This document shows, piece after piece, positions 1 through 64,000 of a stretch of DNA of 64,000 nucleotides (within the stretch, counting starts at the first letter, position 1; every line of letters starts with the position of its first letter). Where the stretch lies: contig NZ_CSTE01000004.1 of NCBI RefSeq assembly GCF_001368915.1, positions 124,001 through 188,000 on the forward strand, in the 5' to 3' direction. This DNA comes from Haloferax massiliensis (GTDB lineage Archaea; Halobacteriota; Halobacteria; Halobacteriales; Haloferacaceae). The notes under the pieces are model-generated. The model had not been told where the DNA came from, ran no database searches, and saw only the letters and a list, made by a program, of their open reading frames with translations. The position numbers and the translations under genes are program-made.

Positions 1-12
1 CAATTCGGTATA

Positions 13-656
13 ATGCCTGAGTCCCCGCGGCCTCCACAGGACGATCACGGGAACCGAACACGTCGGCAGTTCCTAGCTGCAGGAGGAGTGGTTGCCACCG
101 GCGCTCTTGCTGGGTGTAGTGGACTACCTGGAACCGGGCCACGAACGCTTGATACCGTCGTTCACGAAAACTCGGAAGACGAACTGTCGTGGGATTTCCC
201 GGGCCAATCCGACGCTGAGAGCATCGGGTACGTCGAAATCCGTAGGAAACCACAATTCGACTCCGAGGGCTCGATTCCGTCACTGTGGTCACCTTCAACG
301 CGAGTATCGATCCGTCATCGTCCTACAAGCTGGATCAGTTCACGGCGACGTTCGCCACTCCGAATACCTATTTCGACCAACACGGCCAACTCACCTACCT
401 GGTCAGCCCACCAACGCGAAGTGACAGCTTCAACACCTACTATCAGCGGGCCTGGGGTGGGACGACCCACCGGCAGTTCGTAATGGATATAGATGACATC
501 GGCCTCGATGGGACAATCCAGTTCCCGTTTGTCATTCGAGACCCGCAAGCACTCCCATCGACGTTGCAGTGTTCGTTCTCGGTTCAGGCAACCGAATCAG
601 GGACGTTTGGGGAGACCGTTACCGCATCGGATTCAGGCACCTTCGAGTTTGACTAA
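13..656 (+). pseudogene. Tat lipoprotein, frameshifted
   Basis: A twin-arginine signal (RRQFLAAGG) and lipobox ending in GCSG show an exported, lipid-anchored protein. The first reading frame is sensible to about base 267 (KPQFDSEG). The same protein then continues in another frame from about base 270 (LDSVTVVTFNASID) to the stop at 656. Restoring one G in the G-run at 267-269 rejoins the frames into one protein of roughly 214 residues. I do not recognise the mature domain; it looks like a small beta-rich extracellular domain. It is either a young pseudogene or a base-call error. Confidence 0.6.
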
Positions 657-796
657 GAAGAGGAAGAAGGCAGTTCAGGTTGATGTCTGATACGGAGATG
701 TGACAGAGTCAACCGGTTCGGTGCCTCTGGTGGCGAATTTATATCAACAATCGAGATGTTTGGTGATAGCACTACCTATCGGTCGCTGTCGGTGAA

Positions 797-1975
797 TCAT
801 TCACAGTTCGTTCGCAGCGTCACCGTATTCCCTGACGTGTAAATCAGACCATGGCTGACAGGAACACGTCCCGTCGAAGATGCCTCGGATACAGCCCACA
901 GCTCGCTACCGTCCTCAATGCTCAGACCGACAGTCCGGTCAGTCGTCGGAACGACGACCGACTCCCCAACGACCAATGGGGGGCCTGCGACATCAAGGGC
1001 TTGTTCCCACTGGACGTCTCCACTCTCAACGGCCAGCGCATACACGGTTTCCTTGTCCGCGCTGAAAACGCGGCGGTACCCGACCGCTGGCGCGAACAGG
1101 TCACCATCGTACATCGCTTTTGACCACTGCCGGTCTCCACTGGTGGCATCGAACGCCACGAGTTCGTAACGGTCGTAGCTCGCGAGGACGACATCCTCCG
1201 TGCGGACGAGCGGTTCCGGGATATTTGGCCCAGGGATCCCCCACTGGGTCTCACCCGTCTCGCGGTCTAGCGCGTAGATTCCTTGGGCGGCAGAGCCATC
1301 TGCCGTGATGTACACAGAGTCATTGTCGATGGCCGGCGGTGCCGGGATGCTTGCACGCTGGTGATCGTCACCGAACGACCGCGCCCACTGCGTATCGCCG
1401 GTAAACGTATCAAGAGCGGTTACATCGCCCCGATCGCTCGTGGCGACGAGGAGGTCGTCAGCGACGGTCGCCGGATTGGGTCTGCCAGCCGTATCGTGTG
1501 TCCAAGTGGTCGTCCAGCTAGCGGTGTCGAGTGCGACGATCCCGCCAGTCGATGGTTCAGTATAGTCGCCAAGTACGGGCGTAACAGCAATCGAACCTGC
1601 GAGGGCTGGCGGCCCAGTTGGACGCCGATTGAGTTCGTGGGTCGTCTCGGAGGACCCGTCGTCGAGTTGTACGGTGGTCACGATACCATTCTGCTCGCGA
1701 GGCGCGCGGCCGACGACGACAGCCGTATCATTTGTGGCAACGAGTCCGGTGATATCGATATCGTCTGCGAGGGAACTCGTCCAATAATCACCGCCAGCCG
1801 TGAGCGTCGGCTGATCGGGAACGGCGTTCGTATTGTGCGGAGAGGCACGTGTCTGTGGCCACTGCGCGACGCCAGGATCTGTCGGTGTACACGAATTGGT
1901 CTGGCAGCCGGCAGTTGCCGCGAGAACCGTCGTGGCTGAGACTACAAGGTATTCACGGCGCGATATGGAGGGCAT
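797..1975 (-). CDS. PQQ-type beta-propeller lipoprotein
   Basis: About 392 residues from the ATG at 1975; an ATG at 2023 is also in frame but would put extra sequence before the signal. The N-terminus has a Tat motif (SRREYLV) and a lipobox ending AGCQ, so the protein is probably anchored outside the membrane. The body has repeated PQQ/WD-like blades, for example [43 protein letters not shown] and [12 protein letters not shown], as in BamB/YncE-like propellers. Such domains bind partners or cofactors; no enzymatic role can be assigned. A distant relative lies at 56009-57268. Confidence 0.85.
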
Positions 1976-2114
1976 CTGACCGAAACGTCGGATACAGAAC
2001 CCATAGGGGTTTTGGGTATCCATCGGTGGGCGGGTTACTCGAAGCCAACTGCTGTTTTTCAGGGGCCGGAATGGGTGAGTCCCGCCGGAGGCTCGTGATT
2101 TGATGCCCGAGTAA

Positions 2115-2576
2115 CAAGGCGACGATCCGTTTCACGACTGCGAGTTAGGTCCCGAGGCGATCCTCGGAACACACACCTTCGAAGACGTCCTGTTCACCGA
2201 CGGGACGGAACCCCCGGTGAACGTGTTCACCGGCGAGACACCGGCACATTCGCAAGCAACCGTCGAGGAAGCGAAGGAGTTCGCTGCGAGTATCGACGCG
2301 GAGACGCCCCAGATCCCGCTTCCCGCATCCGTCGAGTCGCAGGTCGAAACACAGAGCAAGCCCGACACGGCGGCCGCATTCTTCCACTTCAAGGTGACTG
2401 GCTCGCTCGAACGCCACCGCGCCTACCACGCCGCCTACGGGGCGGACTCGTTCGCAGTCGACTTCGATAACCAACGAGTGAACAGCATTCTTCTCTACGT
2501 TGGGAATCTATCTAGACTGTCTGACGAATATCAGACCTCACCGTTTCCACTAATACACTTATACGATGAGGGGTAG
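2115..2576 (+). CDS. Hypothetical ORF, probably 5'-truncated
   Basis: An open frame begins straight after an in-frame TAA at 2112-2114 and has no ATG; the first usable start is GTG 2217 (119 residues). Protein-like sequence ([15 protein letters not shown]) lies upstream of that GTG, so the gene was probably longer. Composition is acidic and haloarchaeal up to about FAVDFD, after which the sequence looks random. I do not recognise the family. It lies between two unrelated minus-strand genes and may be a remnant. Confidence 0.35.
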
Positions 2577-2758
2577 CGGAACCTATTCTCCCCCCATTAT
2601 GGAAAAACCAAGGCTAAACTCCGCCCTGCAGGAAAGTATGGATTTCAACGCGTCTTGATAGAAACTGCGGAACCCATCTGTGCTCGGCACACTCTTGGTG
2701 TGAGGAGAGGAGGCCCGAGAGAGCGGTTTCTTTCGGTGGCCTCCAAGAGTTACTGCGT

Positions 2759-2779
2759 CTCACCGTCGCCGACGGTGAG
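2759..2779 (-). terminator. Stem-loop after the sugar ABC operon
   Basis: CTCACCGTC-GCC-GACGGTGAG is a perfect 9-bp stem with a 3-base loop. It lies 15 bases past the stop of the ABC ATPase gene, on the downstream side of the minus-strand operon. There is no clear T-run, so it may act as an RNA 3'-end or processing structure rather than a classical terminator. Confidence 0.4.
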
Positions 2780-2793
2780 GTTGCCGGGTCGCT

Positions 2794-3972
2794 TCAGTCG
2801 TCTGCGTCGGCTGTCGTCTCGGTCTCTAACTTGCCTGAAACGGGGGATAGGCCGTGGGCGAGTGCGTTTCCTGACGCCGTATCGAAGAGGTGGACATTCC
2901 CCCGGTCTATCACGACTTCGACGTCCGTGTCTTCCCGAATCGTCGAGTCGGGCTCAACGCTCATCAGCAACTGGTCATCAGTCCCTGACTGGTCCATTGA
3001 GGTTCGACCCTCGCCCAACAGCATGTACGCGAATATCTCGTCACCCATCGGTTCGAGAATATCGACGCGCGCGGCGATGAGCGAAGAGGAGTCTTCGACT
3101 TCGACCCGTGCTCCGCCGGGATAGATGTCTTCGGGACGAATCCCGATGGTTACCTCGTCACCCACCTCAACAGCCTCGACAGACGCCGGATCGAACGCGA
3201 GCGAGAAGTTCGCTGTCGAAAGCGCGTCTTCTGTGACCGTCGCCTCGGCGAAGTTCATCGAGGGCGAGCCGATGAAGCCCGCGACGAACAGGTTCGACGG
3301 CTCGTTGTAACAGACCAGCGGCGGGTCTATCTGCTGGAGTTGGCCGGCGTCAAGGACGGCGATACGGTCCGAGAGCGTCATCGCCTCTTCTTGGTCGTGG
3401 GTGACGTAGATGATGGTCGTGTCCAGTTCCTTGTGGAGGCGCTGGAGTTCGGTCCGCATGTGGACCTTGAGCTTCGCGTCGAGGTTCGCTAACGGCTCGT
3501 CCATGAGAAAGACATCAGGCTCACGGACGATGGCACGGGCGATGGCGACGCGCTGTCGCTGGCCGCCGGACATCTCGTCGGGCATGCGTTCGAGCATGCC
3601 CTGCAACTGGACGATTTCGGCGGCGCGCTCGACGCGGCGCTCGACTTCCTCCTTGTCGTAGTTGCGGAGGCGAAGCCCGAAGGAGATGTTGTCGTAGACG
3701 TCCATGTGGGGGAACAGCGCGATGTTCTGGAACACCATCGCCACCCCGCGGTCCTTCGGCGGGAGGTCCGTCACCTCGCGGTCGCCGATGTGGATTTCGC
3801 CCTCACTCGGCTTCGTGAGTCCAGCGATACTTTCCATCGTCGTCGACTTCCCACATCCCGACGGGCCGACAAAGCAGATGAATTCGCCGTGGTCGATGTC
3901 GAGGTTCATGTCGTCGACCGCCGTTACGTCGTCGTAGTGCTTGCTTACGTGTTCGAGTCGTACTCGTGCCAT
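2794..3972 (-). CDS. Sugar ABC transporter ATP-binding protein (MalK/UgpC type)
   Basis: 392 residues, the usual length for MalK/MsmK-type ATPases of carbohydrate importers. Visible motifs: Walker A GPSGCGKST (36-44), signature MSGGQRQRVAIARA (about 133-146), Walker B VFLMDEPLANLD (about 154-165), switch THDQEEAM, and a C-terminal TOBE-like regulatory domain with GIRPEDIYPGG. It powers import through the two permeases encoded just upstream, with a 2-base gap to the first. It is the last gene of the operon SBP-permease-permease-ATPase. The substrate is probably a maltodextrin-like sugar, inferred only from the divergent glucoamylase gene. Confidence 0.93.
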   Translation of the reverse strand: MARVRLEHVSKHYDDVTAVDDMNLDIDHGEFICFVGPSGCGKSTTMESIAGLTKPSEGEIHIGDREVTDLPPKDRGVAMVFQNIALFPHMDVYDNISFGLRLRNYDKEEVERRVERAAEIVQLQGMLERMPDEMSGGQRQRVAIARAIVREPDVFLMDEPLANLDAKLKVHMRTELQRLHKELDTTIIYVTHDQEEAMTLSDRIAVLDAGQLQQIDPPLVCYNEPSNLFVAGFIGSPSMNFAEATVTEDALSTANFSLAFDPASVEAVEVGDEVTIGIRPEDIYPGGARVEVEDSSSLIAARVDILEPMGDEIFAYMLLGEGRTSMDQSGTDDQLLMSVEPDSTIREDTDVEVVIDRGNVHLFDTASGNALAHGLSPVSGKLETETTADADD

Positions 3973-3974
3973 TG

Positions 3975-5201
3975 TTATTCTTTAAGTGCTCCTGCGGTCA
4001 GTCCGCTGACGATGCGTTCCTGCGCGATGATGACGAGGACGACGACGGGGATAACCCCAACAACACTCGCTGCGGCCATGAGGTTGTACTGCGTCGTGTA
4101 CTGAGTCTGGTAGCTGAGAATCCCGCCGACGATCGGCGACCACTTGGACGCTTCGGGCGACGTCGCCATAATCGAGCTGAAGAAGTACTCGTTGTAGACG
4201 CTGATGAACGTGAGGACGCCCGCGGTCGCCACGCCGGGTGCCGAAAGCGGCACGATGACGCGGAATAGCGCGCCCAGTCGGGTCGTTCCCTCCACCCGCG
4301 CGGCATCCTCCAACCCGTCGGGAATCTGCCCGTAGAAGGTCGTGAGGATGAATATCGAAAGCGGCGACCACTTGGACGCTTCGGGCGACGTCGCCATAAT
4401 CGAGCTGAAGAAGTACTCGTTGTAGACGCTGATGAACGTGAGGACGCCCGCGGTCGCCACGCCGGGTGCCGAAAGCGGCACGATGACGCGGAATAGCGCG
4501 CCCAGTCGGGTCGTTCCCTCCACCCGCGCGGCATCCTCCAACCCGTCGGGAATCTGCCCGTAGAAGGTCGTGAGGATGAATATCGAAAGCGGCAGGAACA
4601 GCGCGCTGAACGGCATGACCATCGACCCCGGGGTGTTCAGTAGTCGGGGCGGCGTGAATAGCGGGACACCTATGAACGGAATCGTTATCGGGGCGTTACC
4701 GGCGAACGCCTGAAACAGCGGGATGACGAACGCTGCGGGCGGGAAGTAGCTGATGGCGAGGATACCGAGCATCAACAGCGCGCGTCCGGGGAACTCGATC
4801 CGTCCGAACACGTAGCCCGCGAGGCTCGCGACGACGAGGACGATAACTGTCGTCGTGGCAGCTAGCACGAAGCTATTCAGCACGTACAGGTGGAACGGGA
4901 CCTGTTCGAAGACGGTAACGAATGCCGTCGGATTGAATCCTTTCGGAACGGGGAGCGGGAACGTGCCGCTGACACCGAATATTTCGACCGTCGGGAGGAA
5001 ACTCCCGGAAAGCAGGTTCCCCTGCGGCGTCACCGCGAGGACGAGTAACCAGTAGAACGGGAATACTGTCGTGACCATGAAAAATGCCATCGCGACGTAG
5101 AACAGCGCTCGATACACCCGTCGTGGGTTGTGGATCGCGTTCCGTGCCCACCGCGCGAGCGGACCGGCGTCGTCTGCCGTGCCGTCGGTTTCGCTGGACA
5201 T
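3975..5201 (-). CDS. Sugar ABC permease (MalG type) with internal 76-residue duplication
   Basis: 408 residues from the ATG at 5201, which overlaps the previous permease's TAA by one base (TAATG). The inner-membrane MalG-like permease has a normal N-terminal half. Residues 205-280 are then repeated exactly as 281-356. The repeated block holds one membrane segment (LSIFILTTFYG), the EAA loop (EDAARVEGTTRLG) that docks on the ATPase, and a following helix. Without the repeat the protein would be 332 residues. Two EAA loops and two extra helices would upset the normal six-helix topology, so this copy is probably impaired unless the duplication is an assembly error. Confidence 0.88.
   Translation of the reverse strand: MSSETDGTADDAGPLARWARNAIHNPRRVYRALFYVAMAFFMVTTVFPFYWLLVLAVTPQGNLLSGSFLPTVEIFGVSGTFPLPVPKGFNPTAFVTVFEQVPFHLYVLNSFVLAATTTVIVLVVASLAGYVFGRIEFPGRALLMLGILAISYFPPAAFVIPLFQAFAGNAPITIPFIGVPLFTPPRLLNTPGSMVMPFSALFLPLSIFILTTFYGQIPDGLEDAARVEGTTRLGALFRVIVPLSAPGVATAGVLTFISVYNEYFFSSIMATSPEASKWSPLSIFILTTFYGQIPDGLEDAARVEGTTRLGALFRVIVPLSAPGVATAGVLTFISVYNEYFFSSIMATSPEASKWSPIVGGILSYQTQYTTQYNLMAAASVVGVIPVVVLVIIAQERIVSGLTAGALKE
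4134..4593. repeat. Perfect 228-bp tandem duplication inside the permease gene
   Basis: Bases 4134-4361 and 4362-4589 are identical as far as read, followed by CGGC at 4590-4593. CGGC begins each copy (4134 and 4362) and also follows the second, so the junction has 4-bp microhomology. The unit is 76 codons, so the frame is kept. Confidence 0.95.
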
Positions 5202-6193
5202 TATATCGCGTCCTCCCCCTGCCACAGGATGATACCCATCACGACGACGCCGATGATGGCCGCTGTCACGAATGCGATGGCCGCGGACGTCCCCTCGTGC
5301 GTGTTGAACGTCGAGACGACCATGCAGGAGAGTGAGGGGACGACGGTACAGCTTGAGACCGTATCGATGATACCGTACACGCGCATCGCCTGCACCGAGC
5401 GGAATAATACTGCAACTCCGATGGTCGGCAGGATGAGCGGGAGCGTGATGTATCTGAACTGCTGCCACTTGCTCGCACCGGCGACGCGGGCCACGTCGTA
5501 CAGATTACGATTGATGCTCTGGAGCCCGGCAAGGATGAGTAGCGCCATGAACGCCGAGGTCTTCCAGATGTCAGCGACGATAATGATGAACGTCGCGCTG
5601 ACCGTATCGTTCAGCGTGTTGGTTGGTGCCACTACTCCGAGGTCGGCGAGAATCGGCGTCGCGAATCCGACGTTCGAGTCGAACATCAAGAAGAACATCA
5701 TCCCCTGGATGACGATTGGGACGGCCCACGGAATGATAATCGCCGCACGGACCCACCGCCGGCCGTAGAAGTCTTGATCTAAGACGAGCGCTTGACCCAG
5801 TCCGATGAGGGTCTCGAACAATACGCTGGCCACGGCGAAGATGAGGGTTATTACGAGGGCGCTATCGAGGAGACTCGCGGCGTCGAATCCGGTCGGGAGG
5901 AACGTCGTTCCACCGGGGAGGAACCGGTTTTTCTCTCCGGTGAACAGCGCGACGTAGTTGTCGAGACCAACGAAACGGACACTGGAGAGGTCAGTCGAGA
6001 CGGCGTACAGTGACAGCTCGAACGTCCGCAAGAGTGGGTAGATAGCCACGATACCAAGCAGGACGAATACTGGGGTCAGCAGTAGGTACGCGTACTGCGT
6101 GTCGCTCAGGTTCTCCAGCCACCGCAAGAAGACGACGACTGGCCCCGACTGCCGTGACTCACGTGCCGGCTCCGCAGCCGTATCGGCGCTCAT
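5201..6193 (-). CDS. Sugar ABC permease (MalF/UgpA type)
   Basis: 330 residues, membrane protein with about six helices; the first is YLLLTPVFVLLGIVAIYPLL. The EAA-loop motif YDVARVAGASKWQQFRYITL lies near residue 237, as in binding-protein-dependent sugar permeases. It pairs with the MalG-type permease immediately downstream (one-base overlap), and the substrate-binding protein gene lies upstream. No damage is visible in this subunit. The N-terminal 30 residues are a polar cytoplasmic extension. Confidence 0.93.
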   Translation of the reverse strand: MSADTAAEPARESRQSGPVVVFLRWLENLSDTQYAYLLLTPVFVLLGIVAIYPLLRTFELSLYAVSTDLSSVRFVGLDNYVALFTGEKNRFLPGGTTFLPTGFDAASLLDSALVITLIFAVASVLFETLIGLGQALVLDQDFYGRRWVRAAIIIPWAVPIVIQGMMFFLMFDSNVGFATPILADLGVVAPTNTLNDTVSATFIIIVADIWKTSAFMALLILAGLQSINRNLYDVARVAGASKWQQFRYITLPLILPTIGVAVLFRSVQAMRVYGIIDTVSSCTVVPSLSCMVVSTFNTHEGTSAAIAFVTAAIIGVVVMGIILWQGEDAI

Positions 6194-6256
6194 ACTATCC
6201 CTCCGAGAGGTGTGGGACTCATGGTTTGATCTGTTGAGTGTGGAGCTCTCAGCTCG

Positions 6257-7747
6257 TCAGTTGCTTCTCTCAGTCTCTTCGAGGCTGGATTGGAGCGTCG
6301 CCATCGCCTCGGCCGACGACACCTCTTGTCCGACCGCACGGTTCGCTTGTTCTGCGATTTTGCTCGATTGGTTGTTCCAGACGGACGTAACCGGTCGAGC
6401 CATCGTGTTCTCACCGGCGACGCGGAGCGTGTCCATGTAGTCGCCGGTCGGTTCGAGCTCCGAAGCCGTCTCGGAGTTGAACAGGCTCGCCCGCGGCGGT
6501 AGCCATCCCTCGACCTCCAGGAGGAACAGCTGGAACTCCTCGCGCATCGACGCTTGGATGACCTGCGTGACAGCGTCGAGCTTCTGGCTGTTCGGGTTGA
6601 CAGTAATGTGCCAGCCACCGAGTGCGGAGGTGGACCCACCGGTTCCGGGGAACTGCGCCTCGCTTTCGGGGACGCCGTAGGGAAGCGGCATCGTCCCGAG
6701 GTCGTCGCCGAACTCCGACGCTGCTTGGTTAATCGCGTACGGCCAGTTGCGGTGGAACACGGCGTTCCCGTCGACGAACGGCGCGAGCGAACTGTCTTCG
6801 ATCCACCCGAGGATGTTCGTCGGTGTGAAGCCACCGCCGTAGTCGCTGAACTGCCCGTCGAAGCTCTCGTCGTGGACGAACTTTCGCATCATATTCAACG
6901 AGTTAACGACCGGGTCCGAATCGACGGTGACGGGTCGTTCGCCGACGGGACCGAAGAGGTTCTCGCGACCACCGAAGTAGGCGCCGCCCCACGAAGACAG
7001 GACCTCGTTGAAGGTACAACAGGCGGTTCCGACGTAGATATCCCACTGGGTGGTAAAGCCGTAATCGACGCCCGAGACCTCTTGCGCCTCAGCAGCGATG
7101 TTCGACCACCGCTTCCACGTCATCGGCTCGGTGGCCCAGTTCTCCTCGGTCGGATTGTAGCCGGCCTCTTCGACGAGGTCTTTCCGGTACAACATCGTCG
7201 GGTAGTCGGGGTACAGCGGAACACCGAACAGATCCCCGCTTGCGGGGTCGATGGCCGTCTCGGTGAACCCGCCGAAGTACTCGTTTTCGATGGTCGAAAG
7301 CGCACTTTCGGGGAGAACCTCAGAGAGGTTAGCGAGCTGTCCCCGCTGGATGAAGATGTTCACCCAGCCGTTGTCCATCATGAACATATCCGGCGTCGTC
7401 TCCTGAGAGCTCAAGAGCCGGTTGTACGTCGAGCGACGCTTCCCGCTGTCCGGCTGGCCCGGCTGGAACTCGACGCGGATGTCGTCCGAGAGCCCTCCTT
7501 TCTCGTGTAGCGCAGTGCGGAGCTGGTCCGCGTGGTCCTGTGCGACAGTCGCGTCAAAGCCCCAGACGACGGTCGTTCCGCCGCTTTCAGACTCACCGAC
7601 CTGTGCACCGGTGTCGGAGCCGTTGCCGAACATACTCGCACAGCCGGAGAGGCCCGCTGTGGCCCCCGTCACACCTGCAGCGGCGATAAACCGCCGTCGT
7701 GAGACGCTCTTCTTCGTCGTCTTGCTCGTCTCTGGGTTCGCTGTCAT
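6257..7747 (-). CDS. Sugar ABC substrate-binding lipoprotein
   Basis: 496 residues, extracellular solute-binding protein family 1 type. The Tat motif SRRRFIAAAG is followed by a lipobox ending LSGC (Cys36), then a low-complexity linker rich in Gly/Ser. The mature protein binds the sugar outside the cell and hands it to the two permeases. It is the first gene of the operon, 63 bases ahead of the first permease gene. The promoter is probably in the 97-base gap shared with the divergent glucoamylase. Confidence 0.92.
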   Translation of the reverse strand: MTANPETSKTTKKSVSRRRFIAAAGVTGATAGLSGCASMFGNGSDTGAQVGESESGGTTVVWGFDATVAQDHADQLRTALHEKGGLSDDIRVEFQPGQPDSGKRRSTYNRLLSSQETTPDMFMMDNGWVNIFIQRGQLANLSEVLPESALSTIENEYFGGFTETAIDPASGDLFGVPLYPDYPTMLYRKDLVEEAGYNPTEENWATEPMTWKRWSNIAAEAQEVSGVDYGFTTQWDIYVGTACCTFNEVLSSWGGAYFGGRENLFGPVGERPVTVDSDPVVNSLNMMRKFVHDESFDGQFSDYGGGFTPTNILGWIEDSSLAPFVDGNAVFHRNWPYAINQAASEFGDDLGTMPLPYGVPESEAQFPGTGGSTSALGGWHITVNPNSQKLDAVTQVIQASMREEFQLFLLEVEGWLPPRASLFNSETASELEPTGDYMDTLRVAGENTMARPVTSVWNNQSSKIAEQANRAVGQEVSSAEAMATLQSSLEETERSN

Positions 7748-7844
7748 CGTCCGAATTGTTCATCAAAATAGGGCCACTTATACTTTAGGGATTAGCTTTG
7801 AGATATCACAAGAACTTTATCTGAACTCTGTGGCCAGTAGGTGT
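7748..7844. promoter_or_regulatory. Divergent promoter region, ABC operon / glucoamylase
   Basis: Only 97 bases separate the two divergent starts. TTTATC at about 7817-7822 lies about 25 bases before the glucoamylase ATG, fitting a leaderless transcript. On the minus strand, an AGTATAAG element near 7775-7785 can serve the substrate-binding protein gene. A regulator such as the TrmB-like protein at 9963-11027 could control both, but no operator is proven. Confidence 0.5.
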
Positions 7845-9854
7845 ATGGGACTCCGACGGTCACTCGACGATTACAAGCAGAACGAAGACGCAACCGACGT
7901 ATTTCCGGGCGAACGGCGTACGCAGCAAGGCAGATTCAGCGGGTCGGACCAACGCCTCGTTCACGTTTCACCAGCCGGGTCGCTCCGAGACTACTCGTAC
8001 CCACTTTCGGGATTCAGCGGCATCGTGTCCTCACGCTTCGGCGTCCGTGTCGGTGACGCAGTCGAGTGGTTCGATGCGCTCGACACGGGGAGCCAGACGT
8101 ACCGAGCGGGCCGGTCGCTCGTCGAGACGACGCACCGTCTCGATGGATTCGACGTGATACAACGCGACGTTACCGATGGACTCGCCCACACGACGACGTT
8201 TGAGCTTGGCGACGGTGCGCCGGAAGATGCCGAACTGGCCGGGTTCGTCGAGATCAGCCCGGAGGGGCGAGACGGGCGCGTCGGGCAGCTAATCCACGAC
8301 GAGGCCGTCGAGGTGTATCACAACCGCGAACACGACTATCTCGGCACCTCGACCGAGTTCGTGGAGTGTACGCCCCAAGTACTCGAACGGTTCGACGAGA
8401 TACTCGCCGCGGAATCGCGGTCGTTTCCGGAGTTCGGCGCGTCCGAAGAGTACGAGGAGAGCCGCCTCACCGGCGGTGTTGGAGTCCGCGTCGCTTTCGA
8501 GGACGGTGAGACCAGTCTCGTCACCCTGCTGTCGGACATCGAAACGCAGTCGCGCTCGGATGCGCTCTCTGCGGTCGCGACCCGAACGCGACGAACTAAC
8601 AGCGATTCAGCCGCGCTCCTCGCGACGGCACGGCAGGCCGGACAGTACCCCACGGTCACGGACCGACTTGTCGCGACTGACCTTTCGGTCCTTGAGTTAC
8701 TCTCCGCACCGACTGGGGCCCGAATTGCGGGACCGGATTTCGACCCATACTACCAGTACTCCGGCGGCTACGGCTACACGTGGTTCCGAGACGACGGAGA
8801 AGTTTCGACGTTTCTCTTGGAAGCCGACGAGTCGCTCGGGTTCGATGCAGCCGAGATACACCGACAGAGCGCCGAGTTCTACTTGCGGACACAGTTACCT
8901 GACGGCCGGTGGCCTCACCGGGTGTGGCCGATGAACGGCCGGCTTGCGCCGGGATGGGCGAACGGCCACATCGAGGGCACGGAAACGCAGTACCAAGCCG
9001 ACCAGACTGCGAGCGTCCTCGTTTTCCTCGCCGAGTATCTCTCGGCATATCGACAGTCGCTCCGAAACGTCACCGTCGAGGCCATCGAGAACGCGTTACA
9101 GTCGGGAGTCGACGGGCTCGACAGTTCGCTGGAAGACGATGGCTTTCCGACGGTGTGCGAAAACGCGTGGGAGAATACGAATGGTCGTTTCACGCACACT
9201 GCCGCGAAGTTCGTTCAGGCCTACAGTACGATTGCGGCCATCACGTGCGATGCAGCCACCAGAGAGCGCGCAGCTACGCGGGCAACGCAGGTCTTCGACG
9301 CGCTCGATATGGCGTGGGCCGCCGACGAGGGAATCTACGCGCTTCGATTAGACGACGGTGACGGTAACTTGGACGACCGAGTCGACAGCACGACTTTCTC
9401 GCTCGTCGACGCCTACCTCGCCTACCGGGCCATCGAGGACATCGGCGAAACACGACTGCGGCGGCTTGAGCGCCATCTCCACACCGCGTTCTCCAGGCTC
9501 TGGAAAGAGACCGACGACATCTCCGGACTCACGCGATTCGAGGGCGATACGTGGCGGCAGCGAGGGCAGGGAAGCGAGAAGGTTTGGACCGTCTCGACTG
9601 GCTGGGGCGCGTACGCGGCCGAGAAGTCGATTCGACTCTTCTCGTCGACCGACGAGTACGATTCCGAGAAGTGGGCCGACCAGTTGTTCGACCAAATTGA
9701 TCTCGACGGCAGTCTGTGCCTTCCATCGGGGTACCTCCCAGAGCAGTTCTTCGACACTGGGGCGCCGGACAGCGCGACGCCGTTGGGTTGGTCCCACGCC
9801 ATTCGACTAGCCACGCACGCATCCCGTGTCACCCGAGGTGCCCGCACCGAGTAG
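7845..9854 (+). CDS. Glucoamylase-like glycoside hydrolase, GH15
   Basis: 669 residues from the ATG at 7845, chosen because a TATA-like box lies about 25 bases upstream. Family hallmarks include GYGYTWFRDDGEVSTFLL, where the substrate-contacting Arg-Asp lies, and GHIEGTETQYQADQTASVL, with a late SATPLGWSHAIRLATHA motif typical of the last barrel helix. An N-terminal beta-sandwich of about 250 residues precedes the alpha6/alpha6 barrel, as in archaeal and bacterial GH15 enzymes. No signal peptide is visible, so it probably acts in the cytoplasm, releasing glucose from malto-oligosaccharides imported by the divergent ABC system. Confidence 0.88.
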   Translation: MGLRRSLDDYKQNEDATDVFPGERRTQQGRFSGSDQRLVHVSPAGSLRDYSYPLSGFSGIVSSRFGVRVGDAVEWFDALDTGSQTYRAGRSLVETTHRLDGFDVIQRDVTDGLAHTTTFELGDGAPEDAELAGFVEISPEGRDGRVGQLIHDEAVEVYHNREHDYLGTSTEFVECTPQVLERFDEILAAESRSFPEFGASEEYEESRLTGGVGVRVAFEDGETSLVTLLSDIETQSRSDALSAVATRTRRTNSDSAALLATARQAGQYPTVTDRLVATDLSVLELLSAPTGARIAGPDFDPYYQYSGGYGYTWFRDDGEVSTFLLEADESLGFDAAEIHRQSAEFYLRTQLPDGRWPHRVWPMNGRLAPGWANGHIEGTETQYQADQTASVLVFLAEYLSAYRQSLRNVTVEAIENALQSGVDGLDSSLEDDGFPTVCENAWENTNGRFTHTAAKFVQAYSTIAAITCDAATRERAATRATQVFDALDMAWAADEGIYALRLDDGDGNLDDRVDSTTFSLVDAYLAYRAIEDIGETRLRRLERHLHTAFSRLWKETDDISGLTRFEGDTWRQRGQGSEKVWTVSTGWGAYAAEKSIRLFSSTDEYDSEKWADQLFDQIDLDGSLCLPSGYLPEQFFDTGAPDSATPLGWSHAIRLATHASRVTRGARTE

Positions 9855-9930
9855 GGAGTGTTACATTCGAACAACGGGGTTCGAGGCGGTTACCCGCCGG
9901 ACAGCTCCCTGTCTGTACTCCCATACTAAG

Positions 9931-9937
9931 ATTTATC
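9931..9937 (+). promoter_or_regulatory. TATA box for the TrmB-like regulator
   Basis: TTTATCC lies about 28-32 bases before the ATG at 9963. This is the usual spacing for haloarchaeal leaderless transcripts and supports that start over the in-frame TTG at 9945. Confidence 0.5.
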
Positions 9938-9962
9938 CCCCGCCTTGGCCGAACACTTGGGT

Positions 9963-11027
9963 ATGGTGGAAGACGAGGTGGTGGACAGCCTCATGCGGAT
10001 CGGGCTCTCGGACAAGGAGTCGCGAGCATACGTGACGATACTCCGTAACGGGGCTACGACAATCCGGGTCGTCTCCGAAGAGGCTGACATCTCTAAGAGT
10101 TACGCGTACGATATCGTCGGGAAACTCGAGGAGCGCGACCTCATCGAAATCGACGACCACGTCCAACCGACGCAGTTACGAGCGATTCCGCCCGCAGAGG
10201 GCATCGATAATCTCGTTTCTCAACTACAGACCGTCGAATCCCAGTTAGAGGATCTGTTTGACTCCGAGAGCTACGAACAGCAGAAGTTCAGTATCATCAA
10301 ATCTCGACGGACGATACTCGCTCAGCTCAACAAGCTGATCGACACCGCTGAATCCGAACTCGTTCTCGCACTTCCCGCATCGGTTCTTCATCGGGTCGAA
10401 GACTCGCTCAGAGAGGCCCAGAGCCGGGGAGTCTTTTGTATGCTTCTCGTCACGGAATACGACGGCACGAGTTCGATCGACGGTGCGACTGCGAGTATCA
10501 TCCAGACGTGGAGCGCCCCGGCGCCAGTGACGCTGACCGTTGACCGGGGTGACGGTATCATTGCCTCGGCAGATGCGATACTGAACTCGAACTCGGATGA
10601 GTACGCCATCTATCACGCCGAGGAGCATATCGTCTCCTCGTTGTTTGACTCATTTATCGCCAACTACTGGCCGATGGGTGAGCAGGTACACGTTGGGTCG
10701 AAAAGCCAACTGCCGGCGACGTTCACGAGCTTCCGCCATGCGGTGTTCGACGCGACGTTACATCTGATGGACGGTGCTGTCGTCACGGCCGAGATGGACA
10801 TTCGTCCCACCCAGAGTAACGCGGCGTTCGAGACGACTACTGGGACGATCGTGGCGGTGAAACAGAGCCTCGTCCGGCCCTTCTCGAACGACTTTCCGAC
10901 CCAGGAGTCGTTCGTCGTTGAGACGTCTGACGACACGTTTACCGTCGGCGGCTCGAAGGCGTTCTTGGAGGATTTCGAGGCCCGACGCGTCATTTTCCGC
11001 TCGGTCAGTGATACAGAACAGGAATAG
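9963..11027 (+). CDS. TrmB-family sugar-responsive regulator
   Basis: 354 residues from ATG 9963. The N-terminal winged helix-turn-helix (LMRIGLSDKESRAYVTIL, then VSEEADISKSYAYDIVGKLE) is typical of TrmB. It is followed by a coiled-coil dimer segment (about 85-115) and the C-terminal sugar-binding domain. TrmB proteins sense sugars and control ABC importers and glycolytic or gluconeogenic genes. Its place next to the glucoamylase and sugar importer makes it their likely regulator. Transcription seems leaderless. Confidence 0.88.
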   Translation: MVEDEVVDSLMRIGLSDKESRAYVTILRNGATTIRVVSEEADISKSYAYDIVGKLEERDLIEIDDHVQPTQLRAIPPAEGIDNLVSQLQTVESQLEDLFDSESYEQQKFSIIKSRRTILAQLNKLIDTAESELVLALPASVLHRVEDSLREAQSRGVFCMLLVTEYDGTSSIDGATASIIQTWSAPAPVTLTVDRGDGIIASADAILNSNSDEYAIYHAEEHIVSSLFDSFIANYWPMGEQVHVGSKSQLPATFTSFRHAVFDATLHLMDGAVVTAEMDIRPTQSNAAFETTTGTIVAVKQSLVRPFSNDFPTQESFVVETSDDTFTVGGSKAFLEDFEARRVIFRSVSDTEQE

Positions 11028-11104
11028 CGTTTCCTGTACGTTCTCACCGACTAGTCGCCGTCTCAAGAGACACTCGGGCTGCACACTAAGCGAGTTCGAA
11101 CTGA

Positions 11105-11489
11105 AGAGATGGACTCGCCGACGCGGCGGTTCCAGTTTCGATCGTCGCGGACGAGTGGTGTAACACTATGACGATATCACCGCGTTCGTTGACGCTGGCG
11201 CAGTGGATGTTGTGCAGATCAAGACGCCTGATCTCGGTGAACTCACAGAGAGTATTGCTGCGGTCCAATACTGCGAGGGGACGGGGACGGATGCATATCT
11301 TGGGGGTAGTTGTGCGGAAACCGATGTCTCTGCACGCGTCTGCACGCACGCCGCCCTCGCCACTCAGCCGATTCAACTGCTCGCTAGGCCGGGATGGGTG
11401 TCGACGAAGCGTACATGATCGTGCAGAACGAAATGACCCGGACACTCAATCGGATCGTAACTCAGGACCAGCAAGCCGCACTTCAGTAG
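11105..11489 (+). pseudogene. Methylaspartate ammonia-lyase C-terminal remnant
   Basis: Three frames must be joined to read the family's C-terminus: LADAAVPVSIVADEWCNT, then YDDITAFVDAGAVDVVQIKT with PDLGELTESIAAVQYCEG, LGGSCAETD and LATQPIQLLARPG, then MGVDEAYMIVQNEMTRTL to the TAG at 11489. VVQIKTPDLG contains the Lys that acts as catalytic base in this enolase-superfamily lyase (EC 4.3.1.2), and ARPGMGVDEAYMIV matches its terminal motif. Two single-base deletions and loss of the whole N-terminal part mean it is dead. The enzyme belongs to glutamate fermentation and the haloarchaeal methylaspartate cycle. Confidence 0.8.
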
Positions 11490-12184
11490 TTCGGGCGGTG
11501 CGTCACTCGTTTCGACTATCTCAAGCCTCACACGTGTTTTTTATTGGATCTCTATGCTGAGTACTGTCTACGCTATTTCCGGAAGGGTAGGTCGTTGAGG
11601 GAATTGGTCGTGACGATCACAGCCCTCACAGTGAGTGCGTTGCAAGGGGTTTAGAAATTTGGGAGTGTGAGTGCATGGTACGGTTTACGTGAGCTCTACT
11701 CGGACGAAACTATTAGATCTCGAATCATTATGAAGATACTCATTAGTGCGTTCGCTATCCGGTTCTGTGCTGAACGATCTCATTAGATTGTTAGTGACAA
11801 ATAGATAAAATATGACATTGGTTGCAACCCATGTGAGGACACGCCGAAGTAGGCGGTCAACGAGCTGCTGTCAAAGATCGATGATGTACAAAATTGATCC
11901 TACAATACAACACTCTGGGAAAGTATATCTGTGATTCAAATTGTTTGGAAAAATCTAGTAACTGTATTTTCCTTTGTCCTTCGAGAAAATAGGTCTTCTC
12001 AGAGGTCATGTTTCTCAGTGACAGCTAGAGTATCAGACTGTAATCTCTCGGTTAGGATTAAGTCTTGACTCCGTCGGGTGAAATCATCTCAAAAGGTGAT
12101 GTTCACGCCCGCAAGGTAAAAATGAACGATCCGGCTCTGTTGAAATCCTCAGTAAGTTACAGGTTCGTCCGGTAGTCTGACCGG
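11490..12184. other. AT-rich gene-free stretch
   Basis: About 700 bases, lower in GC than the flanks, with no convincing ORF. A T-run (GTGTTTTTTATTGG, about 11533-11546) follows the lyase remnant. GGCTCTGTTGAAATCC near 12132-12147 resembles the outer end of an IS5-type element and precedes the transposase remnant. Confidence 0.5.
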
Positions 12185-12535
12185 ATGCAAGCCCTCCCAA
12201 GATCTCGGTTACTCCAGTTCGTTGAGCAGGCATTTCACTTAGCTCGTCGAGCTGTCGCTCGCTACTCCTCGAAGTTCTCGAAACGCCGGTACACACTACA
12301 CCAACACATTGTCCTGCTATGCCTCAAGGTGCGGAAGAATACGACGTACCGAACGCTTCTCGACGAACTCATCGAGATGCCCCGGGTTCGGAGTGCCATC
12401 GACCTGACGGAACTTCCCTCTCCCTCAACGTTGTGTAAAGCGTTCAATCGACTCGACATGGCTGTGTGGCGTGTTCTTCTTAATCTCTCAGTTACGCTTC
12501 TACCGACTAACGGGATGTCGAATTTCGGTAGATGA
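12185..12535 (+). mobile_element. IS5-family transposase, N-terminal remnant
   Basis: 116 codons match the N-terminal part of haloarchaeal IS5-type DDE transposases as I know them: LLQFVEQAFHLARRAVARYS, HQHIVLLCLKVRKNTTYRTL and LPSPSTLCKAFNRLDMAVWR. The reading frame ends in unrelated GMSNFGR before any catalytic Asp. The DDE domain is not found downstream, so the element cannot move by itself. The element's boundaries are not certain. Confidence 0.75.
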
Positions 12536-12808
12536 ATAAGTTATTGAAATAAGGATTTAGTAGTCATTATTCTACTTGGGAAGTATGCAATTGTCTGTAC
12601 TGGAAGAAGTTCAGCCCTATGAGGGTTGAAACAGAATATTGACATCTGAATTTTCAGGTACACAGTGTTGCTGTGAGTCAAAGGTCGACGAGAACACCGA
12701 CCTACAAGATAGTACATCAGAACATAGACTAGCTTCGGACTGATCATGAAAAACCACACCCTCACTTTTCCACCTAAGCGAGGTTATCCGGATAAGTAAT
12801 TCCTCATC

Positions 12809-13235
12809 TCACGAATGGCTTTGGACCCACTGAGCAATCTGCTGACTATACGTCGCGTACACACCGAGTCCTGTTTGAAGCGACTCGTAGACTTCTCCCG
12901 CATCAACATGCCCATATTCGTGTGCGAGGACATTTCTAAACCCAATCGCAGCGACCAGGGTGGCCATTGTCTTATCGTCGATGATGCCTTCTCGACACAA
13001 GACACGAACTGCCCCTTAGAAGAACTACCAGTATGTCCGAAATCGCGTGTGGCAACATGCTGAGCAAGGTCAGAGCATGCTTGAACGCGTTTTCGAACAT
13101 TCGCTCAACAGCACGCTGCTCCGTCGTACTTTGCAAGAACTCTTGACGAGACAGCGTCTCCTGTTCGTCTTTCAGTTCGCCATAATACTGTTCGATTTGT
13201 TCAAGCTTGATTGAGACAGCTCGCTCGTCAGCCAC
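12809..13235 (-). pseudogene. hepT: HepT-type HEPN toxin, frameshifted
   Basis: GTG start at 13235 overlaps the mntA stop by 8 bases, the usual layout of this pair. The N-terminal part (KLEQIEQYYGELKDEQETLS, EQRAVERMFENA) is in one frame, the middle (ACSDLAQHVATRDFGHTGSS) in a second, and the end (CREGIIDDKTMATLVAAIGF, RNVLAHEYGHVDAGEVY) in a third. RNVLAHEY is the RX4HXY RNase motif of HepT. Two single-base deletions, near 13080 and near 13025, explain the shifts. As written the toxin cannot be made. Confidence 0.8.
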
Positions 13236-13671
13236 GCAGTCCCTCCTCCGCAATGCGGTCAATTACCGCACGTTGCTGACGGCGAAGGTCGTCGCGCTGT
13301 TCGGCGAACTGTGCTTCAATCTCAGTCTTGAACTGTTCGAATGCCTGCTCATCACCGCAGACGAACGAACCGCTGACTGCGTCGTGTGCAACATCTAGCG
13401 AAAGCGTCTCAATATCCGAGACATCAACGAATGGCGCATCCTCCCACTGAAGATCACCCGACAGGAAACACTGCTTCTCAAATCGGTCGCGGCCGGAAAG
13501 GCTGTCCGCAAACTTGACTGCGATGTCGAGATCAGACGTCGCCGTCGCCTCACCCGTAATCTGTGAGCCGAATGCGACCACGAATTCGATATCCGAGTCA
13601 GAACAGACTGCCTCTTTGAGGGCAGAAAACACCTCTGAACGTCCATCACTCGGTTCCATGTCTAAATCCAT
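13228..13671 (-). CDS. mntA: MntA-type nucleotidyltransferase antitoxin
   Basis: 147 residues from the ATG at 13671; a TTG at 13710 is also in frame. The core motif GSQITGEATATSDLDIAV is the GSX10DXD active site of minimal nucleotidyltransferases. In MntA-HepT systems the MntA protein neutralises the HepT RNase by adding AMP groups near its active site. The antitoxin reads intact while the toxin gene directly downstream is broken. Confidence 0.85.
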   Translation of the reverse strand: MDLDMEPSDGRSEVFSALKEAVCSDSDIEFVVAFGSQITGEATATSDLDIAVKFADSLSGRDRFEKQCFLSGDLQWEDAPFVDVSDIETLSLDVAHDAVSGSFVCGDEQAFEQFKTEIEAQFAEQRDDLRRQQRAVIDRIAEEGLRG

Positions 13672-13874
13672 GGTGTATCGTCGAAGAAGAATTCCGACGG
13701 ACTGAGACAAGTTATGGAGTGTGTCTCAGAAAGCCACGGGGGAGTCGGCTTGAACTCTGTCGAGGGGGGAGTAGACGGCTCACCGCTTTCACATTGACGG
13801 GCGTTACAGCATCCGGTGACAAAGAGACAACTCATTAATAGCTACAGTACGTCTGGTTGTCAAGTAAAATTGTC

Positions 13875-15233
13875 ATGCCACTCTTAGACGATTTCTCCGG
13901 ATTCGAATTTGAAGACCTGATGGAGGACGTTTTTCGGAATCTCGGGTATGAAAACGTCCATCAGGCACGCAAAACCGCCGACGAAGGACGAGATATCCTC
14001 ATGGAGGAAGTCGTCGACGGGACACGCCGTGGAGTTGTCGTCGAGTGCAAACACACAGGCTCTGTCGGACGACCTGTCGTCCAGAAGCTCCACTCAGCCA
14101 TCGCGACGTACGACTACGATGGCCCAAAGCGTGGTATCGTCGTCACGACAGGACAATTTTCTGCACCCGCCGAGGAGTACGCGACTCGCCTTAGACAGAA
14201 CGGCGATCCATATCCAATTGAGCTCATCGACGGTACCGACCTGAGAGACATCGCCGACGAAGTCGGCTTGGACCTCTATAACGGCCGCATCGAGATTCTC
14301 TGTAACGAAACACTCCGACCGTTCGATCCAGCAAGCGGCGTTGATGCACCAGTACGTGAAGCAGCCCGTGACATCCAAAATCTCGACGCAGACACACTCC
14401 CGGAACCACACAAGCTCGTTGACTTCCAGCCCTATCTCACGATTAGTGCACGAACAGACGCTGTCTTCGAAACCTCAGTCGGTGTCATCCACCGCATCAA
14501 CGAATCAAACCGCTTCGTCATCCATGCAACACGAGGAGAACCCAGCATCGCAGACAGCCGTCTCGCAGACCTCATCGCGAACAACGGCCAGCAAGCAGTC
14601 GAACTCGATTCCGACCGCTTCAGCACGATGTTCGACGACGTCGACGTCACTCGCTACGGGCAGACAGAAACCGACTACAAAGAGTGGGCAGTCTCTCGTC
14701 TCCAGCGACATCACACGACGACTGTCACCTACACAGGAGGCAACAATGTCACCTACGAGAAGAAGTGTGAGCCGAAGCAATCGGATATCTCTGTTCAAGC
14801 CATCTCACCGCTCTACGTCCCACGGGTTCGACAGACACTGCAACTCCAGCAGTACACCTATCCGTACTCGTACTACGCTGCAGGACCCTCCCGAGTAGCC
14901 ATTGAAGACGGAATTCATCGCTGCGTCCACTGTGAGAAAGAAAACGCGAAATCGTACACTTACTGCGCAAATTGTGGGAGCATCAACTGTGGCTCGCACA
15001 TCAAAACGGAACGTCTCGAAGGCACCCCAGTCTGTACGGGCTGTGCAGTCACCGAGAGATTTGTGCTGAAAACGAAGTACTTCTACGACGAGGAGAATCT
15101 CGAAGAATTTCGTTCAGAATACGAACAGATGGCCCTCCACGAGAAAGCAATGGAGAATACACCACTCGTTGGTGGTCTTCTCGTCAGCGTCGTACTCTTA
15201 CTTGGGTTCATTCTTACGTCAGGAGTTGTCTAG
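13875..15233 (+). CDS. Mrr-type restriction endonuclease with zinc ribbons and membrane anchor
   Basis: 452 residues from ATG 13875; a TTG at 13857 is possible. The N-terminal ~130 residues form an Mrr-like PD-(D/E)xK nuclease: FEFEDLMEDVFRNLGYENVH, then DEGRDILMEE and VVVECKHTGSVG, where Asp, Glu and Lys form the catalytic set. A middle region of about 200 residues is unassigned. Near the C-terminus, CVHCEKENAKSYTYCANCG and CGSHI...VCTGC are zinc-binding pairs, followed by one membrane helix (LVGGLLVSVVLLLGFIL). Mrr proteins cut modified or foreign DNA; a membrane-tethered form is unusual. Confidence 0.8.
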   Translation: MPLLDDFSGFEFEDLMEDVFRNLGYENVHQARKTADEGRDILMEEVVDGTRRGVVVECKHTGSVGRPVVQKLHSAIATYDYDGPKRGIVVTTGQFSAPAEEYATRLRQNGDPYPIELIDGTDLRDIADEVGLDLYNGRIEILCNETLRPFDPASGVDAPVREAARDIQNLDADTLPEPHKLVDFQPYLTISARTDAVFETSVGVIHRINESNRFVIHATRGEPSIADSRLADLIANNGQQAVELDSDRFSTMFDDVDVTRYGQTETDYKEWAVSRLQRHHTTTVTYTGGNNVTYEKKCEPKQSDISVQAISPLYVPRVRQTLQLQQYTYPYSYYAAGPSRVAIEDGIHRCVHCEKENAKSYTYCANCGSINCGSHIKTERLEGTPVCTGCAVTERFVLKTKYFYDEENLEEFRSEYEQMALHEKAMENTPLVGGLLVSVVLLLGFILTSGVV

Positions 15234-15641
15234 CACTTTGGGGGGAACGTCACCCGACGAAAGCGATTGTCGTTTAACAGCACGATGATCTCGATGAAGC
15301 GTACGACAGGCAGTGAATTGACACCATAGCAGGTGGTCAGCCTTCCCAGAATGCACGCTGCCTGGCTTCAATCTCGCCAAGAGCCATCGAGGGGACATCA
15401 CGCCAATCACTCGGATATGATGAATCATCACGGAGTCGGTGCATCTGGGCCGGGATGAGTGTGGTCACGAGCATTGTGGTCCAATGGATGGCGGTCCCAT
15501 CGATGATCGAACGTTCCCTTAACGTCATCCTCGTGGTGATGGAGCGAGAAGCCGCCTCTCGGCTGTCAGATCATCTGCCGGAGAAAGAGTCGATTAGTTC
15601 TGTTCGATCCTCGTCCACACTGAACAGGCGAGAGAGTTCGC
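15234..15641. other. Stretch without a convincing gene
   Basis: About 400 bases between convergent genes. A short minus-strand frame (15337-15528) contains QMHRLRDDSSYPSDWRDVPS, which looks protein-like, but there is no family match I can name and no clear promoter. It may be a gene remnant. Confidence 0.4.
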
Positions 15642-16682
15642 CTACGGCGTGATCACGGCACGCCCGTCGATCTCGCGGTGCTCGAGTTTTTCGGCGACCT
15701 CATTGACCTGATCGAGGTTGTACCGACTCGTGTGGAGGTCGACGTCCCCCTGCTCGACGAGCGCGACCAGCTCTTGCAACTCGGCGTACCGACCGACGAT
15801 GTTGCCGACGAAGGAGAACTCTCCGTTGACTAGCGCCTGTGCCGGTTCGTGGATGTGGCCGCCGTAGCCGATGATGTGGTGGTCGCCACCGGCCGCGGTG
15901 ATGTCGGGTGCGTACGCCGTCGTCACGTCCTCACCGACGAAGTCGAGGACCTGCGCCGCACCGTTGCCGTCCGTGATCGCCTCGATCTCGGTGGGCACGT
16001 CGTCCTCGGAGGGATTCACGAGGTAGTCGGCACCGTAGCCACCCGCCAGGTTCAGCGCCGACTCCTTCAGATCGACCGCGGTGATCTTCGCCGCGCTCAT
16101 CGCCTCGAGACACTGCAGGCCGATGTGACCGAGTCCCCCGACGCCGATGACGACCACGTGATCGCCGGGGTTCAGTTCCGTGACCGCCTTCTTCGCGGCG
16201 TGGTAGGCGGTGATCCCGGCGTCGGCGTGGGGGGCGATGTCGATCGGCTCGACCCCCTCTGGTAGGGGAATCACGGAGCGCTCGCTCGTGTGGAGATACT
16301 CAGCGAAGCCGCCGTCCGTCGTGAGACCATTGAACTTGTCGTTCTCACAGTACATCGTCTCGCCGAGCCGACAGGGACGACACGTGCCGCAGGTCTGGAC
16401 CGGGTGACAAATCACCGGGTCACCGGGTGAGACGATGTCGACGTTCTCACCCGTCTCGACTACCGTCCCCGCGTTCTCGTGACCCAGCGTCAACGGGAGC
16501 TCCTGCGGGACGTACTCTGCCCACATCCCCTCGATGATGTGGTTGTCAGTCTGGCACCAGCCGGCACCCTCTACCTCGACTATCACGTCGCTCGCGCCCG
16601 TCGCCGCCGGGCGGTCGACCTCGTCGATCGACAGTCCTTCGCTCATGTCGTCGGTGTACTCGTGTAGTCTCGCGGCTTGCAT
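15642..16682 (-). CDS. Zinc-dependent alcohol dehydrogenase (MDR family)
   Basis: 346 residues from the ATG at 16682 (MQAARLHEYT); another ATG lies 9 bases upstream. Catalytic zinc ligands: GWCQTDNHIIEG and GHENAG. The structural zinc site is CGTCRPCRLGETMYC. The Rossmann motif is GVGGLGHIGLQ, followed by an acidic VDLKES that favours NAD+ over NADP+. It interconverts alcohols and aldehydes or ketones. It stands alone, with a TATA-like element about 30-36 bases upstream. Confidence 0.9.
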   Translation of the reverse strand: MQAARLHEYTDDMSEGLSIDEVDRPAATGASDVIVEVEGAGWCQTDNHIIEGMWAEYVPQELPLTLGHENAGTVVETGENVDIVSPGDPVICHPVQTCGTCRPCRLGETMYCENDKFNGLTTDGGFAEYLHTSERSVIPLPEGVEPIDIAPHADAGITAYHAAKKAVTELNPGDHVVVIGVGGLGHIGLQCLEAMSAAKITAVDLKESALNLAGGYGADYLVNPSEDDVPTEIEAITDGNGAAQVLDFVGEDVTTAYAPDITAAGGDHHIIGYGGHIHEPAQALVNGEFSFVGNIVGRYAELQELVALVEQGDVDLHTSRYNLDQVNEVAEKLEHREIDGRAVITP

Positions 16683-16710
16683 GCGACACATTCTCTCGCA
16701 TCTATCGGCA

Positions 16711-16718
16711 TAAATATT
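16711..16718 (-). promoter_or_regulatory. TATA box for the alcohol dehydrogenase gene
   Basis: On the minus strand AATATTTA lies 30-36 bases before the ATG at 16682, the normal archaeal promoter position for a very short leader. Confidence 0.45.
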
Positions 16719-16871
16719 CGTTATAGATTGCCTTGGCCGCCGCTACAGGCCACACAGGAGCGCATGGTGCGGGATGACAGAGTCGGGGCGTGGCTCAACG
16801 ACGTGCTACATACCACATGAACGTTCCTGCTGGCTATGTGTGGGCTCTCCACACGGTCATACAAAAGCTAA

Positions 16872-17030
16872 CTAGGGGTCACTCTGGGCGGACAACATCA
16901 TCCATGAATAGCACTCTGCAAACACGCCAGTCGTCCCATCGACCTCCTCAAACTCGATAAGCAACTGGTGAGACTCTATCTCTTCGCCACAGTCAGGGCA
17001 TCGGCCAAGCATCGTCGGATCACTCGTCAC
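16872..17030 (-). pseudogene. Small zinc-knuckle protein (DUF7837-like), frameshifted
   Basis: Too short for routine calling. GTG 17030 or ATG 17012 opens MLGRCPDCGEEIESHQLLIE and then FEEVDGTTGVFAECYS. In the present frame it ends in WMMLSAQSDP with TAG at 16872. Adding one base near 16897 instead gives a second zinc pair and a natural end (AECYSC-DDVVRPE, stop at 16879). I recognise this pattern from small haloarchaeal two-CxxC proteins. The single-base deletion removes the second knuckle, so the product is probably non-functional. Confidence 0.6.
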
Positions 17031-17275
17031 ACGGGATTAGAGAGACGCATGTGACACAATCTGTCTCCAGTAGTTCTCACACAATGCCACAGCAAAGATG
17101 TTTGGCCAGAGTATTATTCAGTGACGTCGTTCATGGATTGTGTTCATTAACTTTGTTCATTAGTTTATCGGAGTTGCCCGTCGCGACCTCCGAGGCCATG
17201 GATGACTGTAGTCCCTTCACACCACACTGTCCATTGAGTGTGCTCATCACAAATATTCATTCTGTTCGTTCATTG

Positions 17276-17645
17276 GGAATGTTCATTAGTGAATACAACG
17301 AATGAACCCACGTAGTGAACACAATGGTGGTATGTACAGAAGATTCAAGGTGGACGTTCTTGATGAGACAGTATGCTCACGTACTCGACCTACAGCGAGG
17401 CGGGCGGGGTTGGGAAGACGACCACCGCAGCGAATCTGGCGGTCGCGCACGCTCGGGCGGGGAATGTTCATTAGTGAATACAACGAATGAACCCACGTAG
17501 TGAACACAATGGTGGTATGTACAGAAGATTCAAGGTGGACGTTCTTGATGAGACAGTATGCTCACGTACTCGACCTACAGCGAGGCGGGCGGGGTTGGGA
17601 AGACGACCACCGCAGCGAATCTGGCGGTCGCGCACGCTCGGGCGG
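17276..17645. repeat. Perfect 185-bp tandem duplication over the parA promoter and start
   Basis: Bases 17276-17460 recur as 17461-17645. Each unit spans the upstream region, the start codon and the first ~29 codons of parA including its P-loop. A GGG microhomology is present at the junction. The full gene is driven from the second copy. Confidence 0.93.
17373..17474 (+). pseudogene. Truncated upstream copy of parA
   Basis: Because of the duplication, an extra ATG at 17373 reads MLTYSTYSEAGGVGKTTTAA and on to HARAGNVH before a TAG at 17474, 33 codons in all. It keeps the P-loop but nothing else. It has the same upstream sequence as the real gene, so a short peptide could be made. Confidence 0.7.
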
Positions 17646-18433
17646 GGCTGAAACCGCTCGTCGTTCCGCTCGACCCGCAGGACGGCGACCTCTCGCGTCT
17701 CTTCGGCGTTGACGACCAGCGGACGGATTCAGTCGATAACATCGTCCGGCATATGATTCGACGCCCCAACGGCGACTTCGACGACCTCATTCGAACCGTC
17801 GAGGGTGTCGATATCGTTCCCGAACACAATATGCTCTCAGATTTAGCCGACTTTCTCCAGCGAGAGAAAGACCAGGCAGAGGCCATGGGCGAAGCGTTCG
17901 GGATGCACGCACAGCTACTTCGCGTGCTTCGCGAGGCCGGCGTCCCGGAGGAGTACGATGTCTTGATCTGTGACCCGCCAGCGACTGAAGGGCCACACCT
18001 CTACAACGCGATTCACGCGACGCGGTCGCTTGTCATCCCCGTCGAGCCGAGCGCCAAAGGCCGGGCGGCAGTCGAAGGGCTCGAAGCCCTCGTCGCGGGC
18101 TTCGAAGACCAACTCGAAATCGACGTCGGTGTGCTCGCCGCCGTGCCGACCGGATTCAAAAACACGCGTGACCAACGGCAGGTGCTGACTGAAATCGACT
18201 ATCCGATTCCGGAAATCATCAGCGAGCGTGCCTCCCTCATGGAAGGCTGTTGGATGGAACAGTGTTCGGCGTTCAAGTACGTTCGCGAACATCGCGACCG
18301 CCGCCGCGACTACGAAATCGAGACGCTCGCGCAGTTCGACCGCATCGCGAGACATCTCGAACAACAGGTCGGCATCGAAGCGCCGAACCCACCGGAACCC
18401 GGTGACGTCGACCACGAGGTGATGACGGTATGA
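17558..18433 (+). CDS. parA: ParA-family partition ATPase
   Basis: 291 residues. The deviant Walker A motif EAGGVGKTT lies at residues 9-17, right at the N-terminus as in plasmid/chromosome ParA/Soj proteins. The second switch region is VLICDPPATEGPHLYNAI, and the Walker B region is LVVPLDPQDGDL. ParA moves replicons to daughter cells using ATP-driven DNA binding. The downstream partner gene overlaps by 4 bases (ATGA). The presence of this pair suggests that this region is, or came from, a low-copy plasmid. No replication-initiator gene is in the window. Confidence 0.9.
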   Translation: MLTYSTYSEAGGVGKTTTAANLAVAHARAGLKPLVVPLDPQDGDLSRLFGVDDQRTDSVDNIVRHMIRRPNGDFDDLIRTVEGVDIVPEHNMLSDLADFLQREKDQAEAMGEAFGMHAQLLRVLREAGVPEEYDVLICDPPATEGPHLYNAIHATRSLVIPVEPSAKGRAAVEGLEALVAGFEDQLEIDVGVLAAVPTGFKNTRDQRQVLTEIDYPIPEIISERASLMEGCWMEQCSAFKYVREHRDRRRDYEIETLAQFDRIARHLEQQVGIEAPNPPEPGDVDHEVMTV

Positions 18434-18840
18434 CTGGGATGAAGAAAGGAGCTGGTGAAAACCCGTTCGCGGACGATTCGTCGACCGAATCGAAGACCGA
18501 TACAGCGCCCGAGGCTGAGGAACCAGCACCTGAGCAGGACGATGAGGGTGGTTCGAACCAAGCCGAGGACGAAGACGAAAAACAGTCTCGCCAACAGATC
18601 CAGATTCCATACAAATTCCGCCGCGACGGCGTCCAAGACGGCCGTGACCGGGTTCCGCTGTTCTTGCAGAAGGAGACGAAAGTCGCGGAGCGAGACGCCC
18701 TCCGAGAGTTCGAAGACCGGTTCGAAGAGAACGTCTCGCTCACCGACCTCCGTGAAGCGCTCATGAAGGTTGGACTGCAACACCTCGACGAAACGGAAGA
18801 GTGCCTCGAAGAGTGGGGCTACGGGATGACCTTCGACTAG
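18430..18840 (+). CDS. ParA partner protein (putative centromere-binding)
   Basis: 136 residues, starting inside the parA stop codon (ATGA overlap), so translation is probably coupled. The first ~60 residues are disordered and very acidic. The rest (IPYKFRRDGVQDGRDRVPLF, then a helical FEENVSLTDLREALMKVG) is conserved-looking and likely the DNA-binding or dimerising part. It is not a classical ParB. The last 43 codons are repeated downstream by a tandem duplication that leaves this ORF intact. Confidence 0.7.
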   Translation: MTGMKKGAGENPFADDSSTESKTDTAPEAEEPAPEQDDEGGSNQAEDEDEKQSRQQIQIPYKFRRDGVQDGRDRVPLFLQKETKVAERDALREFEDRFEENVSLTDLREALMKVGLQHLDETEECLEEWGYGMTFD

Positions 18841-18973
18841 CTGAAGACCGGTTCGAAGAGAACGTCTCGCTCACCGACCTCCGTGAAGCGCTCATGAAGG
18901 TTGGACTGCAACACCTCGACGAAACGGAAGAGTGCCTCGAAGAGTGGGGCTACGGGATGACCTTCGACTAGCT
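18712..18973. repeat. Perfect 131-bp tandem duplication at the 3' end of the parA partner gene
   Basis: Bases 18712-18842 recur as 18843-18973. Each unit starts with GAAGACCGG; GAA also follows the second copy, so the junction has at least 3 bp of microhomology. The first copy carries the true stop (TAG 18838-18840); the second is untranslated debris. Confidence 0.93.
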
Positions 18974-19816
18974 GAAAAAGGCGCTCACAGACTGTCAGAT
19001 AGCAAAAACCGACAGCCTACAGGGATTGGTCACAGTTCGAATCCTTGACCGGTCGAATGATTTCTCGATACTAAGCAACAAGGGTCGCTCGTTAGTGGCT
19101 CGTTCTAAGGACCAAGAGTTTCGGAATTAGGACAGATATAACATCGAAATACAAATTTTAATTGGCTCATTGTCCCTGTGAGACAACGAGACTTAGCACT
19201 CGGGGCGAGAAAACCAGTGGGTAGTGGATATATCTAATATCGCTATACAGAATTTAAAATCGTAGACTACCTGAGAAACGCCGCGTCGTTGCAACAGCGA
19301 CACGCAGAACGGCGAGTCGTACCCCAACGACTACCATTAGAAGTAGAGTCTTTCTCAGATGGCTACCGACTAATGGTGTATCGCTCAGGGCTGAAAAACC
19401 GCGATCACGGGGGCTCTTCGCTCGCGTCGACAGGCGACGCGCGGACGCGGGACACAGAAGACGAATCCCGTGTTCACGCTCGCAGAGCGTCGTGTGGTGA
19501 ACGGGTTGTAATCTTGGCGAAAGCCGAGAGTGAGCGACGACTACCCGAAAGGATTCAAGAGTCGCTTCCGGCGTACCCCATCAATACACGGGGGGAGGTT
19601 CTCTGCCAGACATGTAACGTGTTGACTCGAAGATTGAGTGGTTAAGAAGTCCGCAACCCGACACTGTCTTGTTCGGTTCTATTAGCTCTATGTGGAGGGC
19701 CATTAGGATTAAGTAAATTGTATATAATTACAAATCGATGACCGTAGTTTCTCAACTGCGCGTCAGGAACGCGGTGGACGACTGCTCTGGACCTCCGACC
19801 GCGCAATCGAAGCATT
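18974..19816. other. Gene-poor stretch before the GH2 gene
   Basis: About 840 bases with mixed composition. An AT-rich part (about 19130-19260) is followed by a GC-rich part. An ORF at 19289-19645 is rich in Arg and Glu and looks like out-of-frame noise or a remnant. GTATATAATTAC near 19719-19730 could be a promoter for the GH2 gene, with a leader of about 65 bases. Confidence 0.45.
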
Positions 19817-22800
19817 ATGACACACTCAAATCGGCGGAAGACACGGACCGAACAGTCACCCGATAGTCGGCTCACACCGACGCGACGGCAGTTCTTGCAG
19901 GCGACCGGAATGGCTGCAGTAGCCGTGGGGGTTAGTTCACAGTCCGGTGCCGCGGCAGCGACGAATGCGCCAAGCGCCCCGGGTCGAATCTCGAACCTCG
20001 CGGCGTACCTCGAAGACCCCGAGAAAGTCGCGGAGAACGTCGAGCCGACTCACGTCACGAGCGCCGTTCCCTACGAGTCCGTGCGCGCTGCTCGGACGGC
20101 GGACGAGCCGTTTACGGAAATCGAATCGCGATTCGCGGAGTCGGAGTACGTCCAACTACTCAACGGGGAGTGGCAGTTCGCGTTTCACGGGAAGCCTGCC
20201 GACGTTCCCGACTCGTACGACGGCCTTGCGAGCGACGAGTGGGGCTCGATAGACGTCCCCGGTGTCTGGCAGACGCAGGGGTACGGCGAGCGGATTTACG
20301 CGAACAACGCCATCACGTGGGAAGCCTACGAACCGAATCAGGACGGCGATTTGGTTCCAAACGAGGACGGGACCGTCGACGTTCCGGGCGTCGACGACGA
20401 CGGCCTCAACCCCGTCGGCACGTACCGGCGGTCGTTCGCAGTTCCAGAAACGTGGGACGGGCGTGAGACGTTCCTCCACTTCGAAGGCGTCAAGCAGGCC
20501 TTCTTCGTGTGGGTCGACGGCGAGTACGTCGGCTTCCGGACGGGGTCGATGACGCCCGCCGAGTTCGACGTCAGCGACCACGTCGAGGCCGGAGGAGACC
20601 ACCAGGTCACGGTTCAGGTGTACCACTGGTCCGACAGCGAGGCGCTGGAGACCATCGACATGTTCCGGTACGCCGGCATCTTCCGGAGCGTCTACTTGTT
20701 CGCGACGCCGGCGGTACACCTCAGGGACTTCTACGCGCGCACCGACCTCGACGACGACTACGAGGACGGCGAACTTCGTATCGACGCCGAGATAGCGAAC
20801 TACGGCGATGCTCCGGCCGGGGAGTACGTGGTTCGCGCGCACCTCTACGAGACCGCCCGCACGAAACCGGGCCGCGGACCACCGCGCGGAAAAGGTGCGA
20901 ACGCGGCAGGCGGAAACGGCGGGAAGGAAAAGGGGAACGAGGCATCCCGGAGCCGCGGCCCGCCGGACGACGCGGGTCCCGGCGGCCGGCCGCCCCGCGG
21001 GCGTAAGGTCACGACTCTCTCGTCGACCGCGACCGTGGACGAAAACGGTGCGGTGGTCTCGCTCGATGCCGACGTACCGAACCCCGCGAAGTGGTCGGCC
21101 GAACAGCCGAACCTCTACCAGCTCGTGTTGGAACTCGTACCCGCGGGCGGCACGCCAACGGAGGCGATGCTGGAGAAGGTCGGTTTCCGGACCTACGAGA
21201 CGACCCGCGGACGACACGGTGCCGAGGTTCTGGTCAACGGTGAGTCGGTCGATATTCAGGGCGTGAACCGCCACGAGACCGACCCGGACTTCGGGCGAAC
21301 GGTCCCGATCGAGCGCGTTCGGGAGGACATCGAGACGATGCGGCAGTTCAACATCAACGCGGTCCGGACGTCCCACTACCCGAACGACCCGTCGTTGTAC
21401 CGACTCGCGGACGAGTACGGCCTCTACCTGCAGGACGAAGTCTGCGTCGAGTCCCACTGGTGGCAGGGACTGCTCGCCAACACCGAAGTCTACCACGACC
21501 AGGCGGTCGCGCAGTTCCGCCGAATGGTGCTTCGAGACCGCAACCACGCCTCGGTCTTCAGTTGGTCGACCGGCAACGAGGCGGGGACCGGTGCCGAGCA
21601 CATCGAGATGGCGTCGCTCGCGGCCGACTCTGACGAGTTCATCCCCGAGGATACCGCCGATGTCAGCGGCGTCGAGACCGTCGAGTCGTTCGACGGGGAC
21701 GTAGAGGGGGTAGCCCCTGACCGCATCCTCTATCACCAGCCGAACGGCGGCGGCTGGAACGTCGAGTACAGCGACATGCTCGGGCCTCGGTACGCCGATA
21801 TCGGTACCTTGCTGTCGGTCGGTGACGGGTCGTACATCGGCGACGGGCTCCGCCCCGTAGTGATGGGCGAGTACAACCACGCGATGGGCAACAGTCTGGG
21901 GCTCGTACACGAGATGTGGAACGAGTACATAAAGCCGCCCGTCCGGGAGGCGACTGACCGGACGGGGTCCGAGAACCCCGGCGTGCTCGTCGGTTCGCCG
22001 GCTGTCGTCCCCGGACCGGACGCCGCACCGGGAGGCAACACCGACGGAGCCATCGAACTCGGCGCGGGCGACGCGATCGAGATTCGACGCGACGCCGAAC
22101 TCGAACACGGCGGCGAGTTCACGGTCGGCGCGACGATTTCCGTCGACGAGGGGACCGCAATGGACGCCGACGTTCCCATCGTCGTCGACGACGGCAGGTA
22201 CGCGCTGGCGGTTTCGGACGGCGAAATCCAGTTCTCGGTCGGAGGCGGTGAGAGCACGGTCTCAGCTCCGGTCCCCGACAGTGGTCTCGACGGCTGGACG
22301 ACCGTCGTCGGCGTCGCCGATTCCACCGAGCTCGAAATCTACGTCGACGGCGCGCTCGCGGGCGAGTCGAGTCACACCGTCTCGGGCCTTCGCGCCGGGG
22401 AGGAGCCGATTCGAATCGGCGGCGAGGCCGCCCTCGCGGTCGACGGCCTCGGCATCTACGACCGCGCTGTGAACTCCGACGAGACGAGCGATGCCGATGG
22501 CGAACTGAGGGACGGCGCAACCGTCGCGTACGATTTCGCCGACCTGCTGCGAGACAAGAGTCTCGTCGGCGGGTTCATCTGGGACTGGGTCAACCAGGAC
22601 CTGAACGACACCGCGGCGGACGGCGAGGCGTTCCAGTTCTACCACAGCGACGGTCCCGACGGGGCGTTCTGTCTCAACGGATTGGTCTGGTCCGACAGAG
22701 ACCCACAGCCCGAGCTGTGGCAACTCAAACACTGCCACCAGCCGGTCGGTGTCGCCGACGCCGACGTCGCGGCGGGAGAGGTGTACATCTCGAACCGGTA

Positions 22801-24664
22801 CAACTTCACGTCGCTCGACGGCGTCGAGGGGCGGTGGGAACTGACCGCCGACGGCGAACCGCTCCGCTCCGGTGACTTCGGTGTCGACATCAGCCCGGGA
22901 GAGACCCGCCGCGTCAGCCTTCCCGTCGAAGCGCCGTCCAATCCCGGGGCCGGCGTCGAGTACCGACTGACGGTGCGGTTCACGCTGGCGGAAAGCACCA
23001 CGTACGCCGATGCCGGCCACGAAATCGCGTTCGAGCAGTTAGCGGTTCCCGTCGACGCGCCCGAACCGGAGACCGCGTCACTCGATTCGATGGGGCCGCT
23101 CTCGGTCGACGAAGGCGGCGATATCACCGTCTCCGGTGACGGCTTCGAGTACGTCGTTGCTGACGACGCGGGGACGCTGTCGTCGATGGCGTACGAGGGA
23201 ACCGACCTACTCGAACGCGGCCCGCTGTTCAATTCGTGGCGCGCCCCGGTCATGAACGAGATTCAACAGTGGGGGAGCGCCCCCGCGCTCTCGTGGTACG
23301 AGGCGGGGCTCGACGAACTGACGCACTCCGTCGAGTCGGTCGGCGTCGAGCGCCGCGACGAGTCGCTCGTCGAGGTCGCAGTCGAGGGCTTCGCCGAAGG
23401 CGCTGAGCCGGCGCGTCGGCTGGCGACCCCGGACCGCTCCGAACACGACAACGACGGCGTACTCACGGGGGAGGCCGGAATCGTCACCGGTGCCTCCGGG
23501 CAAGCCGTCGAGTTCACCGACGACGGCTCGCTCTCGCTGGGGCGGTCCGAGAGCCTCGACGTCACCGACGCGGGACTCACAATCGAGTTCTGGGTCCGCC
23601 CCGGCGAGCCGCAGGAGGGTGGCGCGGCGCAGGTCTACGTCTCGAAGGGCGGACGGCAGTATCTCCTCAAGCGCCGCGAGAGCGGTCGTGACGGGTATCT
23701 GGAGTTCGTGTTCAACGCCGACGGCTGGCACGTCGCCGACGGGCCGGTGCCGGACGACTGGGCGGGTGGCTGGCACCACGTTGCGGGCGTCTGGGACGGC
23801 AGCGAGATGACGCTGTTCGTCGACGGGGAGCGACTCGGAACCGGGTCCTACGAGGGGACGCTTCAGCACGTCGACGCGCCGACGCAGGTCGGGTCGAGCG
23901 TCGCCGACGGTACCGCGCTGGACGAGGTGCGAATCTACGACCGCGCGCTCGCCGAGGACGAACTCGGTTCGCTCGCCGCGGACACACCGCTCGACGGCGC
24001 TGTGGCGTGGTTGCCGCTCGACGAGTTCAACAGTGTCGGGGATGCGAACGGCCCGGGCTTCGCCACCAGCTACCGCTACCGCATCTACGGAAGCGGCGAC
24101 GTAGCTCTCGATGTCGAGGCCCGTCCCAACGAGGGGCTTCGCGAGACGGTAGACGGCTGGCTTCCGAAAGCCGGCGTCCAACTCGAACTCCCCGAGCGAT
24201 TCGACGACTTCGAGTGGTACGGACGCGGCGAACTGGAGACCTATCCCGACCGCAAGTGGGGTGTTCCAATCGGCCGCTACGAGGGAACCGTGGACGAACA
24301 GTACGTCCCGTATCTCCCCCCGACCGACAACGGGAACAAGGCACAGACGCGGTGGGCGACGCTCTCGGACGGTGAGGTGTCGCTCCTCGGAACGTTCGGC
24401 GAGGGGAACGCCAACGTCAGCCTCGAACAGTGGGCGAATCTCGCGGCGGCCGAACACCAGTACGAACTGGAGGACCGCGGGTCCGTCGGGTTCAACCTCG
24501 ACCACCGCGTGACCGGCCTCGGCGGAACGCCGACCGAGCCGCTCGACCGGTATCAGGTCCCGGTCGAGTCCACCGCGTTCAGCGTCGTCCTTCGGCCGTT
24601 CGATTCCGACGACGACGATCCGATGGCGCTGGCGAACCGACGGCTCCCCGACCCGCAGGAGTAG
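19817..24664 (+). CDS. Exported GH2 beta-galactosidase-like enzyme with two inserted LamG domains
   Basis: 1615 residues against about 1000 for LacZ. A Tat signal (TPTRRQFLQATG, residues 21-32) lacks a lipobox, so the enzyme is secreted. Order: GH2 sugar-binding domain (about 100-300), Ig-like domain carrying a Gly/Arg/Pro-rich insert (about 348-397), then the TIM barrel. The barrel has GVNRHETD, the acid/base Glu588 (STGNEAGTG) and nucleophile Glu685 (VMGEYNHAMGNS). A LamG/concanavalin-like domain (about 720-910) sits between Glu685 and GGFIWDWVNQ (Trp922). The C-terminal beta-galactosidase small domain holds a second LamG (about 1218-1395). It probably cleaves beta-galactosides or related polysaccharide ends outside the cell. 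Confidence 0.92.
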   Translation: MTHSNRRKTRTEQSPDSRLTPTRRQFLQATGMAAVAVGVSSQSGAAAATNAPSAPGRISNLAAYLEDPEKVAENVEPTHVTSAVPYESVRAARTADEPFTEIESRFAESEYVQLLNGEWQFAFHGKPADVPDSYDGLASDEWGSIDVPGVWQTQGYGERIYANNAITWEAYEPNQDGDLVPNEDGTVDVPGVDDDGLNPVGTYRRSFAVPETWDGRETFLHFEGVKQAFFVWVDGEYVGFRTGSMTPAEFDVSDHVEAGGDHQVTVQVYHWSDSEALETIDMFRYAGIFRSVYLFATPAVHLRDFYARTDLDDDYEDGELRIDAEIANYGDAPAGEYVVRAHLYETARTKPGRGPPRGKGANAAGGNGGKEKGNEASRSRGPPDDAGPGGRPPRGRKVTTLSSTATVDENGAVVSLDADVPNPAKWSAEQPNLYQLVLELVPAGGTPTEAMLEKVGFRTYETTRGRHGAEVLVNGESVDIQGVNRHETDPDFGRTVPIERVREDIETMRQFNINAVRTSHYPNDPSLYRLADEYGLYLQDEVCVESHWWQGLLANTEVYHDQAVAQFRRMVLRDRNHASVFSWSTGNEAGTGAEHIEMASLAADSDEFIPEDTADVSGVETVESFDGDVEGVAPDRILYHQPNGGGWNVEYSDMLGPRYADIGTLLSVGDGSYIGDGLRPVVMGEYNHAMGNSLGLVHEMWNEYIKPPVREATDRTGSENPGVLVGSPAVVPGPDAAPGGNTDGAIELGAGDAIEIRRDAELEHGGEFTVGATISVDEGTAMDADVPIVVDDGRYALAVSDGEIQFSVGGGESTVSAPVPDSGLDGWTTVVGVADSTELEIYVDGALAGESSHTVSGLRAGEEPIRIGGEAALAVDGLGIYDRAVNSDETSDADGELRDGATVAYDFADLLRDKSLVGGFIWDWVNQDLNDTAADGEAFQFYHSDGPDGAFCLNGLVWSDRDPQPELWQLKHCHQPVGVADADVAAGEVYISNRYNFTSLDGVEGRWELTADGEPLRSGDFGVDISPGETRRVSLPVEAPSNPGAGVEYRLTVRFTLAESTTYADAGHEIAFEQLAVPVDAPEPETASLDSMGPLSVDEGGDITVSGDGFEYVVADDAGTLSSMAYEGTDLLERGPLFNSWRAPVMNEIQQWGSAPALSWYEAGLDELTHSVESVGVERRDESLVEVAVEGFAEGAEPARRLATPDRSEHDNDGVLTGEAGIVTGASGQAVEFTDDGSLSLGRSESLDVTDAGLTIEFWVRPGEPQEGGAAQVYVSKGGRQYLLKRRESGRDGYLEFVFNADGWHVADGPVPDDWAGGWHHVAGVWDGSEMTLFVDGERLGTGSYEGTLQHVDAPTQVGSSVADGTALDEVRIYDRALAEDELGSLAADTPLDGAVAWLPLDEFNSVGDANGPGFATSYRYRIYGSGDVALDVEARPNEGLRETVDGWLPKAGVQLELPERFDDFEWYGRGELETYPDRKWGVPIGRYEGTVDEQYVPYLPPTDNGNKAQTRWATLSDGEVSLLGTFGEGNANVSLEQWANLAAAEHQYELEDRGSVGFNLDHRVTGLGGTPTEPLDRYQVPVESTAFSVVLRPFDSDDDDPMALANRRLPDPQE

Positions 24665-24823
24665 CCCCCGAACCGACGTCTCGAATTTTTTCATCTGCGA
24701 GGCCCCGTTGAACCTTCTTTCGCAGTTTGTCCTGCCGAATCCGTCCCTGTCTGACAACGGGTACTGTCGTGCGAACGTCCGGGGTTCCGAGAGCCCCAAA
24801 CAAACGTCGAGGGGCCGAGAACC

Positions 24824-24965
24824 ATTTACATAATCCGAACGCCGGTCGCTCTCACGACAGTGTCGAAGACGGGTTTACAGAGCTATGTCTGTAATCAAAC
24901 CGGGGTTAACACCCTATATCTGTATAATGTGAACACATAGCATTGTAGCCATTTACATAATGTAA
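24824..24965. promoter_or_regulatory. Cluster of TTACA/TGTAA palindromic sites upstream of aceB
   Basis: Three related elements: ATTTACATAAT (24824-24834), the inverted repeat TTACAGA-N6-TCTGTAA (24875-24894), and the 13-base palindrome TTACATAATGTAA (24953-24965). The last shares ATAATGTAA with 27328-27336, next to the iclR-type gene. They lie 165-305 bases ahead of the aceB ATG. They look like operators for one regulator, with the neighbouring IclR protein the obvious candidate. Confidence 0.5.
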
Positions 24966-25087
24966 GATGATGATTGTCTGATGTGGAGCGCGAACGACGG
25001 GCCGCCTGTCGGGTGCGTCGTCGGACGAGTCGCGGAAGCCCGTTCCCCGCCGGGGCGTCGAATCGGGAGTTCCGATTGGGCGAGTCT

Positions 25088-25101
25088 AAATGTTTAATAT
25101 G
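25088..25101 (+). promoter_or_regulatory. TATA-like element for aceB
   Basis: AAATGTTTAATATG lies about 30-42 bases before the ATG at 25130, in an otherwise GC-rich context. It supports the short start chosen for aceB. Confidence 0.45.
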
Positions 25102-25129
25102 TTTCGCAAGAGACGTTTCGACTGTCGAC

Positions 25130-26440
25130 ATGAGTAGCGACAGAAACTACGAGCGAGAGTTCGTACGCACGTTCTTCACCTCGCCGACCGCGGTCGGCGG
25201 CGAGAACTCGGCGAAGATGTTGCAGAGCGCGGCACAACTGCGGGGGATGCAGGCCCCCGACACGTGGATTCCGGACAACGAAGACGCCACGGCACCGTCG
25301 ATGCGCGACGAGGGCGTCCAGAACCTCGTCGAGGTCGTCTCCGAGCACGGCGCGGAGTTCCCCGGCGAGATTCACCCCCGCGTCGTGTGGCACCGCGACG
25401 ACCCCACGACCCGGTACGAGGGCTTCAAGCAGATGCTCGAAATCACCGACCCCGAGAACGGGGCGGTCGAACACATCGACGGCTTCGTCATCCCCGAGGT
25501 CGGCGACCTCGACGACTGGAAGAAAGCCGACGAGTTCCTCACCATCATCGAGAACGAACACGGCCTCGACGAGGGAAGCCTGTCGATGTCGGTCATCATC
25601 GAGAGCGGGGAGGCCGAACTCGCGATGAGCGACCTCCGCGCGGAGAAGGGCAAGCCGTCCAACAACCTCGAACGACTGTTCCTCCTCGTCGACGGGCAGG
25701 TCGACTACACGAAGGACATGCGCGCCATGACGCCGACCGGCGAGCTTCCGGCGTGGGCCGAACTCCGGCACAACACCTCTCGCGGCGCGAGCGCCGCCGA
25801 CTGCATCGCCGTCGACGGCCCCTACGACGACATCCGCGACGTGGAGGGCTACCGCGAGCGCATGGTCGAGAACCGCGCCATGGGGATGACGGGTATCTGG
25901 GCGCTCACGCCCGGACAGGTCGTCACCGCCAACGAGGCACCCCTGCCGCCGAAGACCGGCAGTTGGCTCCTCGAACTCGACGACGACGAAATCGAACTCG
26001 ACGACGAGGACGGCCGTCAGGTGTACGACGGCGACGAACTCTCGCTCGAACAGGTCGGCGACGACAGCTACGTGCTCCGCGTCGACGGCGAGGAACTGGA
26101 GTGCGACGGCGAGGAACTCCACGAGGAACTCCTCGACCTGACCACCTACGTCCCGAGCATGGACGACATCGTCGACTCCATGGAGGAGTTCGAGGCGGCC
26201 AAGGAGGCCGGCAAGGGCGCGATTGCGATGACACAAGCGACGACGCTGGTCATCGATGACGTTGAGGTCGACATCGCTAAGGACCGCATGTGGGACGAGG
26301 CGACGTATCAGGCCGCGATGACGCCGGTCGCCCTGTTCCAAGACGTGTACGAGCACCGTCCGGACCAGCACGACGCGCTCGAAGAGATGTACGGCGCGGA
26401 CATCGTCGAGCGCGCGATGGCAGTCGGGACAGACGACTAA
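25130..26440 (+). CDS. aceB: Malate synthase, haloarchaeal type
   Basis: 436 residues from the ATG at 25130, close to the roughly 430 expected of the short haloarchaeal enzyme rather than the 530-730 of bacterial isoforms A and G. It has the HpcH/CitE-like TIM barrel layout: RTFFTSPTAVGGENSAKMLQ, WIPDNEDATAPSMRDEGVQN, GEIHPRVVWHRDDPTTRYEG. The acidic tail from about residue 280 is typical of the halophilic form. It condenses glyoxylate with acetyl-CoA to malate. The neighbouring FAD/Fe-S dehydrogenase may supply glyoxylate from glycolate. Confidence 0.9.
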   Translation: MSSDRNYEREFVRTFFTSPTAVGGENSAKMLQSAAQLRGMQAPDTWIPDNEDATAPSMRDEGVQNLVEVVSEHGAEFPGEIHPRVVWHRDDPTTRYEGFKQMLEITDPENGAVEHIDGFVIPEVGDLDDWKKADEFLTIIENEHGLDEGSLSMSVIIESGEAELAMSDLRAEKGKPSNNLERLFLLVDGQVDYTKDMRAMTPTGELPAWAELRHNTSRGASAADCIAVDGPYDDIRDVEGYRERMVENRAMGMTGIWALTPGQVVTANEAPLPPKTGSWLLELDDDEIELDDEDGRQVYDGDELSLEQVGDDSYVLRVDGEELECDGEELHEELLDLTTYVPSMDDIVDSMEEFEAAKEAGKGAIAMTQATTLVIDDVEVDIAKDRMWDEATYQAAMTPVALFQDVYEHRPDQHDALEEMYGADIVERAMAVGTDD

Positions 26441-26504
26441 CGCAGCCAGCCGGTCAGCCAGACACGCACAACCAACCCGCGTCTGTCCTTTTGGCGTCCG
26501 ACGT

Positions 26505-26517
26505 CCCCGAAACGGGG
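26505..26517. terminator. Hairpin between convergent aceB and iclR-type genes
   Basis: CCCCG-AAA-CGGGG forms a short strong stem in the 85-base gap between two convergent stops. A CTTTT run lies about 15 bases before it on the plus strand. It is a plausible bidirectional transcription end. Confidence 0.35.
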
Positions 26518-26525
26518 GTGTCCGC

Positions 26526-27290
26526 CTACGAGAGCTCCGCTTCTAACGACTCGACCGCGCTCAGCAGTTCGTCGGCGAACTCGCGTTCGAGCCGCGTCAT
26601 GTCAACCTGATACTTCGGCCCGCCGACGCTGAGTCCGCCGACGATGCGCCCGTCGCCGTCGTGGACCGGCGCGCCGATGGCGATGAGGTTCGGCGCGAAC
26701 TCCTCGTCGACGACGGCGTACTTTTGGGTGGCGATTTCGTCCAGCGCGTCGAACAGTTGGTCGGAGTTCGTAATCGTCCCCTCGGACTCCCTCGGCAGCC
26801 CCCAGTAGTCGATAATCGACTCGACCTCGTCGCGGTCCAGTTCCGCGAGGATGGCCTTCCCCGCGGCCGTGTTGTGCAGGTGATACTCCGACCGGTAGCG
26901 GATGCCGTTCGCGTCCCGCCCCTCGTCGGTCGACGAGCCGTAGCACATGAGCAGCCGGCCGTGTTCGAAGACGGTGAAGTTCGCCTCTTGACCGGTCGCG
27001 CGGGCCAGTTCGTCGACGACGCGTTCGACGACCTCGTCGCTCGGGTACCGGTGTCTCGCACGCTCGCCCAACAACGCCACCCGGAAGCTGACGTGGTAGA
27101 CGCCGTCGCGTTTGACCAGATACCGACTCTCCAAGAGCGTGTTGAGGTGGCTGCAGATAGAACTCTTCGAACTGTCGACCATGGAGTCCAGCTCGGCGAG
27201 CGTGAGACCGTCGTGTTCGAGAATGAGGCTGAGAATCTCCAACGAGGCCTGGGTCGTCTTGAGCCGTCGCCCGGTCACGTTCTCGATCAT
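26526..27290 (-). CDS. IclR-family transcription regulator
   Basis: 254 residues from the ATG at 27290 (MIENVTGRRLKTTQ); upstream in-frame sequence has no family character. The N-terminal helix-turn-helix (GLTLAELDSMVDSSKSSICS) is followed by the IclR effector domain, with LHNTAAGKAILAEL and FAPNLIAIGAPVHDGDGRIV. IclR proteins often repress glyoxylate-shunt and related carbon genes. Its convergent position beside aceB and its nearby palindromic sites fit control of aceB and perhaps of the dehydrogenase at 28580. Confidence 0.9.
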   Translation of the reverse strand: MIENVTGRRLKTTQASLEILSLILEHDGLTLAELDSMVDSSKSSICSHLNTLLESRYLVKRDGVYHVSFRVALLGERARHRYPSDEVVERVVDELARATGQEANFTVFEHGRLLMCYGSSTDEGRDANGIRYRSEYHLHNTAAGKAILAELDRDEVESIIDYWGLPRESEGTITNSDQLFDALDEIATQKYAVVDEEFAPNLIAIGAPVHDGDGRIVGGLSVGGPKYQVDMTRLEREFADELLSAVESLEAELS

Positions 27291-27300
27291 ACATCGACTA

Positions 27301-27336
27301 TTATCATGATGGTTGATAACTGTTGCCATAATGTAA
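27301..27336. promoter_or_regulatory. Possible operator upstream of the iclR-type gene
   Basis: TTATCA-N7-TGATAA (27301-27319) is an inverted repeat 11 bases ahead of the start. Next to it ATAATGTAA (27328-27336) matches half of the palindrome upstream of aceB. The position fits autoregulation. Confidence 0.45.
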
Positions 27337-27543
27337 ATCAACTGAACTGGCCAGCAAGCCCCACTAATTCGGGCATGTTTCTCCACGATTTCTTCGGGAA
27401 CAAACGCAGCACCGCGACGAACGCGGACGCCGAGAAGTTTCAGGCGGCCAGTCCGGGCGTGAGTGAATCGAGGCGCGTCTCCGTCGTCGCGTTTCAACGA
27501 TGCGAGCGCGTTCGGTGTCCCGTCGCGACTGTTCGTTCGCGCG

Positions 27544-28458
27544 TCAAATCGCCCGCGACCGTTTCACCCAACCGATGCGCGTGATGGCCTCCGCTCCGAG
27601 TTGTCCGAGGAGGCTCGCGGCTTCGAGGTCGTGTTCCTCGAACGCGTTGACGACCACGTCGCCGGCGCTGAGCACCCCGTGGCTCCCGATGGGGACGTAC
27701 AGCCCCGACCGGAGCGAGCCCCGACTGTGGTCGTCTTCGGTGTGCTCGTGGTTCGCGTGGATGACCGGTTCGCCCGTCCGGTACGTCCGCGCGGCCGGCG
27801 TGTCCTCGCTGACCGAGTAGTTCGGGCGGTCGCCGGCGCGTTCCAGACACTCTTCGGTCGCCTCGATAGTCTGGAGCATGCTCCGGTTCTCGTCGACCAA
27901 GCGGACGGTCGTGTTGACGAGACCGAGGACGTTCTTCGCCGCGTCGGCCAGAATCTCCGCGACCTCCGCCTTCGAACTCGCGTTCCGTAGCTCCTGACTC
28001 GTCCGCCGGAGAATCTCGATGCGCTGTTCCTGTCGCTTCGTGTCGGTCACGTCCTGTACGACGCCGTGGAGGGTGACCGTCCGACCGTCTTCGACCAGCG
28101 GTTCGCACGCCAGCCGTATCGACCGCTCGGTCGTTCGCTCGCTCGCGTACTGCACGTCGATAGAGAAGGACTCGCCGTGTTCGATAGCGTCGGCGAGGCG
28201 GCCCATCACGCCGTCGCGGTCGGCCTCGGCGTACTGGTCGACGACGTCCGAGACGGTCGGCGTCGCCGACGCGTCGAACCCGTGTATCCGCTTTGCCTCG
28301 TCGCTCCACCACAGTTCGTCGCTCGACACGTCGTACGACCACACGCCGATGCCGGTCAGTCGCTGGAGGCTGGCGAGCAGTTGGTCGACCTCCGTTTCGG
28401 ACGCTGCCGGGACAGCGCGTGCCACGTCAGTTTGGTTCCAGTTCGGTGACCTGACCAT
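27544..28458 (-). CDS. PAS-GAF sensor protein without an output domain
   Basis: 304 residues from the ATG at 28458 (MVRSPNWNQ). An N-terminal PAS fold (GIGVWSYDVSSDELWWSDEA, LHGVVQDVTDTKRQEQRI) leads through a coiled segment to a GAF domain (EVAEILADAAKNVLGLVNTT, GLYVPIGSHGVLSAGD). Such pairs occur in haloarchaeal bacterioopsin-activator-like regulators and histidine kinases. Here neither an HTH nor a kinase domain follows; the protein ends at ITRIGWVKRSRAI. It is divergent from the glycolate/lactate dehydrogenase gene and may sense a ligand or redox state for it. It may also be a truncated regulator. Confidence 0.75.
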   Translation of the reverse strand: MVRSPNWNQTDVARAVPAASETEVDQLLASLQRLTGIGVWSYDVSSDELWWSDEAKRIHGFDASATPTVSDVVDQYAEADRDGVMGRLADAIEHGESFSIDVQYASERTTERSIRLACEPLVEDGRTVTLHGVVQDVTDTKRQEQRIEILRRTSQELRNASSKAEVAEILADAAKNVLGLVNTTVRLVDENRSMLQTIEATEECLERAGDRPNYSVSEDTPAARTYRTGEPVIHANHEHTEDDHSRGSLRSGLYVPIGSHGVLSAGDVVVNAFEEHDLEAASLLGQLGAEAITRIGWVKRSRAI

Positions 28459-28548
28459 GAATGTGGTTACGTACCAAGGACGTGAATATAAATCCCCACC
28501 TCGGCCGTCGCGGGCGGTTCGGGGGACGAGAACGCGTCGCAACACCAG

Positions 28549-28555
28549 AGGATTT
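28549..28555 (+). promoter_or_regulatory. TATA box for the FAD/Fe-S dehydrogenase
   Basis: ATTTAAT lies about 25-31 bases before ATG 28580, the spacing of a leaderless haloarchaeal transcript. A second AT-rich element (near 28488-28496) faces the divergent PAS-GAF gene. Confidence 0.5.
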
Positions 28556-28579
28556 AATCCGTGCGTATGTGTACCATTG

Positions 28580-31500
28580 ATGATGGCAGTCGAAGACATT
28601 CTCGACTCCCCTCGGGGAGGAGAGACATCGGCGACGACGCTAGACTTGGACCGGCCGGACGTGGCGGCGTACTCCGCGTTGGCGTCGGAGTTACGGGGCC
28701 GCGTCGACGGTGACGTGAAGTTCGACGAGTACGCGCAGGTGCTGTACGCGACCGACGGCAGTATCTATCAGGCGCGACCCGCGGGAGTCGTCGTGCCGAG
28801 GGACGCCGACGACGTGCGCGCCGCCGTCGAGACGGCGACGAGTCACGGCGTCCCCGTTCTGCCACGCGGAACGGGGTCATCGCTGGGCGGCCAGACCGTC
28901 GGCCGGGGCTGCGTCGTCGTCGATTTCACGAAGTACATGGACGACATCGTGGATATCGACCCGGAGGCGAAGCGCGCGACCGTCCAGCCGGGATGCGTCC
29001 AAGACCACCTCGACGCCGCGCTCGCCGACCACGGACTGAAGTTCGCGCCGGACCCAGCTTCGTCGAACCGCTCGACCGTCGGCGGCGGTATCGGCAACAA
29101 CTCGACCGGCGCGCATTCGGTCCGCTACGGCATCACCGACGCCTACACCGAGGAGTTACAGGTGATTCTGGCCGACGGGTCGCGGATTCACACCCGCGAG
29201 GTCGTCCTCGACGGCGACGAGTACGAGTCGATTCTCGCCCAAGGCGACTTGGAGGCGGACATCTACCGGACGGTTCGGGGCCTCGTCGAGAACCACGAGT
29301 CAGAAATAGAGAACAGATATCCGTCGCTCAAGCGCTCGGTGTCGGGGTACAACCTCCAGAAGGTCATCTACGAGAACGACGACGGCGAGGAGGTCATCAA
29401 CCTCTCGAAGCTGTTCGTCGGCGCGGAGGGGACTCTCGGCGTCATCGTCGAGGCAACCGTCTCGCTCGTCACCAAACCGGACGAGACGGCGCTCGCGCTG
29501 TACTGCTTCGACGACCTCGTCGAGGCGATGGAGGCCGTTCCCGAAGCCCTCGAATTCCCCGTCAGCGCCGTCGAACTCATGGACGACGAGGTGTTCCGCC
29601 TCGCCCGCGAGTCTGAGGGCTACGCCGAGTACGCCGAACCCATCCCGGAGGGTGCGAAGGCGGCGCTGATGCTGGAGTGGGACGACGAACTCGTCGACGA
29701 CTTCGAGGCCGCGGTCGCCGACACGAACGCCCACTTCGTCGACTCCGGCGCGGCGTTCGACGTGCTCGAAGCCTACTCCGAGGAGAGCCAAGGCCGACTG
29801 TGGAAGCTCCGCAAAGCCGCGATTCCGCTGTTGATGAGCCTCGAAGGCGACCCGAAACCCTACCCGTTCATCGAGGACGCGACCGTCCCGCCCGAGGAAC
29901 TCGCGGAGTACGTCCAGAAGTTCGAGGACGTGCTGGAGGACCACGGCACGTCCGCCGCGTACTTCGCCCACGCCGGGTCGGGGACGCTCCACATCCGCCC
30001 CATTCTGAATCTCAAAGAGAACGAGGGCATCGAGAAGATGCACTCCATCACCGACGACGTGACCGACCTCGTCGTCGAACACCACGGGGCCTTCTCGGGC
30101 GAGCACGGCGACGGGATGGCCCGGACCGAGTTCAACCCGAAGATGTACGGGCCCGAACTCTGGGGCGCGTTCAAGGAGCTGAAGACGGCGTTCGACCCCG
30201 ACTGGGTGTTCAATCCCGGCAACGTCGTCTACCGAGACGGACCCTCGGACCCCGGACCGGACAGCGACCGCGGCGTCGGCGCGGACATGCGCGAGAACCT
30301 CCGGTACGGTCCGGACTACCAGTCCGTCGAGCCCCAGACCGACCTCGACTTCTCCGACGAGGGGGGGTTCTCGCACCTCGTCGAACTCTGTAACGGTTGC
30401 GGCACCTGCCGACAGACCGACTCGAACACCATGTGCCCGACCTACCGCGCGTCGAAGGAGGAAGTCCAGACGACTCGCGGGCGCGCGAACATGCTCCGGG
30501 CCGCCATCTCGGGCGAACTCCCCGAGGACGAACTGTACTCCGAGCGCTTCCAGACCGAGGTGCTGGACCTCTGTGTCGGCTGTAAGGGCTGTCAGAGCGA
30601 CTGCCCGACCGGCGTCGACATGGCGAAGCTGAAGTCCGAGGTGAAACACCAGTACCACCAAAAGGAGGGCACCAGCCTCCGCTCGCGGGTGTTCGGCAAC
30701 ATCGACACGCTGTCCGAACTCGGAAGCAAACTGGCCCCGCTTTCGAACGTCGCCGCGGAGCTACCGGGAAGCCGCCTCCTGATGGAGAAGGTCCTCGGCA
30801 TCGCCAGCGAGCGCGAACTGCCGACGTTCAGCAGCGAGTCGCTGGAAGAGTGGTTCGAGGCCCGCGGCGGGTCGTCGGTGTCGCCCGCCGACGCCCGAGG
30901 GAAGGTGCTTCTGTTCCCCGACACCTACACCAACTACAACTACCCCGAACCGGGGAAAGCCGCCGTCGAGGTCCTCGAAGCCGCGAACGTCCACGTGCGG
31001 ATTCCGAGCGACCTCGAATCGAGCGGTCGCGCCGCGTTCTCGATGGGGATGCTCGACACGGCCCGCGACCGGGCACGACACAACGTCGGGCGGCTCCGCC
31101 CCTACGTCGACGACGGCTGGTCGGTCGTCTTCGTCGAGCCCTCCGACGCGGTGATGTTCCAAGACGAGTATCTCGACCTCCTCGACGGGACGGCCGTCGA
31201 ACTCGTCTCGGGGTCGGCCTACGGCATCATGGAGTACCTCGACGTCGTTCGCGCCGACGAGCACCTCGACTTCGACGCCCCCGCCGAGACGCTGACGTAC
31301 CACGGACACTGCAACCAGAAGGCGACGAACAAGGACCACCACGCGGTGGGCGTCCTGCGTCGCTCCGGTTACGCCGTCGACCCGCTCGACTCCAGTTGCT
31401 GCGGGATGGCCGGGTCGTTCGGCTACGAGGAAGAGCACTACGAACTCTCGAAGGGCATCGGCGAAATCCTGTTCGGTCAGGTCGACGAGAGCCCCGGCGA

Positions 31501-31606
31501 CGTCGTCACGGCACCCGGCGCGTCGTGTCGCTCCCAACTCGGCGACAGACCCGGCGAGTCCCGCCCGCCACACCCCATCGAGAAGATGGCCGAAGCCCTC
31601 GACTGA
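28580..31606 (+). CDS. FAD- and Fe-S-binding glycolate/D-lactate dehydrogenase (GlcD-GlpC fusion)
   Basis: 1008 residues from ATG 28580. The N-terminal half is a PCMH-type FAD domain (GVPVLPRGTGSSLGGQTVGR; SSNRSTVGGGIGNNSTGAHS) and FAD-oxidase C-terminal domain (GEHGDGMARTEFNP). The second half has two 4Fe-4S motifs, CNGCGTCRQTDSNTMCP from Cys604 and CVGCKGCQSDCPTGVD, then CCG-type repeats (GHCNQKA; SSCCGMAGSFGYE). It oxidises a 2-hydroxyacid and passes electrons to the respiratory chain. Glycolate is favoured because the product glyoxylate is the substrate of the neighbouring malate synthase; D-lactate is an alternative. Confidence 0.88.
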   Translation: MMAVEDILDSPRGGETSATTLDLDRPDVAAYSALASELRGRVDGDVKFDEYAQVLYATDGSIYQARPAGVVVPRDADDVRAAVETATSHGVPVLPRGTGSSLGGQTVGRGCVVVDFTKYMDDIVDIDPEAKRATVQPGCVQDHLDAALADHGLKFAPDPASSNRSTVGGGIGNNSTGAHSVRYGITDAYTEELQVILADGSRIHTREVVLDGDEYESILAQGDLEADIYRTVRGLVENHESEIENRYPSLKRSVSGYNLQKVIYENDDGEEVINLSKLFVGAEGTLGVIVEATVSLVTKPDETALALYCFDDLVEAMEAVPEALEFPVSAVELMDDEVFRLARESEGYAEYAEPIPEGAKAALMLEWDDELVDDFEAAVADTNAHFVDSGAAFDVLEAYSEESQGRLWKLRKAAIPLLMSLEGDPKPYPFIEDATVPPEELAEYVQKFEDVLEDHGTSAAYFAHAGSGTLHIRPILNLKENEGIEKMHSITDDVTDLVVEHHGAFSGEHGDGMARTEFNPKMYGPELWGAFKELKTAFDPDWVFNPGNVVYRDGPSDPGPDSDRGVGADMRENLRYGPDYQSVEPQTDLDFSDEGGFSHLVELCNGCGTCRQTDSNTMCPTYRASKEEVQTTRGRANMLRAAISGELPEDELYSERFQTEVLDLCVGCKGCQSDCPTGVDMAKLKSEVKHQYHQKEGTSLRSRVFGNIDTLSELGSKLAPLSNVAAELPGSRLLMEKVLGIASERELPTFSSESLEEWFEARGGSSVSPADARGKVLLFPDTYTNYNYPEPGKAAVEVLEAANVHVRIPSDLESSGRAAFSMGMLDTARDRARHNVGRLRPYVDDGWSVVFVEPSDAVMFQDEYLDLLDGTAVELVSGSAYGIMEYLDVVRADEHLDFDAPAETLTYHGHCNQKATNKDHHAVGVLRRSGYAVDPLDSSCCGMAGSFGYEEEHYELSKGIGEILFGQVDESPGDVVTAPGASCRSQLGDRPGESRPPHPIEKMAEALD

Positions 31607-31799
31607 CCACGTCACCGACACCCGATAGCCTGACGCACTCCCCCGCGAACCACAAGGCCCGACGCGACTCACGAACCAGCACCGAACCCGCCGCTTTGCA
31701 CCCGCGGCGACTCCTCGTTTCGAAGGCTCCCGCCCGCGGAGCCGAAGTTCACGACCGGCGATACTTATTACTGACAGCAGCGGGTGCGTAGAGACGACG

Positions 31800-32405
31800 A
31801 TGCTAGACGTACTGGAGACCGTCGAACTCTCGACCGCGTTTTTCGCCTCGCTCGGCGCGCCGGGACTGTTGCTCGTGGCGTTCCTCGAATTCTTCTTGCT
31901 GCCCGTCCCGCCGGACTTGGTGCTCGTTCCCCTTTCGGCGACGAACCCCGAGTTCGCGCTCCTGTACGCGGTCGTCGCCACCGTCGGGTCGGTGTCGGCG
32001 GGGCTGGTCGGCTTCCTCATGGGCAAGAAGGGCGGCCGACGCGCGCTGGACTCGCGGTTCGCTGGCGAGCGGATTCACAAGGTGGAGCGCTACTTCGAGC
32101 GTTCGGGGTTCGCGACGGTCGCGTTCGGGGCGTTCGCGCCGATTCCGGAGGGGTACGAACTGCTCTCTATCGGGTCGGGCGTGTTCGACCTCGACCTCCG
32201 GACGTACCTCGCGGCGTCGGTGCTCGGCCGCGGCGGGCGGTACGCGCTCGAAGCGATACTGGCGGTCTACCTCGGCGAGGCCGCCCGGTCGCTCTCCGAG
32301 GTCGACGTGTACTCGATTATCGGCGTCGCCACCGCGGTCGTCCTCGTCGCGTACGCCGTACGCAGTCGGTGGTTTTCGGAGCCGTCTGCGGACCCGATGC
32401 AGTAA
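31800..32405 (+). CDS. YqaA/DedA-type membrane protein (VTT domain)
   Basis: 201 residues with about five hydrophobic segments. FLEFFLLPVPPDLVLVPLSA and the glycine-rich region ending GFLMGKKGGRRAL are typical of the SNARE-associated/VTT fold, as is FGAFAPIPEGYELLSIGSG. Members are proposed to move lipids across membranes. The gene stands alone, with TATTACTGAC-type AT-rich sequence about 35 bases upstream, and converges on the multicopper oxidase gene. Confidence 0.8.
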   Translation: MLDVLETVELSTAFFASLGAPGLLLVAFLEFFLLPVPPDLVLVPLSATNPEFALLYAVVATVGSVSAGLVGFLMGKKGGRRALDSRFAGERIHKVERYFERSGFATVAFGAFAPIPEGYELLSIGSGVFDLDLRTYLAASVLGRGGRYALEAILAVYLGEAARSLSEVDVYSIIGVATAVVLVAYAVRSRWFSEPSADPMQ

Positions 32406-32416
32406 CTCGACGGCGC

Positions 32417-34165
32417 TCAGTCGGCGACCTCGTCGCCGCTCCGCCACTGGTCGATGACTTCGAGGAGGACCTCGGTTTCGAGGTCGTCGTTCCGCCAGTC
32501 GCCGACCGCGTCGGTCAGGCCCGTCGCGTCGACGACGTTCTCCTCGTTCGCGTAGGCCGCGATGGGGTTCTCGACGACGAACGGAATCATCATTTTGTTG
32601 TCCTCGTGTTCGAGCATGTGGCAGTGCCACGGGAACTGTCCGGTGTACCCCTCGAACGTGGCGATTATCCGCACGCGCTCGTTGGGGTCGACCCGGACGG
32701 TGTCCTTCGGCCCCAGTTCGTTCGGGTCCGGGGGTTGGGTCCCGTCGGGCCCGCGGCCGATGACCCGGAACGTGACGAGATGCAGGTGAATCGGGTGCCG
32801 ACCGCCCGACTCGTTCTGCAGTTCCCATATCTCGGTCGACCCGAGTTGCGGGTAGACCGGCGCGCCCTCGTCGCCGAAGACGTGGCCGTTCAGGGTGTAC
32901 TTGATGAAGTCGTTCTCCATGTCGACTTCGGTCCCGAGCGTCATCTCGCGGGTCACCCGCGCGTCGCTCTCGTCGTACGAGGCCGGCGCGGGCAGCGACA
33001 GGGCCGTCGGGTCGGCGCTCGCGTCTTCGGGCGGCGTCGACGGGTCTGAAACGCGGAACTGTACGAGGTCGGTCAGTTCGGGACCCATGTCCGCGCCGTT
33101 GGTGAGCGTGAGCGTCTCGCCCGCGTGGTCGGAGAAGTCCACGACGAGTTCGCCGCGCTCGAAGGGCGTGAGCAGGAGCGAATCGAGGTCGCCGCTCGGC
33201 CCGATGGGGACGACGGATTCGAGGAAGCCGTGACCGGGCGCGAACTGATACATCGTCGGGACGCCCGACCCGCTTTCGTTCTCGAACTGGAGGTCGAACG
33301 ACCGGTGGTTCGCGCCGTTCACGACGCGGAGGCGGTACCGCCGCGGTTCGACCTCGACGTACGGCCACACGGCTCCGTTGACGACGGCCGTGTCGCCGAG
33401 AAACGCCGAGACGAACTCCTCGGGGTAGTACAGCGAGCCGTCGTCGTTGAACTCCTTGTCCTGCAACAGAAGCGGGATATCGTAGTCGCCCGACGGCAGA
33501 CCGAGTTCGCGCTCGGCGTCGGTCGTAATCGAGTAGAGACCGAGGAGCCCGGCGTAGCCGTTGAGCCGGGTGATACCCAGCGTGTGGTCGTGGTACGTCG
33601 AGGTCGTTCGCCCCTGTTCCATCGGGAGTTCCTGCCACTCCGATTCGAACCGCGGCCCCTCGACCCCGCCCGGCGAGGTCCACATGTCGGACTGTCCGTC
33701 GCTCGCGGGGGCGACTTCGAGGCCGTGGAAGTGGGTGACGGTCCGGACCTCCGGGACCGGGCCGTCGTAGCCGGCGTGGTTCTCCGACGTCGTGCCGCCG
33801 ATTCGCTCGTCGACGGGAAAGAGATGCTCGCTGGGGAGGTCGCTGTTGTCGAATCGAACGTGGACCGGACTCCCGGCGTCCGCCTCGATGGTCGGCCCGG
33901 GGTACGACCCGTCGAACCCCCAGACCGTCGTCTCCGGCAGGTCCGGGTGGAGCTGTTGGGTGAACTCGGAGACCGAGATCTCGTAGGCGTCCGCGCCGTC
34001 TCGCTGTCCGTCGGGCTCTCGAACCGACGGAATCGGGAGCGGTTGCACGAACTTATCCAACGCCGGTGACGCCGCCGACACGTTCGTCGTCGTCTGCGGG
34101 AGCGTTCCGGCGATGCCGAGGGCTGCGCCTGTCTGTAGAAACCGCCGCCTAGACCATTCTGTCAT
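32417..34165 (-). CDS. Exported multicopper oxidase with dockerin-like tail
   Basis: 582 residues, Tat signal SRRRFLQTGAALG without a lipobox. Copper-ligand motifs are complete: THFHG (about 145), STYHDHT (about 190), RHPIHLHLVTF (about 457) and PWHCHMLEHEDNKM (about 514-527). This is CotA/bilirubin-oxidase-like. It oxidises phenolic or metal substrates with O2 outside the cell. Residues 535-582, after the last copper motif, form a small extra module (AAYANEENVVDATGLTDAVG, DWRNDDLE, VIDQWRSG). It closely matches one in the giant protein at 43445-48661. Confidence 0.92.
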   Translation of the reverse strand: MTEWSRRRFLQTGAALGIAGTLPQTTTNVSAASPALDKFVQPLPIPSVREPDGQRDGADAYEISVSEFTQQLHPDLPETTVWGFDGSYPGPTIEADAGSPVHVRFDNSDLPSEHLFPVDERIGGTTSENHAGYDGPVPEVRTVTHFHGLEVAPASDGQSDMWTSPGGVEGPRFESEWQELPMEQGRTTSTYHDHTLGITRLNGYAGLLGLYSITTDAERELGLPSGDYDIPLLLQDKEFNDDGSLYYPEEFVSAFLGDTAVVNGAVWPYVEVEPRRYRLRVVNGANHRSFDLQFENESGSGVPTMYQFAPGHGFLESVVPIGPSGDLDSLLLTPFERGELVVDFSDHAGETLTLTNGADMGPELTDLVQFRVSDPSTPPEDASADPTALSLPAPASYDESDARVTREMTLGTEVDMENDFIKYTLNGHVFGDEGAPVYPQLGSTEIWELQNESGGRHPIHLHLVTFRVIGRGPDGTQPPDPNELGPKDTVRVDPNERVRIIATFEGYTGQFPWHCHMLEHEDNKMMIPFVVENPIAAYANEENVVDATGLTDAVGDWRNDDLETEVLLEVIDQWRSGDEVAD

Positions 34166-34327
34166 GATGGACCCTGAACTACGACTTGGGAGTTATTATA
34201 TTAAAACTTCTGAATGTCCGAGTCAGGCCCGAGAACGCTGTTCGAGAGGCTGGAGGACGCGTTGGTCGACGGAGGTTCGAGGGGGAACGGAGAAGGTGCG
34301 GGGAGGGCCAATCGTCTCGTCGTCCCG

Positions 34328-36331
34328 TTAGTTCGTTCGCCGGCGCGCGAGGAAGACCGAGCCGAGCACGAGCGCGACGAGCGCGACCGAGACACCGAAC
34401 CCGGGAACGGGCGTGTCCGTCGTGGTCGTCACGGACGTGTCCGTCTCGGGGGTCGCCGTCTCGGGCGCTCCGTCACCCGAGTCGTCGTCCGACCCGTCGT
34501 CATCGTCGTCCGAGTCGTCGTCTGAGTCGTCCCCATCACTCGAGTCGTCACCGCCGTCGTCACCGTTGTCGTCGTCGGTGTCCTCATCGTCGCCGTCGTC
34601 CGGGGAGTCAGTGGACTCGGGCGTGTCGGAACTCCCGTCGTCTGTGTCGTCGTCATCACCACTCCCGTCGTCGTCATCGTCATCGTCATCTCCACCGCCG
34701 CCACCGCCGCCACCGCCGGCGACTCCGTCGGAACCGACTGTGAGCGACTCGACGCCGTCGACGTCCATCTCCGTGCCGTCGGCGTCGAACTGCGCGAACC
34801 CGTCGAGTTGGTACGAGGCGTCTTCGTCCACGTCCTCGCCGGCGGTCACGCGGTACTGGAGCGTGACGTTCTCTCGGTCGCCGTAGGTGGCGAACAGTTC
34901 GTCGTTGGCGTTCCGCACGCCGGAGAAGTCCGCGCCGTCGTCGTCGACGAGTTCGACCGACGCGAAGCCGGGGTTGAACTCCTCGACGAGCGTGAAGTTC
35001 GTCGTCTCGTTCCCGGTTATTTCGACCGAGACGACGGTCGATTCACCGGGTTCGAGCGTCGTGTCGTCTGCCGAGCGAGTGAGGTCCCAACCGTCGTCGG
35101 ACCCGCTTTGAACGTCGAGTTCGTCGGTGCCGCCGGTCGTCAGCTCCGACCCGTTCACGTCGGTGAAGCCGTCGAACTGGTACGCCGTGGCGGCGCCCGC
35201 GTCGTCGCCCGCGGTCACTTCGTAGACGAGGGTGACGTTCTCGCGGTCGCCGTAGGTAGCGAACAGCTCGTCGTTGGCGTCGCGGACGCCGGAGAAATCA
35301 GCCCCGTCGTCGTCGACGAGTTCGACTGACGCGAACGCGGGATTGAACTCCTCGATGATGGTGAAGTTCGTCGCCTCGTCCCGGTCGACCTCGACCCGTA
35401 CCGTGGTCGATTCGCCGGGCGCGAGGGATTCGTCATCGACCGACCGAACCGCGCCGGAGTCGCCGTCCGACGCCTGCACGCTGATTTCGCCGGACCCGCC
35501 GGTCGCGGACTGCGAGCCGTTCGCGTCCGCGAAGCCGTCGAACTCGTAGACCGTGCCGGCCGTCGCGTCGTTGTCGGCGGTCACCTCGTAGACGAGCGTG
35601 GCCAACTCCCGCTCACCGTAGGTGGCGAACAGTTCGTCGTTGGCGTCGCGGACGCCGGAGAAGTCCGCGCCGTCGGCATCGACGATTTCGACCGAGCCGA
35701 ACGCCGGGCTGAACTCCTCGACGAGCGTGAAGTTCGCCGCCCGGTCGCGGTCGACGGCGACCCAGACGGTCGCCGACTCGCCGGGCGCGAGCGTCGCGTC
35801 GTCGACCGACCGAATCACGCTCGACCCGCCGTCGGTCGAGACGCTGATCTCCCCGTCGCCGGTGGTCGTGGCTCGGGTGTCTTCGAGACCGAAGTCGCCG
35901 TAGCCGGTGAGCTCGTGGGTCGTCGCATTCGCCGAGTCGGCGGCGGTCACGCGGTACTGGAGCGTGACGTTCTCTCGGTCGCCGTAAGTGGCGAACAGTT
36001 CGTCGTTGGCGTCGCGGACGCCGGAGAAGTCCGCGCCGTCGTCGTCGACGAGTTCGACCGACGCGAAGCCCGGACTCAGCGCTTCGACCACGGTGAAGTT
36101 CCCCCGCTCGGAGGCGTTTATCTCCACCGTGACGGTGGTGGACTCGCCGGGCGCGAGCGTCGCGTCGTCGACCGTCCGCACGAGGGTCCCGCCGTGAGCG
36201 TCCGCGGCGACCGGCGCGACAGCCGCGCCCAGTCCGAGCGAACCGACCACCAAGAGAACTGCCACCACGACGACCGGAAGCGCGTGCCGGAGCTCCGCCG
36301 ACCGCCCCGGACGTGGAATGTCCGGCCTCAT
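34328..36331 (-). CDS. PGF-CTERM surface protein with four repeats
   Basis: 667 residues: an N-terminal signal (VVVVAVLLVVGSLGLG), then four copies of a ~115-residue module. Each copy contains LAPGESTTV-type, NFTVVE...SPGFASVELV-type, DGADFSGVRDANDELFATYG and VTLQYRVTA segments. A long Asp/Ser/Thr/Gly stalk and a C-terminal PGF-CTERM tail (PVPGFGVSVALVALVLG followed by RRR) complete it. That tail is cut by archaeosortase A, which attaches the protein to a membrane lipid. The modules resemble surface adhesion or cohesin-like beta domains. The binding partner is unknown. Confidence 0.85.
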   Translation of the reverse strand: MRPDIPRPGRSAELRHALPVVVVAVLLVVGSLGLGAAVAPVAADAHGGTLVRTVDDATLAPGESTTVTVEINASERGNFTVVEALSPGFASVELVDDDGADFSGVRDANDELFATYGDRENVTLQYRVTAADSANATTHELTGYGDFGLEDTRATTTGDGEISVSTDGGSSVIRSVDDATLAPGESATVWVAVDRDRAANFTLVEEFSPAFGSVEIVDADGADFSGVRDANDELFATYGERELATLVYEVTADNDATAGTVYEFDGFADANGSQSATGGSGEISVQASDGDSGAVRSVDDESLAPGESTTVRVEVDRDEATNFTIIEEFNPAFASVELVDDDGADFSGVRDANDELFATYGDRENVTLVYEVTAGDDAGAATAYQFDGFTDVNGSELTTGGTDELDVQSGSDDGWDLTRSADDTTLEPGESTVVSVEITGNETTNFTLVEEFNPGFASVELVDDDGADFSGVRNANDELFATYGDRENVTLQYRVTAGEDVDEDASYQLDGFAQFDADGTEMDVDGVESLTVGSDGVAGGGGGGGGGDDDDDDDDGSGDDDDTDDGSSDTPESTDSPDDGDDEDTDDDNGDDGGDDSSDGDDSDDDSDDDDDGSDDDSGDGAPETATPETDTSVTTTTDTPVPGFGVSVALVALVLGSVFLARRRTN

Positions 36332-36659
36332 GATGAGCGAGCGGACTGGGATTGTGACGGCCGCTTCGGCTCGTCTCGGCGGGGCGGGGTCGCCGGCGGT
36401 GTCTGTTCGACTCGTCGGTCGGGAGACTGGCGTCTCGGGCGCGCGCTACCTCTGGATGCGGATAGCTCGCTCTTGCTGGAAAGCATGCAGTCAGCGTGTG
36501 AATCGAAAGCGCCATGCAAATAGTTAACGATTATCTCGGAACGGCCGCGGGTCGGGGGGACCGCGACGCCACTCGCGGGACGCCGCTCGCGGGAGTTCGA
36601 GTCCGCTCGGGTCGCTGTCCGGTGTCTCGAACCGCGAATTCGCGCCGGTGTTCCGCCCG

Positions 36660-37511
36660 TCAGCGGGCGTATTCGACCAGTTCGTCTCGCGCGCGCCGGG
36701 CCGCCTCGTCGGGTTCGTCGGGGTAGGTGTACAGTTCGAACGTCGCGAAGCCGTCGTACCCGATGTCGTCGAGCGCACCGAAGACGGGTTCGAAGTCGAT
36801 ATCGCCCTCCCCGGGGATGAGGTGGTAGTGCTTTCCGCCGCGGCCGCCCTCGATGTCTTCGAGGTGGATGCCGGTGATGTGACCGGCGCACTGTCGGATG
36901 CTCTCGGCGGGGTCCTCGCCGCAGACGGCGGCGTGGCCGACGTCGAAGTTGACGCCGAGCGCGTCGCTCCCCACGTCGTCGATGAGCGTCAGCACCTCCT
37001 CGGTGCACTCGACGAGCAGTTCCGGTTCGAACTCGATACCGAGGTCGACGCCGACGCCTTCGGCGTAGTCGGTGAGTTCGTCGAGCGATTCGAGCAGGTA
37101 GTCGTAGGCCTCGCCCGGCGGCGTCCCGGGGAGCGCCGACCCGCTTGCGACGCACGCCGCGGGCGCGTCGACCAGCGCGGCGAAGTCGAGAGCCGCCTTC
37201 GTGTACTCGATGCGCCACCGGCGGTCCTCCTCGTCGCCCGAGATGAGCGTCGGGTCGAAAAAGGCCGACGGCGGCGCGTCGTCGTAGTAACCGCACGTCG
37301 TGTTCGCGTTGATGTTCGACACGGAGAGTCCGGTCTCGTCCAGCGCGGCCACGACGCGCTCGCGGTCCGTCTCGTCGAAGTCGGCGAGGAACGCGTGCGG
37401 TTCGTCCGCCAGTATCTCGACCCCGTCGTAGCCGTGATCGGCGATTCGTCGGATTGCCTCCGGCAGGTCGAAACGCGTGTACGCGTTCGTGGAGAAGGCT
37501 AACTGTACCAT
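36660..37511 (-). CDS. Xylose-isomerase-like TIM barrel, ebo-cluster copy 1
   Basis: 283 residues from the ATG at 37511; an in-frame GTG at 37529 is less likely. Sugar-phosphate isomerase/epimerase fold: AFSTNAYTRFDLPEAIRRIA at the start, then metal-site residues in LGIEFEPELL, GVNFDVGHAAVCGEDP, ITGIHLEDIEGG, PGEGDIDF and FELYTYP. It is a paralogue of the gene at 38614-39489 and the last gene of the minus-strand ebo-like set, with its own promoter. It probably isomerises or epimerises a cyclic or sugar-phosphate intermediate; the substrate is unknown. Confidence 0.85.
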   Translation of the reverse strand: MVQLAFSTNAYTRFDLPEAIRRIADHGYDGVEILADEPHAFLADFDETDRERVVAALDETGLSVSNINANTTCGYYDDAPPSAFFDPTLISGDEEDRRWRIEYTKAALDFAALVDAPAACVASGSALPGTPPGEAYDYLLESLDELTDYAEGVGVDLGIEFEPELLVECTEEVLTLIDDVGSDALGVNFDVGHAAVCGEDPAESIRQCAGHITGIHLEDIEGGRGGKHYHLIPGEGDIDFEPVFGALDDIGYDGFATFELYTYPDEPDEAARRARDELVEYAR

Positions 37512-37526
37512 ACGTCGTGGTACAGT
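37502..37526. repeat. Inverted repeat over the start codon of the TIM-barrel gene
   Basis: ACTGTACCA (37502-37510) and TGGTACAGT (37518-37526) are perfect 9-bp arms around a 7-base spacer. On the minus strand the ATG at 37511 lies at the inner edge of one arm. It could be an operator or an RNA hairpin hiding the start codon. Confidence 0.6.
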
Positions 37527-37534
37527 CACACATG

Positions 37535-37549
37535 AATAATTGTTTTGGT
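37535..37549 (-). promoter_or_regulatory. Promoter of the ebo-like TIM-barrel gene
   Basis: ACCAAAACAATTATT (minus strand) begins with a BRE-like ACCAAAA and ends in a TATA-like stretch 24 bases before the ATG. It matches 13 of 15 bases of the element in front of the TatD-family gene at 40299. Confidence 0.55.
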
Positions 37550-37605
37550 ACTGCCAACGTCCGAGACGGAGCGCGATGTCTCCGTCGCCGACGCGCCGGA
37601 CCAGT

Positions 37606-38568
37606 TCACGACACGTCGAACGCCGACGAGAGGCCGACCGCGGGGACGACGAACGCCGCCGCGACGACGCCCCACGCGGGACTCAGCAGTCCGGCGACCG
37701 CTGCGTTCAGCACGACGAGTCCGAGGACGCACGTACCGACCGCGGGGCCGATGGTGCCCGGTCGGGGGTCGGCGTAGGCGGTCAGGAGGTCGCGGCCGGT
37801 CCACGCCGCGAACCAGACGAGGAGTCCGCCGGCCACGGCGAGCGTCGCGGAGTCGGCTGGGTCGACGCCGACCGTCGCGGCGGCCGCGACCACCGACCCG
37901 ACCGCGAGTCCGACGCCGGCTATCCCGACCAGCGCCGCCCGCGAGTCGCCCGCGCCGGTCTCCCGCTCGGCCATGTACGTGACGCCGGCGATGTAGAGCG
38001 CGACGACGACCGGAACGAGGTACACCCACGCCGGGACCGTCAGGGCCGTCGGAGCGGAGGGCGACCCCGCGACGACCGCCATGCCGAGGGCGACGTTCGC
38101 CCCCCGACAGCCACCCATCGCCGCGAAGCCGAGCGGCGTGTCCTTGAGCGCGCCGTCGTAGAGCGCGACGAGCGTACCGAGGGCGGCGGCGACGAGGCCG
38201 GTGGTCGGTCCCCCGGCGGCCGCGGCGACGACGACGCCGGCACAGAGGAGTGCGACGCCGAGATTTCTCGCTCGCGTGCGCGACACGTCCCCCGACGGAA
38301 TCGGTCGCTCCGGGCGGTGCCGGGCGTCCTCGCCGGCGTCGGCGTAGTCGTTGAGCGTCGTACCCGCCGCGTACAGCAGGACCGAGGCGAGCGCGACGCT
38401 GGCGAGCGACGACAGCGGGACCGACGGGCGACCGCCGCTGACCAGTACCGCCCCGAGGATGACGTCGGGCGGCGCGGTGAACAGGTTCGGGGCGCGGACG
38501 AGTCTGGCGAGGCTCGAAAGCGAGCGTCGAAGGTCGCCGGCCGCGGGTGTGGCGTTCGTTCGATTCAT
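37606..38568 (-). CDS. UbiA-family prenyltransferase, EboC-like
   Basis: 320 residues with about nine hydrophobic segments. The motif NDYADAGEDARHRPERPIPS is the first Asp-rich site of UbiA enzymes, which binds the prenyl diphosphate through Mg2+. The N-terminal LVRAPNLFTAPPDVILGAVL is characteristic of the EboC branch. GALKDTPLGFAAMGGCRGAN occupies the region between the two Asp motifs. It lies 45 bases after the second TIM-barrel gene. By analogy with the bacterial ebo cluster it attaches or presents a prenylated intermediate at the membrane. Confidence 0.85.
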   Translation of the reverse strand: MNRTNATPAAGDLRRSLSSLARLVRAPNLFTAPPDVILGAVLVSGGRPSVPLSSLASVALASVLLYAAGTTLNDYADAGEDARHRPERPIPSGDVSRTRARNLGVALLCAGVVVAAAAGGPTTGLVAAALGTLVALYDGALKDTPLGFAAMGGCRGANVALGMAVVAGSPSAPTALTVPAWVYLVPVVVALYIAGVTYMAERETGAGDSRAALVGIAGVGLAVGSVVAAAATVGVDPADSATLAVAGGLLVWFAAWTGRDLLTAYADPRPGTIGPAVGTCVLGLVVLNAAVAGLLSPAWGVVAAAFVVPAVGLSSAFDVS

Positions 38569-38613
38569 CGTCGGTCAGTCGCCCGGACGGGGATTCGTGT
38601 CCGACTCGGGCGG

Positions 38614-39489
38614 TCAGGCCCAGCCATGGGCTTCGAGGTACTCCATCGCGGTCCGGGCCGTCTCCGCCGCGGTCTCTTGGTAGGGGTACAGTTCGACCGT
38701 GACGTAGCCGTCGTAGCCGGTCGCTTCGACCGCGTCGAGGAAGCCGTCGATGTCCATCGCCCCCTCGCCGAGTTGGGTGTGTTCGTGGGTGCGGTCCGCG
38801 GGGATGTCTTCGAGGTGGTAGTGCGGCGTGTAAGGCGCGAGCGTCTCCACCAGTTCGACCGGGTCCTCGCCGACCGAGTAGAAGTGTCCCGCGTCGAAGT
38901 TACAGCCGATACGGGGCGAGTCGACCCGGTCGACGAGGTCGAGGAAGTCCTCGGAGGTCTCGATGAGCAGGTGCGGTTCGGGTTCGACCAGCACGTCGAC
39001 CCCGAGTTTCTCCGCGGCGTCGGCGACCTCGCGGAGGCCCCGGACGAGCGCGTCGAGCGCATCGGCCCGCGACATGCGCTCCGGGACCGGCCCGCCCGGC
39101 GGAACCGAGATGCTCTCCGAGCCGAGCGCGGCCGCGGTTGCGAGCGCGTTCTTCGTGTGCTCGACCCGCGCCTGTCGGTCCTCGGGGTCGAGTTCGACGA
39201 ACGAGGGGTGGTGAAACGCCTCGGTATCGCGGTTGAACGTCGCCGCCCGACTCTCCGCGGAGGGCTCGATGGCGCTGAGCATGAACGCGTTGCAGTTGCT
39301 GACTTCGATACCGCAGTCGTCGAGGAGCGTCCGAGCGCGTTCGAGGTCGTCGCCGTCGGCCGTCCCCGGGAACAGGTGCGGGTCGTCGAGCAGGATTTCG
39401 ACGCCGTCGTAGCCGGCGTCGGCTATCGCCTCGACGCCCTCGGTGAGAGTTCGCTGCCGGAACGCGTTCATCGAGAAGCCGAACTCCAT
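38614..39489 (-). CDS. Xylose-isomerase-like TIM barrel, ebo-cluster copy 2
   Basis: 291 residues, 3 bases after the TatD-type gene and ahead of the UbiA gene, so co-transcribed. It aligns with copy 1 throughout: FSMNAFRQRTLTEGVEAIAD, VLVEPEPHLLIETS, IGCNFDAGHFYSVGEDP, HYHLEDIPADRTHEH, LGEGAMDIDGF and VTVELYPYQ. The metal-binding Glu, Asp, His and Glu positions are kept in both. Two paralogues may act on successive stereocentres or form a heteromer. In bacterial ebo clusters this role belongs to the single EboE TIM barrel. Confidence 0.85.
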   Translation of the reverse strand: MEFGFSMNAFRQRTLTEGVEAIADAGYDGVEILLDDPHLFPGTADGDDLERARTLLDDCGIEVSNCNAFMLSAIEPSAESRAATFNRDTEAFHHPSFVELDPEDRQARVEHTKNALATAAALGSESISVPPGGPVPERMSRADALDALVRGLREVADAAEKLGVDVLVEPEPHLLIETSEDFLDLVDRVDSPRIGCNFDAGHFYSVGEDPVELVETLAPYTPHYHLEDIPADRTHEHTQLGEGAMDIDGFLDAVEATGYDGYVTVELYPYQETAAETARTAMEYLEAHGWA

Positions 39490-39492
39490 CGG

Positions 39493-40299
39493 TCACACCT
39501 CGTAGTGGAAGTTCGGCGACTGGCCGAAGAACTCCCGCGGGTTGTCGTAGACGACCTTTCGGACCTCGTCTCGGTCCCAGCCGCGGTCGAGCATCTTGTC
39601 TCGGGCTTTCGGAACCGCGAGCGGGTCCGAGGGGTCCCAGTCGGCGGCGCTGTTGAGCAACATCTTGTCGGTGCCGTACTCTTCGAGGATGTCGATGGTC
39701 GTCTCGGCGTCTATCTTCCCGGGGTAGAGCGTGAAGCCGAGCCAGCAGTCGGTCTGCAGCGAGATATCGACCGTGTTCTCGGTGTTGTGGTCGATGACGA
39801 TTCGCTCTTCGGTCACGTCTTCCTCCCGAATCATCTCGACGAGTCGCTCGGTCCCCTCGGGCTTCTGGGTGTGCGGGGTGTGGATGATGACCGGCAGTTC
39901 GCGCTCCTCCGCCATCCTGAGTTGGCGTCTGAACGCGTACTCCTCGGCGTCGGTCCCCTGGTCCAGCCCGATTTCGCCGAGGCCGACGACGTGCTCTCGG
40001 TCGAGGTACTCGGGAAGACCGTCCATCACCGCCTCGGCCATCTCGGGGTAGTTCGCCTCCTTGGGTTCGAGGCCGACGGTGACGTAGTGGTCGATGCCCG
40101 CCGCCCGCTCCGCCCGGTCGGTCTCGAACTCGATTATCTGCTCGAAGTAGTCGAAGAACGACGCCGCGTGTCGCTTGTCCGTCCCGCTCCAGAACGCCGG
40201 TTCGACGCAGCATTCCACGCCCGCGAGCCGGGCGCGCTCGTAGTCGCTCGTCGACCGAGAGACCATGTGCATGTGCGGGTCGATAATTGGTATCGACAT
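39493..40299 (-). CDS. TatD-family metal hydrolase, EboB-like
   Basis: 268 residues of the amidohydrolase/TatD fold. Metal-site residues: IDPHMHMVSR, VVGLGEIGLDQG, LPVIIHTPHTQKPEG, RIVIDHNTENT and LNSAADWDPSDPL. The start IIDPHMHMVSRSTSDYE and CCVEPAFWSGTDKRHAASFF match the EboB branch as I know it, rather than housekeeping TatD nucleases. It is the first gene of the minus-strand operon EboB-TIM barrel-EboC. Probable role: hydrolysis of a small-molecule intermediate. Confidence 0.88.
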   Translation of the reverse strand: MSIPIIDPHMHMVSRSTSDYERARLAGVECCVEPAFWSGTDKRHAASFFDYFEQIIEFETDRAERAAGIDHYVTVGLEPKEANYPEMAEAVMDGLPEYLDREHVVGLGEIGLDQGTDAEEYAFRRQLRMAEERELPVIIHTPHTQKPEGTERLVEMIREEDVTEERIVIDHNTENTVDISLQTDCWLGFTLYPGKIDAETTIDILEEYGTDKMLLNSAADWDPSDPLAVPKARDKMLDRGWDRDEVRKVVYDNPREFFGQSPNFHYEV

Positions 40300-40324
40300 G
40301 TGACCTACCTCTCTGATGGTAGTT

Positions 40325-40339
40325 AATCATTGTTTCGGT
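40325..40339 (-). promoter_or_regulatory. Promoter of the EboB-like operon
   Basis: ACCGAAACAATGATT (minus strand) ends 26 bases before the ATG at 40299. It nearly repeats the element at 37535-37549, suggesting that the two transcripts are co-regulated. Confidence 0.55.
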
Positions 40340-40444
40340 GGGTTCGATGACGACGCCGGAGTGGGGGACGAAACGCCCGACCGAGGCGACCCCGCACGCC
40401 GGCGGAGACAGCTATTTACTCGTCCGCGCCGACGCCGTAGTCGC

Positions 40445-40654
40445 ATGCCGGAACACTGTCCGTTCTGCGGCGAGCCGATAGAATCGAACCGCGTCACCCC
40501 CGAGGACGGCCGTCCCTACGAGGAGTGGCGCTGCGTCGACTGCGACGAGACGTGGCGACACCCCGAGGAGACGGTCCTCGACCGGAACCTCGACTTCAGC
40601 AAGCACGGCGACCAACTCGACAGGCGGGACGCCGACACCTCCCTCGACTGGTGA
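40445..40654 (+). CDS. Small zinc-ribbon protein
   Basis: 69 residues from ATG 40445. Two Cys pairs (EHCPFCGEPIE and WRCVDCDETW) form a rubredoxin-like zinc knuckle, followed by an acidic tail. Small haloarchaeal proteins of this sort are common and mostly uncharacterised. It lies 80 bases ahead of the inositol-phosphate synthase gene in the same direction, so it may be part of the ebo-like region, although an AT-rich promoter-like stretch lies in between. GC-rich context and good codon use support it as real. Confidence 0.75.
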   Translation: MPEHCPFCGEPIESNRVTPEDGRPYEEWRCVDCDETWRHPEETVLDRNLDFSKHGDQLDRRDADTSLDW

Positions 40655-40733
40655 GCGGTCGCCCCCGGCATCGGCGCGGAAACAACATGATTGACGGACA
40701 AGGTTATGTATCGCCCACCGCAATCGTGAGTCG

Positions 40734-41930
40734 ATGACAGTCGGAGTGTGGATTATCGGAGCCAGAGGTAACGTCGCGAGCGTCTCGATGACCGGCGCGC
40801 GCGCAATCGCACGCGGAGTCGCGGACACGACCGGAATGGTGACGGCCCGCGAACCGGTGGCCGCGCTGGACCTTCCCGCCGTCGACGACCTCGTGTTCGG
40901 GGGCCACGACATCCGGTCCCAGCGCATCGAGGAGACCGCCGAGGAGATGGCGGGTCACGGCGGCGTCGTGGCACCCGACACCCTCGACGCGGTCCGCGAG
41001 GACCTGCGCGAAATCGACGAGCGGGTCGAACTCGGGACCGCCCGGCGGTGCGGCGAGGCGGTCGAGGGGATGTCCTCGGAGACGGCGAGCGCCGACGTGG
41101 CCGTCGCCGACATCGTCGAGGAGATACGGGCCGACTACGCCGCCTTCGCCGACTCGCAGGACGTCGACCGGCTGGTCGTCGTGAACGCCGCGTCGACCGA
41201 GCCGCCGATTCCGACGCCCGGCGACTACGAGACAGTGGAGGCGTTCGAGACGGCGGTCGAGCGCGACGACCCGAACCTCCCCGCGAGCGCCCTGTACGCC
41301 TACGCGGCGCTCCTCGACGGCCACCCGTACGTCAACTTCACGCCCAGTACCGGGTCCTCGCTCGGCGGCCTGCGCGAACTCGCGGAGCGAAACGGCGTCC
41401 CGCACATGGGCCGCGACGGGAAGACCGGCGAGACGCTGATGAAGTCCGCGCTCGGACCGATGTTCGCGGGGCGGAACCTGCGCGTCCTCTCGTGGGAGGG
41501 CCACAACATCCTCGGCAACAGCGACGGACTCGTCCTCGAAGACGACGCCAACAAGGCGGGGAAGATAGAGAGCAAGGGGGGCCTGCTGGACGATATTCTC
41601 GGCTACGAGACCCACAACGCCGTCCGCATCGACTACACGCCGTCGCTCGGCGACTGGAAGACCGCGTGGGACCACGTCCACTTCGAGGGCTTCCTCGGGA
41701 CGGAGATGAAGATGCAGTTCACGTGGGAGGGAGCCGACTCGGCGCTCGCCGCGCCGCTCGTTCTCGACTTGGTCCGGTTGGCCGCCTTCGCCGACGAGCG
41801 CGGCGAGGGCGGGACGATGCCGCACCTCGCGTCCTTCTTCAAGTCGCCCGAGGGCGTCGACAGCCACGAACTGTCCGAGCAGTTCCGACTCCTCTACGAC
41901 TACGCGGAGCGCCACGCGGAGGGACTGTGA
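40734..41930 (+). CDS. ino1: Inositol-3-phosphate synthase
   Basis: 398 residues, full length for the archaeal enzyme. NAD-binding motif VWIIGARGNVASVSM at the N-terminus; catalytic-domain motifs PYVNFTPSTGSSLGG, MGRDGKTGETLMKSALGPMF, GHNILGNSDGLVL, RIDYTPSLGDWKTAWDHVHF and FLGTEMKMQF. It converts glucose-6-phosphate to inositol-3-phosphate, the first step to inositol. GGTTATGTAT about 25 bases upstream is the likely promoter, and the next gene overlaps its stop. In this cluster it takes the place of EboD, the dehydroquinate-synthase-like sugar-phosphate cyclase of bacteria. Confidence 0.92.
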   Translation: MTVGVWIIGARGNVASVSMTGARAIARGVADTTGMVTAREPVAALDLPAVDDLVFGGHDIRSQRIEETAEEMAGHGGVVAPDTLDAVREDLREIDERVELGTARRCGEAVEGMSSETASADVAVADIVEEIRADYAAFADSQDVDRLVVVNAASTEPPIPTPGDYETVEAFETAVERDDPNLPASALYAYAALLDGHPYVNFTPSTGSSLGGLRELAERNGVPHMGRDGKTGETLMKSALGPMFAGRNLRVLSWEGHNILGNSDGLVLEDDANKAGKIESKGGLLDDILGYETHNAVRIDYTPSLGDWKTAWDHVHFEGFLGTEMKMQFTWEGADSALAAPLVLDLVRLAAFADERGEGGTMPHLASFFKSPEGVDSHELSEQFRLLYDYAERHAEGL

Positions 41931-43327
41931 CGACTCACAGTCCCTCGAACGCGAGTGCGCCCGGTGCCGGTCGCGTCGTCGTCCTCGATATCGTCGGACT
42001 CCAGCAGGAACACCTCGACGAGGGGCTGGCACCGAACGTCGCCGACCTGCTCGCCGGAAAGCCGTCCGGGGCGCTCGAACCCTCGTTTCCGAGCGTCACC
42101 GTCCCCGCGCAGACCACGCTCTCGACCGGGCGGTCGCCCGCGGCCCACGGCGACGTGTCCAGCGGCGAGTTCGACCGCGAGCGCCAGGTCGCCGAGTTCT
42201 GGGAGCGCGACCGGGGGACGCGAACCCGACTGTGGGAGGCCGCGAGCGACGAGGCCGGACTCACGACCGGCGCGCTGTTCTTCCAACACCTCATCGGGAC
42301 GAGCGCCGACGTGGCCGTCACGCCGTCGCCCATCGAGGACGAGGACAACACCCTCGTCGAGATGGACTGCTGGACGAACCCCGACGGCTTCTACGACGGC
42401 CTCCGCGAGGAGTACGGCCACTTCCCGCTGCACAACTACTGGGGGCCGGTCGCCGACGAGCGGAGCAGCGAGTGGATTCTCGCGGCCGCGCGGGAGTCGA
42501 TAGCGCGGTCCGACCCGGACCTGCTGTGGGTGTACGTGCCGCACCTCGACTACGACGCCCAGCGGCACGGCCCCGACTCGCCTGAACTCCGGGAGGCGGT
42601 GGGCGTCGTCGACGACCTCGTCGGCGAGTTCCTCAACTGGCTCGAAGCGACGTCCCGCTGGTCCGAGACGGCGGTCGGCGTCGTCAACGAGTACGGCATC
42701 AACGCGGTCGACACCCCGGTATTTCCGAACCGAGCGCTCCGCGAGGCGGGCCTGCTCTCCGTGCGCGACGACGGCGATGGCGGCGAGGAGGTCGATATCG
42801 CCGCGTCGTCGGCGTTCGCCATGGTCGACCACCAAATCGCGCACGTGTACACCGACCGGCCGGCGGCCGCCCGAGAGGTGCTCGAAGCGCTCCCCGGCGT
42901 CGACGCGGTGCTCGAAGGCGAGGCGCGGGGCGACGCGGACCACCCGAACGCCGGCGACCTCGTCGTCGTCTCGGACGCGGACGCGTGGTTCCAGTACTAC
43001 TGGTGGACCGATGACGCCGACGCGCCGTCGTACGCGACGGAGATGGACATCCACGCCAAGCCCGGCTTCGACCCGTGCGAACTGTTCCTCGGCGACGAGG
43101 GACTCGTGACGCTCGACCCGACGAAAGTGTCCGGGTCGCACGGTCGCGTCGACCCAGACACGCACGGCTTCTACGGCTTCGGCGGGCCGGCGGCGCCCGA
43201 CGGCTCATCCGGTGGCGTCGTCGATGCCCGGCGGTTCGCCCCGACGGTCGCTGACCTCCTCGGCATCGCGGACGACGTGTCGCTCGGGTTCGAGCGCCCG
43301 TCGCTGTTCGCCGGGCCGCGAGCGTAG
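41927..43327 (+). CDS. Type I phosphodiesterase / alkaline-phosphatase-fold protein, EboF-like
   Basis: 466 residues starting with GTG 41927, inside the ino1 stop (GTGA overlap). Alkaline-phosphatase superfamily motifs: the nucleophile Thr region SFPSVTVPAQTTLSTGRSPA, then YVPHLDYDAQRHGPDS, AFAMVDHQIAHVYT and KVSGSHGRVDP for the metal ligands. The usual S-D-H-G site reads VVNEYGINAVDTP, a variant I associate with the EboF branch. No signal peptide is seen. Translational coupling to ino1 means that the two act on one pathway, probably hydrolysing a phosphodiester of an inositol-type intermediate. Confidence 0.85.
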   Translation: MTTHSPSNASAPGAGRVVVLDIVGLQQEHLDEGLAPNVADLLAGKPSGALEPSFPSVTVPAQTTLSTGRSPAAHGDVSSGEFDRERQVAEFWERDRGTRTRLWEAASDEAGLTTGALFFQHLIGTSADVAVTPSPIEDEDNTLVEMDCWTNPDGFYDGLREEYGHFPLHNYWGPVADERSSEWILAAARESIARSDPDLLWVYVPHLDYDAQRHGPDSPELREAVGVVDDLVGEFLNWLEATSRWSETAVGVVNEYGINAVDTPVFPNRALREAGLLSVRDDGDGGEEVDIAASSAFAMVDHQIAHVYTDRPAAAREVLEALPGVDAVLEGEARGDADHPNAGDLVVVSDADAWFQYYWWTDDADAPSYATEMDIHAKPGFDPCELFLGDEGLVTLDPTKVSGSHGRVDPDTHGFYGFGGPAAPDGSSGGVVDARRFAPTVADLLGIADDVSLGFERPSLFAGPRA

Positions 43328-43444
43328 CTTCGCCACCGCCATCGCCGCGGCGCGCTTGGCGCACTGATTTTCCGCGTCGCTCGGTTCGAGTTCGATACGA
43401 AAGAAAAGACGCCGCGGACCGCAGTCGGAACGGGGTTCGCCCGC

Positions 43445-46400
43445 TCAGTTACTCGAACTCGCGATTTCGATGGTGCCGCGCATCCGGAAGCTGTGGGCGC
43501 GACAGACGTACTCCGCCATCGAGTCGGTGACGGTGAACGTGACGCTCTGTGACTCGCCCTGCGTCGCGAGGTACGACGTGGAGATGTCGTTGACGACGGA
43601 GTCGTCGCCGTTGACGACCTCGAAGTTGTGGGGCGCGCCGTTTCGGTTCGTCCACGTGACCGTGTACTCGCCGCCGGCTTCGAGGGTGAGCGTCGGGTTC
43701 GTCGCGTCCGCGATACCGGACGGCGCGACGCCGGTCCAACCCTCGTTGCTCTCGGCTTCGAGTTCGATGGTCGACCCGGACGGGATGACATCGCTGCCGC
43801 CGTCGTCGCTACCGCCGTCGTCGCTGCCATCGCCGCCGGTCGCATCGACGTGTTCGGTGACGCGGTCGTAGACGAGTTCCAGCCCGTTGCCGGAGCCGCC
43901 GATGCGCGTCAGTTCGGTGTCGTCGAACCACGCGGTGCCGGTGGCGTTGCCCCAGCCGCCGAACAGCAGGTTGAACTGGAACTCGCCGGGCGACGCGCCG
44001 GTCGAGAACGTCGTTTCGAGCAGTTGCCAGTCGTCGACGGGGTCGGTGTAGTAGTCGGTGACAGAGCCCTGTCCGAGCGAGTGGACGTTGATGGTGACGC
44101 CGTAGGAGCTTCCGATTTCGCCGAAGCCGTCCTCGGAGTTGCTGAAGTCGTCCGAGGTCCTGACCCACGCCCGGAAGCGGTACTCGGAGTTCGGTTCGAG
44201 GTCGTCGCGGTACTGCGACCACGACGCGTCCGCGCCCTCCGTGGAGTCGACGCGAACGCTGTAATCACCCGTCCGCGCCACGTCCGAGGTGTAGGTGAAC
44301 TCGGCCGTGCCGCCGTAGGTGATTCCCTCCCAGTTCGCCGGCCCCTCGGGGTCCGACGACGAGTCGGTGTCCGCGGCCTCTTCGAACGAGGCGTTCGGCA
44401 GGAGGTTGTTCCCGTCGGGGTCGGTCAGCGAGACGTTGTCGAACCACGCCGTCCCCGTCGCGTTGCCGAAGCCGCCGAACAGACAGTTAATCTGGACCGT
44501 CGAGGTGTCGGCACCCGTCGTGAACGTGGTGCTCACCTCGGTCCAGTCGTTCGTTCCGGTCAGCGGGTCGGTCTCGAAGTCAGTGCTGTGGACGTTGAAC
44601 AGCGCGCCGCGGGCCGAGTCGCTCGCCTGCACGTTCTCGGTTCGAATCCAGCCGCTGAGGGTGTACTCCGTCTCGGGCTGGACCGAGATGCCGTCGGCGA
44701 GCCAGACCGCGTCCGCGCCCTCGGTGGACGAGATTTGGACGCTCTGACTGCCGTCTTGGCCCGCGTCCGCGTAGGTGTACTCGGCGGTCCCCGCGAACGT
44801 GTTCGTCGTCCAGTCGGCGGGCATCGAGGATTCGCTCCCGCCGGTGCTCTCTTCGAACGAGCCGTTCGAGAGCACGTCGGTTCCGTCCGGGTCGGTCAAC
44901 GAGACGCCGTCGAACCACGCCGTGCCGGTCGCCTCGCCGTAGCCGCCGAACAGGCAGTTAATCTGGAGCTCTTCGAGGTCGCCGCTGTTGACGGTGGTGC
45001 TCACCTCCGTCCAGTCGTTGGTGCCGGTCAGTCCGGACGGAATCGTGTCCCACTGCGTGCCCGAGTCCGCGTTCGCTATCTGCTCGACGCTGATGGTCGC
45101 GCCGAGCGGCCCCTCGCCGATTGCGGTGCCGTCAACGAGTTGGACGTTGTCGGTCTTGACGTAGGCGGAGAGCGTGTACTCGGTGTTCGGGTCGACCGCG
45201 ACCGTCGCGTTCCACGACGCGTCCGCGCCCTCGGTGGACGAGACTTGGACGCTCCGGTCGCCCTCGTAGCCGGTCTCGGCGTACGAAAACTCGGGCGAGC
45301 CGGAGTAGCCCGTGTTCGACCAGCCGACGGGCATCGCGTCGGAGTCGCCGGTGTCGCCGCCGACGGGCGTCTCGAACGAGGGGTTCTCGATGAGGTTCGG
45401 GAGGTCGTCGCCGGTGTCGCCGCCGTCGCTCGTGTCCTCGTTGGCCTCGTACGCTGGGATGAAGCCGTCGGCGTGGGTCGCGCCGGCGAGCGACGCCGCG
45501 TCCACGAGGACCGTGTCCCGGTAGTTCGACTCGTCGCTAATCATCTGGTAGACCGCCTCGCCGGAGGCGTCGTCGGCCGGCGTCTGCGCGAGCGCGACGA
45601 GCGCCCACATGGCGACCCGACCGTCCTCGTCGTTGAGGAGGTCGTTGTCGAGAATCGCCCCCCGCGTGTCCGTCGTCGAGGGGAGGACGCGGAGTGCGGT
45701 GAGTCTGACGCCCGGCGAGGAGTGCGTCAGCGCGCCGAGCGCGGCCTGAATCGCGGTGCTGTTCCCGGTGTCGGCGTCGAGCGCGCCGAGGCCGTGCATC
45801 GTCCACAGCGCGTGAATCGCCGCCGGGTCGAGGCCGACCTCGTCGAGCGTCTCCGTCGTGACGAGGTCGACGAGCGAGGAGAGCGCGCCCGTCTCGTTCC
45901 GTTCGACCAACAGCCGCTGGGCCGTCCGCCGCCAGAACATGTTCGAACTCGACAGCGCCTCGACGAGTTCAGAGACGCTCGCGTCCGCGAGGTCGGTCGG
46001 CTCGTAGCCGTCGTCGTCGCCGTAGACGACGCGGAAGAGCCGGGCGGTCGCGTGGTCGCGTACCTCGGACATGTACGCGTTCCCGGGGCCGTTGTCGAAG
46101 CCGTCGGGTGTCGGGTTGTGCTGGTAGATGTAGTTGTACCAGTCGATGAACCACAGCATACCGTCCGGACCGACCGAGGAGTACGACGGCGCGAACCACG
46201 CGTCTGTCGCGCCCGCGATGTTGTGGGCGTAGTGGTTGGTGTACCCCGCGCCGTCCTGCGAGAGGAAGAACGTCCCGAGGAGGTGTCCCGTTCCGCCGCC
46301 GACGAAGCCGGTGTTGTTCCAGTACTTCTCGGGATATTCACGCGCCGTGTAGATGGTGTGGCCGGTCGCCGCGGTGTACCCGCCGTGGAGGTCGACCTGC

Positions 46401-48661
46401 CGGACGCGGTCCGTGACCGGGAGGAACCGATTCGAGTCGGAGGCCGCGCCGAAGTCGTTCGGTCCGGTCCCCTCGATGAGGTCGTAGTGCTGATGCGGGA
46501 TGGCGAAGTAGTTGCTCGGTCGGCCAGAGGTCGCGGCCGAGCCGAACGCGAGGCCCTCCTCGGTGAAGCCGAGGCCGGCCTGGTTCCCCGGGAGCGCCCC
46601 GACGATTTCGAAGTCGGTGACCGAGCCGTCCTCTAACTTGAATCGGTAGACCGAGGAGCTGAAGTTTCGCTCCTCGCCGGCGATGGTGCCGCTGAAGCCG
46701 CCGTACCCGACCTGTCCCCAAATCCAGTTGTCGATGCCGTGGACCAGTTCGTTGGGACCGGCGTGGGTGTCGCCGTTACCGTACCCGGAGAACAGGACGG
46801 TTCGCTCGTCGGCCTGTCCGTCGCCGTCCGTGTCGGCGAGGTGGACCAACTTCCCGCTCTCGCTCGGGTCATCGAGGTCGGTGACGACGACGCCGTCGTC
46901 GACGACCACCATGCTCGGGGGAATCGAGAGCCCGTCCGCGAAGACGGTGAACTCGTCGGCCTGCCCGTCGCCGTCGGTGTCCTCGCAGACGACGATTTTG
47001 TCGCGGTTCTGCCCCAGTTCGTTGGGGTAGTCGCGGGTGACCGACAGCCAGACGCGACCCTGTTCGTCGAACTTCGCGTCGAGGATGTTCCCCTTCGCGT
47101 CGTCCGGCAGGTCGGCCTCGGTGACGAACGGTTTGAGGTCGAAGCCCTCCGGCGTAATCGTCCGCCGGACCGTCTCGCTGGGATTCAGCGCCCGCTGCAT
47201 CTTGTTCCAACTCGTCCCGCTGCCGACCTCCTCGGGGACCTCCGGCGTCAGGAGGCTCCCCTCCGGCGGCGGATAGTACGGGATGTCGGCGTCGATGAAC
47301 TCCAGGTCGTTGAGGACCTTGGTGTCGTCGGCGATGGTGTCTTCGTTCTTCGTGACCCAGCGAATCGCGTTCTCGATGAGCGCCTTGAAGCCGTCGGTGG
47401 CCCACGGCGCTCTGCCGTGGCCCCACGCGGTGTAGAAGACGCGACCGTCGCCCTGCGTTCGGGTCCACGACCACGGCTCGCCCTGTTCGCGGCCCTCGTC
47501 GTACTCGGGGATGCTGTCCCCGTCGGGGAACTGCCCGTAGGCGAGGACGTTGATGTCGTCGTTGAGGTTCGTGTGGCGGTACGTCTCGTCTTCGACCGTG
47601 ATGGGGTCGAGGTTCGACAGAATCGGATGACTCGGCTGGGCGAAGCTCGTCGTCATCTCGTTGTAGTTGTGGTCGGCGAACTGACCGCCGACGAGGTTCA
47701 TGTAGGCGTCCGAGCCGGTGAAACAGGCCGAGGCGCTGTGAATCGGGATGAAGCCGCCGCCGTTCTCGACGAACTCGACGATGGACTGCTCCTGTTCCGC
47801 GGTCAGCTCTTGGCCGTAGTTCGCGCCGCGGTTGTCCATCATGACCCACGCGTCGTAGCGGTGGAGCACGTCGGGTTCGAGGTCGGCGAGGCGGTCGGTG
47901 TACTGGACCTCGATGCCGCGGTTCAGCATGTACTCGGTGAGCTGGACCTGCCGGGCGGGGCCGTTGTGGCTGCCGCCCTGCGGACCGCCCATCATGAGGA
48001 CGCTGATGTTGTCCTCGGCCGGCGGCGGCGTTATCTCGACGCTCCCCCGCATCTGCTCGGGGTGTTCCTCGGCGTAGTACATCGCCATCGACGACTCGGC
48101 GGTAAAGGTGACCGTCTGCGAGTCGCCGGACCCCTCCATCGTGGAAAAGGACTGCATCTCCTCCCCGGTCGGGTCCGCGAGGACGAACGTGATGGCCTCG
48201 TCCATGACGTTCGAGAGCTCTATCTCGTACTCCTCGCCCTCGTGCATGACGAGCGTCGGGTTGACGGTGTCTTCCATCTCGTCGGGCGCCGTCGCGACCC
48301 ACGAGAACGAGTCCGCCGAGGTCTCGACCTCCGTCCCGTTGCGCCAACTGTTGATTCCCTTCAACAGGGAGTTCGTCGTCAGGTCGCCCTGACGCCAGTC
48401 GGATATGGCGTCGGCGAGGCCGGACCCCTCGATGACCGACTCCTCGTTCGTGTACGCCGCGAGGACGTCACCCTCCGTCGCGACGAGGCGAATCGTGTCG
48501 TCGGTGGTGAGCTGTTTCGCCTGCGCGACGCCGCTGGCCCCGAGGAAGTTCGCCGCCCCGGCGCCGCTCACTTTCATGAAGTCGCGCCTGTTGATGTTCA
48601 GTCGCTCGCTGTCGCCGTCGCCGGCGTTCGCTTCCCGTGTCGTGTCGTCGTCGTGTGTCAT
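43445..48661 (-). CDS. Giant exported ThuA / PVC-type dehydrogenase protein with two cupredoxin domains
   Basis: 1738 residues. Order: Tat signal (NINRRDFMKVSG), dockerin-like module (66-113), cupredoxin-like domain 1 (about 118-212), ThuA glutamine-amidotransferase-like domain (about 218-440; SVLMMGGPQGG, VFYTAWGHG), PVC-type propeller dehydrogenase domain (about 500-880; DGDGQADEFTVFADGLSIPP), HEAT-like helical repeats (about 890-1080), and three carbohydrate-binding-like repeats beginning ENPSFETP, LSNGSFEE and LPNASFEE. An Asp/Gly/Ser linker and cupredoxin domain 2 (about 1625-1735) complete it. Domain 2 keeps type-1 copper ligands His1678, Cys1720, His1723 and Met1727. The role is inferred: oxidation of extracellular sugars with a built-in copper electron acceptor. 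Confidence 0.88.
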   Translation of the reverse strand: MTHDDDTTREANAGDGDSERLNINRRDFMKVSGAGAANFLGASGVAQAKQLTTDDTIRLVATEGDVLAAYTNEESVIEGSGLADAISDWRQGDLTTNSLLKGINSWRNGTEVETSADSFSWVATAPDEMEDTVNPTLVMHEGEEYEIELSNVMDEAITFVLADPTGEEMQSFSTMEGSGDSQTVTFTAESSMAMYYAEEHPEQMRGSVEITPPPAEDNISVLMMGGPQGGSHNGPARQVQLTEYMLNRGIEVQYTDRLADLEPDVLHRYDAWVMMDNRGANYGQELTAEQEQSIVEFVENGGGFIPIHSASACFTGSDAYMNLVGGQFADHNYNEMTTSFAQPSHPILSNLDPITVEDETYRHTNLNDDINVLAYGQFPDGDSIPEYDEGREQGEPWSWTRTQGDGRVFYTAWGHGRAPWATDGFKALIENAIRWVTKNEDTIADDTKVLNDLEFIDADIPYYPPPEGSLLTPEVPEEVGSGTSWNKMQRALNPSETVRRTITPEGFDLKPFVTEADLPDDAKGNILDAKFDEQGRVWLSVTRDYPNELGQNRDKIVVCEDTDGDGQADEFTVFADGLSIPPSMVVVDDGVVVTDLDDPSESGKLVHLADTDGDGQADERTVLFSGYGNGDTHAGPNELVHGIDNWIWGQVGYGGFSGTIAGEERNFSSSVYRFKLEDGSVTDFEIVGALPGNQAGLGFTEEGLAFGSAATSGRPSNYFAIPHQHYDLIEGTGPNDFGAASDSNRFLPVTDRVRQVDLHGGYTAATGHTIYTAREYPEKYWNNTGFVGGGTGHLLGTFFLSQDGAGYTNHYAHNIAGATDAWFAPSYSSVGPDGMLWFIDWYNYIYQHNPTPDGFDNGPGNAYMSEVRDHATARLFRVVYGDDDGYEPTDLADASVSELVEALSSSNMFWRRTAQRLLVERNETGALSSLVDLVTTETLDEVGLDPAAIHALWTMHGLGALDADTGNSTAIQAALGALTHSSPGVRLTALRVLPSTTDTRGAILDNDLLNDEDGRVAMWALVALAQTPADDASGEAVYQMISDESNYRDTVLVDAASLAGATHADGFIPAYEANEDTSDGGDTGDDLPNLIENPSFETPVGGDTGDSDAMPVGWSNTGYSGSPEFSYAETGYEGDRSVQVSSTEGADASWNATVAVDPNTEYTLSAYVKTDNVQLVDGTAIGEGPLGATISVEQIANADSGTQWDTIPSGLTGTNDWTEVSTTVNSGDLEELQINCLFGGYGEATGTAWFDGVSLTDPDGTDVLSNGSFEESTGGSESSMPADWTTNTFAGTAEYTYADAGQDGSQSVQISSTEGADAVWLADGISVQPETEYTLSGWIRTENVQASDSARGALFNVHSTDFETDPLTGTNDWTEVSTTFTTGADTSTVQINCLFGGFGNATGTAWFDNVSLTDPDGNNLLPNASFEEAADTDSSSDPEGPANWEGITYGGTAEFTYTSDVARTGDYSVRVDSTEGADASWSQYRDDLEPNSEYRFRAWVRTSDDFSNSEDGFGEIGSSYGVTINVHSLGQGSVTDYYTDPVDDWQLLETTFSTGASPGEFQFNLLFGGWGNATGTAWFDDTELTRIGGSGNGLELVYDRVTEHVDATGGDGSDDGGSDDGGSDVIPSGSTIELEAESNEGWTGVAPSGIADATNPTLTLEAGGEYTVTWTNRNGAPHNFEVVNGDDSVVNDISTSYLATQGESQSVTFTVTDSMAEYVCRAHSFRMRGTIEIASSSN

Positions 48662-49109
48662 GTGTGTTGCGTCGGTCGCTGTCGTCGTTGGTTACCGTGC
48701 GATTACAGGGCTGCGCCGCTCTCGCGACCGCAGTCCAGCCGCGTACCCCGTCAATGGACCGACGGACGGCTCCCTCCCGCCTGCTCGCCCGACCTGACGG
48801 CCGGGGTGTAACAGGAGTATAGCCATTACTCCCGTCGGCTCACTGTGTTGGGCTACCAAATTTCATGAACTAATATTACTTGAATGTACTGTCCGATGGT
48901 AAGCGGAGGCCGCGAGGTTCTCCGCCGCAGCGGTCGGTGAACGTTGGACCAACCCAAATGTTAATGACAGTCTGTCGTGTTGCCACGGTTGCAAGTATGA
49001 ACCGCGCATACACACAGTCTGTCGTACCGACGGCGACGCCGCGGGGTGTCGTGGTTTCGAACCACGGGGACGGACCGGCCCGACGCGAGCGGTCCGCCGC
49101 GGGTGAGCG
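48662..49109. other. Divergent intergenic region
   Basis: About 450 bases between two divergent genes. AT-rich stretches near 48861-48895 and 48955-48965 may hold promoters. No small gene or RNA is evident. Confidence 0.4.
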
Positions 49110-50321
49110 ATGAGCGTCGTCATCGTCGGCACGCTCGACACCAAGGGCGAGGAAATCGGGTTCGCCCGCGACGTGCTCGAAGGGAAGGGGCTCGAAGTCC
49201 ACCTCGTCGACGTCGGCGTGATGGGAGACCCCGAAATCGAACCGGACACCGACGCCGCGGCCGTGGCCGAGGCGGGCGGGAGCACGCTCGAAGCGCTTCG
49301 GGAGGCCGGGGACCGCGGCAAGGCTATCGAAATCATGGGCGACGGCGCGGCAGTCGTCGCGTCTCGACTCCACGACGAGGGCCGACTCGACGGTATCCTC
49401 GGGCTGGGCGGCGGGGGGAACACCTCGGTCGCGACGGCCGCGATGCGCGCGCTCCCGATGGGCGTCCCCAAACTGATGCTGTCGACGATGGCGTCGGGCG
49501 ACACGGAACCCTACGTCGGCTACCACGACATCGCGATGATGTACTCCGTCGCCGACATCGAGGGGCTCAATCAGCTCTCGCGGACCGTTATCTCCAACGC
49601 GGCGCTCGCGATGGTCGGCATGGTGTCGAACGAACCGGACGCCGAGACCGAGGAGAAGCCGACCATCGGAATCACGATGTTCGGCGTCACGACGCCGTGC
49701 GTTCAGACGGCGCGCGACTGGCTCGAAGCGCGCGGCTACGAGACCATCGTCTTCCACGCGACCGGGACCGGCGGCCGAGCGATGGAGTCGCTCATCGAGG
49801 AGGGCGTCATCGACGGCGTGCTCGACGTCACGACGACCGAGTGGGCCGACGAACTGGTCGGCGGCGTCCTCGCGGCGGGCCCCGACCGACTCGACGCCGC
49901 GGCCGAGCGCGGCATCCCGCAGGTGGTCTCGACCGGCGCGCTCGACATGGTCAACTTCGGGCCGAGAGACTCCGTCTCCGACGAGTTCGACGGCCGGCAG
50001 TTCCACGTCCACAACCCGCAGGTGACGCTGATGCGGACGACGCCCGAGGAGAACGCCGAACTCGGCCGCATCATCGCGGAGAAGCTCAACGCCGCGACCG
50101 GCCCCACCGCGCTCGCGCTCCCGCTCGGCGGCGTCTCGATGCTCGACGCGGAGGGCGAGGATTTCTACGACCCCGAGGCCGACGACGCGCTGTTCGGCGC
50201 GCTTCGCGAACATCTCGACGACCACGTGGAGGTCATCGAATCGCCGGCGAACATCAACGACGACGAGTTCGCGCGAACGCTCGCGAAGGCCATCGACAGC
50301 CGGATGCGAGCCTCGGCGTAA
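49110..50321 (+). CDS. Tm-1-like ATP-binding domain protein (UPF0261)
   Basis: 403 residues, the normal length. VVIVGTLDTKGEEIGFARDV is the family signature at the N-terminus. GILGLGGGGNTSVATAAMRA, GVPKLMLSTMASGDTEPYVG and GITMFGVTTPCVQTARDWLE follow. These belong to the two-domain fold of the tomato Tm-1 N-terminal region. Bacterial and archaeal members usually travel with a PEP-hydrolase-like TIM barrel, which is present here at 57330-58163. The biochemical reaction is not established; the context is catabolic, with an importer directly downstream. Confidence 0.88.
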   Translation: MSVVIVGTLDTKGEEIGFARDVLEGKGLEVHLVDVGVMGDPEIEPDTDAAAVAEAGGSTLEALREAGDRGKAIEIMGDGAAVVASRLHDEGRLDGILGLGGGGNTSVATAAMRALPMGVPKLMLSTMASGDTEPYVGYHDIAMMYSVADIEGLNQLSRTVISNAALAMVGMVSNEPDAETEEKPTIGITMFGVTTPCVQTARDWLEARGYETIVFHATGTGGRAMESLIEEGVIDGVLDVTTTEWADELVGGVLAAGPDRLDAAAERGIPQVVSTGALDMVNFGPRDSVSDEFDGRQFHVHNPQVTLMRTTPEENAELGRIIAEKLNAATGPTALALPLGGVSMLDAEGEDFYDPEADDALFGALREHLDDHVEVIESPANINDDEFARTLAKAIDSRMRASA

Positions 50322-50498
50322 GACGCCCGACGCCGACTCCGGCGACGAGCGAGCGCTTCGCTCCGCGCACCGACGCCCGGAGCGCCAGCGCACGGGATTT
50401 CGCGCACGACATCGCCCGTACGACCTGTTTTCTACCCGGATAATCACAAAGTTTAACTATACCATGACACCATGTGACTACCAGCGTTCCGAAGAAAC

Positions 50499-51914
50499 AT
50501 GACTGATCAACCAGCGCTAACTGACGAATCCAGGCGACGCTATCTGAAAGCAATCGGGACGGCCGGACTCACGGCCGGACTCGCGGGCTGTTCCGGTGGG
50601 GGTGGTTCCGAAGGCGAGAACAACAGCGGCGGCGGGGGCGACGACTCCTCTGGCGGGGACACGTCCGGCGGCGACAGCGGCGAGGAGTACGAGGCCATCG
50701 GGAACTTCCCGCCCGAGGGGAACTCCGTGAGCATCGGATTCAACGGGCCGACCTCCGGCGCGTTGGGTCCCGACGGCCAAGACCAGGAGAAGGGCTTCGA
50801 CCTCGCGGTGAAGCACCTGAACGAGGGCGGCGGCCTCGTCGACTACTGGGACCGTCTGAGCGGCGACGGCATCATGGGCTATCAGGTCGAGCCGACGAAG
50901 GCCGACACCGCCGGGAGCGCCGACACGGCACAGGACAACATCGACCGGATGATTCAGCGGGACAACATCCAGTTCTGGACGGGCGGCATGTCCAGTACGG
51001 TGACGATGGCGATGCAGAACGTCGCCCAGCGGGAGAAGGTCCCGTTCATGGGCGGCAACTCCACGTCCGCCGGCATCTCCGGCGAGAACTGCTCGCGGTA
51101 CTACTTCCACCCGACGTTCCACGCGGAGATTATCGGGATGGCGATGGGCGAGGCCGCACCCTCGGTCCTCGGCGAGGACCGCTCGCTGTTCCACATCTAC
51201 ATGGACTACTCCTACGGGCAGTCGAACCGCGACGCCGCCCGGAAATACCTCACCGAACAGGGGCCGTGGGAGGACGCCGGCGGTGCCGCCATCGCGGAGG
51301 GTGAGACCGACCACAGCTCCCAGATTCAGGCGCTCGAAGACTCCGGGGCCGACACGCTGTACTTCTCCAGCTTCGGTAACTTCGCCGCCAGCGGCCTCGC
51401 GCAGTTGCGAGACGCCGGCCTGACCGACGACATCGAGGTCATCATCCCGCACGTCAGCGCGTTCACCCTCGACCCGCTCGGCGCGGACGCCGAAGGCGTC
51501 CTCGGCATGGAGCCGTGGAACCCGAACGCCGACAACGAACCGAGTCAGGTGTTCGTCGAGTCCTACCAGGAGGAGTACGGCGAGACGCCCAACCAGAGTT
51601 CGCTGCACACCTACGAGTCGATGATGGTGTACGCGGCCGCCGTCGAGGACGCGGGGACCTTCCACCCGCCGACCGTGGTCCGAACGCTCGAAGAGTTCGA
51701 GTGGAGCCTCGCGTGGGGCGACTCCGCGTTCCGGACGTGCGACCACCAGGTCGAACGGCCGTGGTACATGGTGCAGGGCGTCGGCGACGACCGCGCCGAG
51801 GAACTCGGCATCCGGACGGAAATCGTCGAGACGACCGACCCGCTCGTCTACGAGTGCAGCGAGTTCCCGGCGTCCAACTGCGCCATGGGCGACAACGAGT
51901 ACGGAGACGAGTGA
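50499..51914 (+). CDS. Branched-chain-type ABC substrate-binding lipoprotein
   Basis: 471 residues. N-terminal SRRRYLKAIGTAGL and a lipobox ending LAGCSG show a Tat lipoprotein; a Gly/Ser/Asp linker follows. The body is a LivK/UrtA-like type I periplasmic binding fold: IGFNGPTSGALGPDGQDQEK, QDNIDRMIQRDNIQFWTGG, YMDYSYGQSNRDAARKYL. It catches a small organic acid, amino acid or amide outside the cell. TTTAACTATA about 40 bases upstream is a likely promoter. It begins the importer operon. Confidence 0.9.
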   Translation: MTDQPALTDESRRRYLKAIGTAGLTAGLAGCSGGGGSEGENNSGGGGDDSSGGDTSGGDSGEEYEAIGNFPPEGNSVSIGFNGPTSGALGPDGQDQEKGFDLAVKHLNEGGGLVDYWDRLSGDGIMGYQVEPTKADTAGSADTAQDNIDRMIQRDNIQFWTGGMSSTVTMAMQNVAQREKVPFMGGNSTSAGISGENCSRYYFHPTFHAEIIGMAMGEAAPSVLGEDRSLFHIYMDYSYGQSNRDAARKYLTEQGPWEDAGGAAIAEGETDHSSQIQALEDSGADTLYFSSFGNFAASGLAQLRDAGLTDDIEVIIPHVSAFTLDPLGADAEGVLGMEPWNPNADNEPSQVFVESYQEEYGETPNQSSLHTYESMMVYAAAVEDAGTFHPPTVVRTLEEFEWSLAWGDSAFRTCDHQVERPWYMVQGVGDDRAEELGIRTEIVETTDPLVYECSEFPASNCAMGDNEYGDE

Positions 51915-52193
51915 CGACCTGACCGCGCCTCGATACGACGTACCAACTCCCTTTTCGGCAGTCGGGACTCCCTACGCGGTCACCCCACCCGCGTTCGACT
52001 GCTCGAACGCCGCTTTTTCTCGGTCGCACGGGCCTCGCGTCGACGCCCGGAGACGACCGCCGCCGCCGCATCCGGAGAGCGGGCCGCTGGCGTGTCAGAA
52101 GCCAGCGAAGCACAAGATTAACATACTGAAGAATGCATGAATAATCGTGCACACCATGAAGTGGTTACTCACATCTGTACCGAGGTGGAAGCG

Positions 52194-53135
52194 ATGAACA
52201 TCGACGGGGTCGTCGGATTCCTCTTTATCGCACTGAGCGTCGCGTCGCTGTATCTGCTCGTCGCGGTCGGGCTTTCCATCGTGTTCGGGTCGCTCAAATA
52301 CGTGAATATGGCCCACGGCGTCCTCTACTTGAGCGGCGCGTACATCGGGCTTCTCATCGCGTCGAGCGAGCAGTACGGGGGGCTCTTGAGCGGGTTCGGG
52401 CAGGTCGGACTCGATTGGGGGTTCGTCCCCGCGCTCGTGTTGACGCCGGTGGTCATCTTCGTCGTCGGCGTCGCCATGGAACGTTGGATTGCGAAACCGT
52501 TCTACGAACGAGAACTCCTCGACCAACTCCTCGTCACATTCGGAATCCTCATCGCCGCCCAGGAGCTGGTCGCCATCCTCTTCGGCCGGACGGGAACCAT
52601 CTACCCGCGTCCGGAGTGGCTCACGGGCGCGATATCCCTCCCCGTCGTCGGCACGCCGCCGGGGATGAGCGCGGCCTCGACGATACGCGTCCTCGTCGTC
52701 GCGCTCACGCTCCTGCTCGTCGCCGGCATCTTCGCGTTCTTCAAATACACCGACTACGGGCTGGCCGTTCGGGCGGGGACCGAAGACTCCGAGATGACGC
52801 AGATGCTCGGTATCCGTATCGGGCGACCGTTCCTGTTGATATTCGCCGTCGGGGCCGCGTACGCGGGGCTCGCGGGCGTCCTCGGTGGGTCGCTTTTCAA
52901 CGTGACCTCCGAGATCGGCATGGAGATAATCATCCCGTCGCTGGTCATCGTCATCATGGGCGGCGTCGGCAGTCTGCGCGGGACCGTCGTCGGCGCGCTC
53001 CTCGCCGGGCTCACCTTCGCGGTGGCGACGGAGCTCGAACCGAGCATGACGCAGGCAAGCATCTACCTGCTGGCCATCGTGGTGCTGACGATTAGACCGA
53101 GCGGCATCTTCCCCTCGGCGGAGGTCGGACAATGA
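52194..53135 (+). CDS. Branched-chain-type ABC permease, LivH-like
   Basis: 313 residues from ATG 52194; an upstream in-frame ATG at 52137 would add unrelated polar sequence. Typical LivH features: GLSIVFGSLKYVNMAHGVLY near the start and GLAVRAGTEDSEMTQMLGI as the cytoplasmic coupling loop. Last come MEIIIPSLVIVIMGGVGSLR and GTVVGALLAG. About eight membrane helices. The LivM-like gene overlaps it by 4 bases (ATGA). Confidence 0.92.
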   Translation: MNIDGVVGFLFIALSVASLYLLVAVGLSIVFGSLKYVNMAHGVLYLSGAYIGLLIASSEQYGGLLSGFGQVGLDWGFVPALVLTPVVIFVVGVAMERWIAKPFYERELLDQLLVTFGILIAAQELVAILFGRTGTIYPRPEWLTGAISLPVVGTPPGMSAASTIRVLVVALTLLLVAGIFAFFKYTDYGLAVRAGTEDSEMTQMLGIRIGRPFLLIFAVGAAYAGLAGVLGGSLFNVTSEIGMEIIIPSLVIVIMGGVGSLRGTVVGALLAGLTFAVATELEPSMTQASIYLLAIVVLTIRPSGIFPSAEVGQ

Positions 53136-54274
53136 GCACGGACAACATCCACAAGACCGTAGACGAAGAATCGCCGTTGATCAGCTGGGACACCTGGGAC
53201 GGTATCAAACACACCGAGTCGTTCGTCCTCCTGTCGTCGGTGCTGTTCGTCCTGTTGTTCTCGTACGCGTTCGGCCGCGCACCGGTCGTCTCGGACATCT
53301 TCCAGGGATATCACGGGCTGGCGATTACCATCCTCATCTGGTCGATATTCGCGCTCGGGTTCAACCTCCTGTTGGGCCAGACCGGTCTCCTCTCGTTCGG
53401 TCACGCCATGTTCTTCGGGACCGCGAGCTACGCCGCGGCGCTGTTCGCGATTCACGTGTACAACGACCCGCTCGTGGTCATCGTCGTCGGGACGCTGGCG
53501 GCGGTCGCCCTCGGTGCGGTCGCGGCGCTGATTCTCCTGCGCCTCCACACGGTGTACTTCTCCATCGTGGCGCTGGCCATCGGGCAGTTCCTCTACTTCC
53601 TCGCCCGAGAGCCGCTCGTGGAGATCACGAAGGGGATAAACGGCCTCGAAGTGCCGCGCTCGCCCGTCCTCGGGCTCTTCGAACTGGAACACCAGTACGG
53701 CGGACTCCTCGGCGAACTCGTCGTGAACAACCTCTATCTCTTCGTCGGCGTCTTCTTCGTCGCCGTCGTCGCCTCTATCACGCGCATCCGCAAGTCCCCC
53801 TACGGACTCATCTTCAAGGCGATTCGCGAGAACGAGACGCGGACGGCGTTCGTCGGTCTCGACGTCTGGCGCTACAAGTTCGCGGCGTTCCTCCTGTCGG
53901 CGTCCATCGTCGGCCTCGCCGGCGGGCTGATGGCCGTCAACACCCAGTTCGCTGGCGTCGAGCGACTCTACTGGTCCGTCAGCGGCGACGTCGTCGTGAT
54001 GACCGTCCTCGGCGGTCTCGGCACGCTCGCCGGGCCGGTCATCGGAACGTTCGTGTTCTTCTACTTCAAGGGCATCGTCAACGGCTTCCCGACGCTCGGC
54101 AACTACTGGCTCCTCCTGCTGTCGCTTTCGTTCACGACGGTCGTGTGGGTCTACCGCGACGGCATCTGGGGGATGACGACCGCCCTCACCGGCGCGCTCC
54201 GCGAACCCAGAGAACTGCTGGACACCGTCACCGGCCGCGACTCGACCGGCGACTCCTCGGGGGGTGAGAACTGA
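53132..54274 (+). CDS. Branched-chain-type ABC permease, LivM-like
   Basis: 380 residues, membrane protein of the LivM class: FALGFNLLLGQTGLLSFGHA, KSPYGLIFKAIRENETRTAF and GLGTLAGPVIGTFVFFYFKG are the family signatures. It has an N-terminal cytoplasmic extension of about 35 residues and a polar C-terminal tail. It pairs with the LivH-like subunit to form the channel. Its stop overlaps the next start by one base (TGATG). Confidence 0.92.
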   Translation: MSTDNIHKTVDEESPLISWDTWDGIKHTESFVLLSSVLFVLLFSYAFGRAPVVSDIFQGYHGLAITILIWSIFALGFNLLLGQTGLLSFGHAMFFGTASYAAALFAIHVYNDPLVVIVVGTLAAVALGAVAALILLRLHTVYFSIVALAIGQFLYFLAREPLVEITKGINGLEVPRSPVLGLFELEHQYGGLLGELVVNNLYLFVGVFFVAVVASITRIRKSPYGLIFKAIRENETRTAFVGLDVWRYKFAAFLLSASIVGLAGGLMAVNTQFAGVERLYWSVSGDVVVMTVLGGLGTLAGPVIGTFVFFYFKGIVNGFPTLGNYWLLLLSLSFTTVVWVYRDGIWGMTTALTGALREPRELLDTVTGRDSTGDSSGGEN

Positions 54275-55032
54275 TGGCGCTCCTCGAAACCCACGGACTC
54301 ACCAAGGAGTTCGGCGGGCTCACGGCGCTCGACGGCGTCGACATCGAAGTCGAAGAGGGCGAACTCGTCTCCCTCATCGGCCCCAACGGCGCCGGCAAGT
54401 CCACGCTCATCAACACGATAACCGGTCGGCTGCGTCCGACCGAGGGCGAGGTGTTCTACGCCGGGAACGAACTCGTCGGCATGAAGCCGTTCGAAATCGC
54501 ACAGCTCGGCGTCGGTCGGTCGTTCCAGACCGCGTCGATTCTCCCCGAACTCACGGTGCGGGAGAACGTGCAGGTCGCGTCGTTCGCGGCCGAACACGGC
54601 TCGTTCCGGGTCAATTTCTTCCGCCGACGGGACTCGTTCGACGAGGTCCAAACGCGGACGAACGACATCCTGGAGACCATCGGCCTCGACTCGAAGGCCC
54701 GGATGGAAGCCGGCTCGCTCCCGTACGGCGACAAGCGGCGCTTAGAGGTCGCCATCGGACTCGCCACCGACCCGGACCTCCTGTTCATGGACGAGCCGAC
54801 CGCCGGCATGTCGCCGACGGAGACCGAGATAACGGTCGACCTCATCCACGACCTGCTTGCCGACTGGGGGATGACCATCTTCCTCGTCGAACACGACATG
54901 GACATCGTCTTCGACGTCTCCGACCGCATCTTCACGCTCCATCAGGGTCGGCTCATCGCGCGGGGGACCCCCGAGGAGATTCGGGAGAATCCGGCCGTCC
55001 GCGAGGCCTACCTCGGAGGTGAGGAGCAATGA
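54274..55032 (+). CDS. Branched-chain-type ABC ATPase, LivG-like
   Basis: 252 residues. Walker A GPNGAGKSTLINTITG, a LivG-type signature region LPYGDKRRLEVAIGLA in place of LSGGQ, Walker B LLFMDEPTAGMSPTE, and switch FLVEHDMDIVFDVSDRIF. The C-terminal ENPAVREAYLGG is a LivG hallmark. One of two ATPases powering the importer; it overlaps the LivF-like gene by 4 bases. Confidence 0.93.
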   Translation: MALLETHGLTKEFGGLTALDGVDIEVEEGELVSLIGPNGAGKSTLINTITGRLRPTEGEVFYAGNELVGMKPFEIAQLGVGRSFQTASILPELTVRENVQVASFAAEHGSFRVNFFRRRDSFDEVQTRTNDILETIGLDSKARMEAGSLPYGDKRRLEVAIGLATDPDLLFMDEPTAGMSPTETEITVDLIHDLLADWGMTIFLVEHDMDIVFDVSDRIFTLHQGRLIARGTPEEIRENPAVREAYLGGEEQ

Positions 55033-55772
55033 GTCTGCTCGAACTGGACGACGTGCACGCCTACTACGGCCCGAGCCACATCCTCCGCGGCGTCTCCCTC
55101 GACATCGACGAGGGCGAGGTCGTCACGCTCCTCGGCCGCAACGGCGCGGGGAAGACGACGACGGTCCGCAGTATCGCCGGGACCGAACCGCCCGCCGTCC
55201 GGTCGGGGTCGATTCGGTTCGACGGCGACGACATCACGGACTGGCCGGCCGACAACATCGCCATGGGCGGCATCGGCGTCGTCCCCGAGGGGCGGCGGCT
55301 GTTCACCGAACTGACGGTCGAAGAGAACCTCGAAATGTCGAAAATCACCCGCGGTTGGTGGAACACCATCCGCCGGGGCGGCCTCGGCGGCGGCGAGAGC
55401 ACGATGTCGATAGACGAGCTGTACGACCTGTTCCCGCGGCTCGACGAGCGGCGGGCCCAGCAGGCCGGGACGCTCTCGGGCGGCGAACAGCAGATGCTCT
55501 CCATCGCGCGGACCCTCAGGCTCCCGAACCTCAAACTGCTGTTGCTGGACGAGCCGACCGAGGGACTGGCCCCGCAAATCGTCAAGGCGGTGGGCGACTC
55601 CGTCGCGGAAATCGCCGACCAGGGGCTGACGGTGCTCCTCATCGAGCAGAACGTCCGCGAGGCGCTCCGCATCGCGGACCGCGGCTACGTGCTCGACCAG
55701 GGTGACATCGTCTACAGAGGCACCGTGGACGAACTCGAATCCGAAGACCTCGACGAATACCTCGTCGTCTGA
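55029..55772 (+). CDS. Branched-chain-type ABC ATPase, LivF-like
   Basis: 247 residues. Walker A LLGRNGAGKTTTVRSIAG, GIGVVPEGRRLFTELTVEEN, signature LSGGEQQMLSIARTL, Walker B LLLLDEPTEGLAPQIV and switch LLIEQNVREAL are all canonical LivF. It completes a five-gene importer. The whole set is tightly packed with overlapping starts and stops, showing one transcript and coupled translation. Confidence 0.93.
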   Translation: MSLLELDDVHAYYGPSHILRGVSLDIDEGEVVTLLGRNGAGKTTTVRSIAGTEPPAVRSGSIRFDGDDITDWPADNIAMGGIGVVPEGRRLFTELTVEENLEMSKITRGWWNTIRRGGLGGGESTMSIDELYDLFPRLDERRAQQAGTLSGGEQQMLSIARTLRLPNLKLLLLDEPTEGLAPQIVKAVGDSVAEIADQGLTVLLIEQNVREALRIADRGYVLDQGDIVYRGTVDELESEDLDEYLVV

Positions 55773-55870
55773 CCGCACCGACCTCGCACCCCGCGGCGCG
55801 ACCGATTGCGCTCCATTCAACCCCTCCTCGCTTCCGGTTCGGTTCGTTCTCGTTTCGACTCTCTCCTCGG

Positions 55871-55901
55871 CTCTCGTTCGACTCTCGTTCGACTCTCGTT
55901 C
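55871..55901. repeat. Short tandem repeat of an 11-mer
   Basis: CTCTCGTTCGA occurs twice in full and a third time in part in the gap after the LivF-like gene. No function is evident. Confidence 0.7.
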
Positions 55902-56008
55902 CGGTTCCTGTCCCGGCGCTCAGTCTCGCATTTCGAGGTGGATTCTTCGTCCCCGGTCGCCGTCAGTCAGTCGACAATATTATTTCGTGACACTCGAACA
56001 CACGGGAC

Positions 56009-57268
56009 ATGAAACGGACCAACCGACGACGGTTTCTCGCCGCGTTCTCCTCGTCCGCGCTCACGTTCGCCGCGGGGTGTCAGCGACCGGTCGCGTCAGC
56101 GTCACAGAACCACCCCGTGTCCGAGCCGGTCACCTCGTGGCCGACGTTCCGCGGGGGACGGTACAACACCGGCTACATCGGCGACGTGTCCCCGCTCGAC
56201 TCGGAGCCAACCGTCGAGTGGACGTTCGAGGCGGGCGACGCGTTCTGGGGGAGCCCAATCGTCGCCGACGGCGTCGTCTACATCGGCAGCGCGGATAGCT
56301 CGCTGTACGCGCTCGACGCCGAGACCGGCGAGAAACGCTGGTCCTTCGAGGCGGGACACCGAATCGAGGGGACGCCGGCGTACGCCGACGGCGTCGTCTA
56401 CATCGGGTCGTACGACAAACACCTGTACGCCATCGACGCCGAGACCGGCGAGGAGCGCTGGTCTCGGGGATTCGGCGGCCTGATTCGGGGGAGCCCGACC
56501 GTCTACGAGGGGACGGTCTACACCGGCGTCGGCTGTCACAACCTCGCGTGCGCGTGGTACGCCGAGGAAGCCAACGTCTCGGAGACCGGCTGGGTGTACG
56601 CCCTCGACGCGGAGACCGGCGAGACGGAGTGGCAGTACGAGGTCGGCGACGAGGTCGTCAGCAGTCCGGCGGTCACGGACGACCGCGTGTACGTCGGCTC
56701 CTCCGACGAGGCGCTGTACGCGCTGTCGCGGTCGACCGGCGAAGTCGAGTGGCGGTACGAGACGCGCGACATGATATGGTCGAGTCCGGCGGTCGCCTAC
56801 GGCTCCGTCTACTTCACCGACTGGAACGGGAACGTTCACGCCGCCGACGCGGCGACGGGCGAACGGGAGTGGCTGGCCGACACAGCGGGCCGGTACATCT
56901 CGGGGTCAGTCGCCGTCGGCGAGGAGGCCGTCTACGTCGGCCACACGCCGTACAACACCCTCGACGACCCGACGACGAACCACGCGAAGGTGTTCCGCTT
57001 CGACCGCGAGAGCGGCGCTGAGAACTGGAGTTTCGAGACGCCGGCGCTGGAGGTCGGGAGCAGCCCCGTTCTGACGGAGGACGTGCTCTACGTCGGAACG
57101 CACCGGCAGTCGGACGGCGACGGCGTCGGCGTCCACGCCATCACGACGGACGGACAGGAAGAGTGGTTCATGGAAATCGACGGGCGGGGCGTCGGGTCGA
57201 GTCCGGCGCTCGTCGACGGGCGACTGTACTTCGGCGGAACCGACGCGAAGGTGTACGCGGTCGAGTAA
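56009..57268 (+). CDS. PQQ-type beta-propeller lipoprotein
   Basis: 419 residues. NRRRFLAAFSSSAL and a lipobox ending AAGCQ mark a Tat lipoprotein. Regular blades follow, such as YALDAETGEKRWSFEAGHRI, YAIDAETGEERWS, YALDAETGETEWQYEVGDEV, YALSRSTGEVEWRYETRDMI and HAADAATGEREW, as in PQQ/BamB-like propellers. It probably binds a partner protein or cofactor outside the membrane. AATATTATTT about 32 bases upstream is a likely promoter. It is much more regular than its distant relative at 797-1975. Confidence 0.88.
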   Translation: MKRTNRRRFLAAFSSSALTFAAGCQRPVASASQNHPVSEPVTSWPTFRGGRYNTGYIGDVSPLDSEPTVEWTFEAGDAFWGSPIVADGVVYIGSADSSLYALDAETGEKRWSFEAGHRIEGTPAYADGVVYIGSYDKHLYAIDAETGEERWSRGFGGLIRGSPTVYEGTVYTGVGCHNLACAWYAEEANVSETGWVYALDAETGETEWQYEVGDEVVSSPAVTDDRVYVGSSDEALYALSRSTGEVEWRYETRDMIWSSPAVAYGSVYFTDWNGNVHAADAATGEREWLADTAGRYISGSVAVGEEAVYVGHTPYNTLDDPTTNHAKVFRFDRESGAENWSFETPALEVGSSPVLTEDVLYVGTHRQSDGDGVGVHAITTDGQEEWFMEIDGRGVGSSPALVDGRLYFGGTDAKVYAVE

Positions 57269-57329
57269 TTCGACTGTGCGCGAGGCGGCTTTCGCGACGG
57301 TCCGCGTTCGGTAGCTCCTTTCGGCGCTC

Positions 57330-58163
57330 TCAGAAGTCGATGTCCTTGAACTTGCGCGCTTGGTCCTCGATGGCCTCCTCGGTGGCGAGGCGCTCGATGC
57401 TCGACGCGCCGAAGAAGCCGACGACGCCCTCGGTGTTGTTGAGGACGTACTTCGCGTCGTCGGGCCACGCGATGGGACCGCCGTGGCAGATGACGTGCAC
57501 GTCGTCGCGGACTTCCTTGGCGGCGTCGTGGTGCGCCTGCACGCGCTCGGCCGCGTCGTCGAGGTCGAGCGCCGTCTCCGCGCCGATGTCGCCGGAGGTC
57601 GTCAGGCCCATGTGGGAGACGATGACGTCGGCACCCGCCTCGGTCATCGCTTTGGCCTGCTCTTCGGTGAAGACGTACGGGCACGTCAGCATCCCCTGCT
57701 CGCTCGCCTCGCGAATCATCTCGACTTCCTTGTCGTAGCCCATCCCGGTCTCTTCGAGATTCTTCCGGTAGCTACTGTCCTCGTCGATGAGTCCGACCGT
57801 CGGGAAGTTCTGGACGCCCGAGAAGCCGCGACGGCGCAAGTCTTCGATGAACACGCTCATCTCGCGGAAGGGGTCGGTCCCGTTGACGCCGGCGAGTACC
57901 GGCGTGTCCTCGACGACCGGAATGACCTCGTGGCCCATCTCGACGACGATTTCGTTGGCGTCGCCGTACGGCAGGAGACCGGCGAGGGAGCCACGACCGT
58001 TCATCCGGTAGCGCCCCGAGTTGTAGATGATGAGCAGGTCGACGCCGCCGCGTTCGGCGAACTTCGCGGAGATGCCGGTTCCGGCACCGGCACCGATGAC
58101 CGGGTCACCGGATTCGATCGTGGATTCGATACGGTCGAGTGATTCAGCACGAGTATACTTCAT
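57330..58163 (-). CDS. PEP-hydrolase-like TIM barrel (TIM-barrel signal transduction family)
   Basis: 277 residues. The start GDPVIGAGAGTGISAKFAER and DLLIIYNSGRYRMNGRGSLA are the family signature. DANEIVVEMGHEVIPVVEDT, FSGVQNFPTVGLIDE, GADVIVSHMGLTTSGDIGAE and DVHVICHGGPIAWPDDAKYV follow. The family is named for phosphoenolpyruvate hydrolase/mutase likeness but its real reaction is uncertain. It regularly accompanies Tm-1-like proteins, as here. A TATA-like AATATTAAAG lies about 30-38 bases upstream. Confidence 0.87.
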   Translation of the reverse strand: MKYTRAESLDRIESTIESGDPVIGAGAGTGISAKFAERGGVDLLIIYNSGRYRMNGRGSLAGLLPYGDANEIVVEMGHEVIPVVEDTPVLAGVNGTDPFREMSVFIEDLRRRGFSGVQNFPTVGLIDEDSSYRKNLEETGMGYDKEVEMIREASEQGMLTCPYVFTEEQAKAMTEAGADVIVSHMGLTTSGDIGAETALDLDDAAERVQAHHDAAKEVRDDVHVICHGGPIAWPDDAKYVLNNTEGVVGFFGASSIERLATEEAIEDQARKFKDIDF

Positions 58164-58282
58164 CCGAGTTGACAGGCCATCGCATACGACTTTAATATTT
58201 CGGAAGAAACGACCGGCGACCGGGCGCCGGGAGAGCGACGCGGTCGGGACGGCGTCGGGGAGAAACCGCTCGCCCGCGCGGG

Positions 58283-58693
58283 TCAGTTACCCGGGAACTC
58301 GCCGGGCGGGAAAATCGTCGCGTCGTCGTCGTCGCGAATCTCGGCTTCCGGGCCGGGCGGGCAGTAGACCGCGAGGAACCGAAGCGGCTCCCACGACGTG
58401 TTGATGGTGCTGTGTTCGACGCCGCTGGGGATGTGAACCATGTCGCCCGCGCCGACCGTGCGCGTCTCGTCCTCGATGGTCTGTTCGCCCTCGCCGCCGA
58501 GGAAGTACAGTATCTCCTCGCTGTCGGGGTGGGTGTGTCGCTCGTGGCCCTTTCCGGGTTCGAGCAACACGACGCCGGCGCTGAACCCCTCAGAGCCGGT
58601 GACTTCGGGGGTGTTCATCCACTTGAGCGTGCCCCAGTCCAATTCAATCGTCTCTACGTCGTCCGCCTGAACGAACCGCTTTTCGGATACCAT
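58283..58693 (-). CDS. Cupin-domain protein
   Basis: 136 residues from ATG 58693; an ATG at 58708 is also in frame. Cupin motif 1 is GKGHERHTHPDSEEILYFLG, giving two His and a Glu for metal binding; motif 2 is AGDMVHIPSGVEHSTIN with the last His. Single-domain cupins act as isomerases, dioxygenases or sugar-binding proteins. Its place after the PEP-hydrolase-like gene suggests a role in the same catabolic route. ATATTTAATAATTG about 30-45 bases upstream is a clear promoter. Confidence 0.85.
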   Translation of the reverse strand: MVSEKRFVQADDVETIELDWGTLKWMNTPEVTGSEGFSAGVVLLEPGKGHERHTHPDSEEILYFLGGEGEQTIEDETRTVGAGDMVHIPSGVEHSTINTSWEPLRFLAVYCPPGPEAEIRDDDDATIFPPGEFPGN

Positions 58694-59612
58694 GACGTGT
58701 TGAGTCAAACAGTATCAATTATTAAATATTTTGGTGGCCGGAATGCGGTCAGAGGTTCGTCGAGCGCTCGCGAGCGACTCGAACGATTTTCGAGAGGAAA
58801 ACGACGGTGCAGAGTTGAGGTCGACGGCCAACGCGACTGGACTAGCAGTAGGAGGCCTCACACGGTGATTCGACGCTATGCGAGTCGGCGACGGTCACGC
58901 GGACGCCCCGGCCCGTTCGCGTGTTGTAAATTATTAATAGACAACTATGATTGCGAGCGAATCGTGACGGAATCTGTCGGCGACTGAACGACGTACTCCG
59001 CGGGGACGAGCGGAATCGGAGCCACGTACGGGAGATTATCCGCTCGTCGAACCCGGGCGACCGTCCTACTCACGCGAGCTGTGCGGGGTTCGACCGGCAA
59101 CGACGGCCGCCGTTCGCGCGTCGAACGAGTGTGGCGTGGTGACGAGTCGGACGGCTCTCGGACATCCGTTTTCATATCGAAAATACGGCGTGGAGTCGCG
59201 AGGGCGGAAGGTATCTGCGCCGGTACTCGACCCGTATTTTCGACCGCCATTACAGACGTACATGCGTAATATATCTATTACAAGCGTACGTCTGTAATAT
59301 ATTCTGTCAGCACTCGCAGTTTACGAGACGAGGAGGAACGGCCGTGGGGCCAACAGACAGATTCTGTCCGATACCTCCCGCGTAGACGGTGCGAATCTTC
59401 GCGGCGCTTGCACCCCAAACTCCGCGTGAGAAGCGGCCGTCGCGAGGACGCGAAGCGTTTACGAGACCGCAATCGAACGGCTCCGCAACTGGCGGGGGGA
59501 ACCGTCTACCGGGCGCTCAGACGAGGCGCGAGTTGCGCGACCGAAACGATATTTCGAAATGTGAATCGGGAGGCATTACCGATGAACGCCTCGAATACCG
59601 CCGTCGTCGCGC
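58694..59612. other. Gene-free stretch with a long palindrome
   Basis: About 920 bases. Apart from the cupin promoter at the left end and the palindrome at 59249-59298, only weak, low-complexity frames are seen. The short frames here lack typical haloarchaeal acidic composition. Confidence 0.5.
59249..59298. repeat. 50-base nested palindrome
   Basis: Outer arms ATTACAGACGTAC (59249-59261) and GTACGTCTGTAAT (59286-59298) are perfect 13-bp inverted repeats. Inside them GTAATA (59266-59271) and TATTAC (59276-59281) pair around TATC. TTACAGA/TCTGTAA also occurs as an inverted repeat upstream of aceB. It is far from any start codon. Confidence 0.85.
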
Positions 59613-60566
59613 TCAGTACAGAGCGCCCGCCTGTAAGACAGCCACGAGAACGGTCAGGACGGCGACGCTGGCAACGGTGGTCGTGAAGATGGTCGTGCTG
59701 AGATACTCGGGCGCGGTGATGCCGTCGACCGTCGTGTCGTCGGCGTACTCGATGGTGAGCGCCAGCGGGATGACCGCGGCGGGGGTCGCACATTCGAGGA
59801 CGAACACTTTCGCGACGGTCGGGTCGCCGAACCCCAACGCGAGCGCGAGGCCGAACCCGACGAGCGGCGCGACGACGAGCTTCAGCGCCGACGGCGCGAG
59901 CGACCGCGATATCACGGACACGTTGGTCTCGGCCAACTGGATGCCGAGGATGAGCAGCATGACCGGAATCGACGCGTCGCCGACGAGTCCGACGGTCTCC
60001 ATGAGCGCCGAGTCGGTCGGCGGGACGAGCCCGAGCCCACGGGCGAGAACGCCGGCAACGATGGCGTACAGGAGGGGGAGCCGAAATATCTCGGTGGCGG
60101 CGTCCAGCACCCCGCTATCGGAGCCGTTCGACGCGATGTAGACGCCGAGGGTGTACACGACGAGGTTCTGGATAGTGAGGTAGATGACGGCGGTCGTCCG
60201 TCCGACTTCGCCGAAGGCGAACCCGGACAGCGGGATTCCGACGAATCCCGAGTTCGGGAACGCCGCCGCCAACATGAGCGCGCCGAGGAGCGGTCCCGAT
60301 TCACCGGCGAGTCGGCCGACGCCCCACGCGATGGCAATCATGAGAAGCGCGTAGCCGACGACGCCGACGCCGAGTTTGAGGACTTCCCCGCCCCCGAGGG
60401 TCGTCGTGGCGATGCTGTGGAACGCCAACGCCGGGATGAGTACGTACAGTCCGAGCGTGTTTATCGGCCCGACGTCGATGTCCGTCGTTCGCGCGAGGAG
60501 ATACCCGACGACGGCGACGCCGAGAATCGGGAGAATCGCGTTCGTGAACGCCCCCGTCAACGACAT
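59613..60566 (-). CDS. AEC-family transporter
   Basis: 317 residues with about ten hydrophobic segments in two halves, as in auxin-efflux-carrier-type transporters. Characteristic sites: LGLYVLIPALAFHSIATT, LAAAFPNSGFVGIPLSGFAF, NLVVYTLGVYIAS, GDASIPVMLLILGIQLAET and VLECATPAAVIPLALTIEYA. Microbial AEC proteins export or import carboxylates such as malate or malonate. The gene stands alone; a link to the importer cluster is not shown. Confidence 0.88.
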   Translation of the reverse strand: MSLTGAFTNAILPILGVAVVGYLLARTTDIDVGPINTLGLYVLIPALAFHSIATTTLGGGEVLKLGVGVVGYALLMIAIAWGVGRLAGESGPLLGALMLAAAFPNSGFVGIPLSGFAFGEVGRTTAVIYLTIQNLVVYTLGVYIASNGSDSGVLDAATEIFRLPLLYAIVAGVLARGLGLVPPTDSALMETVGLVGDASIPVMLLILGIQLAETNVSVISRSLAPSALKLVVAPLVGFGLALALGFGDPTVAKVFVLECATPAAVIPLALTIEYADDTTVDGITAPEYLSTTIFTTTVASVAVLTVLVAVLQAGALY

Positions 60567-61383
60567 GGCTCGTACCTCGAAGTAGGTCGATTCGGCGGCC
60601 GGGCGCGCTCAACTAACACTCTGCGCTGTCGCTGTCGGCTCATGTCAGTCCCATTGCGCTTCCCGTATAAATAGTATCGGTGATCGCCGCGCGCGGGTCG
60701 GCGCTACTCACCGCCGGAGGTCGTGTGAGCGAGCAGATGTGCGAGCAAGTAGTTCCGGAGAAAGCGTTTAACATAACACAGAATCGGGTCGGTAGAATGG
60801 ACATAGGAATGCAAGTATCGTGAACTACTCTCGGACGCTCGAACGAGGGCTGGCCCACGGATAATAAACGCGGTCGACTCGAACGTTGAGAATCTAAAAG
60901 AGATATTTCATGAAATTTCGCTCAGAATGGCCAAGCCGACCACTCAACTCTAATCAACAGATTGGGGCCGACATTCGAGTCACTTAACGAGGAACACGGT
61001 CTCTCAGGGATTGCGTATTATCCGAGAAGTGATAGAGAACGCAGTCGCCGGACCGATACCAGACCGGCTCAATGATTCGACGTCAAGGGCGGGTTTTGCA
61101 CAGTTTATATTGTAAAAATAGAACAATATACTTGGCATTAACCCCGATAGCGACCGGTGGGACTAACGTCGTCGATTCGACGTATCGTCACTCCAAGTGA
61201 ACATCCGGTCGCGTGGAACTGTACAGCGACGCTGATCGGGGCGTTCGCTGTCCGCTCACGCCCCCGAGTTCTCTCGAAACCCGTCGGCTGAGCGGTCTAC
61301 GAGACCCATCCCACGGCACGTCGATTTTTCGACTTACCAAGCCCTTCGCAATGTACTATCGACTCTCTCAGTGTGCAGTGGGT
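60567..61383. other. Gene-free stretch
   Basis: About 820 bases, AT-richer than the flanks, with an inverted repeat at 61106-61130. Minus- and plus-strand frames are short and without recognisable features. AT-rich sequence at about 60666-60675 probably holds the AEC transporter promoter with a leader of about 100 bases. Confidence 0.45.
61106..61130. repeat. AT-rich inverted repeat
   Basis: TATATTGT (61106-61113) and ACAATATA (61123-61130) are perfect 8-bp arms around a 9-base A-rich spacer. It lies in a gene-free region; it could be a regulator site or a remnant. Confidence 0.7.
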
Positions 61384-62322
61384 TCACACCGTGGACGGGC
61401 TCGCTCCATAGGAGGTGAGTAACCGCTTGACACCGTCATCAAGTGCGACCTGTGGAGCATATCCGATACGACTCTCCGCACGGGAGATGTCCGCACACGA
61501 GCGCTGGATATCTCCTTGTCGTGGGTCGCCGTGGACGATTGGGGAATTACTGGCCGTCGCGTTCTTGATGATTTCCGCGAGTTCGTGAATCGCCGTCTCA
61601 GACCCCGTACCGATATTGTATGCAACACCGAACTCGTCTGTTTTCGCAGCGAGGAGGTTCGCACGTACGACGTCGTCGACGTAGACGAAATCGCGTGTTT
61701 GTTTGCCGTCTCCGTCGACGGTGATCGGTTCGCCCGCCCGCGCTTGTTCGAGAAAAGTACCGATGACACCACTGTAGTCTCCGTTCGATTGTCGTGGCCC
61801 ATAGACGTTGAAATATCGAAGCGCCACCGTCTCCAGACCGTAGAGTTCGTGGTACAGTCGGGCGTATCTGTCTATCGAGAGCTTCTGTAAGCCGTACGGC
61901 GATTTCGGCTCTTTGGGTTCGTCTTCGCGGACCGGGACGGTTCTGGGGCGTCCATAGATTGCCGCGCTCGACGCGAGAACGACTCGCGCGTCTTCTCGCC
62001 GGGCCGACTCAAGAAGTCTGAGCGTCGCAGTCGTGTTCACAGAATGGCATCTGAACGGGTCGTCGACGGACTTGCTCACGCTCACTTTCGCCGCTTGGTG
62101 GAAGATGAGGTCGACGTCGGACGTCGCTTCGGCGATCGCGCGAGAATCCCGAATATCGGCCTGTACCAGCTCTACCGAGTCGGGAAGTCGAGAAGCAGAA
62201 CCCGAAGAGAGGTCGTCGACGACTCTGACCTCGTTGTCCTCGGCCAGTACGTCTACGATGTGGCTCCCGATGAATCCGGCACCGCCTGTGACGAGAACTG
62301 TCTGCCCACTAATGTCTGCCAT
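61384..62322 (-). CDS. NAD-dependent sugar-nucleotide epimerase/dehydratase (SDR, GalE-like)
   Basis: 312 residues from the ATG at 62322 (MADISGQTVLVTGG); an upstream in-frame start is less likely. The N-terminal GGAGFIGSH binds NAD. VVLASSAAIYGRP gives the catalytic Ser/Thr region and SPYGLQKLSIDRYARLY the YxxxK pair. YFNVYGPRQSNGDYSGVIG and GDGKQTRDFVYVDDVVRANL follow. Extended SDRs of this type make UDP-galactose, UDP-galacturonate or similar for surface glycans. The plus-strand membrane protein that follows fits a glycan locus. Confidence 0.92.
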   Translation of the reverse strand: MADISGQTVLVTGGAGFIGSHIVDVLAEDNEVRVVDDLSSGSASRLPDSVELVQADIRDSRAIAEATSDVDLIFHQAAKVSVSKSVDDPFRCHSVNTTATLRLLESARREDARVVLASSAAIYGRPRTVPVREDEPKEPKSPYGLQKLSIDRYARLYHELYGLETVALRYFNVYGPRQSNGDYSGVIGTFLEQARAGEPITVDGDGKQTRDFVYVDDVVRANLLAAKTDEFGVAYNIGTGSETAIHELAEIIKNATASNSPIVHGDPRQGDIQRSCADISRAESRIGYAPQVALDDGVKRLLTSYGASPSTV

Positions 62323-62981
62323 GACACTACCCACATCGCAATGTCGACTCAAGGTTACTTTGTGTCTTAGTCAGTGGCCTGAACGTCTCCGTCGTCAAAA
62401 TTAACATCTAAAATTTTTTATTTTTCGGATTATAGACATGGATTATATGTCCCAGGTTCAACTTCGAATGCGATATTTTCCCGCCGCCGCCCGGTTTGGC
62501 GACCTACTGTTGGGAATATGTCATTACTAACTGTCAAGGCTCCCGGCTTAATTCGCACTTTCATTACAAGACTAAATTTGTAATTACTTTGACCGCCAAC
62601 GAAGCGGCCGATTTCGAGGCTCTCAGCCGCGTCCCCGCCGGGCACCGGTGGTCGAGGCCCGCGTATACTCCCGGTATACTCTACCTAATCAAACAGCGAT
62701 GAGGACAGTACCACCGACAACACTTCTCCACCGGCTATAGTTACAAACGTGTGTGATTTTCAACCTATTTTGATGTTCGTCGTGAGACCGAGTGTCACAT
62801 CCACTCGTCCGTCTTCTTGACTATCGCCGAAGGTTCGGTTCTCAGTCAGCGTCGGCGGTGACTCGTCCAGACGAGCGCCGGGACAAGCCATCATTCATCG
62901 TCTGAGGAAAGTATCGAATAACGGTCCTATTACTTACATTGGTTGAGTGATATCTCGAATCATAGCCTTCGAATCACGACC
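62323..62981. other. AT-rich divergent intergenic region
   Basis: About 660 bases. AAATTTTTTATTTTTC near 62411-62426 is very AT-rich and probably contains the epimerase promoter. The short frames present (for example 62496-62702) are not protein-like. Confidence 0.45.
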
Positions 62982-64000
62982 ATGTTTCCGAAATTGAACA
63001 GGGTAGCGCACCCATCTCTCTCACAGACAGTATCGATTCAGCTTACTATCGTGACGCTACTCGCGCTGTTTTGGTTGACTCTTGGACTAGGTTCGGCTGG
63101 GATATTCGTCTCCGGTCTCAGGGTTGGAAGCACGCTCCTCCTGTTATTTTTCTTGCCCGGCCTCTTACTCACGCAGTTCGCTCGGCTCCGGATTACTCGG
63201 GGTGGAGAAGCCGTACTCTACGCAGTCGGGTTGAGCCTCGTCTTCCTTTCGTTGTTCGTCACCTCGGTCGGCGTACTCACACCGCTACTGAACGTCCAAG
63301 ACACGTTTTCGTTGCAACCGCTGGCTATCTCCTTGACCGTCGTGTTGCTGCTGATAACCGCGCTTTTGCACGTTGTTGAAACACCAGAGGCGCGATTTGA
63401 CTGGGTCGCGCCGACTCGTTTGACTGCGGGGCTGATAGCTGTTCCAGTCGTTGCGGTACTGGCCGCGGGGTTCATGAACGACGGTGGGGACGCCTCGCTG
63501 ATGTTCCTCTTCGTCGTTCTCGTCGCCGCTGCTGTCGTGGTCAGCTCGACTCGGTTCCTCCCGCCGACGCAGTACCCATTGGCCATCTTCCTCATCGGAC
63601 TTGCGACGTTCCTCCATCGAAACCTCCTCACCGGTGGTGTCATCGGTGCAGACGTCCAGTTCCAGTACTTCCTCGCCCAGCATATACAGGAGACCCACGT
63701 CTGGTCGCCCGGCGTCGGGAGTCGAATCACGGCGCTCCCGATGGTGACCGCGGTCCCGGCTGCTATCTCGACACTCGCCGACGTCTCAGTCGCGGCGGTG
63801 TTCAAGGTCGCGTACGTGTTCGTCTTTTCACTCGTCCCCGTCGGGATCTACTACGTCGGACGGCGTATCTTTGGGAACCGGGAGGCGCTGCTCGGCAGTT
63901 TCTTTTTCATCTTCTATCACATCTCGTTCTCTCTCACTCCGGGGAAGCAGTTACTCTCGGAGTTGTTCGTCGTACTGCTTTTGCTGCTCCTGTTCGAGCA
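62982..64000 (+). CDS. DUF2206-type polytopic membrane protein (cut by window end)
   Basis: ATG 62982 opens a frame that runs off the right edge after 339 codons. It begins MFPKLNRVAHPSLSQTVSIQ and has at least eight hydrophobic helices (for example TLLLLFFLPGLLLTQFA), LTGGVIGADVQFQYFLAQH between two of them, and RRIFGNREALLGSFFFIFYH. The pattern is that of large haloarchaeal DUF2206 proteins, glycosyltransferase-like membrane proteins found in polysaccharide and N-glycan clusters. The catalytic C-terminal part is not in view. Confidence 0.7.
   Translation, partial: MFPKLNRVAHPSLSQTVSIQLTIVTLLALFWLTLGLGSAGIFVSGLRVGSTLLLLFFLPGLLLTQFARLRITRGGEAVLYAVGLSLVFLSLFVTSVGVLTPLLNVQDTFSLQPLAISLTVVLLLITALLHVVETPEARFDWVAPTRLTAGLIAVPVVAVLAAGFMNDGGDASLMFLFVVLVAAAVVVSSTRFLPPTQYPLAIFLIGLATFLHRNLLTGGVIGADVQFQYFLAQHIQETHVWSPGVGSRITALPMVTAVPAAISTLADVSVAAVFKVAYVFVFSLVPVGIYYVGRRIFGNREALLGSFFFIFYHISFSLTPGKQLLSELFVVLLLLLLFE

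Follow-up and report, generated by a model that had tools for sequence, protein, structure and literature searches.

The window analysed here, a stretch of 64,000 nucleotides from Haloferax massiliensis, carries an open reading frame (ORF, positions 19817-24664, plus strand) for a LacZ-type GH2 enzyme of 1615 amino acids, in which Pfam recognizes two nested LamG domains. All features of this gene are given on the plus strand of the window. A twin-arginine (Tat) export signal is predicted at residues 21-46 (19877-19954; NCBIfam TIGR01409, 19.3 bits against a cut-off of 16.7), followed by the Pfam domains GH2_N, GH2, GH2_C, LacZ_4 and Bgal_small_N, all present in this order and over their cut-offs. 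The sugar-binding domain 1 (PF02837) covers residues 114-298 (20156-20710), the best stretch of domain 2 (PF00703) residues 394-458 (20996-21190), and LacZ domain 4 (PF16353) residues 990-1078 (22784-23050). GH2_C and Bgal_small_N are each split into two stretches. The catalytic TIM barrel (PF02836) begins with residues 470-703 (21224-21925, profile positions 7-227) and is resumed behind an insert at 22535-22747 (146535-146747 of contig C4, profile positions 224-300, including Trp922), and the second part of domain 5 comprises residues 1416-1592 (24062-24592). The closest relatives found, from Haloferax prahovense and H. gibbonsii, are 89% identical. None of the named beta-galactosidase models listed from NCBIfam reached its cut-off; Bga2A did best, with 681 bits versus 999.

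Both splits are occupied by a match to Laminin_G_3 (PF13385), with a total of 127.1 bits against a cut-off of 27.6. LamG 1, in the barrel, spans residues 706-912 (21932-22552; Pfam, models and fold matches), and its copy alone scored 54.5 bits in a genome search (C4:146061-146483, window 22061-22483). A preliminary description of the locus had already recognized a LamG-like domain inside the GH2 barrel; its span of 21978-22545 does correspond to residues of about 721-910, and the borders given here describe the whole insert better. LamG 2, which was absent from that description, lies in domain 5 (Bgal_small) at residues 1206-1410 (23432-24046; Pfam, genome search and alignment) and reached 84.8 bits against the same cut-off.

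The columns of the catalytic and metal sites (E142, H144, E185, E282, H285 and W519) are invariant in 13 of 13 aligned rows. After E. coli LacZ, we take E185 to be the acid/base and E282 the nucleophile glutamate, with E142 and H144 at the Mg site; column E282 corresponds to Glu685 (21869-21871). Judged from these residues, the catalytic machinery of the enzyme is intact. The gap of 237 residues between Glu685, within the nucleophile motif VVMGEYNHAMGNS, and Trp922, within FIWDWVNQ, proved to be exact, and the motifs on both sides of the insert are preserved as previously described. Among 80 aligned GH2 rows (after removal of duplicates, short pieces and matches below 600 bits), the same distance is 31 residues in all 35 rows without an insert. 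A model of residues 404-1590 with both inserts is of middling quality (pLDDT 69.4, pTM 0.65) and matches LacZ structures over the full length, with TM-scores by target of 0.60-0.65 among the 50 matches listed, in line with a host that is still LacZ-like. The enzyme thus shares with the LacZ proteins of E. coli and Thermotoga maritima (6sd0) the five domains in order, the catalytic motifs and the fold of residues 404-1590, but differs from them by two nested LamGs and a Tat signal.

Modelled alone with AlphaFold on an alignment of 21 nested LamGs, residues 706-916 form a separate domain (pLDDT 82.2, pTM 0.83), nearly all beta, which answers a structural question raised in the preliminary description. 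The fold is concanavalin-like, with matches to the pentraxin PTX3 (Z 16.8), AbnA (Z 16.5) and BACOVA_03559 (Z 16.2). The top match was a clostridial neurotoxin binding domain (Z 17.6); we attribute it to the jelly roll in common, and no other sign of a toxin was seen.

The position of LamG 1 relative to the active site can be deduced from the order of the barrel elements. In the model, strand b7 (residues 681-683) is followed by Glu685, helix a7 (697-705; 21905-21931; DSSP, H294-302) immediately 5' of the insert, LamG 1, and strand b8 (916-921; 22562-22579; DSSP, E513-518) immediately 3' of it. In a TIM barrel, helix-to-strand loops lie on the N-terminal face and the active site is formed at the C-terminal ends of the strands. 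Since the insert is placed between a7 and b8, and not in a strand-to-helix loop of the C-terminal face, LamG 1 would hang from the face opposite the active site, as far as its spatial orientation can be read from the model. The idea that the domain stands over the active site, where it would shape or feed the substrate cleft, does not agree with this topology. Such an arrangement does occur in the family: in 18 of the 80 rows the b8-a8 loop, which belongs to the active-site face, holds a LamG right after b8. However, the insert of the window precedes b8 and is rooted on the opposite face, and we consider a location over the active site very doubtful for this enzyme.

In the following, site A denotes a LamG before b8, in the a7-b8 loop, and site B a LamG right after b8. 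Site-B LamGs were found in KSB1, Bacteroidetes, a planctomycete and Paenibacillus (L014-L020, L022, L025) and likewise in the haloarchaeal loci L013, L021 and L028 (Haladaptatus, Halocatena). The context is GGFIWDWVNQ followed by the LamG, or GGYIWMWNQ followed by the LamG in the second GH2 gene of the H. massiliensis genome (L008 5944-10992, minus strand, contig C4; 1683-aa open frame), which has LamGs in domain 2 and at site B. All four Laminin_G_3 matches of the genome fall in its two GH2 genes. Furthermore, domain 5 of L114 and L120 contains two LamGs in tandem, which belong to the two different phylogenetic kinds described below, and L134, L138, L139 and L140, of another GH2 type, have a tandem pair close to the beginning of domain 1. 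Nested LamGs are present in at least five loops of GH2 enzymes. Some peculiarities were observed along with these genes. In L013, L021 and L028 the GH2 gene consists of two ORFs split after domain 4, and two of the three records annotate two proteins there. A site-B enzyme in L136 (3457-7218, minus strand) shows Arg and Ala in the columns of the nucleophile and the b8 Trp; it may be inactive or misaligned. The C-terminal part of the L008 enzyme appears ricin-type by eye. Domain 2, which holds a LamG in this paralogue, has in the window protein a Gly/Pro/Arg-rich insert (20852-21004, residues 346-396 approximately) that is probably disordered.

A PF02836 profile search of 391 Halobacteria genomes gave a match at E 1e-10 in 71 of them. 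The site-A signature, an ORF of 1372-1791 aa in which the GH2_C match ends near profile position 224-229 or before it, was detected in 27 ORFs from 23 of the 391 genomes, and an insert was confirmed in all of them (26 relatives and the window protein), with 186-223 residues between the host matches. The search for other GH2 enzymes with an insert at this loop, which had been suggested at the outset, was therewith successful. In one site-A row (L122) the LamG reached only 19.6 bits with a custom profile. The annotation of relatives on named haloarchaeal plasmids, for example in Halostagnicola larsenii, Haloterrigena turkmenica and Halalkalicoccus jeotgali, is merely that of GH2 TIM-barrel proteins.

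For the host phylogeny, five long-branch bacterial rows were removed from the 80, and the resulting tree of 75 rows was built without the columns around the inserts and rooted at the midpoint. A first tree was dropped and rebuilt in this way because it used the columns near the inserts, where some site-A rows were misaligned. In the final tree the 27 site-A rows, a set partly different from the 27 ORFs with the site-A signature, form one clade within the Halobacteria (bootstrap/SH-aLRT 100/99). It adjoins five insert-free haloarchaeal rows and lies within a clade of 47 rows, of which the remaining 15 are all of site B. As the site-A clade is located inside a clade that is otherwise site B or insert-free, site B probably preceded site A in this lineage, on a tree rooted only at the midpoint. 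Because the five insert-free rows adjoin the site-A clade, a loss with later regain fits equally well.

In a tree of the LamGs themselves (90 rows), one clade (SH-aLRT 97) unites 23 of the 26 site-A modules; the remaining three branch off basally in a larger clade that includes it. The site-A modules are not nested within the site-B modules, and the tree does not demonstrate that the LamG jumped from B to A. Two kinds can be told apart among the domain-5 modules, ten grouping with site-A modules and eight, including that of the window, with site-B modules. A tandem ancestor followed by loss of either copy would explain these two kinds. It is conceivable, and we put it forward only tentatively, that the nested LamG switched barrel faces in one lineage, from after b8 to before b8, a duplication in tandem and a loss around b8 being a possible route. 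LamG units with permuted strands, able to form tandem arrays with ambiguous borders, might in this case be a general means of module gain in at least five loops of haloarchaeal GH2 enzymes.

The strand order of the nested modules was compared with that of free-standing haloarchaeal LamGs. The latter begin with a strand resembling GLVgYWPLDE, followed by D-x-S-G-x-N-D-G. Nested LamGs start at this second segment and have a similar strand at the C-terminal end, e.g. AVLWYDFDE; the matches of most inserts to the free-standing profile start around its position 20-40, past the first strand, and no N-terminal W-x-(F/L)-D-E strand was found ahead of their D-x-S-G segment. When the tail strand was moved to the front, mean gains of 4.4 bits (A, n=24), 3.3 bits (B, n=5), 4.2 bits (D2, n=2) and 7.4 bits (D5, n=12) were obtained, and the score exceeded all 15 shuffles in 11 of 43 modules, with about 2.7 expected. 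With a strand matrix, applied to 66 modules (72 minus six that are second in a tandem), the C-terminal flank scored above the N-terminal one in 57 (shuffled mean 40.5, at most 47), but only 17 of the 66 C-terminal flanks exceeded 95% of their own shuffles. A doubled-sequence test with the host flanks kept showed a gain for a single module among the 43, and a profile-profile comparison did not discriminate, as one of three shuffled controls scored above. Structural alignments with PTX3, pappalysin and BACOVA_03559 run through the tail strand, for pappalysin-2 also by sequence. Taken with the moderate evidence from the sequences, these alignments make it likely that the first strand of nested LamGs has moved to the C-terminal end. 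For LamG 1, the strand at residues 903-906 (22523-22534; model and strand tests) probably corresponds to the strand with which free-standing LamGs begin. The permuted order itself is not new, because PTX3, pappalysin and BACOVA_03559 align through this strand, and pentraxins and pappalysin have the same order. The LamGs of PTX3 and pappalysin are alike in fold (Z about 16-17) and, by the tail-strand alignments, in an edge strand supplied from the C-terminal end, whereas the sequence similarity is weak; to our knowledge they are not nested in a glycosidase.

Both LamGs are under purifying selection. Compared with the Haloferax loci L009 and L010, LamG 1 shows 74-76% identity and a dN/dS of 0.17-0.22, versus 90-95% and 0.04-0.11 in the rest of the protein, with about 0.06 for LamG 2. 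Against the more distant L118 the values are 0.44 for LamG 1 and 0.96 for LamG 2, the latter from a comparison of modules of different kinds. No other part of the protein changes as fast as LamG 1, and the demands on its role may therefore be loose.

In glycosidases, accessory binding modules are usually found at a chain end. Each LamG of this enzyme is anchored to its host at both ends and is therefore fixed, unlike such modules. Our favoured reading, which we regard as fairly probable, is that of a Tat-exported exo-glycosidase of the LacZ type with two nested, lectin-like accessory LamGs that would hold it on a polymeric glycan. After export, LamG 1 in the a7-b8 loop on the far face and LamG 2 in the domain-5 loop would keep the secreted enzyme on the polymer, and the active-site pocket on the other face would remove terminal sugars, cut from the held glycan or a neighbouring chain. 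Alternatively, the nested domains could be structural, setting or blocking an oligomer interface or bracing the enzyme in brine without binding any glycan. Their fixation at both ends, the retention of the same site across the 27-row clade and the rapid sequence change of LamG 1, which suits a scaffold, are in agreement with this. However, five close and 22 more distant insert-free haloarchaeal enzymes manage without the insert, and two different kinds of LamG can fill the domain-5 loop, and we judge a purely structural role to be rather unlikely. It is improbable that the inserts are tolerated, nearly neutral passengers: their sporadic occurrence and a dN/dS of LamG 1 above that of the host parts would suit this explanation, but dN/dS is well below 1 in the close Haloferax pairs, no stop occurs within any of the 27 ORFs and the insert was kept through a clade spanning several haloarchaeal families.

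A LamG inside GH2 enzymes is known: a Laminin G3 domain between GH2C and DUF4981 was described for some GH2 proteins (PMC5145203). These are LacZ-type enzymes thought to be secreted, as here, and the passage on them mentions neither a position within the barrel nor the strand order; their LamG is most likely at site B, whereas the window protein combines site A with domain 5. Among the results listed in searches of the open-access PMC literature, neither a LamG located before b8 or in domains 1, 2 or 5 nor the strand order came up. The GH43 arabinanase AbnA of Geobacillus stearothermophilus (5hp6) is likewise a glycosidase with a concanavalin-like accessory domain, proposed as a new CBM (PMC9110388). 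This Domain4 is strung among several domains and not nested in a barrel. The LamG-type module is nested in five loops of one family, with close relatives that lack it, carry it on either face or have two in tandem. With this natural set of variants one can ask which positions of a binding module are of use to a glycosidase, and also how a TIM barrel still folds when a whole domain has been inserted next to its last strand.

Growth of haloarchaea on beta-1,4-galactan has been reported, with GH2 beta-galactosidases listed among the haloarchaeal CAZymes (PMC9726719). In support of the favoured reading, genes beside the relatives encode GH43-ricin, GH3-CBM6 and GH97 proteins with a sugar ABC transporter, in other cases alpha-L-fucosidase, L-rhamnose mutarotase and a sugar ABC transporter, and in further ones GH115 and glucuronate genes (mannonate dehydratase, KDG kinase). 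Among the neighbours examined in the window, these glycan genes are not found beside the GH2 gene, which speaks against the favoured reading. Here, a sugar ABC transporter, a GH15-like protein and TrmB are encoded about 9-17 kb upstream, and an HpcH/HpaI-family protein and an IclR regulator downstream. In H. prahovense (L009 13892-15637), a GH43 gene with a ricin lectin lies 3' of the gene, in the place of the HpcH/HpaI-family gene of the window. A protein of the Mrr-type restriction endonuclease family is encoded at 13857-15233 of the window.

Follow-up and report, generated by a model that had tools for sequence, protein, structure and literature searches.

The window that we analysed is a 64,000-nucleotide stretch of Haloferax massiliensis DNA (contig NZ_CSTE01000004.1, positions 124,001 to 188,000). 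The locus under study lies at positions 36660 to 43327 of the window and carries the following genes.

36660-37529, minus strand: XI1, a xylose-isomerase-like TIM barrel protein (PF01261; Pfam score, 159 bits)
37606-38568, minus strand: a UbiA/EboC-like membrane prenyltransferase (UbiA, PF01040)
38614-39489, minus strand: XI2, a TIM barrel protein of a second subfamily (PF01261)
39493-40299, minus strand: a TatD-superfamily hydrolase of the EboB family (TatD, PF01026)
40445-40654, plus strand: a small zinc-ribbon protein, accessory, between the divergent halves (found in 8 of 37 haloarchaeal loci)
40734-41930, plus strand: Ino1, myo-inositol-1-phosphate synthase (PF07994 and PF01658)
41927-43327, plus strand: an EboF-like member of the type I phosphodiesterase (PDE) family (Phosphodiest, PF01663)

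An earlier, sequence-only reading had taken six of these genes for an archaeal counterpart of the bacterial ebo set. We confirmed the coordinates of the six open reading frames and, using Pfam, their families, except for the EboE label that had been given to the two TIM barrels. On the minus strand, the order of transcription is TatD, XI2, UbiA, and XI1, with XI2 starting 3 bases downstream of TatD, and this half is divergent from Ino1 and the PDE. The TGA stop codon of ino1 (41928-41930) and the GTG start codon of the PDE gene (41927-41929) share a GTGA overlap, which confirms the proposed translational coupling at this locus.

The idea of an ebo-like system would have been weakened if this neighborhood were peculiar to one genome, and it is not. 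The UbiA gene of the window was present in 37 of 292 Halobacteria genomes, and in 29 of the 37 loci around it all six genes lay in a single stretch, the other 8 having the genes dispersed or truncated at contig ends. Ino1 and the PDE pointed in the same direction in all 31 haloarchaeal loci that had both, and Ino1 and TatD were on opposite strands in 29. This six-gene arrangement is far beyond chance. Halorubrum saccharovorum (L083), Halococcus morrhuae (L087), and Halorussus aquaticus (L135) are among the species with the complete set, and a PF01658 gene is also present in Haloferax volcanii. The Ino1-family domain PF01658 was found in 39 of the 292 genomes, including all 37 with UbiA (both, 37; Ino1 only, 2; UbiA only, 0; neither, 253; Fisher P of ~7e-45, uncorrected for kinship). 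One of the two additional genomes had an Ino1 of a different subfamily (60 bits, versus 604 for the other), and the other had Ino1 with no other cluster genes nearby, such that UbiA accompanies the cluster subfamily of Ino1 in 37 of 38 Halobacteria genomes. In three genomes (L161, L164, and L165), Ino1 is unlinked from the TatD-UbiA half, yet both have been retained; the PDE was located in some such genomes only. EboB-type matches (E < 1e-120) among 393 Halobacteriota genomes were confined to the window's own order, within Halobacteria, and within the haloarchaea the distribution of the system is now patchy. DUF7133/GSDH and multicopper oxidase neighbors were considered as core genes and rejected as too poorly conserved.

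The Ino1 of the window has both the NAD-binding and the catalytic domain and aligned over its full length with Archaeoglobus fulgidus Ino1 (299 bits). The catalytic lysines altered in the A. fulgidus Ino1 mutant PDB entries are conserved in it and invariant among the cluster members. In trees, all of which were built by quick searches, haloarchaeal Ino1 formed one clade that grouped with bacterial Ino1 and apart from Archaeoglobi, and we rejected an archaeal origin for this protein.

We then asked whether the TatD and UbiA proteins belong with EboB and EboC, as the sequence-only reading supposed, or with housekeeping families. In tblastn searches of plasmid records, the TatD of the window was 40 to 48% identical to bacterial EboB, versus 24 to 29% identical to other haloarchaeal TatD proteins, and it fell within the EboB clade with a support of 99 against the sister TatD group; its metal ligands are conserved. 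The haloarchaeal TatD proteins formed one clade, adjoining (with a modest support of 85) proteins from two bacterial loci described below, L101 and L124. The best NCBIfam models for the UbiA protein were EboC and the SCO3242 family, with scores (166 of 250 and 155 of 260 bits, respectively) that lie under the curated cutoffs and far above the housekeeping models, the next best model scoring 73. The protein keeps the NDxxDxxxD motif and the EboC-type arginine (PMC9235831). Among the seven other UbiA genes in the same genome, one matched the EboC-type profile, with 58 bits. Haloarchaeal UbiA also formed one clade, in a tree whose deep order is unsure because it had a single distant outgroup row. 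On these identities, profiles, and trees we rejected a housekeeping origin for either protein and place them with EboB and EboC.

The two TIM barrels gave a different result. Scores against the EboE model (NF035939) were 24 bits for XI1 and 19 bits for XI2, compared with a cutoff of 250, and both fell outside the EboE clade. They therefore represent two other PF01261 subfamilies, and of the ebo protein types originally proposed, EboB, EboC, and EboF stand (on the basis of tree, profile, and motifs), while EboE does not. Each of the two is a single clade in haloarchaea, in separate groups that each include bacterial relatives. XI1 grouped with bacterial XI1 proteins (SH-aLRT, 97), which are common to deltaproteobacterial and myxobacterial Ino1 loci, and its E-D-H-E metal residues are conserved; the XI2 subfamily is common to deltaproteobacteria and Planctomycetota. 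The predicted model of XI2 (pLDDT, 93.5) has a tagatose-3-epimerase-like fold (Z score of 30.8 to 3wqo). Among proteins of solved structure, those related to XI2 in sequence include the inosose isomerase IolI, a likeness that does not fix the substrate. Art22 is another structural neighbor of XI2.

The absence of EboD, which had also been proposed, was borne out: none of the cluster genes is of the EboD type, and the genome of the window gave no match to PF01761, nor did 36 of the other 38 genomes searched (37 of 39 in all), with two weak matches elsewhere. The EboD model exceeded its cutoff in all four classic ebo records (531 to 572 bits), but all 35 Ino1-type genomes fell short of it, their best score (222) being at the level of ordinary AroB; these genomes were selected through Ino1, so the figure is not an unbiased estimate of the mutual exclusivity of Ino1 and EboD. 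The EboA model (NF035938) matched in none of 39 genomes, but control genomes gave no match either; no EboA was found in the cluster, and EboA is missing from some classic ebo operons as well (PMC5133447).

The PDE was 35 to 41% identical to EboF, and the EboF-type motifs PHLDY and S/N-EYG were shared by the sequences that we examined from haloarchaea, from classic ebo clusters, and from Ino1-type bacteria. Compared with the NPP active site, EboF-family proteins keep the threonine nucleophile and one aspartate and lack the canonical two-zinc set: IDGL is replaced by VVGL or IVGL, a histidine by Q or L, and SDHG by S/N-EYG, so that the other zinc-ligand positions are occupied by V, Q or L, E, and Y. 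Because most of the canonical zinc ligands are missing, the phosphodiesterase label appears doubtful for the whole EboF family and should be used with caution. AlphaFold modeled the PDE poorly (mean pLDDT, 57.5).

Bacterial genomes, sampled as the best 80 Ino1 matches plus plasmid records (several of the loci being MAGs), contained comparable systems. Streptomyces sp. NBC_00376 (L069) carries Ino1, an SCO3242 prenyltransferase, a xylose-isomerase-like (XI) TIM barrel, EboA, TatD, EboE, and EboF in a single run without EboD; the actinobacterial XI, a related barrel, thus occurs alongside a true EboE, and the same actinobacterial cluster recurs at four further loci (L125, L127, L136, and L148). 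An Ino1 scan with neighborhood typing found EboE together with EboB-EboF-UbiA-Ino1-XI in Gemmatimonadota. Planctomycetota have Ino1-XI2-UbiA, with a further XI in some and the set partly dispersed. All six families are present at L101, in a MAG labelled Proteobacteria (Ino1, XI1, TatD, XI2, UbiA, and EboF, with an IPP isomerase gene immediately upstream of Ino1), and L124 has a shorter run, Ino1-XI1-TatD-EboC. EboB-type TatD (E < 1e-104) was found in 32 of 45 genomes tested, mostly unlinked in Planctomycetota.

These findings bear out the proposal that Ino1 stands in the place of EboD, a slot that it also fills in Actinomycetota, Gemmatimonadota, and deltaproteobacteria. They do not bear out the idea of a specifically archaeal cluster, since at least four bacterial groups have Ino1-type systems and the haloarchaeal Ino1 and TatD proteins fall among bacterial ones. 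From these sequence affinities, it is likely that the haloarchaeal system came from a bacterial donor. The cyclase label, Ino1 or EboD, switches several times across the EboB tree, and starred branches force at least four of these switches (for Planctomycetota the label rests on genome content and not on linkage). In Planctomycetes, ebo genes have been described as unclustered, with eboD missing from two of three (PMC5133447), which is consistent with Ino1 filling the role of EboD there.

We consider it probable that the locus encodes an Ino1-type ebo system of bacterial origin in which a cyclitol derived from inositol phosphate is isomerized by XI1 and XI2 and joined to an isoprenoid by the EboC-type enzyme. 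From the protein families, we infer the following order of reactions, substrates, and product. Ino1 would convert glucose-6-phosphate to inositol-3-phosphate and so supply the cyclitol phosphate, the part that EboD, posited to use sedoheptulose-7-phosphate (PMC5133447), would play in classic ebo systems. XI1 and XI2, as metal-dependent TIM barrels of the ketose-epimerase/inosose-isomerase type, may isomerize the cyclitol or a keto derivative, to which the EboC-type membrane enzyme would join an isoprenoid; EboC-type enzymes tested so far farnesylate quinoline acids only (PMC9235831). Intermediates may be remodeled or trimmed by the EboB-type enzyme and by the EboF-like protein, with its noncanonical active site. 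The end product would be a cyclitol bearing a prenyl group and acting as a membrane-linked metabolite or carrier. Counting against this explanation, the cluster has only three of the six ebo proteins (it lacks EboE, and no EboA was found), no ebo protein is known to act on a cyclitol, the core cluster has no dehydrogenase to make a keto-cyclitol, and most NPP-type zinc ligands are missing from the EboF family. Moreover, Ino1-XI1-XI2 occurs in certain deltaproteobacteria that have no EboB, so the Ino1/XI portion may play a role of its own.

A broader version of this proposal can be put forward only tentatively, as a possibility somewhat short of even: ebo systems at large might make an isoprenoid-linked cyclitol whose ring comes from either of two unrelated and repeatedly exchanged cyclases, EboD or Ino1, the haloarchaeal product being inositol derived and prenylated and EboF not being a zinc phosphodiesterase. 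It is unlikely that the exchange leaves the final compound identical, with Ino1 as an interchangeable source of the ring. Such a reading would account for the retention of the other ebo genes, including those for EboA and EboE, in actinobacteria and for the EboB of Gemmatimonadota, which is ~75% identical to, and adjoins on the tree, that of an EboD-type Deinococcus cluster; against it stand the one or two extra TIM barrels of most Ino1-type sets and the different sugars, of six versus seven carbons, that are ascribed to Ino1 and EboD (for EboD, see PMC5133447).

We see little chance that Ino1, the standard source of inositol, merely feeds archaetidylinositol (a relatively common lipid in archaea [PMC9385802]) or a solute and lies beside ebo-like genes incidentally. 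This Ino1 subfamily is nearly restricted to UbiA-bearing Halobacteria and is retained there when unlinked, it groups with bacterial and not Archaeoglobi proteins, and no gene resembling a lipid head-group transferase was found among the recurrent noncore neighbors of the clusters. Equally improbable is a pathway that degrades or salvages an inositol-like compound and yields nothing prenylated. Ketose epimerases, IolI, IolO, and IolE are similar to XI1 and XI2, and sugar-dehydrogenase-like genes lie close to several clusters, but Ino1 is biosynthetic and the set always includes a UbiA protein bearing prenyl-diphosphate motifs.

The ebo clusters of cyanobacteria, algal plastids, pseudomonads, and many other bacteria still lack an established function. 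Replacement of EboD by Ino1, a family of known reaction, within an unchanged gene context independently supports a cyclitol substrate, and its recurrence in archaea and several bacterial phyla suggests an ebo product built on an inositol-like ring, an idea that can be tested. It also offers a possible reason for the reported lack of eboD in two of three Planctomycetes, and it extends the ebo system to archaea. We found no description in the open-access literature of Ino1 in ebo clusters or of ebo genes in archaea.

Among known and newly recognized systems, the deltaproteobacterial locus Ino1-XI1-TatD-XI2-UbiA (L101 and, in part, L124) holds XI1, XI2, and TatD proteins that are among the nearest bacterial relatives of the haloarchaeal ones. 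Unlike the haloarchaeal cluster, L101, which is known from a MAG only, has another gene order and additional genes (IPP isomerase, cyclase-like, and TonB receptor-like). The actinobacterial cluster (L069) has in common with it Ino1, an EboC-like prenyltransferase, an XI TIM barrel, EboB, and EboF and differs in keeping EboA and EboE, in having one XI of another subfamily, and in being a unidirectional run; in the CDA region of Streptomyces coelicolor, SCO3242 and SCO3243 have been annotated as a "putative transferase" and a "myo-inositol phosphate synthase," respectively (PMC3610822). The classic bacterial and plastid operon eboABCDEF (Yurchenko 2016; PMC5133447), implicated in scytonemin export (PMC6282210), likewise clusters the EboB, EboC, and EboF families and includes a sugar-phosphate cyclase. 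In contrast to that operon, the haloarchaeal cluster has Ino1 for EboD and no EboE, EboA was not found in it, and it adds two other TIM barrels, two divergent transcription units, and an archaeal host.

Several other genes lie beside the six-gene cluster or its counterparts. The gene encoding the EboF-like protein adjoins one for a large Tat-signal protein in which ThuA and DUF7133 domains are combined with carbohydrate-binding and plastocyanin-like ones. A fumarylacetoacetate-hydrolase family gene is found near the cluster in haloarchaeal locus L062 and about nine further haloarchaeal loci, and sugar-dehydrogenase-like genes repeatedly lie close to it (L070, L035, L036, L037, L046 and L050), as they also do in bacterial L124 and L074. 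In bacterial locus L101, the interleaved genes are for IPP isomerase and squalene-cyclase-like, TonB receptor-like and TonB-like proteins.

Window 43445-48661: Tat-signal protein, 1738 aa
L062:10357-11223: fumarylacetoacetate-hydrolase family gene, immediately 3' of XI1 (PF01261 TIM barrel)
L101:167-10907: bacterial cluster, Ino1-type ebo genes interleaved with additional genes

Three deltaproteobacterial loci (L084, L089 and L090) carry Ino1-XI1-XI2 in one run, and EboB was absent from the corresponding genomes; a separate use of this sub-module there is possible. In Archaeoglobi and other non-halophilic archaea (L242-L245), EboB has a sister family that is distinct from it (E values of ~1e-36 to 1e-53); PDB 3guw (AF_1765) represents this family structurally.

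Examination of sequence motifs in the 41927-43327 product and a set of EboF homologues revealed that most canonical NPP zinc ligands are absent, implying that EboF-family proteins may not be zinc phosphodiesterases. Relative to canonical NPP, IDGL is replaced by VVGL, SDHG by SEYG and His by Q/L.

Follow-up and report, generated by a model that had tools for sequence, protein, structure and literature searches.

A copper-for-heme haloarchaeal variant of the planctomycete ThuA-DUF7133-HEAT architecture lies near a laccase that shares its N-terminal module

The window analysed here is a stretch of 64,000 nucleotides from Haloferax massiliensis, in which an open reading frame at 43445..48661 on the reverse strand, with an ATG start and no internal stop, encodes a fusion protein of 1738 aa. 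We found that the chain carries, in order, a Tat signal (aa 22-37, NINRRDFMK; 48551..48598; Pfam TAT_signal E 0.002, just under the cut-off), a 46-aa dockerin-like module recognised by its likeness to the C-terminus of a laccase in the window (about aa 67-113; 48323..48460), an N-terminal cupredoxin-like domain lacking copper ligands (48029..48310; Pfam Copper-bind), a ThuA domain (aa 221-436; 47354..48001; Pfam E 6e-38), a DUF7133/TIGR02604 propeller (aa 494-880; 46022..47182; Pfam DUF7133 E 1e-82, 278.9 bits), HEAT repeats (aa about 896-1074; 45440..45976; Pfam HEAT_2, and helical in the predicted model), three CBM_4_9 carbohydrate-binding repeats (aa about 1087-1590; 43892..45403; Pfam E 2e-20, in three stretches) and a C-terminal cupredoxin with type-1 copper ligands (43457..43786; amicyanin match and Copper-bind), all on the reverse strand. 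Copper-bind is matched twice in the fusion (E 6.5e-11), the two arginines of the Tat signal are invariant in eight haloarchaeal homologues, and the CBM stretch, in a model of modest confidence, gave Foldseek matches to single CBM16, CBM22 and CBM4 domains. Pfam and NCBIfam agree with an earlier note on this DNA that ThuA, a PVC-type dehydrogenase, HEAT repeats, carbohydrate-binding repeats and cupredoxins lie on one chain.

Judging from domain content and locus numbers, the product is probably the orthologue of Haloferax volcanii HVO_B0215, which CAZy places in CBM16 and which has been named both as a CBM16 protein and as a homologue of the protein Lac161_ORF7 (PMC5342196); our literature search found no functional study of HVO_B0215. 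Orthologues of the fusion that are 92-94% identical occur in three further Haloferax genomes, and a locus of Haloferax prahovense (L059) shows 94% identity. In G007, one of these three genomes (L049 8940), and in L062 the gene seems to be split, and we regard the split as an assembly artefact because the fragment opens with MCIRDS, a signature of residual Nextera adaptor; a real split was rejected in favour of adaptor residue left in the assembly.

The NCBIfam model TIGR02604, 'PVC-type heme-binding CxxCH protein', matches the fusion with 126.9 bits against a cut-off of 122.2 and would label it by that name, despite the absence of CxxCH throughout its 1738 aa. On copper-type members this name is likely a misannotation. 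The His-Cys-His-Met type-1 copper set known from plastocyanin, amicyanin and halocyanin is complete in the C-terminal cupredoxin only, where the ligands H1678, C1720, H1723 and M1727 are invariant in eight haloarchaeal proteins. The corresponding positions of the N-terminal cupredoxin, mostly His and Cys in related proteins, are I157 and A197, and the domain was rejected as a second copper centre, its ligands having been lost.

Upon examining other genomes, we observed DUF7133 in 14 of the 392 haloarchaeal genomes of the order, representing 9 of 95 genera, and seven homologues from other haloarchaeal genera share the core and place a cupredoxin behind the CBM repeats. Scanning 84,980 species genomes gave at least 566 relatives; the best 80 of these at least 566, a best-match sample rather than a census, were analysed and include 73 bacterial loci, almost all from Planctomycetota and Verrucomicrobiota, which span the 866-aa ThuA-DUF7133-HEAT core at about 39-46% identity. 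DUF7133 itself occurs in 55 of the 149 Planctomycetota sampled, and several genomes reach 14 matches. The idea that the fusion architecture is unique was rejected, as ThuA-DUF7133-HEAT forms a single chain both in other haloarchaeal genera and in Planctomycetota and Verrucomicrobiota; the earlier note had also supposed that elsewhere the parts commonly occur singly or in partial fusions, a view that finds no support in the tens of PVC bacteria in which this core is one polypeptide. Of the note's further phrase, that the architecture might be already widespread and characterised, the first half holds and the second does not, one relative having been assayed, a heme-type homologue without ThuA (PMC5342196). 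DUF7133/TIGR02604 proteins are abundant in planctomycetes and the family is biochemically almost uncharacterised; for planctomycete-specific cytochrome proteins, no role is known beyond likely carbohydrate use (PMC5615132). In a quick, unrooted tree, the haloarchaeal sequences form one side of a branch with an SH-aLRT of 100.

We next compared what occupies the end of the chain, with heme and copper assigned throughout by motif and profile rather than by spectroscopy. Among the 73 bacterial homologues drawn from the best 80 of at least 566 relatives, a motif search found a C-terminal CxxCH in 65, an azurin-type cupredoxin fills the slot in three (L071, L077 and L091, from Phycisphaera and Verrucomicrobiota; Pfam Copper-bind in L071 and L077, the two scanned), four are truncated at a contig end or have a disrupted frame, and L089 ends after the HEAT repeats, with a Copper-bind gene beginning 48 bp downstream. 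Cytochrome c was matched by Pfam in two examples, one of them L063, which reads ThuA-DUF7133-HEAT-CBM_4_9-cytochrome c, and in K. vulgare a c-type cytochrome gene precedes a DUF7133-HEAT gene. The PVC proteins of the ThuA-TIGR02604(DUF7133)-HEAT-cytochrome c type have the domain order of the fusion, in L063 with CBM_4_9 as well, but heme c (CxxCH) where the fusion has copper. All six complete haloarchaeal copies in the best-80 set have a cupredoxin at the C-terminal end and no CxxCH. Halocyanin generally takes the place of cytochrome c in haloarchaea (PMC8305020). L071, L077 and L091 resemble the fusion in joining ThuA, DUF7133, HEAT and a cupredoxin in a single chain, but they have an azurin-like C-x4-H site, whereas the haloarchaeal loop is C-x2-H, they lack the front formed by module and cupredoxin, and the tree places them with the bacteria. 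These sequence comparisons indicate that copper arose at least twice in the slot, and that at least two exchanges between heme and copper took place, with different copper loops. The earlier note's description of a Tat-exported haloarchaeal chain that combines a dehydrogenase-type propeller with a copper domain at its end was borne out, the copper standing in the slot of bacterial heme c; as judged by sequence, the fusion has a known PVC architecture in which copper replaces heme, and its function is a predicted one.

The strongest evidence on function is this slot, which almost always holds a one-electron carrier and in which heme and copper have been repeatedly swapped, so that the DUF7133 propeller family can be argued to consist of redox enzymes with a built-in electron exit, a conclusion that the pattern supports. 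It also weighs against the reading in which the protein is a redox-neutral glycoside-cleaving enzyme, as reported for Lac161_ORF7, and the carrier domain has some other role: we consider this quite unlikely, given a carrier that is almost never missing and whose type has changed at least twice, although the CBMs of the fusion would suit it. Strain BL21(DE3), in which Lac161_ORF7 was made, has a functional LacZ of its own, and for this reason we give limited weight to the lactose assay. The assay is the sole one we found on a relative, none being reported for ThuA-bearing family members: Lac161_ORF7, which shares TIGR02604-HEAT with the fusion, ends in a cytochrome c and by its published description lacks ThuA and CBM, was purified from BL21(DE3) and reported as a lactose-hydrolysing enzyme that released glucose from lactose with a Km of 1.8 mM, near that of LacZ, and a kcat of 13.2 s-1 (PMC5342196). 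Glucose release would also be expected from oxidative deglycosylation.

Other haloarchaeal relatives point in the same direction through the shuffling of their modules. We observed the orders cupredoxin-ThuA-GSDH-malectin (L041), ThuA-3-keto-disaccharide hydrolase-GSDH (L042), GSDH-3-keto-disaccharide hydrolase (L052) and 3-keto-disaccharide hydrolase-DUF7133-HEAT-malectin-cupredoxin (L040), the last being a fusion of 1766 aa (4221-9518 of that locus) in which the hydrolase lies in two stretches. The 3-keto-disaccharide hydrolase family has been tied to the cleavage of 3-ketotrehalose and 3-ketolactose (PMC9007349), and its pairing with these haloarchaeal proteins makes oxidative cleavage of glycosides by DUF7133 fusions a reasonable proposal by analogy, one that would also fit the release of glucose from lactose by Lac161_ORF7.

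The predicted structure agrees with a dehydrogenase-type propeller of the six-bladed PQQ-dehydrogenase fold. An AlphaFold2 model of aa 215-1080 built with 46 homologues reached a pLDDT of 89.7 and a pTM of 0.91, and the best PDB matches of the propeller were PQQ sugar dehydrogenases (3a9g Z 27.5, 2ism 26.7, 3das 25.0), with 296 residues of 3a9g aligned to model residues 290-669 at an rmsd of 3.2. Lactonase-type propellers scored about Z 22, three to five Z units lower than the PQQ sugar dehydrogenases, as did other propellers, and the AA12 structures 6h7t (Z 23.7) and 6jt5 (Z 22.5) were close to the other propellers. The ThuA part matched the ThuA-like structure 1t0b (Z 22.3, rmsd 2.4, 203 residues). 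At the profile level, hhalign of the family against GSDH (PF07995), represented by 30 haloarchaeal GSDH sequences, gave a probability of 95.6% and a pairwise E of 1.2e-8 over 296 columns.

Conserved residues were then compared across 46 archaeal and PVC sequences. The family keeps a strongly conserved polar set of its own, with D631-T632-H633, N693, D820 and D840 of the propeller and H232, H308, H331, E359, H363 and H415 of ThuA invariant in 46 of 46 sequences, and with about 40 invariant polar or aromatic residues in the propeller and 14 in ThuA. H633 of the invariant D-T-H aligns with the catalytic His of GSDH (HxGsR stretch) and is conserved in 46 of 46. In the sequence-profile alignment, as distinct from the structure, the Arg of GHRNPQG is replaced by N/G at 692 and the PQQ arginines of the WRIR stretch align with x-A-P (823-825), part of W-x-A-P at aa 822-825. 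Of the dehydrogenase active site that the earlier note had looked to structure prediction to reveal, the predicted propeller keeps the fold and the catalytic His and lacks the arginines that anchor PQQ.

This leaves a classical PQQ-dependent aldose dehydrogenase, using scavenged PQQ and Ca2+ as in soluble glucose dehydrogenase and copper as acceptor, as an unlikely explanation. It draws on the PQQ sugar dehydrogenases, AA12 enzymes included, among the top structural matches, on the conserved catalytic His and nearby Asn (N693), and on the precedent of the Coprinopsis pyranose dehydrogenase CcPDH, which combines a heme b domain, a PQQ domain and a CBM (PMC4332668). That AA12 enzyme works as is proposed for the fusion, as a secreted propeller sugar dehydrogenase with a built-in electron-transfer domain and a CBM, and its structure 6jt5 is matched by the model at Z 22.5, but it binds PQQ, its heme b domain is N-terminal, and it has neither ThuA nor HEAT. 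Against the explanation stand the loss of the Arg pair that anchors PQQ and of the counterpart of the GHRNPQG Arg, as well as the scarcity of PqqC: PqqC (TIGR02111) was not found in 19 holder genomes, in a run that was silent in the controls too, TIGR02111 matched in 5 of 149 Planctomycetota, below the model's cut-off, and no PqqC was found in 54 of the 55 DUF7133-bearing Planctomycetota of that sample, some of them with at least 10 DUF7133 genes. Because the anchoring arginines are absent and PqqC is scarce, a standard PQQ site in the propeller appears unlikely from sequence.

A laccase-type multicopper oxidase (MCO) with all copper motifs lies in the same window at 32417..34165 on the reverse strand, and from its domain content and locus numbers it is probably the orthologue of LccA, the Haloferax volcanii laccase, given as HVO_B0205 and described as a secreted multicopper oxidase in PMC6985049; it is an enzyme separate from the fusion, and the locus numbers HVO_B0205 and HVO_B0215 are ten apart. 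Over 46 aa, the C-terminal module of the MCO (32426-32560) and the front module of the fusion share 57% identity, with an alignment score of 142 against a maximum of 45 in 500 shuffles. No protein other than these two clearly carries the module in any of four Haloferax genomes, nor in G255, where the two themselves score weakly (E 0.001 and 0.05); G006 has one additional weak match (E 0.26). In G399 a dockerin-like tail of the EF-hand type stands in its place at the end of both fusion and MCO, and both G263 proteins lack a module. An MCO lies at most 15 kb from the fusion in Haloferax, G255, G263 and G399, four of the seven haloarchaeal lineages, and in G255 it is about 250 bp downstream on the same strand; given roughly one such MCO per genome, a simple model of random positions puts the chance of this at 1.6e-7, the 15-kb limit having been picked after the data were seen. 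A cohesin (PF00963) that could partner the dockerin-like module was looked for in the genome and gave no match, with a control matching elsewhere. This sharing of module and neighbourhood suggests a link between fusion and laccase that is new here and can be tested.

The same observations, with the cupredoxin at the fusion's end, could be read as a surface protein that binds copper and delivers it to the laccase, propeller and ThuA being non-catalytic scaffolds. We hold this to be very unlikely, since it would not account for the invariant polar and aromatic residues of both domains across the 46 sequences, nor for heme rather than copper in most bacterial relatives.

We lean slightly towards the fusion being a secreted carbohydrate-binding oxidoreductase in which sugar oxidation would lead to a copper exit, and possibly on to the laccase and O2. 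The CBM_4_9 repeats would anchor the chain on a glycan, and the DUF7133 propeller would use its sugar-dehydrogenase fold to oxidise a sugar or glycoside by means of a cofactor probably bound otherwise than in classical PQQ enzymes; ThuA may act on that sugar or on its oxidised form, and electrons would leave through the C-terminal type-1 copper domain in its role as stand-in for bacterial heme c. In Haloferax the likely next carrier would be the neighbouring secreted laccase, brought close by the shared dockerin-like module and passing electrons to O2, with halocyanins as alternative acceptors. The earlier note's 'self-contained' machine is probably wrong, given the missing PQQ arginines, the failure to find PqqC in holder genomes and the adjoining laccase with its private module. 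A bolder version, possible though doubtful, is a tethered extracellular respiratory chain, in which glycan oxidation would feed the fusion copper and then LccA through paired dockerin-like modules, with O2 reduced outside the cell; if true, LccA would be a terminal oxidase for sugar oxidation and not a phenol oxidase. Since the copper version occurs in Haloferax, beside an already studied laccase, what the whole family does can be tested in a model organism that is genetically tractable.

Between laccase and fusion lies an ebo-like cluster recognised by profile matches (36660..43327), which holds TIM barrels, a UbiA protein of the UbiA/EboC type (37606-38568), TatD (39493-40299), an INO1 family protein (40734-41930) and a type I phosphodiesterase (41930-43327); this block recurs behind the MCO in the distant haloarchaeon G263 (L193). 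At its edge, a 409-aa ORF (36328-37557) has no Pfam match, and in the matching region of L047 another frame resembles the neighbouring TIM-barrel gene (38%); from sequence, the real gene is probably the 289-aa ORF at 36660-37529. Next to the laccase is a PGF-CTERM surface protein with repeats (34328..36331, reverse strand; profile matches), whose counterpart in G255 (L046 12724-13143) starts with a stretch resembling the CBM repeats of the fusion (39%).

Beyond the fusion, a divergent UPF0261 gene of the Tm-1 N-terminal type (49110..50321, forward strand; Pfam) is found near the fusion in six haloarchaeal lineages, and a PEP_hydrolase-like TIM barrel of the Tm-1 C-terminal type (57330..58163, reverse strand) lies near it in the six other haloarchaeal lineages examined as well. 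The two correspond to the halves of plant Tm-1 and accompany the fusion in most haloarchaeal lineages; our literature search found no catabolic role for UPF0261 or PEP-hydrolase-like proteins. Between them, on the forward strand, are a Liv-type ABC importer with a binding protein, two permeases and two ATPases (50499..55772), near the fusion in four lineages, and a beta-propeller protein with PQQ_2 repeats (56009..57268), which stands beside the fusion in G255 and G296 too. Elsewhere in the window, we observed a Tat-exported GH2 beta-galactosidase (1615 aa; 19817-24664) in which an inserted LamG domain precedes the small-chain domain, and a 1195-aa protein of the D-lactate/glycolate dehydrogenase type that fuses FAD-linked oxidase, 4Fe-4S and CCG domains (28019-31606).
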